A stretch of DNA of 35,061 nt from Candidatus Omnitrophota bacterium. GTDB lineage: Bacteria; Omnitrophota; Gorgyraeia; 2-01-FULL-45-10. A program made the translations under genes and the position numbers. This document shows positions 1 to 35,061 of this stretch, piece by piece; position 1 is the stretch's first letter; every line of letters begins with the position of its first letter. The notes under the pieces were generated by a model. It was not told where the DNA came from, made no database searches, and was given only the letters and a program-made list of their open reading frames with translations. The DNA is taken from assembly GCA_016935115.1 (NCBI GenBank), contig JAFGRN010000052.1:1-35061 (forward strand), read 5' to 3'.

Positions 1-20
1 AGAGCGAGCGAACCTTCCGA

Positions 21-59
21 GCGAAAATTTCTCGCAGGGGAATTTTCGCGTCCCTGCGA
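21..59. repeat. Interleaved inverted repeats
   Basis: Two perfect inverted repeats are interleaved. Arm A is gcgaaaatt at 21-29 and pairs with aattttcgc at 41-49. Arm B is tcgcaggg at 32-39 and pairs with ccctgcga at 52-59. The order A-B-A'-B' means the stems are either mutually exclusive or form an H-type pseudoknot in RNA. The repeats are read directly from the bases; any function is inference. Confidence 0.6.
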
Positions 60-80
60 AGCACAACCCCCAAGAGGTAG

Positions 81-106
81 ATCCTTACGGAGTAAGGGAT
101 ATTTTT
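81..106 (+). terminator. Weak hairpin plus T-run, possible plus-strand terminator
   Basis: A six-base-pair stem (ccttac 83-88, gtaagg 92-97) with a three-base loop can be extended by an AT pair on each side across a one-base bulge. It is followed by TTTTT at 102-106 on the plus strand. On the minus strand, where priA ends, no T-run follows, so it would suit a plus-strand transcript arriving from outside the window. The stem is short and the call is weak. Confidence 0.25.
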
Positions 107-112
107 GCCCGC

Positions 113-2113
113 TCACATACTTATCGGATCGACGTCGACCGCTATAAGTATGCCATGCGGCCTGTGAAAAACCGTCAGGACTTTCTTGACGAGCGCACAC
201 ATGGCGGCCCTATCAGTGCCTTTTAACAGCACATTATACCTGTAGTACCCCCTTACCCGCGCCATCGGCGCCGGGGCAGGGCCGGCCACCATCGCCTCCC
301 TGTCCTCGGCCCGTAGGGCCTCCGCAAGATCCTCCGCGGTCTTTCGCGCATACTCTTCATTGCGCGCGCGCACCACTACCTTTACCAGGTCCACAAACGG
401 CGGAAAGAAGAGCTCCTTGCGCGAGGTTATCTCCTCATCGTAAAACTTTTCATAGTCGTGTTTTGCCGCAGACAGGATCGCATAATGGCCCGGCGTATAC
501 GTCTGCACTATCACTTCACCGCCGTCCTCGCCCCGGCCGGCCCTGCCGCCCACCTGCGTAAGAAGATTGAATGTCCTCTCGCTGGCCCGGAAATCGGGAA
601 GGTTCAGCGTGCTGTCCGCCGAGACAACGCCCACGAGCGTGACCTGCGGGAAGTCGAGCCCTTTGGCTATCATCTGGGTCCCGACGAGCATGTCCGTCTC
701 GCCCGCCTTGAATTTCGTCAGTATCCTGTCATGAGACCCCTTCTTCACCGTAGTGTCGGAATCCATCCTCGCTATCCTGATGCGTGGAAAGGCATGGGCG
801 AGTTCGGATTCCACTTTCTCCGTCCCGAGCCCGAAGTACCTTATATACCCGGACCTGCATTTAGGGCATATGTCCGGAGGGTCCTGCCGATAATTGCAAT
901 AGTGGCATATTAATTTCTTCTCGTCGAAATGATAGACCATCACCGCGTCGCACCTTCTGCATTTAAGCACAAGGCCGCACTTTTTGCAATTGATGAACGT
1001 CGAGAAACCGCGCCTGTTCAGGAATATTATGGACTGCTTACCCGCCCTGACGGCCTTATCTATCGCGTCGAGAAGCACCTTAGAGAAGATAGCTATCTTC
1101 TTCCTGGTCTCGAGCTCCATCCGCATATCCACGATCTTGACCTTCGGCAGGAGCCTCTCCTCTATGCGTTTAGTAAGCTTTATGAGCGTGTACCGCCCAT
1201 TCTTCGCCTTATAGAATGACTCGAGCGAAGGCGTGGCGCTTCCAAGTATAAGCGGGCACTGATTTATCCTGGCGCGCTCCTCGGCAACTTCGCGCGCGTG
1301 ATAACGCGGAACGTCATCCTGCTTGTAACTTGTCTCATGCTCTTCGTCTATTATGATAAGGCCGAGGCGCGACATCGGGCTGAATACAGCAGACCGCGCT
1401 CCGACCACAATATCGGCCCTGCCTTCCTTTATCTTCTTCCACTCCAGAAATCTCTTAGCCGGGGTAAGATGCGAATGGATGACCGCCACCCGGTGGCCGA
1501 ACCTCGAAACGAAGCGCTCTATCGTCTGTGGGGTCAGGGCGATCTCGGGAACGAGCATGATCGCCTGCCTGCCCCGCGCCAGGACTATATCGATGGCCTG
1601 GAGGTAAACCTCCGTCTTGCCGCTGGCGGTGATACCGTGCAGAAGGAATGTCCTGTGCCGGCCTTTATCTATATATTCGACGATCTCTTTAAGGGCATCG
1701 GCCTGTTCTTTCGTAAGAACATGCGGTTCCGACCTGGAAAGGTCTTCCGGCTTAATCTCCGGAACCTTGATCTTCGAGCCGATCGCCTCCTTGCCTTTCT
1801 TTATGCCTGCTGGTATCACGGCTTCTATGGCCTCACCCCAGGTGCAGAAATAATTCTCACTGATCCATTTAGTAAGGGCAAGCATCTCATCGGTAAGAAT
1901 AGGCTCTTTATCGATAATGCCCTTAAGGTCCCTGACCTCTTTTACCTCGGGAGCGTCGCTCAGGCCTACGGCATATCCGACGATCGTTCTCGGCCCGAAA
2001 GGCACAAATACCCTGGAACCGATCCTGAGGCTGCCGCAAAGCGCTTCCGGTATCCTGTATTGAAACAGCTTATCGATCGGAAGCGCAACGGCGATCTCGG
2101 CGAATTTTGTCAC
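113..2113 (-). CDS. priA: Primosomal protein N' (replication restart helicase PriA)
   Basis: PriA is a superfamily 2 DNA helicase that recognises stalled replication forks and starts primosome reassembly in the cytoplasm. With the GTG start at 2113 the protein has 666 residues, and it has the full family architecture. An N-terminal 3'-DNA-binding domain comes first, then a Walker A motif GITASGKT near residues 160-167 and a DEEH box near 256-259. Eight cysteines near 376-419, in CxxC pairs, form the zinc-binding insertion. The second helicase lobe carries VGTQMIAKGLDFP and QVGGRAGRG. An upstream ATG at 2146 would add eleven residues. I prefer the GTG because it forms a GTGA overlap with the uracil-DNA glycosylase stop and has an AAGG ribosome-binding site seven bases ahead. 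It is the last gene of the array inside the window. Confidence 0.97.
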   Translation of the reverse strand: MTKFAEIAVALPIDKLFQYRIPEALCGSLRIGSRVFVPFGPRTIVGYAVGLSDAPEVKEVRDLKGIIDKEPILTDEMLALTKWISENYFCTWGEAIEAVIPAGIKKGKEAIGSKIKVPEIKPEDLSRSEPHVLTKEQADALKEIVEYIDKGRHRTFLLHGITASGKTEVYLQAIDIVLARGRQAIMLVPEIALTPQTIERFVSRFGHRVAVIHSHLTPAKRFLEWKKIKEGRADIVVGARSAVFSPMSRLGLIIIDEEHETSYKQDDVPRYHAREVAEERARINQCPLILGSATPSLESFYKAKNGRYTLIKLTKRIEERLLPKVKIVDMRMELETRKKIAIFSKVLLDAIDKAVRAGKQSIIFLNRRGFSTFINCKKCGLVLKCRRCDAVMVYHFDEKKLICHYCNYRQDPPDICPKCRSGYIRYFGLGTEKVESELAHAFPRIRIARMDSDTTVKKGSHDRILTKFKAGETDMLVGTQMIAKGLDFPQVTLVGVVSADSTLNLPDFRASERTFNLLTQVGGRAGRGEDGGEVIVQTYTPGHYAILSAAKHDYEKFYDEEITSRKELFFPPFVDLVKVVVRARNEEYARKTAEDLAEALRAEDREAMVAGPAPAPMARVRGYYRYNVLLKGTDRAAMCALVKKVLTVFHRPHGILIAVDVDPISM

Positions 2114-2787
2114 AGGAGAGCCTTTATCTTCTTCATGTCGGACCATACCAGCTTCTTGTCCTGCGGATTTCTCAGAAGATAAGCGGGGTGGAATGTCGGG
2201 ATCACTTTTATCCCTTCATATTCATAGAGGTTTCCGCGAAGCCTGCTTATGGGCGTATCGGTATTGAGGAGCGTCTGGCTCGCGAATTTACCGAGCGTAC
2301 ATATCACTTCCGGTTTTATTATGGCTATCTGGCGCCGGATATTTTCCCTGCAGGCAAGTATCTCCGTAGGGAGCGGGGCGCGGTTATTGGGCGGGCGGCA
2401 CTTAAGCACATTGGCGATATATACATCCTCCCGCTTCATCCCGATTGCCTCGATGATCTTCGTCAGGAGCTGACCGGCCCGACCGACGAACGGCAGGCCC
2501 TGTATATCTTCCTCGGAACCCGGAGCTTCGCCCACAAACATAAGAGCGGCTTTAGGGTTGCCGGCCCCAAATACGACATTGAGCCGGGTCTCCGCCAGGC
2601 TACAGCCCCTGCACCGCAGGACCTCTCTCTTCAGGCAGTCAAGGTCCCTCTCCTGCCCATCACCTGCGGCGCGGCATCCCCCGCCGCCGTTAAACGCGGC
2701 GCGCGGGTATTCATCCATGCCGGATGCCCGCTCAAATTCGACATAAGCCTTTACAGCTGATATTATCTCCTGAATTCCGCCGTTCAT
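2110..2787 (-). CDS. Uracil-DNA glycosylase, family 4 (4Fe-4S)
   Basis: This enzyme excises uracil from DNA as the first step of base excision repair. The 225-residue protein has the family 4 signatures. Motif GEAPGSEED lies at 86-94, followed by [12 protein letters not shown], and the HPAY motif is at 200-203. Four cysteines at 59, 62, 130 and 146 are placed as the iron-sulfur ligands of this family. Residues 1-50 are a poorly conserved, glycine-rich leader, as is often seen in bacterial members. The ATG overlaps the preceding glycosyltransferase stop as ATGA, and its own stop overlaps the priA start as GTGA. The three genes are therefore likely to be translated together. Pairing of a type 4 glycosylase with priA makes sense as a DNA maintenance pair, although the upstream neighbours make glycans. 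Confidence 0.95.
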
Positions 2788-3917
2788 CCGTTATCCGCCA
2801 TCTCCGATGCCAGTTTCGCCACATCATAACACGCCGATGGTTTCTTTATCTTCTGTATCTCTTCTCTCATCTTAACCAGCCTCTCCGGATGGGCGGCAAG
2901 TCTCTCCAGCGCTTCTTTCAACTCGCCTATCCTGCTGACCTTCACGGCAGCGCCATGGTCCGTGAGGAACGAGCAGTTGCGCGTCTCCTGCCCTATGATC
3001 GGGGATATCACCAGCATCGGAAGCTCCTTGGCAAGGCTTTCGCTCACCGTGATCCCGCCGGATTTAGAGATCAAGAGGTCGGAGATCTCCATATATTCGT
3101 AAACGTTATTAACGAACCCGAAGACTATCATCTTATCTTTCATATTCGGCCGCAGCTCCTCGAGCCTCCTGCGCAGTTCCTCATTATGGCCGCAGACCGT
3201 AATGATCTGCGCGGGCCGTGATATGCTGTCTATCGTCCTGACTATCTCCTCGATGGGCCCGACACCGAATCCCCCTCCCACCACAAGTATCGTAATCCGG
3301 TCGTCCGACAGGCCTGTCTTTTCCAGTATCGCTTTGCCGTCAAGCGGCTTCGAGAATACGGGCTCTATAGGTATCCCGAATACCTTTATCCTGGAATCAT
3401 CTATTCCCCACCGCAGCAGGTCCTTTCTCGTATCCTCGCCGGCAACGACATAGATATCAGTCATCGGCGCCAGCCACCACGAATGCGACCTGTAATCGGT
3501 TATCACCGTTATAAGGCGCGTATCGATAAGCCCCTGCTTCTTCAGGTCTCCTATGACTTCACTCGCGAAAAAATGCGTCGAGATTATGACATCCGGCTTC
3601 CATTCGGCCAGAAATTTCCGCAGTTTTACGGAATTGACCCAATTATTGATCCTCCGCAATCTGGAGACAATGATATTCACCAGCTTATTATCTGTCATGT
3701 AATACAGAAGCCCCCAGAAAGTAGGGGTCTTATTAACCATGAATAGATATGCCTGGAGATATATCCATTTGAAGAACGGATTCGTGTAATCGAGCGAGTC
3801 TATTATCCTGACCTCCGCGCCGCCGGGCGCGGCCTCGTCGAGCGCGGCCTTGACCGCGAGTGAAGCCTTCTTATGCCCTATGCCGGCAGTGGCATACATA
3901 ATAAGTATCTTCTTCAA
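2784..3917 (-). CDS. GT28 diacylglycerol glucosyltransferase / MGDG synthase-like
   Basis: This is a GT-B fold enzyme of the MGDG synthase/UgtP/MurG group (GT28), predicted to move a hexose from a UDP-sugar to diacylglycerol at the cytoplasmic membrane face. The N-terminal motif GIGH at 12-15 and the sequence TDYRSH near 140-145 match the acceptor-side signature. GGGFGVGP near 214-221 and SKSGGITVSESLAKELPM near 284-301 match the nucleotide-sugar site. The 377-residue length is normal. I chose the TTG at 3917 because it forms a TTGA overlap with the gmhB stop and has a strong GGGGAGG site eight bases upstream. An ATG at 3983 would add a charged 22-residue leader and a 70-base overlap. The exact lipid acceptor cannot be read from sequence. 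Confidence 0.88.
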   Translation of the reverse strand: MKKILIMYATAGIGHKKASLAVKAALDEAAPGGAEVRIIDSLDYTNPFFKWIYLQAYLFMVNKTPTFWGLLYYMTDNKLVNIIVSRLRRINNWVNSVKLRKFLAEWKPDVIISTHFFASEVIGDLKKQGLIDTRLITVITDYRSHSWWLAPMTDIYVVAGEDTRKDLLRWGIDDSRIKVFGIPIEPVFSKPLDGKAILEKTGLSDDRITILVVGGGFGVGPIEEIVRTIDSISRPAQIITVCGHNEELRRRLEELRPNMKDKMIVFGFVNNVYEYMEISDLLISKSGGITVSESLAKELPMLVISPIIGQETRNCSFLTDHGAAVKVSRIGELKEALERLAAHPERLVKMREEIQKIKKPSACYDVAKLASEMADNG

Positions 3918-4519
3918 TCTCTTTGCCTCCCCTTTCTCTTCACGGATCTCTCCGACTTCCTGCGCTCCCTGGCGAGAAGCCATTTCACCGCCTCCAGCAG
4001 GTCCTTGAATATGTAGTCCGGCTTAACATCCCATCTCTTTACCTCATCCTGCGGGGTCTTGCCAGACAACACGAATATGGTACTCACCCCCGCAGCCCTG
4101 CCGGCCAGGACATCGACCCTGCTGTCCCCTATAAAATACGTTTCGGCCGGCGATATCTTATATTTCTTCATCGCCGTCTCCAGCAGGCCGGGCTTGGGTT
4201 TCCTGCAGGCGCAATTATCCTCATTCCTATGGATGCAGTAGCATACCTCCTCTATATTGCCGCCGGCTTCTCTCGCTTCCGCCACCATCTTACGGGTTAT
4301 CTCATCCAGCCTATCCTTCGTAAAATAACCCTTCGCGACTCCGGCCTGGTTCGACGCCACTATCACGCGGATCCTGTTCCGGTTCAGAAGCCTAAGCGCC
4401 TCGAGCGCGCCCGGAAGGAAATGGAAATCTTTAAGCTCCGTAACGTACTCATACTCCGTCCACCCGCCCGGATCTTTATTAATAACGCCGTCTCTGTCTA
4501 TGAATAACACCTTTATCAT
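3914..4519 (-). CDS. gmhB: D-glycero-D-manno-heptose 1,7-bisphosphate 7-phosphatase
   Basis: GmhB is a cytoplasmic HAD phosphatase that removes the 7-phosphate from heptose 1,7-bisphosphate during ADP- or GDP-heptose synthesis. The 201-residue protein opens with the HAD motif DRDGVIN at 8-14, whose first Asp is the nucleophile. ASNQAGVAKG is motif II. A CxH...CxC zinc loop (CIHRNEDNCAC) is characteristic of GmhB and the histidinol-phosphatase branch. KPKPG is motif III and GDSRVD is motif IV. The ATG at 4519 overlaps the upstream membrane glycosyltransferase as ATGA; a start at 4555 would add twelve unconserved residues. The C-terminal 25 residues are strongly basic, an unusual tail. Its presence with a GT9 enzyme in the same array supports a heptose-containing glycolipid. 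Confidence 0.92.
   Translation of the reverse strand: MIKVLFIDRDGVINKDPGGWTEYEYVTELKDFHFLPGALEALRLLNRNRIRVIVASNQAGVAKGYFTKDRLDEITRKMVAEAREAGGNIEEVCYCIHRNEDNCACRKPKPGLLETAMKKYKISPAETYFIGDSRVDVLAGRAAGVSTIFVLSGKTPQDEVKRWDVKPDYIFKDLLEAVKWLLARERRKSERSVKRKGRQRD
3926..3932 (-). promoter_or_regulatory. Ribosome-binding site deciding a TTG start
   Basis: GGGGAGG on the minus strand lies eight bases before the TTG at 3917-3915. It supports that codon as the start of the GT28 gene over the upstream ATG at 3983. Confidence 0.7.
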
Positions 4520-5931
4520 AATTTGATATCCTCTTTCAGTAAACAGGCGAGCCACAATATGGTAAGAGGCAGAAGGTGCAACAGAAAGCGGCTCCAGGTC
4601 TTGCTGGCAAAGAATACGACGTCAACATAAGATATCATGTAAAATACGATGTAACCGCAAAAGGCCAGGACGAGAGAAGCTGTGATATATCCCGTAACCC
4701 CTTTAAATAATTCTTTATACTTAAGCGCGGCCACCGCTATTACCGCCGGCCACAATATGAGCCATTTCTTCGGGCCGAAGAGCTGTTTCTGGAGCTCGTA
4801 TAATATCGGTCCGAGCTTGTGAAGCTGCCTCACCATATATAAAGGATTCAGGTTCGCGAGGTTTATCTCGTCATTAATTATCCCGTATTTACGCTTTATG
4901 AAAGCCCAGGGCAATATGATGAGCACGATAATGAACGCGTACAGCGCCGCGGCATATACGGGCTTATTCGATCCGCCCTTCCGCACGCGCGCAGTGAGCG
5001 AGGCCCATAGCACAATGGATGCGTTGATAACGCAGTACATCGCCCCCTCATTCTTTGTCCATGCTGATAGCGCCGCCATTACGGCCGATAAAGCGAGATA
5101 ACGGAAATCATCCCTGCGCTCAAGCCACCTGAAGAGGAAGACCGAACCCGTAAAGCAGTAAAATGCCAGCGGCAGTTCCTGATACGCGTTCGTCGCGTAG
5201 GCATTGAATTGCGGAATGGTCGCAATTATGAAAGTGAATAATAACGCGTAGGCACGGCTGGCAAACCTGCGTATCGCAAAATAGAGCGCCACCAGTATCC
5301 CGACGAAGAATAAAGGAAATATTATCTTCACCAGCTGGTCGTTCATGCTCCCCATCGCCATATAGATGAATGTCTCCGCAAGCGGTATGTTGAGCGGGTA
5401 ATCGGGATGCGGGAAACCATGGACCAGGCTCGGAAAATAGGTCTCCGGTATGGCCTTTGCCAGGAAGAAGATCTTGCTCTTTATGGCATATATGGCTACG
5501 GCATCATAAGCTTCGATCGGCCTGATAAGCGCCCTGAAAAAAGCGTAGGCCACCTCGAGCGCTATGCCGAATTTCAGGAAGACGCTTAAAAAAGAGATTG
5601 CAATCACGTCATTGCGAGGGCGAAGCCCGAAGCAATCTATTTTTTGAGATTGCTTCGTCAGCCAATAAGAACGCAGGGGCTTCCTCGCAATGACAAGTCC
5701 TGCCGCAACCACGGCAGTCCATGGCAAAAGCAGTGCGGGGATACTGAACTTCCATCCGGCTATATAAAACAGCAGCATCTCCAGGCTTATGAAGCCTATC
5801 CCGATACCGTAAGAGATAAATACGGTTTCGGTAATACCGAGACCGTCGAACCTGCCCATTATGAGACAGAGGATATTGAATCCTATGAATAAAACGGCCG
5901 CTATCGCTGAGCACAGGCCTATAAGTTCCAT
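4516..5931 (-). CDS. GT-C membrane glycosyltransferase (GT39/ArnT-like) with in-frame palindromic insertion
   Basis: This 471-residue polytopic membrane protein has roughly ten or more hydrophobic segments. The first long extramembrane loop contains RPIEAYDAVAIYAIKSK, which resembles the acidic catalytic loop of GT-C enzymes. These use a polyprenyl-phosphate sugar to modify lipid A, core or protein on the outer face of the inner membrane. NEGAMY near the middle also fits this class. Residues 80-108, between the third and fourth hydrophobic segments, are encoded by a nested palindrome (5608-5694). They form a polar, charged stretch (for example KQSQKIDCFGLRPRND) unlike the rest of the protein. 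The element is exactly 87 bases, so the frame stays open. A polyprenyl-phosphate sugar synthase-like gene lies two genes upstream (7688-8386) and could supply the donor. Family assignment is moderate and the substrate unknown. Confidence 0.7.
   Translation of the reverse strand: MELIGLCSAIAAVLFIGFNILCLIMGRFDGLGITETVFISYGIGIGFISLEMLLFYIAGWKFSIPALLLPWTAVVAAGLVIARKPLRSYWLTKQSQKIDCFGLRPRNDVIAISFLSVFLKFGIALEVAYAFFRALIRPIEAYDAVAIYAIKSKIFFLAKAIPETYFPSLVHGFPHPDYPLNIPLAETFIYMAMGSMNDQLVKIIFPLFFVGILVALYFAIRRFASRAYALLFTFIIATIPQFNAYATNAYQELPLAFYCFTGSVFLFRWLERRDDFRYLALSAVMAALSAWTKNEGAMYCVINASIVLWASLTARVRKGGSNKPVYAAALYAFIIVLIILPWAFIKRKYGIINDEINLANLNPLYMVRQLHKLGPILYELQKQLFGPKKWLILWPAVIAVAALKYKELFKGVTGYITASLVLAFCGYIVFYMISYVDVVFFASKTWSRFLLHLLPLTILWLACLLKEDIKL
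5608..5694. repeat. Nested palindromic repeat element inside a coding region
   Basis: The outer arms gtcattgcgagg (5608-5619) and cctcgcaatgac (5683-5694) are perfect 12-base inverted repeats. Inner arms gaagcaatct (5629-5638) and agattgcttc (5647-5656) are perfect over 10 bases. The element is 87 bases, which is 29 codons. A separate perfect palindrome gattgcaatc lies just outside at 5596-5605. The layout resembles small non-autonomous palindromic elements (REP/MITE-like, or the Rickettsia palindromic elements found inside genes). No second copy occurs in this window, so membership of a dispersed family is inferred from recollection of similar motifs elsewhere. Confidence 0.8.
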
Positions 5932-5934
5932 CTA

Positions 5935-6312
5935 TTATTCCTTTGCCTTCTTCAGGGCATATTCCGATATATCCACTATAAAGCCAGGGTCACTACTCTC
6001 CATGCGGGGATAGAGATAATAGACCGCCCTTCTACGCTCTATGCTACCCTCTTCCATTCCCGTTATACTGTAAGTGCCGTTTTCAGGGATATTATTTTTA
6101 CAATAATCCAGGAACGCGTAAAGTTTATCGCCAGTCACATATGCGTGTTTTCCTTCGATATCCCTCGACAGGAGAGCCGCATAGTCGCGGATATTATTCT
6201 TCACTACAAGCTCCCTGGCGAGAAAAGCCAGCCAAAGCGCTACCCAGGCGGCAAAGAAGGCCTTGAAGGCCGCTTCAGCTATTCTATCCTTCCGTGACGG
6301 CATCGGCATCAC
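5935..6312 (-). CDS. Small single-pass membrane protein of unknown function
   Basis: I do not recognise this 125-residue protein. Residues about 12-33 form one hydrophobic, alanine- and tryptophan-rich segment, predicted to span the inner membrane. A soluble domain of about 90 residues follows, containing KHAYVTGDKLYAFLDYCK and a YYLYPRM segment. Similar predicted membrane-anchored proteins that recall sugar-chain glycosyltransferase partners are common beside GT-C genes, but that is only a contextual hint. The start is either the GTG at 6312, which forms a GTGA overlap with the radical SAM stop, or the ATG directly after it. The stop lies three bases before the GT-C gene, so the two are very probably co-translated and may work together. 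Confidence 0.7.
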   Translation of the reverse strand: MMPMPSRKDRIAEAAFKAFFAAWVALWLAFLARELVVKNNIRDYAALLSRDIEGKHAYVTGDKLYAFLDYCKNNIPENGTYSITGMEEGSIERRRAVYYLYPRMESSDPGFIVDISEYALKKAKE

Positions 6313-7691
6313 CCCGCTACTATCCAGTTCATGAAACGTCTGGCAAGAAACCCGAAATGCCTGAAAGATTGTATCGATCTTATCTGGTACGCTATTATGC
6401 CGGGCCTTAAATAAAACTTCGCGAATGCCAGGCGATGAAGGTTCTTCAGCCTGCTTCTGCTTATGCCTGGCGGTGTATACGCCGCATTGGTAAAATAGAA
6501 CCTCTCCCAGTCGACATCTTTAAGCTCTCCGCCGGATAGGAGTTTCGCGTAACTTTCGGTGCCGGGAAACGGCAGGTATGTGAAGAAATTCGCCCGTTTG
6601 AGCGGAAGCTCCGCGGCAAAATCTATCGTCTGCGCTATCGTCTCTTCCGTTTCCCCGGGGAATCCCAGTATAAAAAATCCCGCCATGTCTATTCCCGCCC
6701 TGTCTATCCTTCCGACATGCTCCCTTATCTTAGCGGTCGTTATCCCCTTCTTCATCAGGGCAAGCACCTCATCCGAGCCGGACTCTATGCCGAGAGATAT
6801 CATATGCAATCCTGTCTCTTTCATGAGGCGAAGAAGCTCATCATCCAGCGTATCCATCCTGACGCCATTAGGCACAGCCCATGTCATGCCGAGGTCAAGG
6901 GCCTTAAGGCGCCTTAACAATTCTTTCGCGTATTCCTTATCCATGGTAAAATTGTCATCTATAATATGGAACTCCTTTATGCCGAAATCTTTCTTCAGCA
7001 TAACTATTTCTTTCAAGACATTATCGACCGACCTGCGGCGGATCTTCTTGCCTGCGACTATACTGCCCGCGCAGAAAGTGCATGGATACGGGCATCCCCT
7101 CGTAACCATTATCGGCGCTATCGGGAACTGCTTAAAGAATGCCCCGTGCTGTGACTCCGGATATTCCTGCGGCTTTATCAGGTCCCATGACGGCAGGCCC
7201 AGCTTATCGAGATCGTCCGCTGCTATCTTGGGGTTAGCCCTGACACTTGCCCCATCCCTGAAGACAAGCCCCGGTATCCCGGAAAGGTCCGTCCTCCCCG
7301 TCTCAATATAGTCCGCAAGCATCGGCAGTCCGGCCTCGGCCTCTCCCGCGAAGAGGTAATCCAGCTCCTTTTCTTTCTTAAGCGTCTCTTCGGGCAGCGC
7401 TGAAGGATGCGGGCCGCCTATGACGGTTACCATTGCCCTATTGAACATCTTCGCCGCATGAAGCGCTTCGCGTATATACGGCAGGTCGAACGTATAACAT
7501 TGCAACCCGATCATGTCCGGGGAGTACTCCTCAAGTACCGGAAGAAACTTATCGATGGTAAGATTGTCCTTGATGCAGTCCAATATCCTGACCTCGTGCC
7601 TCTTCCTGAGCGCTGTAGCCAGATAGCCCAACCCAAGTGACGGCTGGATATGATCGCTCCTGTTAAAAGGTTTTACTAATAGTATCTTCAA
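6309..7691 (-). CDS. B12-binding-type radical SAM enzyme (BchE/hopanoid-methylase class)
   Basis: This 460-residue enzyme has an N-terminal cobalamin-binding-like Rossmann domain (about 1-130, with GLQCYTFDLP and VIGGPHPSALPEE). A radical SAM domain follows, with the cluster motif CPYPCTFC providing Cys200, Cys204 and Cys207. Further radical SAM features are HIIDDNFTMD and SLGIESGSDEVLALMKKG. Members methylate or cyclise unactivated carbon in lipids, sugars or cofactors. The classical DxHxxG cobalamin ligand is absent, as is usual in this class. The start is a TTG at 7691 that forms a TTGA overlap with the GT2 upstream, with an AGG a few bases ahead. The context of sugar and lipid-carrier enzymes suggests a glycan or lipid substrate, but none can be named. 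Confidence 0.85.
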   Translation of the reverse strand: MKILLVKPFNRSDHIQPSLGLGYLATALRKRHEVRILDCIKDNLTIDKFLPVLEEYSPDMIGLQCYTFDLPYIREALHAAKMFNRAMVTVIGGPHPSALPEETLKKEKELDYLFAGEAEAGLPMLADYIETGRTDLSGIPGLVFRDGASVRANPKIAADDLDKLGLPSWDLIKPQEYPESQHGAFFKQFPIAPIMVTRGCPYPCTFCAGSIVAGKKIRRRSVDNVLKEIVMLKKDFGIKEFHIIDDNFTMDKEYAKELLRRLKALDLGMTWAVPNGVRMDTLDDELLRLMKETGLHMISLGIESGSDEVLALMKKGITTAKIREHVGRIDRAGIDMAGFFILGFPGETEETIAQTIDFAAELPLKRANFFTYLPFPGTESYAKLLSGGELKDVDWERFYFTNAAYTPPGISRSRLKNLHRLAFAKFYLRPGIIAYQIRSIQSFRHFGFLARRFMNWIVAG

Positions 7692-8386
7692 TCGACAAAC
7701 CTGTATTTTAATATTGTCCAGATCGCGCCGAAACCATGCTTCCAGGAGATCTTCTTCCCTTCGGCATATGTCCTGCCATAATAGGATATCGGCATTTCAT
7801 AGACCCTGAGGGATTTATTTTTAAGTATCTTCGCTGTAAGTTCAGGCTCTACCGAAAAATCGTTCGAACGTATGTTTATGCCGTCTATAACGCCCTTCCT
7901 GAACATCTTGTAACATGTCTCTATGTCCGACAATGTGGAGTTAAAAAGGAAGTTCATCGTGAAAGTTATGAGACTATTGCCGACCTTATGCCAGAACATG
8001 TGGACGCGCTGGGGCTTACCGCCCGATAACCTCGAGCCATAGACAACGTCCGCCACTCCGTCCTCTATGGGAGCGGCCATCTCCATGAACTCGTTCGGGT
8101 CATATTCGAGGTCCGCATCCTGTACAGTCACTATCTCTCCTGTGGCGGCCCTGAAACCGGTCCTGAGGGCCGCTCCTTTACCGCCGTTCTTCTCATGCAG
8201 TATAACCTTCACCCTCGGATTGCCCTTCAGGCCGTTGAGGATCTCGCGCGTGCCGTCCGTCGAGCCGTCGTCGACGATCACGAGCTCCTTGACCATGCCG
8301 AGCTTCAGCACCTTCTCCACGATCTTCGATATGGTATCCTTCTCGTTGTATACAGGCATCACGACCGATAGTATGTTATCTCTCAT
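7688..8386 (-). CDS. GT2 polyprenyl-phosphate sugar synthase-like (DPM1-type)
   Basis: This 232-residue soluble GT2 enzyme resembles dolichyl/polyprenyl-phosphate mannose or glucose synthases. It shows VMPVYNE near the N-terminus, VIVDDGSTDGT near 36-46, EKNGGKGAALRTGF and the metal-binding QDADLEYDP. The C-terminal half carries SDIETCYKMFR, typical of the DPM1 group. No C-terminal membrane segments are present, so it acts at the cytoplasmic membrane face as a peripheral enzyme. It would charge a lipid carrier with one sugar for use by a GT-C enzyme, and such an enzyme is encoded two genes downstream. It overlaps both neighbours by four bases (TTGA and ATGA). The sugar cannot be predicted. 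Confidence 0.85.
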   Translation of the reverse strand: MRDNILSVVMPVYNEKDTISKIVEKVLKLGMVKELVIVDDGSTDGTREILNGLKGNPRVKVILHEKNGGKGAALRTGFRAATGEIVTVQDADLEYDPNEFMEMAAPIEDGVADVVYGSRLSGGKPQRVHMFWHKVGNSLITFTMNFLFNSTLSDIETCYKMFRKGVIDGINIRSNDFSVEPELTAKILKNKSLRVYEMPISYYGRTYAEGKKISWKHGFGAIWTILKYRFVD

Positions 8387-9162
8387 TTTTTAACGCTCCT
8401 ATTCGACTCATTCCCGAGCATCTCTTTATACTTTATATAACTCATGAACTGGTAAAGGGCTCCCGCCCATGATACGGTGAACCCCAGAAGACCGTCTTTA
8501 CAGCCGCCTTTCTGCACATAAGCCTTCAGAAATCTCGACAGGGACTTCCTGTACATTTTGATGAAATTTATAGGACGCTTCTCTTTGAACCATTTCTTCG
8601 CCTCGAGGGTCGTCTGGTTATTCAGGCTCACGAAGAAATCATGAAAATCCTTATACGAGTAATGGAGTATATCTTTCTTAAGATGCCCGCATGACCCGTT
8701 GATGAATATCCTGGGATGGACCTCGGCTTCCTCATATCTGAACGCGTCTTTATCGAATAACCTCACCTTCGGAGCGGGATACCAGCCGCCGTAACGTATC
8801 CATCTGGCTCCGATAAAGCTCTTTATGGGGATCGTGTAGTGGTTATCCTTCATTTCACCTTTTAACAGCGCATCTATCTCCTCCGCAAGCTCCGGAGTGA
8901 CCCTCTCATCAGCATCGAGGCTGAGGACCCATTTATTCTTCGCCAGGCTGTAAGCGTAATTGCGGTGCCTGCCCTCATTATCCATCTTCCTGCTGAAGAC
9001 CTTATCGGTCAACCGTTTTGCTATACTTACGGTATTGTCTGTGCTGTTATCGTCGAGGACTACGATCTCGTCAGCCCATAAGGCGCTCTTAAGACATTCC
9101 TCTATGTTATCCTCTTCATTTTTAGTGATCACTACGACCGAAAGGCGCGCTTTATCGGACAT
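8383..9162 (-). CDS. GT2 glycosyltransferase, WaaE/KdtX-like (copy 1)
   Basis: This 259-residue GT2 protein is of the WaaE/KdtX type, which adds a glucose or similar residue to the LPS inner core. Signatures are VVVITKNEEDNIEECLKS at the N-terminus, ADEIVVLDDNSTDNT near 30-44 and the metal-binding LSLDADERV near 79-87. The basic C-terminal half contains HPRIFINGSCGHLKKDILHYSY and YVQKGGCKDGLLGF. The last two features recur in the paralogue at 11909-12682. It overlaps the downstream DPM1-like gene as ATGA and lies one base from the upstream long GT2. Acceptor and sugar are unknown. Confidence 0.85.
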   Translation of the reverse strand: MSDKARLSVVVITKNEEDNIEECLKSALWADEIVVLDDNSTDNTVSIAKRLTDKVFSRKMDNEGRHRNYAYSLAKNKWVLSLDADERVTPELAEEIDALLKGEMKDNHYTIPIKSFIGARWIRYGGWYPAPKVRLFDKDAFRYEEAEVHPRIFINGSCGHLKKDILHYSYKDFHDFFVSLNNQTTLEAKKWFKEKRPINFIKMYRKSLSRFLKAYVQKGGCKDGLLGFTVSWAGALYQFMSYIKYKEMLGNESNRSVKK

Positions 9163-9163
9163 A

Positions 9164-10177
9164 TCAGTAATACCTCACTTTCGCTTTGTGTATGAATGAC
9201 AGGGCCTCGAGAAACCTTCCGAACTTCTCTTCGCCTACAAAAATTTCGCTGAACTTCTTCTTCTTCGTAAGTATCTTTACCGCGGCATTCAGGTAAAAAC
9301 TCCCCAATGGCAGGTCGGCCGCTATTATATTGGAGTGGGACGGTATGGAAGCCTTATCTCTCCTGAAGAACCAGACCCGGTTGCCGCTTCTGGCCAGTTT
9401 CATAGAATCTGTCTCGAGCCTCTTCAGGATATTTGTATCGTACCTGTCCAGCACATAAGCCACTCTCTTCGGCCTGCCCCACCTGAATTCAAAGATCTCC
9501 CTGTTCCTGTTGAAATCCTCATCGAATGTCCTAACCGTTCCGAAAGAAGAGTTTTCCCTGTGATAAACATAAGCCCCGCACGCCCTGACCGGCCGGTACC
9601 CTTCTCTAGCCGCCCGCCGGGAGAAGTCGGTATCTTCAAAATTTCCCATTCCATATATCTCATCGAAGACGCCTATCTTTTTTATCAGATCTCTCTTTAT
9701 CAGCATGCAGAAACCGATGGCAGCGCCGAGCTCTATGCTGCGGCCGCGTTCGGACCTTATCTTCTCAGCATAGAGCTCAATAGGCTCCCCATGGGCCGGT
9801 TTCTGACCCAGGTTATTGCTCGATGGATTGACTATTCCTATATCCGGCGCGCTTTCCGCTACGGCTATCATCTCGTCCAGCCAGAGCCTCGTAACAATCG
9901 TATCATTATTGAGAAGGCATACGAACGGCGCGTCGGAAGCGGCGATCCCCTGGTTGACCGCCTTTATGAATCCCAGGTTCTCCTCATTCCTTATGAGCTT
10001 CACCGGGAAGGCCGCTGAGGCCGCCACTTCCTCAAGATACTGCCTTGTCTCTTTACCGCTCGCGTTATCGATTATGATCAGGCGCCAATCCCCGCCGGAA
10101 TTATCCTTCAGCGACTCTATACAATCCCTGGTCTTCGCGGGCTGGTTCCATACAGGTATGATTATGTCACAGCGCAT
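9164..10177 (-). CDS. GT2 glycosyltransferase with extra C-terminal domain (long type, copy 1)
   Basis: This 337-residue protein opens with MRCDIIIPVWNQPAKTRDCI, and its GT2 domain covers about residues 1-230. Motifs include LIIIDNASG, the NND metal-binding triad in CLLNNDTIV and a conserved GNFEDTDFSRRA segment, all typical of the rhamnosyltransferase-like branch of GT2. Residues from about 235 form a second small domain beginning WGRPKRVAYVLDRYD. It recalls a Rossmann-like half of a GT-B protein and recurs in the paralogues at 12679-13776 and 13773-14903. It lies six bases after the carbamoyltransferase gene and one base before the WaaE-like gene. The acceptor is unknown. Confidence 0.82.
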   Translation of the reverse strand: MRCDIIIPVWNQPAKTRDCIESLKDNSGGDWRLIIIDNASGKETRQYLEEVAASAAFPVKLIRNEENLGFIKAVNQGIAASDAPFVCLLNNDTIVTRLWLDEMIAVAESAPDIGIVNPSSNNLGQKPAHGEPIELYAEKIRSERGRSIELGAAIGFCMLIKRDLIKKIGVFDEIYGMGNFEDTDFSRRAAREGYRPVRACGAYVYHRENSSFGTVRTFDEDFNRNREIFEFRWGRPKRVAYVLDRYDTNILKRLETDSMKLARSGNRVWFFRRDKASIPSHSNIIAADLPLGSFYLNAAVKILTKKKKFSEIFVGEEKFGRFLEALSFIHKAKVRYY

Positions 10178-10183
10178 TATGAT

Positions 10184-11899
10184 TTACTTCCTCTTTACCA
10201 GAAAATCGCCTATAGCTATGTAATCGAGCCCGGAACCGAGGTACATATTTACGGCGTCTTCGGGGCTCGAGACCATCGGCTCGCCTCTCCTGTTAAGCGA
10301 TGTATTGATCAGGACGGGCACGCCGGTCTTGTCGTAAAACCTCTTTATGAGCGCGTAAAACCTGGGATTCGCGTCTTTTGTAACTGTCTGCGGCCTCGCC
10401 GTGCCGTCTACATGCACCACCTCGGGTATCCTGCGCTTCCAGGCTTCGTCTATCACGAAACTTAATGTCATGAACGGAGCGTCGATGTCCCTTCCGAGTA
10501 TGTCTTTCGAATGATCCCTCAGCATGGAGGGACAGAACGGCCTCCAGTTTTCCCTGAACTTCACCATCTCGTTTATGCGGTCGCTCGTCCCCGGTATCGT
10601 GGGATTTCCCAGTATCGAACGGTTGCCCAGGGCCCGCGGGCCGAACTCGAGCCTGCCGTTGAACCAGCCCACGACATCGCCTTCGGCCAAGAGCGATGCC
10701 ACCTCTTCCGCTATATCGCCGGACTTCCTGAAAGCTATCCTCTCCTCGCGCTCCAGAGCGGCCTTTATCTCTTTCTCCGTAAACTCGGGGCCAAGGTAGA
10801 CGTCCTCCATAGGGGCTATCTTATCACCCAGCATGTTAGCCACATAGACCGCGGCGCCGAGAGGCGTACCGGCATCATGGGAAGCCGGCTGGACAAAGAG
10901 CTGCTTTACCATAGGATGCTCGAGGAGCTTCCTGTTGAGGACCACATTAAGCGCGCAGCCGCCCGCAAAGACCATCCTGCCCTCATCTCTCTTCAGAACA
11001 TCCCCGAGATGGGTCTCCATTAGGCCGATAACTATGTCCTCGAATATCTTCTGTGTGGCCGCGGCTATATGTATGTACGGTTCGCCGAGAGAATCACCCG
11101 TCCTGGGAGGGCCGAACTTCTCAACCAGCTTTTTAGGTATCATGGAATCGGGCCTGAATCGCCGCGACCGTATCGGCCAGACATATTCCGGATTTATCCT
11201 GAAACTCTTCCCGTCCGAATATATGATATCCGAAAGATCCGCCTTTAGCGGATTCCCGTACGGCACCATGCCCATGAGCTTGTACTCACCGTCGTTGGGA
11301 TCGAACCCCAGGTAAGCCGTCATCGTGGAATAGAACCTTCCGAGCGAGTCCGGCAGGTCGATCTCTTTTATCTTGGATATCTTTCCGCCGGAGCCTTCCG
11401 CGAACAAAGTGGACGCGAACTCGCCGCTGCCGTCTATGCTCATGATCGCCGCGTCCGGATAACCCGATAAGAGGTAAGCGCTCGCGGCGTGGGCCATGTG
11501 ATGCTCCACGAAAAAGACCTTCTCCGGAGGCAGATCGATCCCGAAATCCTTTAATATCGAAAAGACCATCTTCCTTATTTCCCGATTCTTCTTTGGCGAT
11601 TTCATGATCGCCTTATACGCGCGCGACGGCTCAGAGAAGAGGGTCTTCAGGGCATATGCCCATTTCTTCTCATCGAAGGCGCGGAATGACCATGGGAAAG
11701 CCACGGCATCTATCTCTTTCGGGGAGACCCCGGCCTGTTTAAGGCAGAACTCTATGGACCTGGCGCATGGTTTGCCAATGGCATGTTTTACGCGGATAAA
11801 CCTCTCCTCTTCCGCCGCGGCCACGACTTTACCGTCAACAATTATAGCCGCCGCCGGATCATGCAGGAAGAACGGGCCTCCGAATCCCAGGACTTTCAT
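10184..11899 (-). CDS. O-carbamoyltransferase, NodU/CmcH/TobZ family
   Basis: This 571-residue enzyme transfers a carbamoyl group from carbamoyl phosphate, through an adenylate, to a hydroxyl group, here presumably of a sugar. The N-terminal Kae1-like domain shows FLHDPAAAIIVDGK and the metal-binding EHHMAH at 132-137. SIDGSGE at 154-160 is part of the ATP site and FAGGCALNVVLN lies near 311-322. The C-terminal carbamoyl-phosphate domain has GRLEFGPRALGNRSIL at 415-430 and VDGTARPQTV near 497-506. Length and motifs are complete. WapO of Pseudomonas, which carbamoylates LPS core heptose, is a plausible functional parallel because GmhB and a GT9 enzyme are in the same array. The start ATG is preceded by AGAGGTGG. 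It sits between two copies of a WaaE-like/long GT2 pair. Confidence 0.92.
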   Translation of the reverse strand: MKVLGFGGPFFLHDPAAAIIVDGKVVAAAEEERFIRVKHAIGKPCARSIEFCLKQAGVSPKEIDAVAFPWSFRAFDEKKWAYALKTLFSEPSRAYKAIMKSPKKNREIRKMVFSILKDFGIDLPPEKVFFVEHHMAHAASAYLLSGYPDAAIMSIDGSGEFASTLFAEGSGGKISKIKEIDLPDSLGRFYSTMTAYLGFDPNDGEYKLMGMVPYGNPLKADLSDIIYSDGKSFRINPEYVWPIRSRRFRPDSMIPKKLVEKFGPPRTGDSLGEPYIHIAAATQKIFEDIVIGLMETHLGDVLKRDEGRMVFAGGCALNVVLNRKLLEHPMVKQLFVQPASHDAGTPLGAAVYVANMLGDKIAPMEDVYLGPEFTEKEIKAALEREERIAFRKSGDIAEEVASLLAEGDVVGWFNGRLEFGPRALGNRSILGNPTIPGTSDRINEMVKFRENWRPFCPSMLRDHSKDILGRDIDAPFMTLSFVIDEAWKRRIPEVVHVDGTARPQTVTKDANPRFYALIKRFYDKTGVPVLINTSLNRRGEPMVSSPEDAVNMYLGSGLDYIAIGDFLVKRK

Positions 11900-11908
11900 A
11901 CCACCTCT

Positions 11909-12682
11909 TTATTTATATGCTTCCTTATTCAATTCCCAATATTTGGCGTATCTTAAGAAACGCCTGAATGACGACAGTATCGCAAAGACGAGCCCGTGAA
12001 TGCCGTCTTTATAACCCGCCTTCTTTATATAGATTTTAATGAAAAGTTTCACGGGCCCCAGCAGAAGCTCTCTCTTCAATCTTTTTTTCGGGATCAGGCC
12101 GAACTTTTTTACCATCTCCTCGGCTTCGAGGGAGCTGTAGAAGTCCTGCATCGTAAGATAATGGCTTATGCAGGGATAATTATAGTGCTCCATTACGGAA
12201 TCAAAGTCGCCTATGCCCCCGTCGATGACCAGAAAATCGTCTATGCCCGAGCCTTCAAATTTTCCCCTGCCGCTTTTGAACAGCCTGAGTGGCCTGTTGG
12301 CCTCCTCCCCGCCATGCCTTAAAAATTTGCCGCAAAAATTATTTGCCCTTCTGAACCTGAATGCCGAGAATTCGCTTCCGCGCTCGAGAAGATTAAGGAT
12401 ATCCTTCTTCAGGCCCTCTGTCATCTTCTCATCCGAATCCATCTCCAGTATCCAGTCGCCGGAAGTGTGCTTTATACCCAGGTTTCGCTGAGCGACAAAA
12501 TCCCTGTTCATGGGGTGTGTTACTATCTTATCCGTATACTCTGCAGCTATCTCGCGGGTCCTGTCGGTCGAATTATCGTCTATTATCACGATCTCATCGG
12601 CCCACTTCACGCTGTCGAGGCACTGCTTCAAGAAAGATTCTTCATTTCTCGTCAGTATGACAACTGATATCTTCTGCCTCAT
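11909..12682 (-). CDS. GT2 glycosyltransferase, WaaE/KdtX-like (copy 2)
   Basis: This 257-residue GT2 protein is paralogous to the gene at 8383-9162. It shares VVILTRNEESFLKQCLDS, ADEIVIIDDNSTDRT, the metal-binding LEMDSDEKM and a C-terminal YIKKAGYKDGIHGL block, which matches YVQKGGCKDGLLGF in the other copy. The family includes LPS inner-core glycosyltransferases acting on the cytoplasmic face. The ATG overlaps the upstream long GT2 as ATGA, and nine bases separate it from the carbamoyltransferase start. Divergence between the two copies suggests an old duplication with different acceptors rather than a recent copy. Confidence 0.85.
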   Translation of the reverse strand: MRQKISVVILTRNEESFLKQCLDSVKWADEIVIIDDNSTDRTREIAAEYTDKIVTHPMNRDFVAQRNLGIKHTSGDWILEMDSDEKMTEGLKKDILNLLERGSEFSAFRFRRANNFCGKFLRHGGEEANRPLRLFKSGRGKFEGSGIDDFLVIDGGIGDFDSVMEHYNYPCISHYLTMQDFYSSLEAEEMVKKFGLIPKKRLKRELLLGPVKLFIKIYIKKAGYKDGIHGLVFAILSSFRRFLRYAKYWELNKEAYK

Positions 12683-13776
12683 ATGGATCCCCTTGCCGCT
12701 TCTTTCGCGTTTTTCACTATTCGCGCGGCCTTTTCCGAAAGCCTGTTCATATCCGTCTCAAATACTATATCCGCTGGGATCAGGCCTCTGAATTTCGCTA
12801 TCAGCGCATGAAATGAGGGGTCGTCGGTAAATACGAAACCGACCCCCTTATGCTGCCTCTTACCGGGCCTTGCCAGTATACTGAATAACGCTTTCCAGTT
12901 AAAGAACGGCCTTCTAAGGGCCATGACCTTCATATTGGTGTGCTCATACGGCACTTCGCCGGCATTATCGGTTATGACAATGACCTTGTTCTGGTCCATG
13001 CACATCTCTTTCAGGATCGGCCCGGAGCCTTTCTTATTCCTAAGCACAAAAGCGACCCTCACCGGATGCCCCCACCTCCTGTAGAAAGTCCTGCCGTTGC
13101 GGTCCATCAGGTCGCGCACCTTCTCCTTCTCCATGACATTCATTATGGTGCTGTTCCTCAGGTGTTCGACGAACGCGGCCTTAGCCTTTACGCATCTGTA
13201 ACCGGCGGCTATGGCTTTCAGCGAATAGTCCCTGTCATCATAATAACCCGGCAGATACGCCGTATCCAGCCCTCCCAGTTTGCTGATGACCTCGCGCCTT
13301 ATAAAAAAACAGTGGCCGCGGCACCAGTCGGTATCGATAACCTGTCCGCTAAATCTCTTCAGTTCCGCGGCGAAGGTATCGATATCGACATCCTCCGGCC
13401 TATGCCATTCGGGATTGGCCAGGCCTATCTTCCTGTCGTCCTCAAATACCCTGACCAGCTCTTCGAGCCATCCCTCGGTAAATATCGTGTCGTCATTCTG
13501 CAGGCAGACGTATTCCGAATCTTTCGAAATATCGAGGCCCGCATTGATCGATCTTATCCAGCCTATATTCTCTTTTTGCTTCAATAAAACCATGTCAAGC
13601 TTTCCGGACCTTGAATATTTCTCCAGAAGGCCCGATATATCTCCGCCGCAGGAATTATCGATAACTATCAGGCGACAGGGATATTTGGTATGCTTTATAA
13701 GGCTTTCTATACAGCCTCTTACCAGCCCTCCGTGCCCGCATGTAGGCAGTATTATATCGCACCTTCCGGCGTTCAT
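12679..13776 (-). CDS. GT2 glycosyltransferase with extra C-terminal domain (long type, copy 2)
   Basis: This 365-residue protein starts MNAGRCDIILPTCGHGGLV, close to the opening of its two long-type paralogues. The GT2 domain (about 1-235) has LIVIDNSCGG, the NDD triad in CLQNDDTIF and GYYDDRDYSLKAIAAGYRC. A C-terminal domain of about 125 residues begins WGHPVRVAFVLRNKKG and continues with a hydrophobic strand NKVIVITD and VGFVFTDDP. This looks like the N-terminal half of a GT-B-type Rossmann fold and has no metal-binding motif I can see. It is flanked by ATGA overlaps on both sides, linking it to the long type copy 3 upstream and the WaaE-like copy 2 downstream. Confidence 0.8.
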   Translation of the reverse strand: MNAGRCDIILPTCGHGGLVRGCIESLIKHTKYPCRLIVIDNSCGGDISGLLEKYSRSGKLDMVLLKQKENIGWIRSINAGLDISKDSEYVCLQNDDTIFTEGWLEELVRVFEDDRKIGLANPEWHRPEDVDIDTFAAELKRFSGQVIDTDWCRGHCFFIRREVISKLGGLDTAYLPGYYDDRDYSLKAIAAGYRCVKAKAAFVEHLRNSTIMNVMEKEKVRDLMDRNGRTFYRRWGHPVRVAFVLRNKKGSGPILKEMCMDQNKVIVITDNAGEVPYEHTNMKVMALRRPFFNWKALFSILARPGKRQHKGVGFVFTDDPSFHALIAKFRGLIPADIVFETDMNRLSEKAARIVKNAKEAARGSI

Positions 13777-14903
13777 GCTTTCGGCTCCCTCAGCTCCTCG
13801 ATCATAGGCATCAGCCCTTTCGCGGCATCCCTATCGAAGCGTACATGGCATATCCTGGTCCTGTGCAGCGGGACCATCGCCCTGAGTATCATGAACATCC
13901 TGTCATCATCGACCAGTACCGCGTCGTACTTTTTTCTCTTCTTCGTACCAAAGGAACGCTCTATCACCCTGACGGCCGCCTGCGCGGCGGTAAACCTCCC
14001 CGGAAAATAGTTAAACTTTATATTCTGATGTAGAGGCATCCCTATTCTCCTCGACGCCTCTTCGATACGATTCTTTGAAGCCGACTTATCGCCGAATATC
14101 CACAGGTTTACCCAGCACCACTCGCGCGCCAGGAATAAAACGGCTTTGAGCATATTCTCGATCTCCCCGTCCGCTATGCCTTCACGCATGTGAAAAGATA
14201 TACCCATCCTGAGATGCCGCGGCCATTTCCTGAAATACTCCAGTGCCCCTTTTGAGACCAGGGAATCCCTGTCGCCCATGGCCCTGAACGAAACATGCTT
14301 CTTATGATAGACATAGGAGGAGTGGACATTGACGCACCTGTAACCGGCCTTGCCCGCCCGCATGGAATAATCAGTATCATCATAATTGCCCACCCCGAAT
14401 GCCTCGTCCAGGTATCCTATCTTATCTATCACTTCCCTCTTTATAAGCATGCAATAACCGAAGCACTGGTTCATCTCCATATAGGCGCCTTTATTGCGCG
14501 CCAGCCTTTCCGCATGCGTATCGATAGCCGCGCTTCCGTGGCCGTCGCACTGGGGATTCAGGAGCCCGACATCGGGATGCTCTTCAGCGAATTCTATCAT
14601 GTTCTCAAGCCATCCCCGCGCCGGTATGGTGTCGTTATTCATAACACAGACATAGGGCGCGTCTGAGGCTTTCAGGCCCTGGTTAACAGCTTTGACAAAC
14701 CCCATATTATTCTCATTGCGTATAAGAAGCTTCCCCGCGCTTTCCACCGCTAGCTTTTCAAGATACTCTTTTGTTTCGGCGGAACTTCCATTATCCACCA
14801 ATATCAGCCGGTACGGAAACTTTGTATTTCTCACAATATGCTCAATACATGTTCTCGTATGCTCCGGCTGGTTCCAGACCGGTATTATGATATCGCATTT
14901 CAT
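13773..14903 (-). CDS. GT2 glycosyltransferase with extra C-terminal domain (long type, copy 3)
   Basis: The start is the ATG at 14903, which opens MKCDIIIPVWNQPEHTRTCI and overlaps the GT9 stop as ATGA. An ATG at 15026 would add 41 residues inside the GT9 coding region and is rejected. The protein is 376 residues. The GT2 domain has LILVDNGSS, the NND triad in CVMNNDTIPARGW and GVGNYDDTDYSMRAGKAGYRC. The extra domain of about 150 residues starts WPRHLRMGISFHMREG and ends with YDAVLVDDDRMF and CHVRFDRDAAKG, aligning in layout with the other two long-type proteins. It probably adds one sugar of the core or repeat unit; the substrate is unknown. Confidence 0.82.
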   Translation of the reverse strand: MKCDIIIPVWNQPEHTRTCIEHIVRNTKFPYRLILVDNGSSAETKEYLEKLAVESAGKLLIRNENNMGFVKAVNQGLKASDAPYVCVMNNDTIPARGWLENMIEFAEEHPDVGLLNPQCDGHGSAAIDTHAERLARNKGAYMEMNQCFGYCMLIKREVIDKIGYLDEAFGVGNYDDTDYSMRAGKAGYRCVNVHSSYVYHKKHVSFRAMGDRDSLVSKGALEYFRKWPRHLRMGISFHMREGIADGEIENMLKAVLFLAREWCWVNLWIFGDKSASKNRIEEASRRIGMPLHQNIKFNYFPGRFTAAQAAVRVIERSFGTKKRKKYDAVLVDDDRMFMILRAMVPLHRTRICHVRFDRDAAKGLMPMIEELREPKA

Positions 14904-15997
14904 GCTGATCTTCTTCCCAATAAAAATCGATCGGCTGCCGCAAGAACATCTTCGGGCTTTATGGATGTAAGGCAGGTCCTGTTCTCGCATATTTTGTATT
15001 TGAATTTCTTGTAACACGACCTGCAAGGTATATCATTCTTCGCTATCACGGCATGGTTTTCCGTCATCGGATAGGGGCCGTATATCTTTTCATCCACAGG
15101 GCCGAAGATAGATATGGTCTTCAGTCCCAGGCCGACCGCCATATGCAAAGGCCCTCCGTCGTTCGTTATTATAAGGGCACACCTGCTTATAAGGCCTAAA
15201 AAATTCCTGAGGCTGGTCTTGCCGCATGCCATTATGGCCTTGCTCTTCATCCTGCCTTGTATATCAACGCATATCTCAGTTTCCCGCGCATCCCCCATGA
15301 GCAGCACCCTGGCGCCGTACCGATGGGCAAGCCCGTCGCATACTATGGCAAATCCGCCCCTCTCCCATCGCCTGTGCCTGGCGTCCATGCCCCAACTTGC
15401 GCCGCAGCCGGGTATAACGCCTACCAGGAGATCTCCAAGAGACGCGCCGTTGGCCTTCAAAAAACCGTCGGCCCAGGCTATATCCTCCCGCGTAACATAG
15501 ACCCTGGGCTCAAGCCTGAATTCGCCCGTATCTATGCCCATGAATTTCAATATCTCGCAATAATATTCCACAACGTGTTTCTCTTCAAAACCGTCTATGT
15601 CTATCTTTTTCGTAAGGAACCTGCCGCGGCCTTTATAATTGAATCCGTACCTTTTCTTTATTCCTGCCAGGCCCAGTAACAGGGAATATTGGTATCCAAG
15701 CGATAGGTCGATTACGATATCGAATTTCTCCCGCCTCACGGAAGCAAGAAAATCCCGCGCCAGTTTCAGGCACGCCATCTTTGACTTTGCCCAGACCGCC
15801 CTGAAGTCGTCCTTCTCATATATGAAGAATTTATCGATCTTCGGATCGGACTTTATGACTTCGTAAGCCCTCTTGTTGCAGATATACCCTATAAAACACG
15901 AAGGATTTTTATTCTTCAATATCTCGATAAGAGGCGTGGAGAATATCACATCCCCTATGCCGAACGGATTTACGATAAGGATCTTTTCGGTATTCAT
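14900..15997 (-). CDS. GT9 glycosyltransferase (ADP-heptose:LPS heptosyltransferase family)
   Basis: This 365-residue GT-B enzyme of family GT9 includes the LPS heptosyltransferases WaaC, WaaF and WaaQ, which act at the cytoplasmic face of the inner membrane. The N-terminal NPFGIGDVIFSTPLIE matches the family opening. The C-terminal lobe has VGVIPGCGASWG and the nucleotide-sugar motif TNDGGPLHMAVGLGLKTISIFGP. A late cysteine cluster (CRSCYKKFKYKIC...C) is common in this family and does not imply a metal site by itself. With GmhB in the same array, heptose is the most likely donor, but other sugars cannot be excluded. Overlaps are ATGA on both sides. Confidence 0.88.
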   Translation of the reverse strand: MNTEKILIVNPFGIGDVIFSTPLIEILKNKNPSCFIGYICNKRAYEVIKSDPKIDKFFIYEKDDFRAVWAKSKMACLKLARDFLASVRREKFDIVIDLSLGYQYSLLLGLAGIKKRYGFNYKGRGRFLTKKIDIDGFEEKHVVEYYCEILKFMGIDTGEFRLEPRVYVTREDIAWADGFLKANGASLGDLLVGVIPGCGASWGMDARHRRWERGGFAIVCDGLAHRYGARVLLMGDARETEICVDIQGRMKSKAIMACGKTSLRNFLGLISRCALIITNDGGPLHMAVGLGLKTISIFGPVDEKIYGPYPMTENHAVIAKNDIPCRSCYKKFKYKICENRTCLTSIKPEDVLAAADRFLLGRRSA

Positions 15998-17226
15998 AGG
16001 CCTGTAGTTTTGGATACTCTTATAAAGGCAAGGCTTGTACCTATGGCAAACCAGAAAAGGGTCGCCAGGTTCAATGAATAAAGATTTGTATCAAAAAAGC
16101 TGTGCACCAGGAACGCGAAGACGCCTATGGATATGCCCCAGAGCGCCGTCCGGTAAAATTCGTCTTTAATAACCTTCAACTGCCTTATAACCGCCCGGAA
16201 ATACGAAAAAAGCAGGAAGAGAAATCCTGACAGGCCGACCAGCCCCGTATCCGCGGCCATCTGGAGATAGCAATTATGCGCGTAACTGCCCTTCTTGCCC
16301 TTAAACTCATCATTCCTGTACTTCATGTAATTAACGAAGAAAGTGTTGAGCCCGCTGCCTATGACAGGATGTTTCATGAATACCTGCCAGGAAGTGTCCA
16401 TCATCTTAAACCGGTGACCAAAGCCGCTGGTTGAAAACATATAGGAAGTGGTTTCGGTCTTGATCAGGATGGAACCGGCCAGGATAGCCACCAGCAGAAG
16501 AAATATCCACATTTTGCGTTTTGAAACAGCGACATACACCATCGACATCGCAAGGGCGATCCAGGCGCTCCTCACCTTGGCCAGGAAGAACAGATAGAAA
16601 AGTCCGGCGGACACTGCCATCATAAGGTACTTCATACCCTGCTTTTTCATACCGAATAACGCAATGCAGGATAGAGGTGCTATCATCAGCAATATCCATG
16701 CGGCCAGGTCATTCGGAAACGGAAAGGAAGCCGTCGGGAAACCTCTGAAAACATCATTATCTACAAGCAGGGTCCTGATCTTGAAAGCCGGGTAGTTATG
16801 TAGAACGTCATAACCCGTTGTGTAATACTGTATAAAGCCATCCGCCATTATTACAACTATGGAAATAAACGCCATCAGAAGAATATCCTTCAACCTCTCT
16901 TTTGTCCGTATGGTATCCGCCATGACGATACAGAGAAATATATACTTCAGCACTTTGGTAAAAAACGCCTTCATGCTCAAGGCCGGATAGGCGGTATTGA
17001 TAAAAGATGGTATTATCGCCGCGGCAAATACGACAAAGGCAAAGCCCAGTTCGATCTGCTTAAATTTAAGATCGCGGTTCAGTATCTTTTGTACTGCCCA
17101 CGCGATTATCGCAACCGTAATACCGATCTCCGATATCGACTTGGAGAAAGGCGCGGCGAAGACTATCGCATAGAGGCACCACTTTATCGTCTCGTCGATC
17201 ACCCTGTTAAGACGTTCTTTATTCAA
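15994..17226 (-). CDS. O-antigen ligase/polymerase family membrane protein (WaaL/Wzy-like)
   Basis: This 410-residue polytopic inner-membrane protein has about ten to twelve hydrophobic segments and the WaaL/Wzy-type periplasmic loop. Features are AKVRSAWIALA, the family block HPVIGSGLNTFFVNYMKYR and SYAHNCYLQMAADTGLVGL. The arginine in AKVRSAW and the histidine in AHNCYL are the residues expected to be functional. The enzyme would either ligate O-polysaccharide to lipid A-core or polymerise repeat units; sequence alone cannot decide. I chose the TTG at 17226, preceded by AAGGGG six bases upstream, which overlaps the WecA-like gene by eight bases. An ATG at 17277 would add 17 residues with no visible ribosome-binding site. 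Confidence 0.85.
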   Translation of the reverse strand: MNKERLNRVIDETIKWCLYAIVFAAPFSKSISEIGITVAIIAWAVQKILNRDLKFKQIELGFAFVVFAAAIIPSFINTAYPALSMKAFFTKVLKYIFLCIVMADTIRTKERLKDILLMAFISIVVIMADGFIQYYTTGYDVLHNYPAFKIRTLLVDNDVFRGFPTASFPFPNDLAAWILLMIAPLSCIALFGMKKQGMKYLMMAVSAGLFYLFFLAKVRSAWIALAMSMVYVAVSKRKMWIFLLLVAILAGSILIKTETTSYMFSTSGFGHRFKMMDTSWQVFMKHPVIGSGLNTFFVNYMKYRNDEFKGKKGSYAHNCYLQMAADTGLVGLSGFLFLLFSYFRAVIRQLKVIKDEFYRTALWGISIGVFAFLVHSFFDTNLYSLNLATLFWFAIGTSLAFIRVSKTTGL

Positions 17227-18259
17227 GATCGTCCCCTTTCTTGCTCCTGCCGAATCTTCCCGTATCGACAAGGGCAAGCCTTATCCCCAGTACCAGCATG
17301 AACATGGCTACACCGCCGATCAGTATCAGAGCCGGCCTCAGCGGCAATATCTGCATCAGCAGGGCCGACAGGCCCAGGACGATACATATGCCGTATATGA
17401 CGAGTACCGCCCTCCTTTTCCTGAAGCCCAGAAGCGCCAGCCTGTGCGAAGAATGATCGCGGCCGCCCTGGAATATCGAGCGCCCCTCCACCAGCCTCAT
17501 TACGGTAACAAGCATCGTATCGAATATCGGATAAGCAAGTATAAGTATGGGCATGGCAAGCGACGTAGTAAGAAATTTTGAGCTCCAGCTTCCCATAACC
17601 GCTAGAGACGCCAGCACAAAACCCAGCACAAGGCTACCTGTGTCCCCCATGAATATGCTCGCCTTCGGAAAGTTGTGTTTCAAGAAGCCGAGGCCCGCTC
17701 CGGCCAGGGCGAATGACATGACCGCGACAGGCAATTGCCCGCTTGTACACATAGTTATTCCGAAGAATATAGAGGCTATGACCGCTATCCCCACGGAAAG
17801 GCCGTTCATGTTATCCAGCAGATTGAAAGCATTGGTAATCCCGACTATCCACAGGTACGTAAATATCGTATCGAGATAATAATTATGCAGGAACTCTACC
17901 CTTACGCCGGACTTTATTACTATCATAGCCGCAAGAAACTGGCCCAACAGCTTCACCTCTGGCATCATCCCCATCCTGTCGTCAACGAGCCCCACAACCA
18001 GGAGGAACGTGCATCCCACTATGACACTCAGTAATTTCGCGTCCAGTGTCAGGCCTATGGTCATAAGTATCCCTATTATGAACGAGACATATATCGATAC
18101 GCCTCCGAGAAGGGCGGTGGGCCGCGCATGGACCTTGTTAGTCTTGGGATGGTCGAGATAATTGAGCTTTACCGCTATATTCTTTATGACCGGCGTGATG
18201 ATATATGATATCACTGTAGTCAATATAAAAACTTCCGCTATATTCTTTATTCTCAGCAT
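17219..18259 (-). CDS. Undecaprenyl-phosphate sugar-1-phosphate transferase (WecA/TagO family)
   Basis: This 346-residue polytopic membrane enzyme of the MraY/WecA/TagO family loads GlcNAc-1-phosphate or a related sugar-phosphate onto undecaprenyl phosphate to start a glycan. The family motifs are all present. HPKTNKVHARPTALLGG lies near 37-53 and the Mg-binding Asp pair LVDDRMG near 91-97. NAFNLLDNMNGL is at 143-154, FMGDTGSLVLG near 203-213 and HSSHRLALLGF near the C-terminus. It starts 16 bases after the epimerase gene, and its stop overlaps the ligase start. It is the likely priming enzyme for the glycan assembled by the locus. Sequence cannot say which sugar is transferred. Confidence 0.93.
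   Translation of the reverse strand: MLRIKNIAEVFILTTVISYIITPVIKNIAVKLNYLDHPKTNKVHARPTALLGGVSIYVSFIIGILMTIGLTLDAKLLSVIVGCTFLLVVGLVDDRMGMMPEVKLLGQFLAAMIVIKSGVRVEFLHNYYLDTIFTYLWIVGITNAFNLLDNMNGLSVGIAVIASIFFGITMCTSGQLPVAVMSFALAGAGLGFLKHNFPKASIFMGDTGSLVLGFVLASLAVMGSWSSKFLTTSLAMPILILAYPIFDTMLVTVMRLVEGRSIFQGGRDHSSHRLALLGFRKRRAVLVIYGICIVLGLSALLMQILPLRPALILIGGVAMFMLVLGIRLALVDTGRFGRSKKGDDLE
17233..17238 (-). promoter_or_regulatory. Ribosome-binding site deciding a TTG start
   Basis: AAGGGG on the minus strand sits six bases before the TTG at 17226-17224. It supports that codon as the start of the WaaL/Wzy-like gene. The site lies inside the 3' end of the WecA-like gene. Confidence 0.6.
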
Positions 18260-18275
18260 GATAAAACCCCGAATT

Positions 18276-19244
18276 TTATTCCTTAAAATACTCCACTATA
18301 TTTACAAGCATCTCATCCAGGTCTACCTCCGGCCGGAAACCGATAAACTTATTTATCTTCGTGATATCCGGCGCCCTATGCCTCATGTCCTCGAAACCTT
18401 TTTTGTACGCCTTGTCATACGGAATATACACTATCGGGGAGCGGGATCCGGTGAGCTTCTTCACCTTCTCAGCCAGCGCCTGGATGGAGATGGTGTGCGG
18501 ATTACCGATATTAAATATCTCCCCGACGGCCTTCGGCGTCCGGGCAAGCCCGGTTATAGCGCTTACGGCATCGGAGATATAAGTGAAACTTCTCGTCTGC
18601 CGGCCATCTCCGTATATGGTAATAGGCCGGTTTAACAGCGCGTCTTTCACAAAACGCGGCACCACCATGCCATACATTCCGCTCTGGCGCGGGCCTACGG
18701 TATTGAAGAAACGCACTATGATCACCGGTAATCTCTTCTCGCGCCAGTAGGCCAGCGACAGGAATTCGTCCATCGCTTTCGCGCACGAATAACTCCATCT
18801 CGATATGGTAGTCGGGCCCAATACCCTGTCATCATCCTCTTTGAATATCCTCTTGCCCGGCCTGTCCTTCCCGTATATCTCGGAAGTGGAGGCAACCAGC
18901 ACTTTCTTCCTTCCGAACGAACTTGCCAGATTCAGGACAGTCTCCGTCCCTTTTACGTTGGTATGTATCGATTCCAGCGGGTTATCGATGATATACTTCA
19001 CGCCTACGGCGGCCGCCATATGGTAGACCATGTCGCAATTTCTTATAAGGCGCTTCATAAGCTTTTCATTCATTATGGTGCCTTTATGAAATGAAAAACG
19101 GCGGTCGCGTAAAAGGTGTTTTATGTTCCTGATGCTGCCGGTGGAGAGGTTGTCGATAACAACCACATCCTCATCGCGCCTCAAAAGTTCTTCGGCCAGA
19201 TGCGACCCTATGAAACCCGCTCCGCCTGTAATAAGATTCTTCAT
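18276..19244 (-). CDS. NAD-dependent nucleotide-sugar epimerase/decarboxylase (SDR)
   Basis: This 322-residue extended short-chain dehydrogenase has the NAD-binding GGAGFIG at 7-13, the STSEIYG strand near 119-125 and the catalytic YSCAK at 152-156. NTVGPRQSGMYGMVVPRFV and GDGRQTRSFTYISDAV match UDP-glucuronate decarboxylase and UDP-glucose/GalNAc 4-epimerase relatives. It would change the sugar of a UDP-hexose before transfer. The exact reaction is not decided by these motifs. A good GGGAGG site lies 10 bases before the ATG. It follows the GT4 gene by 15 bases and precedes the priming transferase by 16, so it may prepare the sugar that primer uses. Confidence 0.82.
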   Translation of the reverse strand: MKNLITGGAGFIGSHLAEELLRRDEDVVVIDNLSTGSIRNIKHLLRDRRFSFHKGTIMNEKLMKRLIRNCDMVYHMAAAVGVKYIIDNPLESIHTNVKGTETVLNLASSFGRKKVLVASTSEIYGKDRPGKRIFKEDDDRVLGPTTISRWSYSCAKAMDEFLSLAYWREKRLPVIIVRFFNTVGPRQSGMYGMVVPRFVKDALLNRPITIYGDGRQTRSFTYISDAVSAITGLARTPKAVGEIFNIGNPHTISIQALAEKVKKLTGSRSPIVYIPYDKAYKKGFEDMRHRAPDITKINKFIGFRPEVDLDEMLVNIVEYFKE

Positions 19245-19259
19245 TGCCTGACAACCTCC

Positions 19260-20435
19260 CTATTTCTTAAAACATTCTTTGTATAGAGACTCTATATCAT
19301 TGACCAGCCGTTCTTTTGAATATTTAGCCCTTACCAGCTCCCTGCCGTTCAAGCCGAATTCGGCCCTCTTCTTCCCGTCGGCCAGAAGATCGGCGAGTTT
19401 GCGGGAGAGGTCCTTCGCGTCATCGCTATTTACCAAGAAGCCGTTCTTACCGTGAATCACTATATCCCTTACCCCGCCGACGTCGGTGGCTACCACAGGC
19501 CTTGCGCAAGCAGACGCTTCTATGAGAGATACAGGAGTGCCTTCGTTCAGGGATGTCAATACCACTACGTCCAGATCAGCATAGACAGGCGCGAGATCCT
19601 TTTTCCAGCCGGTAAATATCACCCGTCCGTCCAAGCCCGCGCGCTTCACTTTTTCCTTAAGATCAGCGGCGCATTCACCGTCGCCTATTATCACAAAATT
19701 AACTTTTGCCAGCCTGTCTCTGCCTATAAAATCTGCCGCCGCGTCTATAAACATCCCGTGGTTCTTTATGGGAACGAGCCTGCCGACTATACCCACCAGC
19801 AGCGTGTCCGGACCGACGCCAAGCTCTTTCCTGAATGCCCCTCTCTCCTTTTCGCATGTAAGGAACCTGTCGAGCTCAAAACCGAGGGGTATTACCACGC
19901 ACTTCGACGCTTCCACCACTTTTAATTTATTGACTATCTCATCCCTGATGAGCCCGCTTACCGTCACCACCCTGTCGGTAAAGATAGCGAGAAACTTTTC
20001 TATCATCAGGAAGATGCGCGCTTTCACGGGGTTAAAATAACCGTCAAAGACATGGCCGTGGAAAGTATGCACTTTCACCGGGACGCCCGCGCAGATAGCC
20101 GCCAGGCGGCCGAGTGTACCGGCCTTTGCTGTGTGCGTATGCACAATATCCGGTTTCTCGCGCTTTATTACCGACAATATGGAAAAGAACGCCCTTATAT
20201 CTTTTATCGGCGAGATCTCCCTCGACATGTCTTTTATTATCACGGGCGCTACATTCTTCTCGGCCGCAAGATATGACATATCACCTTCGGAGTCATTCAC
20301 CATGCCGCATACCAGAATATCCCTGTAGCCGCGCCTGTTCAATTCACTCGATAGAAGTACCGTATGTATGGCCGGTCCCCCGACATTGAGACGGGCTATT
20401 ATCCTGACTATCTTTTTTGGGGCCGCTATATCCAT
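19260..20435 (-). CDS. GT4 glycosyltransferase
   Basis: This 391-residue GT-B glycosyltransferase of family GT4 begins with KIVRIIARLNVGGPAIHTV, the acceptor-side motif of this family. It continues with IVHTHTAKAGTLGRLAA, VGRLVPIKNHGMFIDAA and the EX7E-type nucleotide-sugar site LNEGTPVSLIEASACARPVV. These are typical of retaining polysaccharide transferases that use UDP- or GDP-sugars at the cytoplasmic membrane face. The ATG overlaps the upstream fused glycosyltransferase gene by ten bases. I cannot assign its sugar. Confidence 0.88.
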   Translation of the reverse strand: MDIAAPKKIVRIIARLNVGGPAIHTVLLSSELNRRGYRDILVCGMVNDSEGDMSYLAAEKNVAPVIIKDMSREISPIKDIRAFFSILSVIKREKPDIVHTHTAKAGTLGRLAAICAGVPVKVHTFHGHVFDGYFNPVKARIFLMIEKFLAIFTDRVVTVSGLIRDEIVNKLKVVEASKCVVIPLGFELDRFLTCEKERGAFRKELGVGPDTLLVGIVGRLVPIKNHGMFIDAAADFIGRDRLAKVNFVIIGDGECAADLKEKVKRAGLDGRVIFTGWKKDLAPVYADLDVVVLTSLNEGTPVSLIEASACARPVVATDVGGVRDIVIHGKNGFLVNSDDAKDLSRKLADLLADGKKRAEFGLNGRELVRAKYSKERLVNDIESLYKECFKK

Positions 20436-22291
20436 CCCTTAAACCAGTAATATATTATGCCCAGGTACTCATGCATTATACCCCTTATCTGAGTCAAGCT
20501 TATCTTTTTTGTAAATATGCCATTCGTTTTGTGCGCATAGAAAGAACTCTTTGGAATTGGGGTATATGATACATCTATATCTCCACCCATCTTAGCAAAA
20601 ACTTTCGATACACGCAGCATATGGTACGGCGAAGTCAATAAAATGATCTTTTTCCAACCTTTTTTGTCAAGTATTTCCCTGGTAAAAAGAACACTATCAT
20701 GCGTATTAGAAACTCTATTCTCCAGTACTATAGCATTTTCAGGGACACCTAAAGATAGAGCCAAGGCCTTCATAACAAGCGTCTCCTCGAGTATATGGAT
20801 ATATCCAGATGAAAAAATTATGTAGGACGCATACCCTTTCTTATAAAGCTCCACAGCGTATTCAGCCCTTTCCTCATATCCCTGTCCGACTTTTCCGGAC
20901 TCACCGATACCGCCTCCAAGCACTACTATGGCATCCACTTTTTTGGGAGGATCCGATACTATGAGCGGCTGGGCAAGGACCCATACTATGGGTGTATAAA
21001 ACACCAGCAAGTAGAACGCCAAAGCCGCTATCAGGCTCTTCATCATAGTGCGCTTGGTATTTTTATACAACTTAAGGAATTTATCCTGCCATGTCATCGA
21101 CGGCTCTCTTCCCTTCCTTTCGATCGCATCTTCCATAAACGCGCTCATGCGGTCTATGCGGCTGGACCAGCTGTTGTTCCTGGCCACATTCATCCTTCCG
21201 GATCGCGCATCCGCGGTATCGAAAGCAAGCGCTTTCTCCAGGAATTTGATGAACTCTTCATGCGTGCCGGCAATGTAAGTAAAGCTATTGCCCCTGTTCA
21301 TGGCCTCCACTTCCGGCAGTGCCGTGGAAACAACCGGCTTACCCATCATGTGATACTCATTGAGTTTGGTAGGATAAACCGTCATGGTGTATTCGGACAC
21401 CAGATACGGTATCGTGCACACATCGAACCGGTTTATATACGCCGGAAGATCTTCAAATTCCTTCTTCCCGAGCATGAAGATATTACTCAGACCTTCTATC
21501 TCTCCCGTATCCACTTGCTTGGGCCCGACCAGCACTACGGACCACTTCGGATGGCTCGTAGCTATGCGTTTTATAAGTGAAAGGTCAACGTGCTTATGTA
21601 TACCGCCTATATACCCGATTATAGGCCCATGAATACCGCTTATATCTGCCGGAATTTTTTTGGCCGGATTTGAAAGGTAATCATCGAAGACTTTTGTGTT
21701 AACCCCGAAAGGAAATATGTGGACGTTTGGATTGATCTTTAGACACTTATTCGCTATGGCCGGGCCCTGGGCAAAGATAACGTCGCATTTTTTAATCAGC
21801 TTGTTTTCCGTATCTCTCAATCTCTTTGGATTGTCTGTCAGGACGTTAAAATCGGCTATGTTATAATATACCAGCAGCTTTCTGCTGTCAAACTCGTCAA
21901 TTATTTCAAGCGCCATGCTTGTGGGGAGAAATGTCCATATTATTGGATCTCGGAATGATATGGCTTTCATCCAGCGCTTGAGCGGCTCTATCAGAAGCTG
22001 CCTGTTCATACGGCCGGCAATTTTTGAATGCGGAAAGGGCAGTATTACGGGTGAATAGACGAAGAGATTCTTCCTCTCCTCCCTGAAACCCTTGGTGCTC
22101 CTGATCCAGCTGACAATCCTCTTCTTGAGCCTGTGCACATCCCCGAGATTAGGAGACCTGACGCCTATATTCTCAATGAAAAGGACTCTATTGCCGTTCC
22201 TGGCAAAAGTGGACATGATCTCCTGGTGGCCCTGCCACACAAAATCCCAGTCAATACTGGATATGCAGATGATGTCCTGATTTTTCAGCAT
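20426..22291 (-). CDS. Fusion protein: GT4-like glycosyltransferase plus membrane-anchored DUF218 domain
   Basis: This 621-residue protein is a two-domain fusion. Residues 1-395 are a GT-B glycosyltransferase resembling TuaH/GT4 enzymes: FPFGVNTKVF near 193-202, GYIGGIHKHVDL near 226-237 and PTKLNEYHMMGKPVVST near 307-323. Residues 418-441 form one membrane segment. Residues about 450-605 are a DUF218 (SanA/ElyC/YdcF) domain, with VDAIVVLGGG near 452-461, VSNTHDSV near 527-534 and LLTSPYHMLRV at 551-561. DUF218 proteins such as ElyC affect envelope glycan synthesis. In sampled lines, base composition falls to 30-45% G+C in the DUF218 part and recovers to about 55% in part of the glycosyltransferase part. 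The reading frame is open throughout. An assembly error joining two genes is unlikely but not excluded. Confidence 0.85.
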   Translation of the reverse strand: MLKNQDIICISSIDWDFVWQGHQEIMSTFARNGNRVLFIENIGVRSPNLGDVHRLKKRIVSWIRSTKGFREERKNLFVYSPVILPFPHSKIAGRMNRQLLIEPLKRWMKAISFRDPIIWTFLPTSMALEIIDEFDSRKLLVYYNIADFNVLTDNPKRLRDTENKLIKKCDVIFAQGPAIANKCLKINPNVHIFPFGVNTKVFDDYLSNPAKKIPADISGIHGPIIGYIGGIHKHVDLSLIKRIATSHPKWSVVLVGPKQVDTGEIEGLSNIFMLGKKEFEDLPAYINRFDVCTIPYLVSEYTMTVYPTKLNEYHMMGKPVVSTALPEVEAMNRGNSFTYIAGTHEEFIKFLEKALAFDTADARSGRMNVARNNSWSSRIDRMSAFMEDAIERKGREPSMTWQDKFLKLYKNTKRTMMKSLIAALAFYLLVFYTPIVWVLAQPLIVSDPPKKVDAIVVLGGGIGESGKVGQGYEERAEYAVELYKKGYASYIIFSSGYIHILEETLVMKALALSLGVPENAIVLENRVSNTHDSVLFTREILDKKGWKKIILLTSPYHMLRVSKVFAKMGGDIDVSYTPIPKSSFYAHKTNGIFTKKISLTQIRGIMHEYLGIIYYWFKGWI

Positions 22292-23418
22292 AATATTCTT
22301 TCCGCCATATCGCCCACATATTCCGCTATCGCGGGTGAGGCCGTCAGGCCCGGTGATTCAATTCCAATAAGATTTACAAAACCCGGCAGGCCCCTTTCTG
22401 ACTCATCTTTTATAACGAAATCCCTGAACTCTCCGCCCGCTTCCTGCAATTTGGGCCTTATCCCCGAAGTATCCGCAACAATGTCCTCATGCTCAATGAA
22501 TGGCATGATGGCCTTTATCGATCCGCAAAACTTGCCCGCGCGCATACTATCCACCGAATAATCCTTAACACGCTCCTTCATATATTCATCGTCGGGCCCC
22601 AGGCGCAGGCTTCCCGCGAGATCAACTGTCGCATGGATCCCCAGTCCTACCGCTTTCGGCCTGGGTACCGGATAGACCAAGCCGCCGACCATCCTGGACT
22701 TTGCCCCATTTACCCGGAAATACTGCCCCTTGCAATAATGCAGGCGGTATCCATCTTTATCCACATCTATTCCGGCCATACCGGCAACCATGTCGGAGTC
22801 AAGCCCTGCCGAGTTTACCACTACCCGCGCTTCAATCTTTGATACATCATTACCGTTCCTGACACTGATGCTGTAGCCATTTTTAATCTTCTCGATAGCC
22901 ACAGCCTCCGCATCAAACGCAACCATGGCGCCATTATCCCGGGCGGAACGCAGAAGGAACGCCATAAGCTTATGGGAATCGATTATGCCCGTACAGGGCG
23001 AATGAAGCGCGCAGAGGCCTCTCACATTGGGCTCCACCTTCTTGAGCCCAGCAGCGTCGAGCATGGCAAGATCTTCTACACCATTGGCACACCCAAGGGC
23101 ATATAGCCCCTCCAGGGCGCTCCTTTCCATTTCATCTACGGCAACTATAACTTTACCGGTCCACCTATGGGGTATCCGGTACTTTTCGCACAACTCGCGC
23201 AGCAGCCTCCTGCCCCTGACACAAAGACGGGCCTTAAGCGTTCCTGCAGGATAATACATCCCTCCATGTATTACTTCGCTGTTGCGCGAACTGGTCTCCC
23301 GGCCGAAAGAATTGTTCCTTTCCAGAATGATGACTCTTCTATTATCTTTTGCAACTTCTTTTCCCACGGCGAGCCCTACCACTCCCGCGCCGATAATCAG
23401 TATATCAACTTCTTCCAC
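22285..23418 (-). CDS. lhgO: FAD-dependent oxidoreductase, L-2-hydroxyglutarate oxidase (LhgO)-like
   Basis: This 377-residue flavoprotein of the DAO superfamily most resembles LhgO (YgaF), which oxidises L-2-hydroxyglutarate to 2-oxoglutarate and passes electrons to the membrane quinone pool. The FAD motif GAGVVGLAVG is at 10-19. SRNSEVIHGGMYYPAGTLKARLC near 43-66 is characteristic of the family. VVNSAGLDSD near the middle is the second FAD-binding block and NLIGIESPGLTASPAIAEYVG the C-terminal signature. It sits within a glycan-synthesis array between a methyltransferase and a fused glycosyltransferase, so it may act on a hydroxyacid or sugar acid in that pathway. Its stop overlaps the next start by seven bases. 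The LhgO call rests on motifs, and substrate use here is uncertain. Confidence 0.78.
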   Translation of the reverse strand: MEEVDILIIGAGVVGLAVGKEVAKDNRRVIILERNNSFGRETSSRNSEVIHGGMYYPAGTLKARLCVRGRRLLRELCEKYRIPHRWTGKVIVAVDEMERSALEGLYALGCANGVEDLAMLDAAGLKKVEPNVRGLCALHSPCTGIIDSHKLMAFLLRSARDNGAMVAFDAEAVAIEKIKNGYSISVRNGNDVSKIEARVVVNSAGLDSDMVAGMAGIDVDKDGYRLHYCKGQYFRVNGAKSRMVGGLVYPVPRPKAVGLGIHATVDLAGSLRLGPDDEYMKERVKDYSVDSMRAGKFCGSIKAIMPFIEHEDIVADTSGIRPKLQEAGGEFRDFVIKDESERGLPGFVNLIGIESPGLTASPAIAEYVGDMAERILC

Positions 23419-23430
23419 AACAGCCCCGCG

Positions 23431-24249
23431 TCAACTTTTATATCCCCAGGCTACCCAGCCCGCCGTATCCCGCAGCCTGGTGATCCGGATCTCCGAGAAA
23501 CCGCACTTCGCAAAGAGTTCTTCTATCTCGGCCCTGCTAAACCTGTATTCTACAGGCGCGCCGAACCGGTCATAAAGATCTCCGCGTAATGAAAAGGGCC
23601 CCGAGCCGAAATTGAATGGCATCTTCGATGCTATGTTCCTGGTAAACTTAAAATTCTTCATTACATTTGCCGGAAGCGTAAAAAAAATGAAGACGAGTGG
23701 CGATAATACCCACGCCATGGCATAGAGCGCCTTCCTGGGCAGGCGCGTTGTGATGCGCCTCAAGGCAGTGATAATCTTGAGCATCGCATACTTGAAAATA
23801 TTATTCGAATGGTCCTCGTACAGATAGATGAATGCAGGGCTGCCCTTCTTAAGCACCCTGGATATCTCGCGCAAACATCTGCCGGGATCCGGAGTATGAT
23901 GCAACACTCCGAACGAATAGGCGAAGTCAAAAATCGATCCCTTAATGGCTATATTCATTGCCGAACATTTAATAGCCATCACATTGCCGAGTCCGCTTAC
24001 GAGCCGTCCTGTTTTATAAATACCATCGCTTATATCCATACTTACAAACCTGACTGCGGGATTAGTTTTTGCCATTATATACGTATCATACCCGCAGCCG
24101 GATCCCACTTCTATGCCTGCATTGCCTCTCACTATAGGTTCGGGGATAACCTCCTGCATGGCATTGAAATGCCATTTCCGGGCAGGAGCGCCACCGCTTT
24201 TCTGCCATAACAGGCTATATGTATTTATAGTTTCTTTTATATTATTCAT
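23431..24249 (-). CDS. Class I SAM-dependent methyltransferase
   Basis: This 272-residue methyltransferase has the Rossmann SAM-binding block IEVGSGCGYDTYI near 45-57 and DIS in VSMDISDGIYKTG. The family motif DFAYSFGVLHHTPDPGRCLREISRVLKKG matches the Methyltransf_11 type. A hydrophobic, basic segment around ALYAMAWVLSPLVFIFF suggests membrane association or binding to a lipid-linked substrate. It is the first gene downstream of the promoter-like site at 24269-24297 and likely heads the 24249-15994 unit. It could methylate a lipid-linked glycan. The substrate is unknown. Confidence 0.82.
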   Translation of the reverse strand: MNNIKETINTYSLLWQKSGGAPARKWHFNAMQEVIPEPIVRGNAGIEVGSGCGYDTYIMAKTNPAVRFVSMDISDGIYKTGRLVSGLGNVMAIKCSAMNIAIKGSIFDFAYSFGVLHHTPDPGRCLREISRVLKKGSPAFIYLYEDHSNNIFKYAMLKIITALRRITTRLPRKALYAMAWVLSPLVFIFFTLPANVMKNFKFTRNIASKMPFNFGSGPFSLRGDLYDRFGAPVEYRFSRAEIEELFAKCGFSEIRITRLRDTAGWVAWGYKS

Positions 24250-24268
24250 ATTTTAATTAGGGGATATG

Positions 24269-24297
24269 ATTATATTACAATATTATTGTATATGCAA
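24269..24297 (-). promoter_or_regulatory. Candidate sigma-70 promoter before the methyltransferase gene
   Basis: On the minus strand a perfect -10 box TATAAT (24274-24269) follows a -35-like TTGCAT (24297-24292) with a 17-base spacer. Only TTG of the -35 matches the consensus, so recognition may need help. It lies just upstream of the 24249 start, in the only sizeable gap, and is the natural start of the downstream transcription unit. Confidence 0.55.
24276..24290. promoter_or_regulatory. Palindrome between -35 and -10, possible operator
   Basis: TACAATA-T-TATTGTA is a perfect inverted repeat with a single central base (seven-base arms). It sits wholly inside the promoter spacer, a common position for a repressor or activator site. 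AT-rich palindromes also occur by chance, so it is only a candidate. Confidence 0.4.
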
Positions 24298-24321
24298 GGT
24301 TATAAGGCTGTGAGGAGTCCC

Positions 24322-25263
24322 CTAAAAACCGAGGATATATCTTTCCCTAAAGCGAAGGATTGCCCGGATTACAGCATTGGGAAGTAATGTTGAGAGGTAT
24401 ATAAGTGTAAATTTATAGTCAAGCCATTCACATTTTCTAAGAATATCCCTTGCCTCGCGGGGCCTCCCCTGTCCCAGCTCCATCTTTGCCTTTAGAAAGG
24501 ATATCTTTGAGTTAATATGAGCAAGGCCGCGACTGTACTTTATCTCAAAATCGGGATCCATCTTCTTGAATTTTTCAACAACATAACTGAGCTCTTCTGT
24601 ATAATTGGGTTTAAACATGAATTTCACGGTACCTGATTCGGGATGTATGCGGTATATTGCCAGAGGTTCATCCACATAAGCCGCTTTCGATCTGTACAGC
24701 AATCTCATGAAGAGATCATATTGCTCCCACAGATACAGCTTTTCATCAAACATCGATCCTAAAGAGCAGATATCCTCTCTTCTTACAATGGCTGTAAGAA
24801 GGCCTATGGGATAAGCATATAAGAATTGCTCAAAGACATCGCCCTCGGGCTGGGCGGTTTTAAATGTCAATTTCTTGCGTTTGCCCGGGTAGAGTCTGAA
24901 ATAGTTGCTGTAGATGAGGCTGGCTTCTTTTCTTTCGGCAAGGAGTTTCACCTGCTTCTCCAATTTTGTCGGCAACCATATATCGTCGCAATCGAGAAAC
25001 GCTATAAACCTGCCGCGGGATTTCTCTATCGCCCAGTTCCTTGCCTGACCAAGCTGGACGGTCCTGTCGCTTCTGAAATACCTGATTTTTCCATCATAGC
25101 TTCCGGCGATTCTGGCACTATCATCGGTGGACGCATTATCCCAGAATATTATCTCCCAATCCCTGTAAGTTTGGCTATAAACGCTGTCTATGGCCTCTCT
25201 GAGATACCGGCCGCTGTTGAAGCAGTTCATTATGACACTTACCGAAGGGGCCGGTTCTGTCAT
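24322..25263 (-). CDS. GT2 glycosyltransferase
   Basis: This 313-residue GT2 enzyme has VSVIMNCFNSGRYLREAIDS at the start of the domain, the strand EIIFWDNASTDDSA, LGQARNWAIEKSRG and the metal-binding triad in FLDCDDIWLP. The SLIYSNYF segment is also typical. The C-terminal part near RIHPESGTVKFMFKPNYTEELSYV and the late segment YLSTLLPNAVIRAILRF may bind the membrane. I chose the ATG at 25263 because it forms an ATGA overlap with the RmlC-like gene; the alternative ATG at 25278 would add five residues. It ends 72 bases before the next gene. The acceptor is unknown, and the neighbouring CDP-sugar genes suggest a deoxysugar donor. Confidence 0.85.
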   Translation of the reverse strand: MTEPAPSVSVIMNCFNSGRYLREAIDSVYSQTYRDWEIIFWDNASTDDSARIAGSYDGKIRYFRSDRTVQLGQARNWAIEKSRGRFIAFLDCDDIWLPTKLEKQVKLLAERKEASLIYSNYFRLYPGKRKKLTFKTAQPEGDVFEQFLYAYPIGLLTAIVRREDICSLGSMFDEKLYLWEQYDLFMRLLYRSKAAYVDEPLAIYRIHPESGTVKFMFKPNYTEELSYVVEKFKKMDPDFEIKYSRGLAHINSKISFLKAKMELGQGRPREARDILRKCEWLDYKFTLIYLSTLLPNAVIRAILRFRERYILGF

Positions 25264-25706
25264 TCTTCTTTTCTCCATACATAGGGAATGCTTTTATCAA
25301 AAATATCTTTGCTGGCGGTTTCGTTCAAGTCGTGTGGCATGTCCGTACAGTTGGCCACCATAGCGGAGGATCCGCCAACAGCCCTGAAGGAGTACCATAC
25401 TTGCGGCGGTATTTGCAGAAGACAATAGTTATCCTGGCCGATCACCACTTCCTGGACTTCACCGCCGGTGGAGCATCCTTTACGGTCATCGTATATCACG
25501 ACTTTAACGTTTCCGGACGGAACAGCGAAGTTCTGCGTCATCTTCAGATGCTTCTTCCATCCTTTTATGGCGCCGGGGTTTATTGTGGAAAAGTATATCT
25601 CCCCGAAATTTCTGAAGTACAAACTATCCGAACGCAGCATATGCATGACTTTGCCGCGCGAATCCGAAAATACCTTGAGAGGTTCTATCAGGACTCCTTC
25701 TATCAT
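25260..25706 (-). CDS. dTDP-4-dehydrorhamnose 3,5-epimerase (RmlC)-like cupin
   Basis: This 148-residue cupin resembles the RmlC/WxcM family, which epimerises or isomerises 4-keto-6-deoxy nucleotide sugars. SDSRGKVMHMLRSD, the block INPGAIKGWKKHLKMTQNF and the C-terminal QIPPQVWYSFRAVGG are the barrel segments. The histidine in GWKKHLK sits where RmlC has its catalytic base. The length is shorter than classical RmlC (about 180 residues) and fits the single-cupin branch. It is five bases downstream of CDP-glucose 4,6-dehydratase, whose product is a 4-keto-6-deoxy sugar, so its substrate is probably CDP-linked. Confidence 0.75.
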   Translation of the reverse strand: MIEGVLIEPLKVFSDSRGKVMHMLRSDSLYFRNFGEIYFSTINPGAIKGWKKHLKMTQNFAVPSGNVKVVIYDDRKGCSTGGEVQEVVIGQDNYCLLQIPPQVWYSFRAVGGSSAMVANCTDMPHDLNETASKDIFDKSIPYVWRKEE

Positions 25707-25711
25707 AAAGA

Positions 25712-26818
25712 TCAGCTCCTTTTCGCCCAGCTTGCGCGGTTGTCGATCGCTTTTTTGATATATTGCTCTATCTGCGACCGCGAAAAATCGGACATATCCG
25801 CATAGCCGCCATAGTAGGCCTTATACCAATCGGCTGTCATGTCTATACTCTCCTCGAAATTCAGCACAGCCGACCATCCCAGGCGCTCAAGCGCCTTATC
25901 ACAACATAGGCGCAGGAGTTTTGACTCTTTTTTTCCATCGTTTAACGGCTTATATTTCCAACTTCCGCCTCCCCAGTGACGAATAAAAAGCTTCAGGACT
26001 TCTCTTACGGATTTCACGATCTCCGAATTTGGGCCGAAGTTAAAGGCCTCCCCGCTGATCTTCCCGCGGCCGCGGAGCAGATGTTCACCCAAAAGCAGAT
26101 AACCGCCCAGTGGTTCAAGCACATGCTGCCATGGCCGGGTTGCGTCGGGATTTCTCACTATCATCTTCTTTCCCGCGCTGAAAGCCCTGACACAATCGGG
26201 AATTACCCTGTCCTTGGCCCAGTCGCCGCCGCCTATCACATTACCGGCGCGCGCGGTAGCTATCCTTATGGAATCCCCGCCGGTAAAAAATGCCTTCATA
26301 TAAGTCCTTGTCGCAAGTTCAGCGCAGGCTTTCGAGGAGCTGTAAGGATCTTCCCCACCGAGTACATCGTCCTCCCTGTAGCCCCTCTCTAATTCGAAGT
26401 TCTGATAACACTTATCGCTGGTAACTATAACAGCCGCCTTTACCGAACCGGAAGAACGCAGGCATTCAAGCAGGTTGACTGTTCCGCCCATATTGGTGTG
26501 GAAAGTTTCCAGAGGCACATCATACGAATATCTGGCCAGAGACTGCGCGGCGAGATGAAATATAATGTCCGGTGAGAAATCACGTATCGCTTTCCTCAAT
26601 GACCCGATATCCCCTATGTCGCCATTAACATGCTTTATTCTATCCTTTAACCCAAGTATCTCAAAATTAGACGGACTCGTTGGCACATCTATCGAGTAGC
26701 CTGCCACCTTTGCCCCAAGTTTAAGAAGCCACAGGCAGAGCCAGGATCCTTTGAATCCAGTATGGCCCGTAACCATAACCCGTCTATTTTTATATACACC
26801 GCCGAAAATTTCTTTCAT
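25712..26818 (-). CDS. rfbG: CDP-glucose 4,6-dehydratase
   Basis: This 368-residue SDR enzyme converts CDP-glucose to CDP-4-keto-6-deoxyglucose, the entry to CDP-deoxysugars. It has NAD-binding GHTGFKGS at 18-25 and the family-specific VTSDKCYQNFE near 132-142. GYREDDVLGGEDPYSSSK spans about 146-163, with catalytic Tyr159 and Lys163. ARAGNVIGGGDWAKDRVIPD completes a near-canonical RfbG pattern. The usual partners RfbF (cytidylyltransferase) and RfbH (3-dehydrase) are not in the window. The gene sits between an NAD-dependent reductase (26839-27771) and the RmlC-like epimerase, which together can finish a 6-deoxysugar. Confidence 0.95.
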   Translation of the reverse strand: MKEIFGGVYKNRRVMVTGHTGFKGSWLCLWLLKLGAKVAGYSIDVPTSPSNFEILGLKDRIKHVNGDIGDIGSLRKAIRDFSPDIIFHLAAQSLARYSYDVPLETFHTNMGGTVNLLECLRSSGSVKAAVIVTSDKCYQNFELERGYREDDVLGGEDPYSSSKACAELATRTYMKAFFTGGDSIRIATARAGNVIGGGDWAKDRVIPDCVRAFSAGKKMIVRNPDATRPWQHVLEPLGGYLLLGEHLLRGRGKISGEAFNFGPNSEIVKSVREVLKLFIRHWGGGSWKYKPLNDGKKESKLLRLCCDKALERLGWSAVLNFEESIDMTADWYKAYYGGYADMSDFSRSQIEQYIKKAIDNRASWAKRS

Positions 26819-26838
26819 TCAATACTCCCCTTTCCACA

Positions 26839-27771
26839 TCATTTTCTAATCTTACTGTAATAATCAATGGTCGCTTTCAATCCTTCTTCGAGAGTGACTC
26901 TCGGCCTCCACCCCAATATCGAACCCGCAAGAGATATGTCGGCGTATAGTTTCATGTTCTCGCCATTTTTATATGGGTATGCCCCCCAGAGCGGCATTCC
27001 GCCGCCGGCGATCCTGATCACCTTCTTAACCATATCCCTTATCAATACGGGCTTCCCGGAAGCTACGTTTATTATATGGCCGCGCGCTTTTACGGATACC
27101 GCGGCCATTACCATCGCCTCAACAACATCATCGATATAACAAAAATCTCTTGCCTGGATACCTTCGGACGTTTTAAACTTTTCATTGTTCAGGCACGCCT
27201 TTATTATCTGCGGCAGAAACCTCCTGTCGTCCTGGCCCGGACCATAAACGAGGAAGAAACGCAGAACAACACCGGGGAATTTTTCTATCCTCGAGAGCAT
27301 CGTTACGAAATACGTAGCCGCGGCCTTTGAAAAAGAATATGGCGAGATGGGTGACTCGCGTATTGATTCCTCCTGCGGCGCGGGAGCATCACCGTATTCA
27401 TCGCTGCTGCCTACCTGGACAAATCCCTTCAATGCGCTTCTATCAAGGCAGCTCACTATATTCATCAGGCCCGCAAGGTGCGTATCTATCACGGCCCTGC
27501 CGCCGTCAAAATAAGGCCTATGATCGATATATCCGCTCAGGTTGAAAACATAATTGAATCTCTTCCCGGATAGAGCCTTGCTCACATCTTCAGCTGACCG
27601 TATATCGACTCGCAATAATTTCACGCCTTTCAAATCACATCTGTCATTGGGCGCGCCCAGACAGGTAACATTCGGCGTCAGCTTCAGGCACCTCTCGGCC
27701 AGGCGCCTGCCGATAAATCCGGATCCTCCGGCTATCAGGATCGTATCCTTTGCAGTAATCTTATTTTTCAT
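26839..27771 (-). CDS. NAD-dependent epimerase/reductase (SDR), likely CDP-deoxysugar step
   Basis: The start at 27771 forms an ATGA overlap with the HAD gene; an ATG at 27831 would add 20 residues that look unrelated to the family. The 310-residue SDR has NAD-binding GGSGFIG at 15-21, VGSSDEYGDAP near 120-130, catalytic YSFSK at 145-149 and VYGPGQDDRRFLPQII. It resembles CDP-paratose/abequose synthase-type reductases and 2-epimerases. Position beside RfbG makes a role in reducing or epimerising the CDP-4-keto-6-deoxysugar likely, but the reaction is not fixed by sequence. Confidence 0.8.
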   Translation of the reverse strand: MKNKITAKDTILIAGGSGFIGRRLAERCLKLTPNVTCLGAPNDRCDLKGVKLLRVDIRSAEDVSKALSGKRFNYVFNLSGYIDHRPYFDGGRAVIDTHLAGLMNIVSCLDRSALKGFVQVGSSDEYGDAPAPQEESIRESPISPYSFSKAAATYFVTMLSRIEKFPGVVLRFFLVYGPGQDDRRFLPQIIKACLNNEKFKTSEGIQARDFCYIDDVVEAMVMAAVSVKARGHIINVASGKPVLIRDMVKKVIRIAGGGMPLWGAYPYKNGENMKLYADISLAGSILGWRPRVTLEEGLKATIDYYSKIRK

Positions 27772-28418
27772 TGTCGGCCTATCTTCTCCAGCACGCCCTG
27801 CAAGCCGGAGAGGTCTCTTATCTTCACGCAATCGATATCCCTGAATATATCCTCGTTCTTATTGATCCTCGCGATGAAATGGCTGCGATTCGCCACAGCC
27901 GCTTCATAGTCGCTCATAGCGTCGCCGACGTAGGCTGAAGAGGAGGGATCCGTACCCTCCTCCGACAGCGCTTTCTTCACTATGTCGGTCTTTTTGGAAG
28001 GCGCCCCGTAAATCTTCTTGAAATACCGGGCGATGCCTTTTCTGCGCGCTATCTCCTCTATCTCCTCCTGCGGAGTCGCCGATACTACACAGCAGAGGTA
28101 TCTCGACGCGTGGTTCTCCAGAAATTCCTTCGCGCCCTTTACAAATGGCGCACCGACTACTTCGTCCATAACGAGGCCGGCAAACCTGCCGCAAAGGCTG
28201 TGAAACTCTTCTTCTCCGAGAGGCCGTTTCAGGATGTCCCTGTATATCAGCCTGAACTTGTCGAACCGCGAGACGCCGGCGTTCTTCAGATGATAATCCA
28301 CTATCCGCCCGACGGCATCCTTACCCTCTGCCTTGAATAACCTGGCAAAAGCGGCCGTCTTTATATCAACCGATTCCACGATGACTCCGTCAAAATCGAA
28401 GAATATCGTCTTGATCAT
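27768..28418 (-). CDS. HAD-IA phosphatase (phosphoglycolate phosphatase-like)
   Basis: This 216-residue HAD hydrolase starts with the motif FFDFDGVIVES (nucleophile Asp and general-acid Asp near residues 8 and 10). It continues with VVSATPQEEIEEIA (motif II), GAPSKKTDIVKKAL (motif III lysine) and VGDAMSDYEAA (motif IV). An alpha-helical cap lies near 15-85. It likely removes phosphate from a small sugar phosphate or nucleotide. The ATG at 28418 overlaps the upstream stop by one base (TAATG). Within the sugar cassette its substrate is probably an early sugar phosphate. The exact compound is unknown. Confidence 0.82.
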   Translation of the reverse strand: MIKTIFFDFDGVIVESVDIKTAAFARLFKAEGKDAVGRIVDYHLKNAGVSRFDKFRLIYRDILKRPLGEEEFHSLCGRFAGLVMDEVVGAPFVKGAKEFLENHASRYLCCVVSATPQEEIEEIARRKGIARYFKKIYGAPSKKTDIVKKALSEEGTDPSSSAYVGDAMSDYEAAVANRSHFIARINKNEDIFRDIDCVKIRDLSGLQGVLEKIGRQ

Positions 28419-29947
28419 TATAAATCGAATGCCTCCTCTATACCGGCCTGCGTGACTTCCCGGAAGAATATCTTTCTGTACCTGTCCGCGACAGCGATGA
28501 GACTCTCCGCGTCATTTTCCATAGCCCTCTTGAACTTCTCCACATGGCGCGCCAGCTCATCCGCGCCGAAGGCTTCGTCCCATATTATACCTCTCCCGTA
28601 TTCGATAAGGGGATTATCATAATCGAACCTCTTCCCGTTCTTGATAGAGATGGCGGCGATGCCAAGGCTCGCGGCCTCTATCAACGTGCCGCTGGCTGCG
28701 CTTATCACGATCTTTGCGCTTTCGAAGAGCTTGTACGTATCGTCCCCTGTTATGACCATGTCCGGAGGAATAATACTCCTGATCTTCTCCAGGGGCGTGC
28801 CCGGGTGCAGTTTCACAAATACATTGTCGTGGGGCAGTTTCGACCCCAGAAAAGTCCTGATTATATTCTCCGCCGTGGCCTCGACATACGGCAGGAGTAT
28901 CAGGATATTCTTCTGGTTCTCCCTTCTGATGATCGTATTGAATACCCTGGCGTAACGAAGAGACGGCCCGACCCGGTAATCGAACTTGCTCCTCTCCGGC
29001 ATGTAATATTCCCCGTTGGCTATTATCCTGTCGGGAATTACGCCGAAACTCTCTTCATTTACATCTGGTATTATCGGGATATAGTTTTTGGAATGGAGAA
29101 AGAGCTGGGCTCCGTAGATCCTGACCTTCGACGGATCGCTCCTCATGCCCCTGTACAGGTTTTTGTGAACAGGCTGATTCTCGTACCAGCTTATCACCTT
29201 GATGCGCCTGTACGGCAACCCGGATATCCTCCTTCCCTGAAGGTAACGTGAAAAGCTGTGGAACGTAACCTGGTCGATCGTATCGATCAGTTCATATCTG
29301 AGTAGCTTTTTCTCGTGGCTGTCAGGAATTATCTTTTTCAGTAACGATGCGACATGCAACGGATAGGTTACTATGAAACATGCCATGCGCAGGAGGTCGC
29401 CGATCGTAAGAAGCTGATATTCGGCCAGGACCGGCACCATGTCCCTTTTTAATATCTTCATGACGCCGCATGATTCCGGCAGTCTCTTTGCGTACGGTGA
29501 ACTATAGAAGAACGGCAGATACGCGTAGTGCCGGGCCTTCTTCTTCAGAAGATCTTCCAGGCCGGGAAACAGCCACTCTTCAAATTTTTCCGCCTTCCTT
29601 ATCCTGTCCATCACAAAATAGGTATCTATCAGGACCAGCTCGTCGGAATCCCGGGAAATTTTAAATTTATTCATAAATAAGTGATGCTCGACGAAGGTTA
29701 TCATATAGGCCGCGAAGTGCACGGCGCTCTTGAGATAATACATCAGGATCTTCAGCGCGACCTGAAAGACTGAATGCGGCCCGGGGTCATTACCATTCAG
29801 GTAATTGTGCAGAAAATCGTTATTGTAAGCCGTCTTGCTCAGTACCGGATTTGACATGAGGAATATGTCCTTAAAAGCCTCCCCATTCACCGATGAGACG
29901 GTATCGTAAGCGTTCCTTATCTTCTCTTCCATATCGATCCGGTTCAT
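28418..29947 (-). CDS. Putative GT-B surface-carbohydrate transferase
   Basis: This 509-residue protein is not a confident member of any family I recognise. The N-terminal half is alpha-helical with several amphipathic or hydrophobic segments. The middle contains KVISWYENQPVHKNLYRGMR and RIYGAQLFLHSKNYIP. The C-terminal 150 residues look like a GT-B nucleotide lobe: VFVKLHPGTPLEKI, TGDDTYKLFESAKIVISAASGTLIEAASLGIAAIS and NPLIEYGRG. The HPG and late Ser/Glu blocks recall CDP-glycerol glycerophosphotransferase-like and capsule enzymes. The ATG at 29947 forms an ATGA overlap with the cyclase-family gene; the ATG at 29980 would add 11 residues. A glycan-building role is inferred from fold and neighbours. 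Confidence 0.6.
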   Translation of the reverse strand: MNRIDMEEKIRNAYDTVSSVNGEAFKDIFLMSNPVLSKTAYNNDFLHNYLNGNDPGPHSVFQVALKILMYYLKSAVHFAAYMITFVEHHLFMNKFKISRDSDELVLIDTYFVMDRIRKAEKFEEWLFPGLEDLLKKKARHYAYLPFFYSSPYAKRLPESCGVMKILKRDMVPVLAEYQLLTIGDLLRMACFIVTYPLHVASLLKKIIPDSHEKKLLRYELIDTIDQVTFHSFSRYLQGRRISGLPYRRIKVISWYENQPVHKNLYRGMRSDPSKVRIYGAQLFLHSKNYIPIIPDVNEESFGVIPDRIIANGEYYMPERSKFDYRVGPSLRYARVFNTIIRRENQKNILILLPYVEATAENIIRTFLGSKLPHDNVFVKLHPGTPLEKIRSIIPPDMVITGDDTYKLFESAKIVISAASGTLIEAASLGIAAISIKNGKRFDYDNPLIEYGRGIIWDEAFGADELARHVEKFKRAMENDAESLIAVADRYRKIFFREVTQAGIEEAFDL

Positions 29948-30630
29948 ATCCGTTCGCGGACTTCTCCTATGATCGTGCACGGGGCGCTGTCGACGCCATC
30001 TATGAAGACGGGCGCGATAATGAGTTTTCTTACCGCCTTCACTTCGCGTGGAATATTGATATCCTCCACTATGAGAATAGCGGATCTCTCAGGTCCGGAT
30101 TCCTTAAGCAATGTCCTGTGCGTCAATTTTCCGGCCGCCCTGTCCGAAAAAGACCCTATGGATATGCAGTCTATGCCTATGGCTCTCAGGCCCGGAATCT
30201 CGCTTCTGATCCATTTCGCGGCGTCCGGCGAAAGGTACGGGTTCTTATAACGGTAAAGCCGCGCATTCTTCTCTCTGTGCCTCATGAAGCCCGTCCTGAT
30301 CAGCAGTATGTCGAAATCACGCGACCTTATCGAACGCGATATATCGACGGCCTCTATCGCCTCTCCGGGGCCTTTACGGCAATCTATCAGGCAGGGCCTG
30401 TCAAAAACCAGTTCATCGGGTGAAAATTCATTTATGCTCCTGCCGGAATTCCAGAAATGTTTCGGCGCGTCTACATGCGTCCCTATGTGGTTCGAGAAGG
30501 CCAGTGAAAATGTATTGCATGAGTCCCCCCTTTTTATCGACTTTCCGGATCTTATTACGACGGGAACATCGCCCGGATAGACCGGCGTCCTCTTCGAAAT
30601 ATCGTATGAAAGCCTCTTATACATTGTCAT
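29944..30630 (-). CDS. Metal-dependent cyclase-family hydrolase (kynurenine formamidase-like)
   Basis: This 228-residue enzyme is of the cyclase superfamily (PF04199 type), which includes kynurenine formamidase and other metal-dependent hydrolases of amide or lactone bonds. The metal motif HIGTHVDAPKHFW is at 48-60, with His48, His52, Asp54 and His58 as ligands. DILLIRTGFMRHR near 86-98, a glycine-rich GLRAIGIDCISIGS segment and VEDINIPREV complete the pattern. In a sugar cassette it might hydrolyse an N-formyl or lactone intermediate, but this is speculation. It overlaps both neighbours as ATGA. Confidence 0.85.
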   Translation of the reverse strand: MTMYKRLSYDISKRTPVYPGDVPVVIRSGKSIKRGDSCNTFSLAFSNHIGTHVDAPKHFWNSGRSINEFSPDELVFDRPCLIDCRKGPGEAIEAVDISRSIRSRDFDILLIRTGFMRHREKNARLYRYKNPYLSPDAAKWIRSEIPGLRAIGIDCISIGSFSDRAAGKLTHRTLLKESGPERSAILIVEDINIPREVKAVRKLIIAPVFIDGVDSAPCTIIGEVRERI

Positions 30631-31568
30631 CTGGACTTTGACGATGAGCTCCTGACGGCTCTCTTACGGTTCGTTACCATCGCATCCCCGATGGCCTGGG
30701 AGCTGAAGACCCTGTGAATGCTCCGGATCGACTCAAGTATCCCCTGGCTCAGGTCGAGATACGTCCTGCTGACGATCCTCTTTGCCATCTTCGGCGCGAA
30801 GCAGTAAGGCGTTATCTCGTAATGGAGATTGGCCCTGGGCTCCACATACTCCACCTTCACCTTGTTGTCGAGCATCTCCTTCACCATGCCGAGCAGGTCT
30901 TTGACTTTCATCTGCTGGCTTCCGGTGATTATCACATACTCATTTATGAAGTCATCCGACAATATCTCAACGCTGCACCTGGCTGCGTCGCATACGTGGA
31001 TATACTCCCTTATCTCCTCTCCGTCGCCTTCGCGCACGATCCTGCCTTCTTTGACCGCCTGCGTCAGCACCCTGTGGATAAAATTCTTCTCGTCAGCCCT
31101 GGGCCCATAGAGGGATCCGTACCGCAGTATGGTATATTTCAGGCCAAAGACCTCGCTGTAGTTCTCCACCAGGAGTTCGCACGCCTGTTTGGTGCTCCTG
31201 TAGAATGACCCCGCTTTACTGTAGACGTACAGCGAGCTCGCGAAGACGAACCTCCTGACCTTCGATTTACGGCACGCCTCCAGTATGATGGAATTGCCGA
31301 GTATATTGGACTTTATGCAATCCAATGGCCTGGCGTTGGCCTCCTCTATGTCGGCCACTCCCGCAAAATTGTACGCTACATCGCAGCCCTTTACCGCCCG
31401 CAATACCAGCTTCTCATCCATTATGTCGCCTATCACCATGCTCTGGGCCTTCTGCAGGTGCTTCGACGGTACCAGATCAAATATCGTGACATTGTGCCCG
31501 GCGGCGGTCAGGGCATCGGCCACGTGACTGCCGAGAAATCCGGAGCCTCCGAAAACGATCACTTTCAT
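30627..31568 (-). CDS. NAD-dependent epimerase/dehydratase (SDR)
   Basis: This 313-residue extended SDR has the NAD-binding GGSGFLG at 7-13, ASSLYVYSK near 110-118 and catalytic YRSTK at 123-127. LRYGSLYGPRAD and EGDGEEIREYIHVCDAA also fit. The family includes UDP-hexose 4-epimerases and nucleotide-sugar dehydratases. The last 20 residues (RKRAVRSSSSKSR) are strongly basic and serine-rich, an uncommon tail. It overlaps the dehydrogenase upstream and the cyclase downstream as ATGA, so these three proteins are probably made together. I cannot name the sugar. Confidence 0.82.
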   Translation of the reverse strand: MKVIVFGGSGFLGSHVADALTAAGHNVTIFDLVPSKHLQKAQSMVIGDIMDEKLVLRAVKGCDVAYNFAGVADIEEANARPLDCIKSNILGNSIILEACRKSKVRRFVFASSLYVYSKAGSFYRSTKQACELLVENYSEVFGLKYTILRYGSLYGPRADEKNFIHRVLTQAVKEGRIVREGDGEEIREYIHVCDAARCSVEILSDDFINEYVIITGSQQMKVKDLLGMVKEMLDNKVKVEYVEPRANLHYEITPYCFAPKMAKRIVSRTYLDLSQGILESIRSIHRVFSSQAIGDAMVTNRKRAVRSSSSKSR

Positions 31569-32491
31569 TTTGTATCCTCCAATCCTTTCAATAGATTTTT
31601 TGCCGCTTCCATCTCCATCCCGGCCCTTGCCTCTCTGGCATAAGAGCCGATGTGCGGCGTAAGTATGACGTTTTCCATTCCTTTCAATTCGCCCTCATAG
31701 GGCTCCTTTTCAAAGACATCCAGGGCGGCGCCCGATAATCTGCCGTCCTTCAGGGCCCCGCAGAGGGCTTTCTCGTCGAGCGCTTCCCCGCGCGAGACAT
31801 TAACGATCAGCGCGCCCTTCTTCATCTTCTTTATCTCGTTTTCTCCCATGATATATCCTCCGCCGCTATTGGATACGTGCAGCAGGACAATGTCACTCGC
31901 CTTAAGCAGTTCGTCCAGCCCGAGTTTTTTTACATCCGGGTTTTTCACGCGAGAAGCGGAATCATCGATATCGTAATATCCGAGCTTGCAATTAAATGGC
32001 TTTAACAGTTCCGCCGCCTTCCTGCCTATACGGCCGAAACCTATTATACCCACCGATTTGCCCGAGAGCAGGCTGCCCATCCTCTTCTTCCATCTTCCCG
32101 AGCGGATCTCCCTGTCCATCTGTGAGATCCTGCGCAGGAGATCCAGGATCATGCCTATCGTGAGTTCCGCCACCGCAATCGTCGGCGCGTCGGGAGTATT
32201 AAAAACTTTTACCCCAAGGCTCTTAGCGGCCTTCAGGTCCACGTTATCCATGCCGACACCGCATCGCGAAATAACCTTAAGATTGCGCATCTTCGAAAGG
32301 TTGTCGCTCCCGAGGGGCTCCGTACCGGCGATTAAGCCTTCCGCATCCGACGCCAGTTTCACTATCTCATCCTTCACCAGGCTCCTGCCGTAGGGATTGA
32401 AACCCGTTTCAAAACCGGCGTCCCGGAGCAGTTTTATGGGCGCCTGGTCAAATTCGCCGAAAGACGATGTCGAGATGAATATCTTTTTCAT
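31565..32491 (-). CDS. D-2-hydroxyacid dehydrogenase (PGDH/SerA-like)
   Basis: This 308-residue enzyme is a D-isomer-specific 2-hydroxyacid dehydrogenase of the 3-phosphoglycerate dehydrogenase branch. It has the NAD motif GFGRIG at 151-156 and the catalytic arginine in NVSRGEALDE near 234. The glutamate lies in DVFEKEP near 261-263 and the histidine in LTPHIGS at 280. There is no C-terminal ACT or regulatory domain, unlike many SerA proteins, so serine feedback is unlikely. Its place between a radical SAM enzyme and an SDR epimerase suggests it oxidises a sugar-derived hydroxyacid in this cassette, rather than serving general serine synthesis. Confidence 0.85.
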   Translation of the reverse strand: MKKIFISTSSFGEFDQAPIKLLRDAGFETGFNPYGRSLVKDEIVKLASDAEGLIAGTEPLGSDNLSKMRNLKVISRCGVGMDNVDLKAAKSLGVKVFNTPDAPTIAVAELTIGMILDLLRRISQMDREIRSGRWKKRMGSLLSGKSVGIIGFGRIGRKAAELLKPFNCKLGYYDIDDSASRVKNPDVKKLGLDELLKASDIVLLHVSNSGGGYIMGENEIKKMKKGALIVNVSRGEALDEKALCGALKDGRLSGAALDVFEKEPYEGELKGMENVILTPHIGSYAREARAGMEMEAAKNLLKGLEDTK

Positions 32492-32499
32492 GATCTCTC

Positions 32500-33993
32500 C
32501 TAAAAATATTTCTTCTGGTATTCTTCGCTCAATTCCCTGAATATCTTATCACTGCCGGGAGCGCCGGATTCGATCTTCTCTATGTCATCCCAGCGTTCCT
32601 TCGGAAACCTCACATACAGGCAGAATGTCTTCAGTATGCGGTTTAAATGCTCTCTGGATAAGTTTTTATTTCTTATGACGCTATTATGCAGGAGCGTCGC
32701 GCCGCCGACGGACCTGTCTATGAGGCCCTTCTCCTCGCAGAGCTCGTACAGCCTCGTGCCCGTATACGGATAGAATATGAAGACGCTGACGCTGTCCGAT
32801 CTTATCTTCCTATTAAGCTCTATCGTATCGAATATCAATTCCCGCGTCTCGCACGGAAATCCTATGATATTGTTTACGCTGAGAGGCAGTCCCGCTTCAT
32901 TAATAATGTCACAGGCTTCCAGGAACTGTTTATTGGAAAACCTCTTCCCTACGATATTCCTCCTGAAATCCTCATTGCCATGCTCGAGGCCCACAGTTAT
33001 CCGGTCGCATCCGCACTCTTTCAACAGCCCGATCCTGCGCTTATCTATCGTCTCCGCCCGGGTCTGGCACCAGAAAGGCAACCCTATCTTATTCTTTATA
33101 TTCAGAAGCAATGTATCGAACACATCGTCTTTTAAAGTAAAAAAAGTATCGCTGTTGAAATATAAGAATTCGAGATCGTGCCTCTTTACAAGCTCAGATG
33201 CTTCCTCTACTATCCTATCAACGCTCTTCTTCCTGAAATAGCTCTGGTTGTTCTGCTTCCTGTACCACTCCCTGTAAGCCGGCGAGGCGCAAAAACTGCA
33301 GTCATAAGGACATCCTCTGTCGAAATCCAGGGGCAGCATCCTGCGCATCCTTCCCTGCATGGGACTGTAGAACCTTTTCTCCTCGAACAGCGAATAATCC
33401 GGAACCGGAAGTTTATCCAGATCTATCAGCGGCCTCAGGCCGTTCGAAATAATCCTGTCGCCTCGACGGAGACACAGGTTTTTAACATCCGCGTAATCCT
33501 TCTTCTCCTTGAGCCGTCCGCACAACTCGACGATGGCCTCTTCCCCCTCGCCCAGGCATATGATATCTATCTCCCTATGCCTGAAGGCTTTCTCTTTGAG
33601 ATAGGATATGTATATGCCCCCGAAGATCGTCACGGGCCTGTCATCGCCCAACGCCTTTATCAGCCTCAGGGCGAGGGGCATCGTATCCTCCACCACCGAT
33701 ACGCCTATCAGGTTCGGCCTGAAATCCCTGACTTTCTTCCTGAAGTCATCGGCCACATCGGTGTTTTTTACCGTGATCCCGTAATCACGGGCATCATAAG
33801 ATCTTACCTGAAGATACTCTTTCCGCGTTTCGTCCGGATTCTCTGTATCGGTCGAATAGTACGTAGTATCGAACAGTCCCACCTCGAAACCACGGCCCCT
33901 CAGGCATGCTGTGAGTATCCCTATGGCCGGCGGCAGGAGGTTCTTCATCATCAGGTTGGGATAGACGAGCAGTACTCTCAATTTGTTCGACAT
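32500..33993 (-). CDS. B12-binding-type radical SAM enzyme
   Basis: This 497-residue enzyme begins with a cobalamin-binding-like domain (LRVLLVYPNLMMKNLLPP, then GVSVVEDTMPLALRLI and TIFGGIYIS). A radical SAM domain follows, with the cluster cysteines 228, 232 and 235 in DRGCPYDCSFC. YFNSDTFFT and TVGLEHGNEDFRRNIVG are radical SAM lobe features. As in the enzyme at 6309-7691 the DxHxxG cobalamin ligand is not seen. B12-type radical SAM proteins in glycan clusters often methylate or rearrange carbons, but this target is unknown. It starts three bases after the FkbM gene and ends eight bases before the dehydrogenase. Confidence 0.83.
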   Translation of the reverse strand: MSNKLRVLLVYPNLMMKNLLPPAIGILTACLRGRGFEVGLFDTTYYSTDTENPDETRKEYLQVRSYDARDYGITVKNTDVADDFRKKVRDFRPNLIGVSVVEDTMPLALRLIKALGDDRPVTIFGGIYISYLKEKAFRHREIDIICLGEGEEAIVELCGRLKEKKDYADVKNLCLRRGDRIISNGLRPLIDLDKLPVPDYSLFEEKRFYSPMQGRMRRMLPLDFDRGCPYDCSFCASPAYREWYRKQNNQSYFRKKSVDRIVEEASELVKRHDLEFLYFNSDTFFTLKDDVFDTLLLNIKNKIGLPFWCQTRAETIDKRRIGLLKECGCDRITVGLEHGNEDFRRNIVGKRFSNKQFLEACDIINEAGLPLSVNNIIGFPCETRELIFDTIELNRKIRSDSVSVFIFYPYTGTRLYELCEEKGLIDRSVGGATLLHNSVIRNKNLSREHLNRILKTFCLYVRFPKERWDDIEKIESGAPGSDKIFRELSEEYQKKYF

Positions 33994-33996
33994 GGC

Positions 33997-34890
33997 CTAT
34001 CTCTTGAATATGTAATTGTGCATAGCCGCATACGGGCCGTCATTGCCGCCGTATGTATATCTGTGCCTGGAATGTACGATGAACCCATTCCTGGACATGA
34101 GACCGATTATCCTGTCCGCCTCGGCGCTGCCTTCTTCCAACTCCGCTATCACGCTTCTCAGCGCGGCGCTCTTAAGCGCCCCGCTTGCGCCCTCAAGCAC
34201 TTTATATTCGATCCCGTCGACATCTATCTTAATATGATTCGGCGCGGGTATCCCGAATTGCTTTATGAGGTCGTCTATCCTGTAAGATAGGACCGGCTGC
34301 CGGAAGACAGGAGCAAATGTCTCCCCTTTGCAATCCAGAGGCTTGCCGAAAGCGTGGAGGGCTCCGCCGGGCGTAAGGTTATTGTAATTGAACGTATCCA
34401 TAACCGTCTTGTCCGAAAGAGCTACCTGCAGGGGAATTATGCTGTCCTGGCATTCGTTCGTTATTATATTCCTGCAGAGCTCCACAAATGTCATGAAGCC
34501 CGGCTCAAACGCGTAGACCCTGACCCTGCCGTTGAAATACTTTGACGCAACCAGGGAGTAGGCTCCCACATTGGCGCCCACATCGTATAGCACGTCGCCC
34601 TCTTTCATGAAATCCTGGATCCAGGTTATCATCTCGGGCTCTTTCGCGCAGGAATGGAGCCTGACCCTGTATTCGATATCCGAATTTATATTCAGGAATA
34701 TATCACGCTCTTTGTAATCCATCTTCTTCACTATCTCGGCATTCGATTTTATGGCCAGGAGAAAGCCCGAAGGCATCGCATTGATCAGCGATACCATCGC
34801 CTTCCTGAAGATATCGCCCGTCCCGCGCCTCACGGCGCGCAGGAACATTATCTGTCTTTCCGTAAGCAGGTTTTTCAGCATCTTCTTCAT
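33997..34890 (-). CDS. FkbM-family SAM-dependent methyltransferase
   Basis: This 297-residue enzyme is of the FkbM methyltransferase family, whose members often O-methylate sugars or polyketides. The SAM-binding block DVGANVGAYSLVAS is at 103-116, FEP at 128-130, and the characteristic IKIDVDGIEYKVLEGA near 219-234. The first 60 residues are an extra, helical N-terminal region. Its ATG overlaps the SGNH hydrolase stop as ATGA. In this array it could methylate a sugar hydroxyl of the surface glycan. The exact position is unknown. Confidence 0.88.
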   Translation of the reverse strand: MKKMLKNLLTERQIMFLRAVRRGTGDIFRKAMVSLINAMPSGFLLAIKSNAEIVKKMDYKERDIFLNINSDIEYRVRLHSCAKEPEMITWIQDFMKEGDVLYDVGANVGAYSLVASKYFNGRVRVYAFEPGFMTFVELCRNIITNECQDSIIPLQVALSDKTVMDTFNYNNLTPGGALHAFGKPLDCKGETFAPVFRQPVLSYRIDDLIKQFGIPAPNHIKIDVDGIEYKVLEGASGALKSAALRSVIAELEEGSAEADRIIGLMSRNGFIVHSRHRYTYGGNDGPYAAMHNYIFKR

Positions 34891-35061
34891 TTGTTAAACA
34901 CCGCCTTCAGGACAGAGTTATATATGAGCCTATGCCCGTGCCCGGTATAGTGCACACCGTCGGAAGAGAAAGCGTTGGGATCGCGGATCGAGTCGCCCAG
35001 CGGCCTGACATAATCGATATTGCGGCCGGCCTTCTGTACTCCCGCAAGAAACCTGTTAGAC
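34887..35061 (-). CDS. C-terminal end of an SGNH/GDSL-type hydrolase (partial)
   Basis: The frame runs in from beyond the right edge and ends at a TGA at 34887-34889, overlapping the FkbM start as ATGA. The visible 57-58 residues end the protein with SSDGVHYTGHGHRLIYNSVL and KAVFNK. The DGVHYTGHG segment matches block V of SGNH/GDSL hydrolases, whose conserved Asp and His complete the catalytic triad. Such enzymes in glycan loci often act as acetylesterases or acyl transferases, so it could add or remove an O-acyl group. The N-terminal Ser/Gly blocks lie outside the window and cannot be checked. Confidence 0.7.
   Translation of the reverse strand, partial: SNRFLAGVQKAGRNIDYVRPLGDSIRDPNAFSSDGVHYTGHGHRLIYNSVLKAVFNK

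Follow-up and report, generated by a model that had tools for sequence, protein, structure and literature searches.

Gene content of the contig end

The window analysed here, a stretch of 35,061 nucleotides from a Candidatus Omnitrophota bacterium, is one whole contig, so that its right end truncates the operon found there. Between 27768 and 35061 lie eight reading frames, all on the minus strand, as an earlier note on this DNA had described (Table 1). Four-base overlaps, which that note had counted at five of the seven junctions, occur at four of them (SGNH/FkbM, PGDH/SDR, SDR/cyclase and cyclase/GT-B), the last if the GT-B protein starts at the ATG at 29947, its probable true start. The GT-B and HAD frames overlap by 1 base, and gaps of 3 and 8 bases separate, respectively, the FkbM frame from the radical SAM frame and the latter from the PGDH frame. 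The Pfam scores agree with the family labels already proposed for the HAD, cyclase, SDR, PGDH-like (without regulatory domain), B12-type radical SAM and FkbM proteins.

Table 1. Features of the operon in the window and on contig C47 of the same genome
Feature	Position	Strand	Basis and status
HAD phosphatase, 216 aa	27768..28418	minus	PF13419 and PF00702 over cut-off; core member
GT-B-fold protein, 520 residues, probable glycosyltransferase	28418..29980	minus	predicted model
Cyclase-family metal hydrolase, 228 aa	29944..30630	minus	PF04199 92.2 bits (cut-off 23.1); optional member
Extended SDR, 313 aa	30627..31568	minus	PF01370 145.3 bits; core member
PGDH-like D-2-hydroxyacid dehydrogenase, 308 aa, no regulatory domain	31565..32491	minus	PF02826 179, PF00389 92.4; core member
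B12-binding radical SAM enzyme, 497 aa	32500..33993	minus	PF02310 53.4 and PF04055 87.5 bits; frequent member
FkbM-family methyltransferase, 297 aa	33997..34890	minus	PF05050 53.9 and TIGR01444 89.2 bits, over cut-off
SGNH-like protein, C-terminal 57 residues (DGVHYTGHGH), truncated by contig end	34887..35061	minus	motifs
SGNH-like protein, front half	C47:1-528	minus	split eighth gene
KdsB-like cytidylyltransferase	C47:1520-2320	minus	61% to G158 copy
HpcH-type class II pyruvate aldolase	C47:2317-3072	minus	PF03328 127.6 bits (cut-off 25)

In the PGDH-like enzyme, both Pfam domains of the D-2-hydroxyacid dehydrogenases score over cut-off and R234, E263 and H280 are conserved, which we take to be the Arg-Glu-His triad of these enzymes; the SerA equivalog is not reached (TIGR01327, 224 vs 454 bits), and an alignment of 67 sequences yields the family signature AGtE, EPYxGxL and HiGSYAxExRxxME. 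The SDR conserves the motifs GGSGFLG and YRSTK and a C-terminal HYxITPYxFxPK (alignment of 79), and a search of phage records with this protein returned two entries from Listeria phages, both without annotation and with 29% identity. The HAD phosphatase (PF13419, 59.5 bits against a cut-off of 23.8) has an intact Asp nucleophile motif DFDGV and an intact GDA..D, both conserved in 62 aligned sequences including that of the window; in a test for the capless C0 phosphatases of the KdsC type, it was nearest, by a weak match, to the capped beta-phosphoglucomutase types. The cyclase conserves HxGTHxDxPxHF, H171 and E189 (alignment of 34), and HxGTHxDxPxH is presumably the metal motif of the PF04199 cyclase fold. 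Its relatives in the PDB include kynurenine formamidase, its score lies below the KynB equivalog (TIGR03035, 63.9 vs 223 bits), and a plasmid search with it gave only generic relatives with less than 31% identity. The radical SAM enzyme carries the cluster motif CPYDCSFC. The amidohydrolase family PF04909 was not found in the genome to which the window belongs.

The 520-residue protein has no match in Pfam or NCBIfam, including the surface carbohydrate model TIGR04326, which longer proteins at some related loci match under its cut-off. The GT-B label that it had been given is nevertheless borne out by its AlphaFold model (pLDDT 88), in which residues 111-520 form a two-domain GT-B fold; an HP pair at residues 392-393 is invariant among the aligned relatives. 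On the basis of this predicted structure, the protein is a probable glycosyltransferase. A fold search with the model returned generic GT-B matches to residues 111-520 (Z falling from 15.1 at rank 1 to 12.8 at rank 50), and no CMP-sugar transferase was among the matches listed, 50 in each of two fold searches. Rank 40 in Foldseek was 8qoy, a capsule synthesis multienzyme.

Continuation of the operon on contig C47

The sequence to the right of 35061, which the earlier note had wished to see, was found on another contig of this genome, C47, which opens with the remainder of the operon: the HpcH-type pyruvate aldolase and the KdsB-like cytidylyltransferase, together with a methyltransferase and the first part of the eighth gene. 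An assembly overlap between the end of C47 and that of the window was considered and rejected, none being found; what joins the two contigs is the gene order together with the split eighth gene, of which a stretch of about 27 residues, judged by the related genome G033, is lost between them. In G033 the full order lies on a single contig (ABC-HpcH-KdsB-MT-hexapeptide-SGNH-radical SAM-PGDH-SDR-cyclase-HAD, then a TIGR04326-like protein), and the gene set is the same in G094 and G158. The intact SGNH-like frame of G033 (L119 13125-13967, 281 residues) matches both halves of the split gene, with 48% and 47% identity; it has no match in Pfam or NCBIfam, and its predicted model has a pLDDT of 35. 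Thus, the label of SGNH hydrolase given to the eighth gene, of which the window holds only the C-terminal piece, is a motif-based one. A protein of 280 residues beside PGDH in G094 and G158 was also considered as a relative of the eighth gene and rejected, as it shows no similarity to it; the relative of this protein at locus L039 resembles a distant methyltransferase, under the Pfam cut-offs.

The C47 aldolase conserves H43, R68, E146 and D172 across 26 aligned sequences, which we take to be the catalytic His, Arg, Glu and Asp of the HpcH/HpaI aldolases, and it falls below the subtype equivalogs of HpaI (206.9 vs 368.8 bits), GarL (181 vs 406.75) and RhmA (169.8 vs 441). The KdsB-like enzyme, the second KdsB of this genome, passes the kdsB equivalog (TIGR00466, 171.2 vs 155.2 bits; PRK13368, 316 vs 255) and by that rule would be labelled a Kdo enzyme, which speaks for an operon that only duplicates a route to ordinary Kdo or to one of the known nonulosonic acids. 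However, canonical kdsA and kdsB lie together on contig C34 of the same genome (KdsA 394 bits, cut-off 314), and the HxGxY of canonical KdsB is altered across the second family, where it occurs in 0 of 26 sequences and is replaced by KQxCxxP in 21 by pattern and in one more by eye. According to PMC3149649, the C-terminal domain of KdsB binds Kdo. Also against such a route are the presence of the unit in archaea (Methanoperedens, Methanolobus and Thermoplasmata) and the separate cytidylyltransferases and PseI-like synthases that C47 carries. We regard such a duplicated route as quite unlikely.

Conservation and co-occurrence of the genes

Among 80 related loci, the best 80 of 281 SDR relatives, PGDH was found in 65 and HAD in 60, all on the same strand as the SDR, the cyclase in 32, the B12-radical SAM enzyme in 27 and FkbM (at least 45 bits) in 6; the score thresholds for gene presence were chosen by us, and these counts are lower bounds because several loci are short contigs. 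Four of the loci (L035, L037, L069 and L081) are apparently the contigs of G094, G158, G180 and G159 that were used in the query alignment, and the SDRs of L090 and L091 are identical. Furthermore, across 285 genomes of the phylum, including that of the window, SDR occurs in 32, PGDH in 47 and both in 26 (Fisher p = 1e-18), PGDH lies within 5 kb of 22 of the 32 SDR genes, and the SGNH-like front half is present in 2 genomes, the window's own included. The core, which is spread over distant lineages of bacteria as well as archaea, consists of the PGDH-like dehydrogenase, the SDR and the HAD enzyme, often joined by the B12-radical SAM enzyme, the GT-B protein and the cyclase, which is an optional member. 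Co-occurrence, which the earlier note wanted tested for all eight families, holds for this core and not for an eight-gene unit; a scattering of the genes among relatives, which the earlier note would have counted against its proposal, was found for FkbM and the SGNH-like gene and not for PGDH, SDR and HAD.

Given their low frequencies, the FkbM and SGNH-like genes are local additions, which bears on the product first suggested for the cassette, a sugar, either acidic or N-acylated, with methylation by FkbM and an acyl modification by the SGNH protein. Even though the operon holds both genes, and G033 adds a hexapeptide transferase, the two lie outside the conserved pathway and the core set is without an N-acyltransferase; we consider this product very unlikely.

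The aldolase and the KdsB-like gene are associated with each other: of the 80 loci, 23 have both, 6 a single one and 51 neither (p = 8e-14). Of 6 independent pairs on the SDR tree, a mean of 5.2 show the two genes changing jointly and 0.0 show them changing in opposite directions, with a borderline sign test (median p 0.0625). A PseF-like cytidylyltransferase is present in 36 of the 80 loci, mostly with other enzymes, and the PseI-like cluster c22 in 11 of 90 labelled loci (four contigs being counted twice), never directly beside PGDH, SDR or HAD. These distributions raise the question of whether PGDH, SDR, HAD and cyclase could form a self-contained module for a small hydroxy- or keto-acid or an unusual sugar, with the aldolase/KdsB pair as a separate pathway that often accompanies it at surface-glycan loci. 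In Nitrospirota, Magnetominusculus among them, PGDH-SDR-cyclase-HAD forms an isolated group amid unrelated genes, mostly on the opposite strand; 17 of the 21 searched genomes with neither HpcH nor either cytidylyltransferase near the locus have no HpcH match (E <= 1e-10), the match being strong in 3 of the other 4 (55-62% identity); and the module also pairs with the PseF-like cytidylyltransferase, a MoaA-like radical SAM enzyme and HisC- or FabG-like enzymes. Against a separate module, a KdsB-like gene lies no more than 5 kb from 24 of 49 PGDH genes and directly adjoins 13, a count that is favoured by the KdsB list used (the best 40 matches plus G188 and G121, chosen for sharing contigs with PGDH). 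Moreover, on an Acuticoccus plasmid the unit consists only of five consecutive genes, aldolase, cytidylyltransferase, PGDH, HAD and SDR, which joins both halves with nothing between, and the joint changes of HpcH and KdsB along the SDR tree point the same way. We think a separate module rather unlikely.

Proposed pathway and comparison with known systems

Ulosonic acids are 2-keto sugar acids of the Kdo and sialic acid kind. We suggest, as a reading that we hold to be somewhat more probable than its negation, that the cassette makes up the downstream half of an operon for the synthesis, activation and transfer of a CMP-linked ulosonic acid destined for a surface polysaccharide. It has in its favour the gene content and order, their conservation, the intact active-site motifs and the continuation into C47, where the aldolase and the KdsB-like enzyme lead us to prefer a CMP-activated ulosonic acid over a generic N-acylated sugar; the acidic sugar of the earlier note, suggested by a cassette that proved to be conserved, is retained. 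Against it stand the frequent occurrence of PGDH-SDR-HAD(-cyclase) without the aldolase, the many loci with a PseF-like enzyme, the passing of TIGR00466 by the KdsB-like enzyme and the fold search with the GT-B model, which names no CMP-sugar transferase.

In the proposed pathway, we infer with fair firmness that the HpcH aldolase would build the carbon chain of the 2-keto acid, replacing the PEP-dependent synthases KdsA/NeuB, that the HAD enzyme would take off the phosphate, that the KdsB-like enzyme would join the acid to CMP and that the GT-B protein would transfer the activated acid. PGDH and SDR might perhaps form or shape one of the aldolase substrates, and the cyclase, where present, might open a lactone or an amide. 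In one version, PGDH and HAD could yield a hydroxypyruvate donor, which would give a 3-hydroxylated rather than a 3-deoxy acid. Optional methyl groups would probably come from the B12-radical SAM enzyme and from the methyltransferases. It is possible to go further, although only tentatively, and to hypothesize a widespread, undescribed CMP-sugar pathway of bacteria and archaea, with an HpcH-built ulosonic acid, either a re-specialised KdsB or an enzyme of the PseF type for its activation, optional C-methylation by the B12-radical SAM enzyme and perhaps a hydroxypyruvate donor supplied by the PGDH-like and HAD enzymes.

To our knowledge, the CMP-activated ulosonic acids (Kdo, sialic, pseudaminic and legionaminic acids) are all made via PEP-dependent synthases. 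A CMP-sugar synthetase and a pyruvate-type aldolase in one conserved unit would, if the proposal is true, represent a second chemical route to such compounds, and would predict an unidentified acidic surface sugar in Omnitrophota, Nitrospirota, sulfate reducers, Nitrosomonas and methane-cycling archaea. Since cultured strains are among the carriers (Nitratidesulfovibrio oxamicus NCIMB 9442, Daejeonella sp. H1SJ63 and, with the five-gene set, Acuticoccus sp. I52.16.1 and Nitrosomonas sp. JL21), direct testing is possible.

The earlier remark that the set was not recognised as a described pathway agrees with the literature searched, to which subscription journals and preprints were mostly external and which gave one annotated parallel and no functional study. 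The parallel is a capsule block of Campylobacter coli 76339 (BN865_07090-07150), for which the genes are listed in the order 2-dehydro-3-deoxyglucarate aldolase, D-3-phosphoglycerate dehydrogenase, NAD-dependent epimerase/dehydratase, cyclase superfamily protein, hypothetical protein, HAD hydrolase and sialyltransferase (PMC3928612); it is a parallel by annotation table, and the available passages of that source do not discuss function.

The nonulosonic acid pathways (NeuB/PseI/LegI with NeuA/PseF) share with the unit a CMP-activated acidic sugar, and the PseF-like cytidylyltransferase recurs at the related loci, whereas the conserved unit is without a NeuB-family synthase. As in the CMP-Kdo pathway (KdsA-KdsC-KdsB), a phosphatase and a KdsB-type cytidylyltransferase would act on a 2-keto sugar acid destined for transfer to a surface glycan; different from it, the unit has an HpcH-type aldolase in the place of the PEP-dependent KdsA, adds PGDH, SDR and cyclase, and features an altered KdsB motif and a HAD enzyme that may be of the C1 type. 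Finally, the C47 enzyme resembles the HpcH/HpaI class II aldolases (HpaI, GarL, RhmA and hydroxyketoacid aldolase) in fold family and conserved catalytic residues, with 124-167 bits to solved members, but it scores under every equivalog cut-off and sits in what is probably a biosynthetic surface-sugar operon.

The cassette and its continuation on a second contig

The window is the entire contig C1 of a 1.395-Mb assembly (79 contigs, 81.9% complete). Leftwards from position 35061, on the minus strand, the cassette comprises an SGNH-like fragment, an FkbM methyltransferase, a B12-radical SAM enzyme, a PGDH-like D-2-hydroxyacid dehydrogenase (PGDH), an extended SDR, a cyclase-family metal hydrolase (PF04199), a 520-residue GT-B protein, and a HAD phosphatase. 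Pfam and NCBIfam upheld the family labels proposed in the earlier note for all but two members: the GT-B protein, which has no family match in either and shows a GT-B fold in a structure model, and the SGNH-like piece, which was assigned by motif alone and whose intact relative matches no family in these databases. The four-base overlaps described there are present, at four of the seven junctions instead of five.

At the very start of C47, another contig of the same genome, we found a 61% match to a relative's KdsB-like cytidylyltransferase. Leftwards on the minus strand, C47 carries an ABC transporter followed by an HpcH/HpaI-type class II pyruvate aldolase (HpcH), the KdsB-like gene, a methyltransferase, and a frame truncated where the contig stops (see the table). 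The translated front half of this frame has matches only in its own genome and in the related genome G033 among 285 genomes of the phylum. In G033, a single strand encodes ABC, HpcH, KdsB-like, methyltransferase, hexapeptide transferase, SGNH-like, radical SAM, PGDH, SDR, cyclase, and HAD proteins, and one 281-residue frame aligns at 48% identity with the front half from C47 (163 residues) and at 47% with the tail of the window (55 residues). Since one frame matches both halves within the same gene order, we conclude that a single gene is split between the end of the window and the start of C47, with about 27 residues missing in between by comparison with G033.

Locations of the features discussed in the text
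Sequence	Feature	Coordinates	Strand
C47	HpcH/HpaI aldolase	2317-3072	minus
C47	KdsB-like gene	1520-2320	minus
C47	Methyltransferase	543-1523	minus
C47	Truncated frame (SGNH-like front half)	1-528	minus
Window	CDP-6-deoxyhexose module	25260-27783	
Window	FAD oxidoreductase	22285-23418	
Window	TuaH-like/DUF218 fusion	20426-22291	
Window	NodU-type carbamoyltransferase	10184-11899	
L032 (C47)	His_biosynth gene group	8254-12631	
L022 (G158 C8)	Split GT-B gene	1061-2587	
L114 (NZ_CP094833)	Acuticoccus five-gene unit	8469-12921	
L023	~590-residue protein	4543-6297	
L020	~590-residue protein	6804-8609	

Adjoining the cassette is a CDP-6-deoxyhexose module in which an RmlC-like epimerase and an SDR accompany a CDP-glucose 4,6-dehydratase (464 bits against a cut-off of 278). 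The glycan locus also includes a FAD oxidoreductase most similar to L-2-hydroxyglutarate oxidase, scoring 240.9 bits against a cut-off of 299. The window further encodes a TuaH-like glycosyltransferase domain fused to DUF218, with relatives in G083 (1038 bits) and G033 (687 bits), and, inside the glycosyltransferase cluster, a NodU-type carbamoyltransferase. On C47, His_biosynth and glutamine amidotransferase genes are close to one for CTP_transf_3 and one for an NTP transferase carrying a CBS domain; together they would form a pathway of their own, for an acidic or amidino sugar, in this genome.

Conservation of the gene set

When the SDR alignment was run against 84,980 species genomes, 281 relatives were returned; the best 80, which were kept, span Omnitrophota, Nitrospirota, Thermodesulfobacteriota, Nitrosomonas, Bacteroidota, Chloroflexota, Methanoperedens, Methanolobus, and others. 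With score thresholds set by us, these best 80 loci contained PGDH in 65 cases, HAD in 60, cyclase in 32, radical SAM in 27, HpcH and KdsB-like in 26 each, and GT-B in 14; for each of these families, the copy closest to the SDR, if there was one, shared its strand in every locus. FkbM (at least 45 bits) occurred in 6 of the 80. Relatives of the CDP-6-deoxyhexose genes, and glucose-1-phosphate cytidylyltransferases, also occurred nearby (RfbG, 14/80; RmlC, 12/80; glucose-1-phosphate cytidylyltransferase, 17/80). In the related genome G158, one in-frame TGA divides the GT-B gene into two open parts, which points to either a disrupted gene or a faulty assembly.

HpcH and KdsB-like were both present in 23 of the 80 loci, one alone in 6, and neither in 51 (p = 8e-14). 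Along the branches of the SDR tree, the two were concordant in a mean of 5.2 of 6 independent pairs and opposite in 0.0, the sign test being borderline (median p, 0.0625). The row closest to the window SDR is a Nitrospirota sequence, which suggests horizontal transfer. Across the 285 phylum genomes, SDR was found in 32, PGDH in 47, and both in 26 (p = 1e-18), with the SDR gene within 5 kb of PGDH in 22 of 32; furthermore, a strong cyclase match occurred in 10 genomes, each of which has the SDR within 684 bases of it. Of 49 PGDH places, 24 had a KdsB-like gene (from a list of the best 40 rows plus two picked ones) no more than 5 kb away, and 13 had one directly adjacent.

Predicted enzyme functions and variant loci

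A CMP-sugar synthetase of KdsB or PseF type together with a phosphatase and an aldolase follows the logic of ulosonic acid synthesis. The aldolase, closest to HpaI, GarL, RhmA, and hydroxyketoacid aldolase entries, retains all four conserved residues (H43, R68, E146, D172; 26 aligned sequences). Because canonical kdsA and kdsB lie side by side on contig C34 of the same genome, the second KdsB would be dispensable for ordinary Kdo; that it exceeds the curated kdsB cut-off counts against a non-Kdo role. Its family keeps the CTP-side motifs, and at the canonical HxGxY site, a pattern found in 0 of 26 members, it carries KQxCxxP (21/26 by pattern, one more by eye). This stretch may contact the sugar. 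The PGDH scores below the SerA cut-off (224 versus 454 bits) and bears a family signature of its own in the alignment. In KdsB, Kdo is bound by the C-terminal domain, according to the available portion of PMC3149649.

In a hydroxypyruvate version of the route, PGDH, HAD, and aldolase would act in one sequence, this being simply the version that uses all three. The PGDH-SDR-HAD(-cyclase) module also occurs without HpcH and with PseF-like partners. No HpcH match (E <= 1e-10) was present in 17 of 21 genomes whose locus lacks HpcH and both cytidylyltransferase types, the genome of L050 being left out of this search. PseF-like cytidylyltransferases occurred in 36 of the 80 loci and tended to exclude KdsB, the two sharing 4 loci (anticorrelation, p = 3e-4); they are often accompanied by a MoaA-like radical SAM enzyme and one of HisC- or FabG-like type. 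This second variant stands beside PGDH and SDR at L056, L057, L077, L059, L038, L047, and L101; the HisC-like/FabG-like alternation looks like a ketone being either aminated or reduced. At two loci (L023, L020), a protein of ~590 residues, resembling 4-hydroxy-2-oxovalerate aldolase in its front part and, weakly, MptE in its tail, accompanies KdsB-like, HAD, and GT-B genes; these loci lack PGDH and SDR and perhaps represent a different aldolase route.

An Acuticoccus sp. I52.16.1 plasmid carries the simplest form, with five consecutive genes for an aldolase/citrate lyase, an acylneuraminate cytidylyltransferase (PseF-like, not KdsB-like), a phosphoglycerate dehydrogenase, a HAD hydrolase, and the SDR; it offers a convenient test system.

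Relation to known pathways

No study of this gene unit was found in the literature searched. The same gene order is listed for the capsule locus of Campylobacter coli 76339, its last gene annotated as a sialyltransferase, in the available portion of PMC3928612, where we found no discussion of the block's function. This annotation gives an independent hint that the product is a CMP-activated acid. We class the cassette operon with the nucleotide-sugar pathways of CMP-ulosonate type, as one that is still uncharacterised: where the known ulosonic acid routes employ a PEP-dependent synthase, this operon would use an aldolase.
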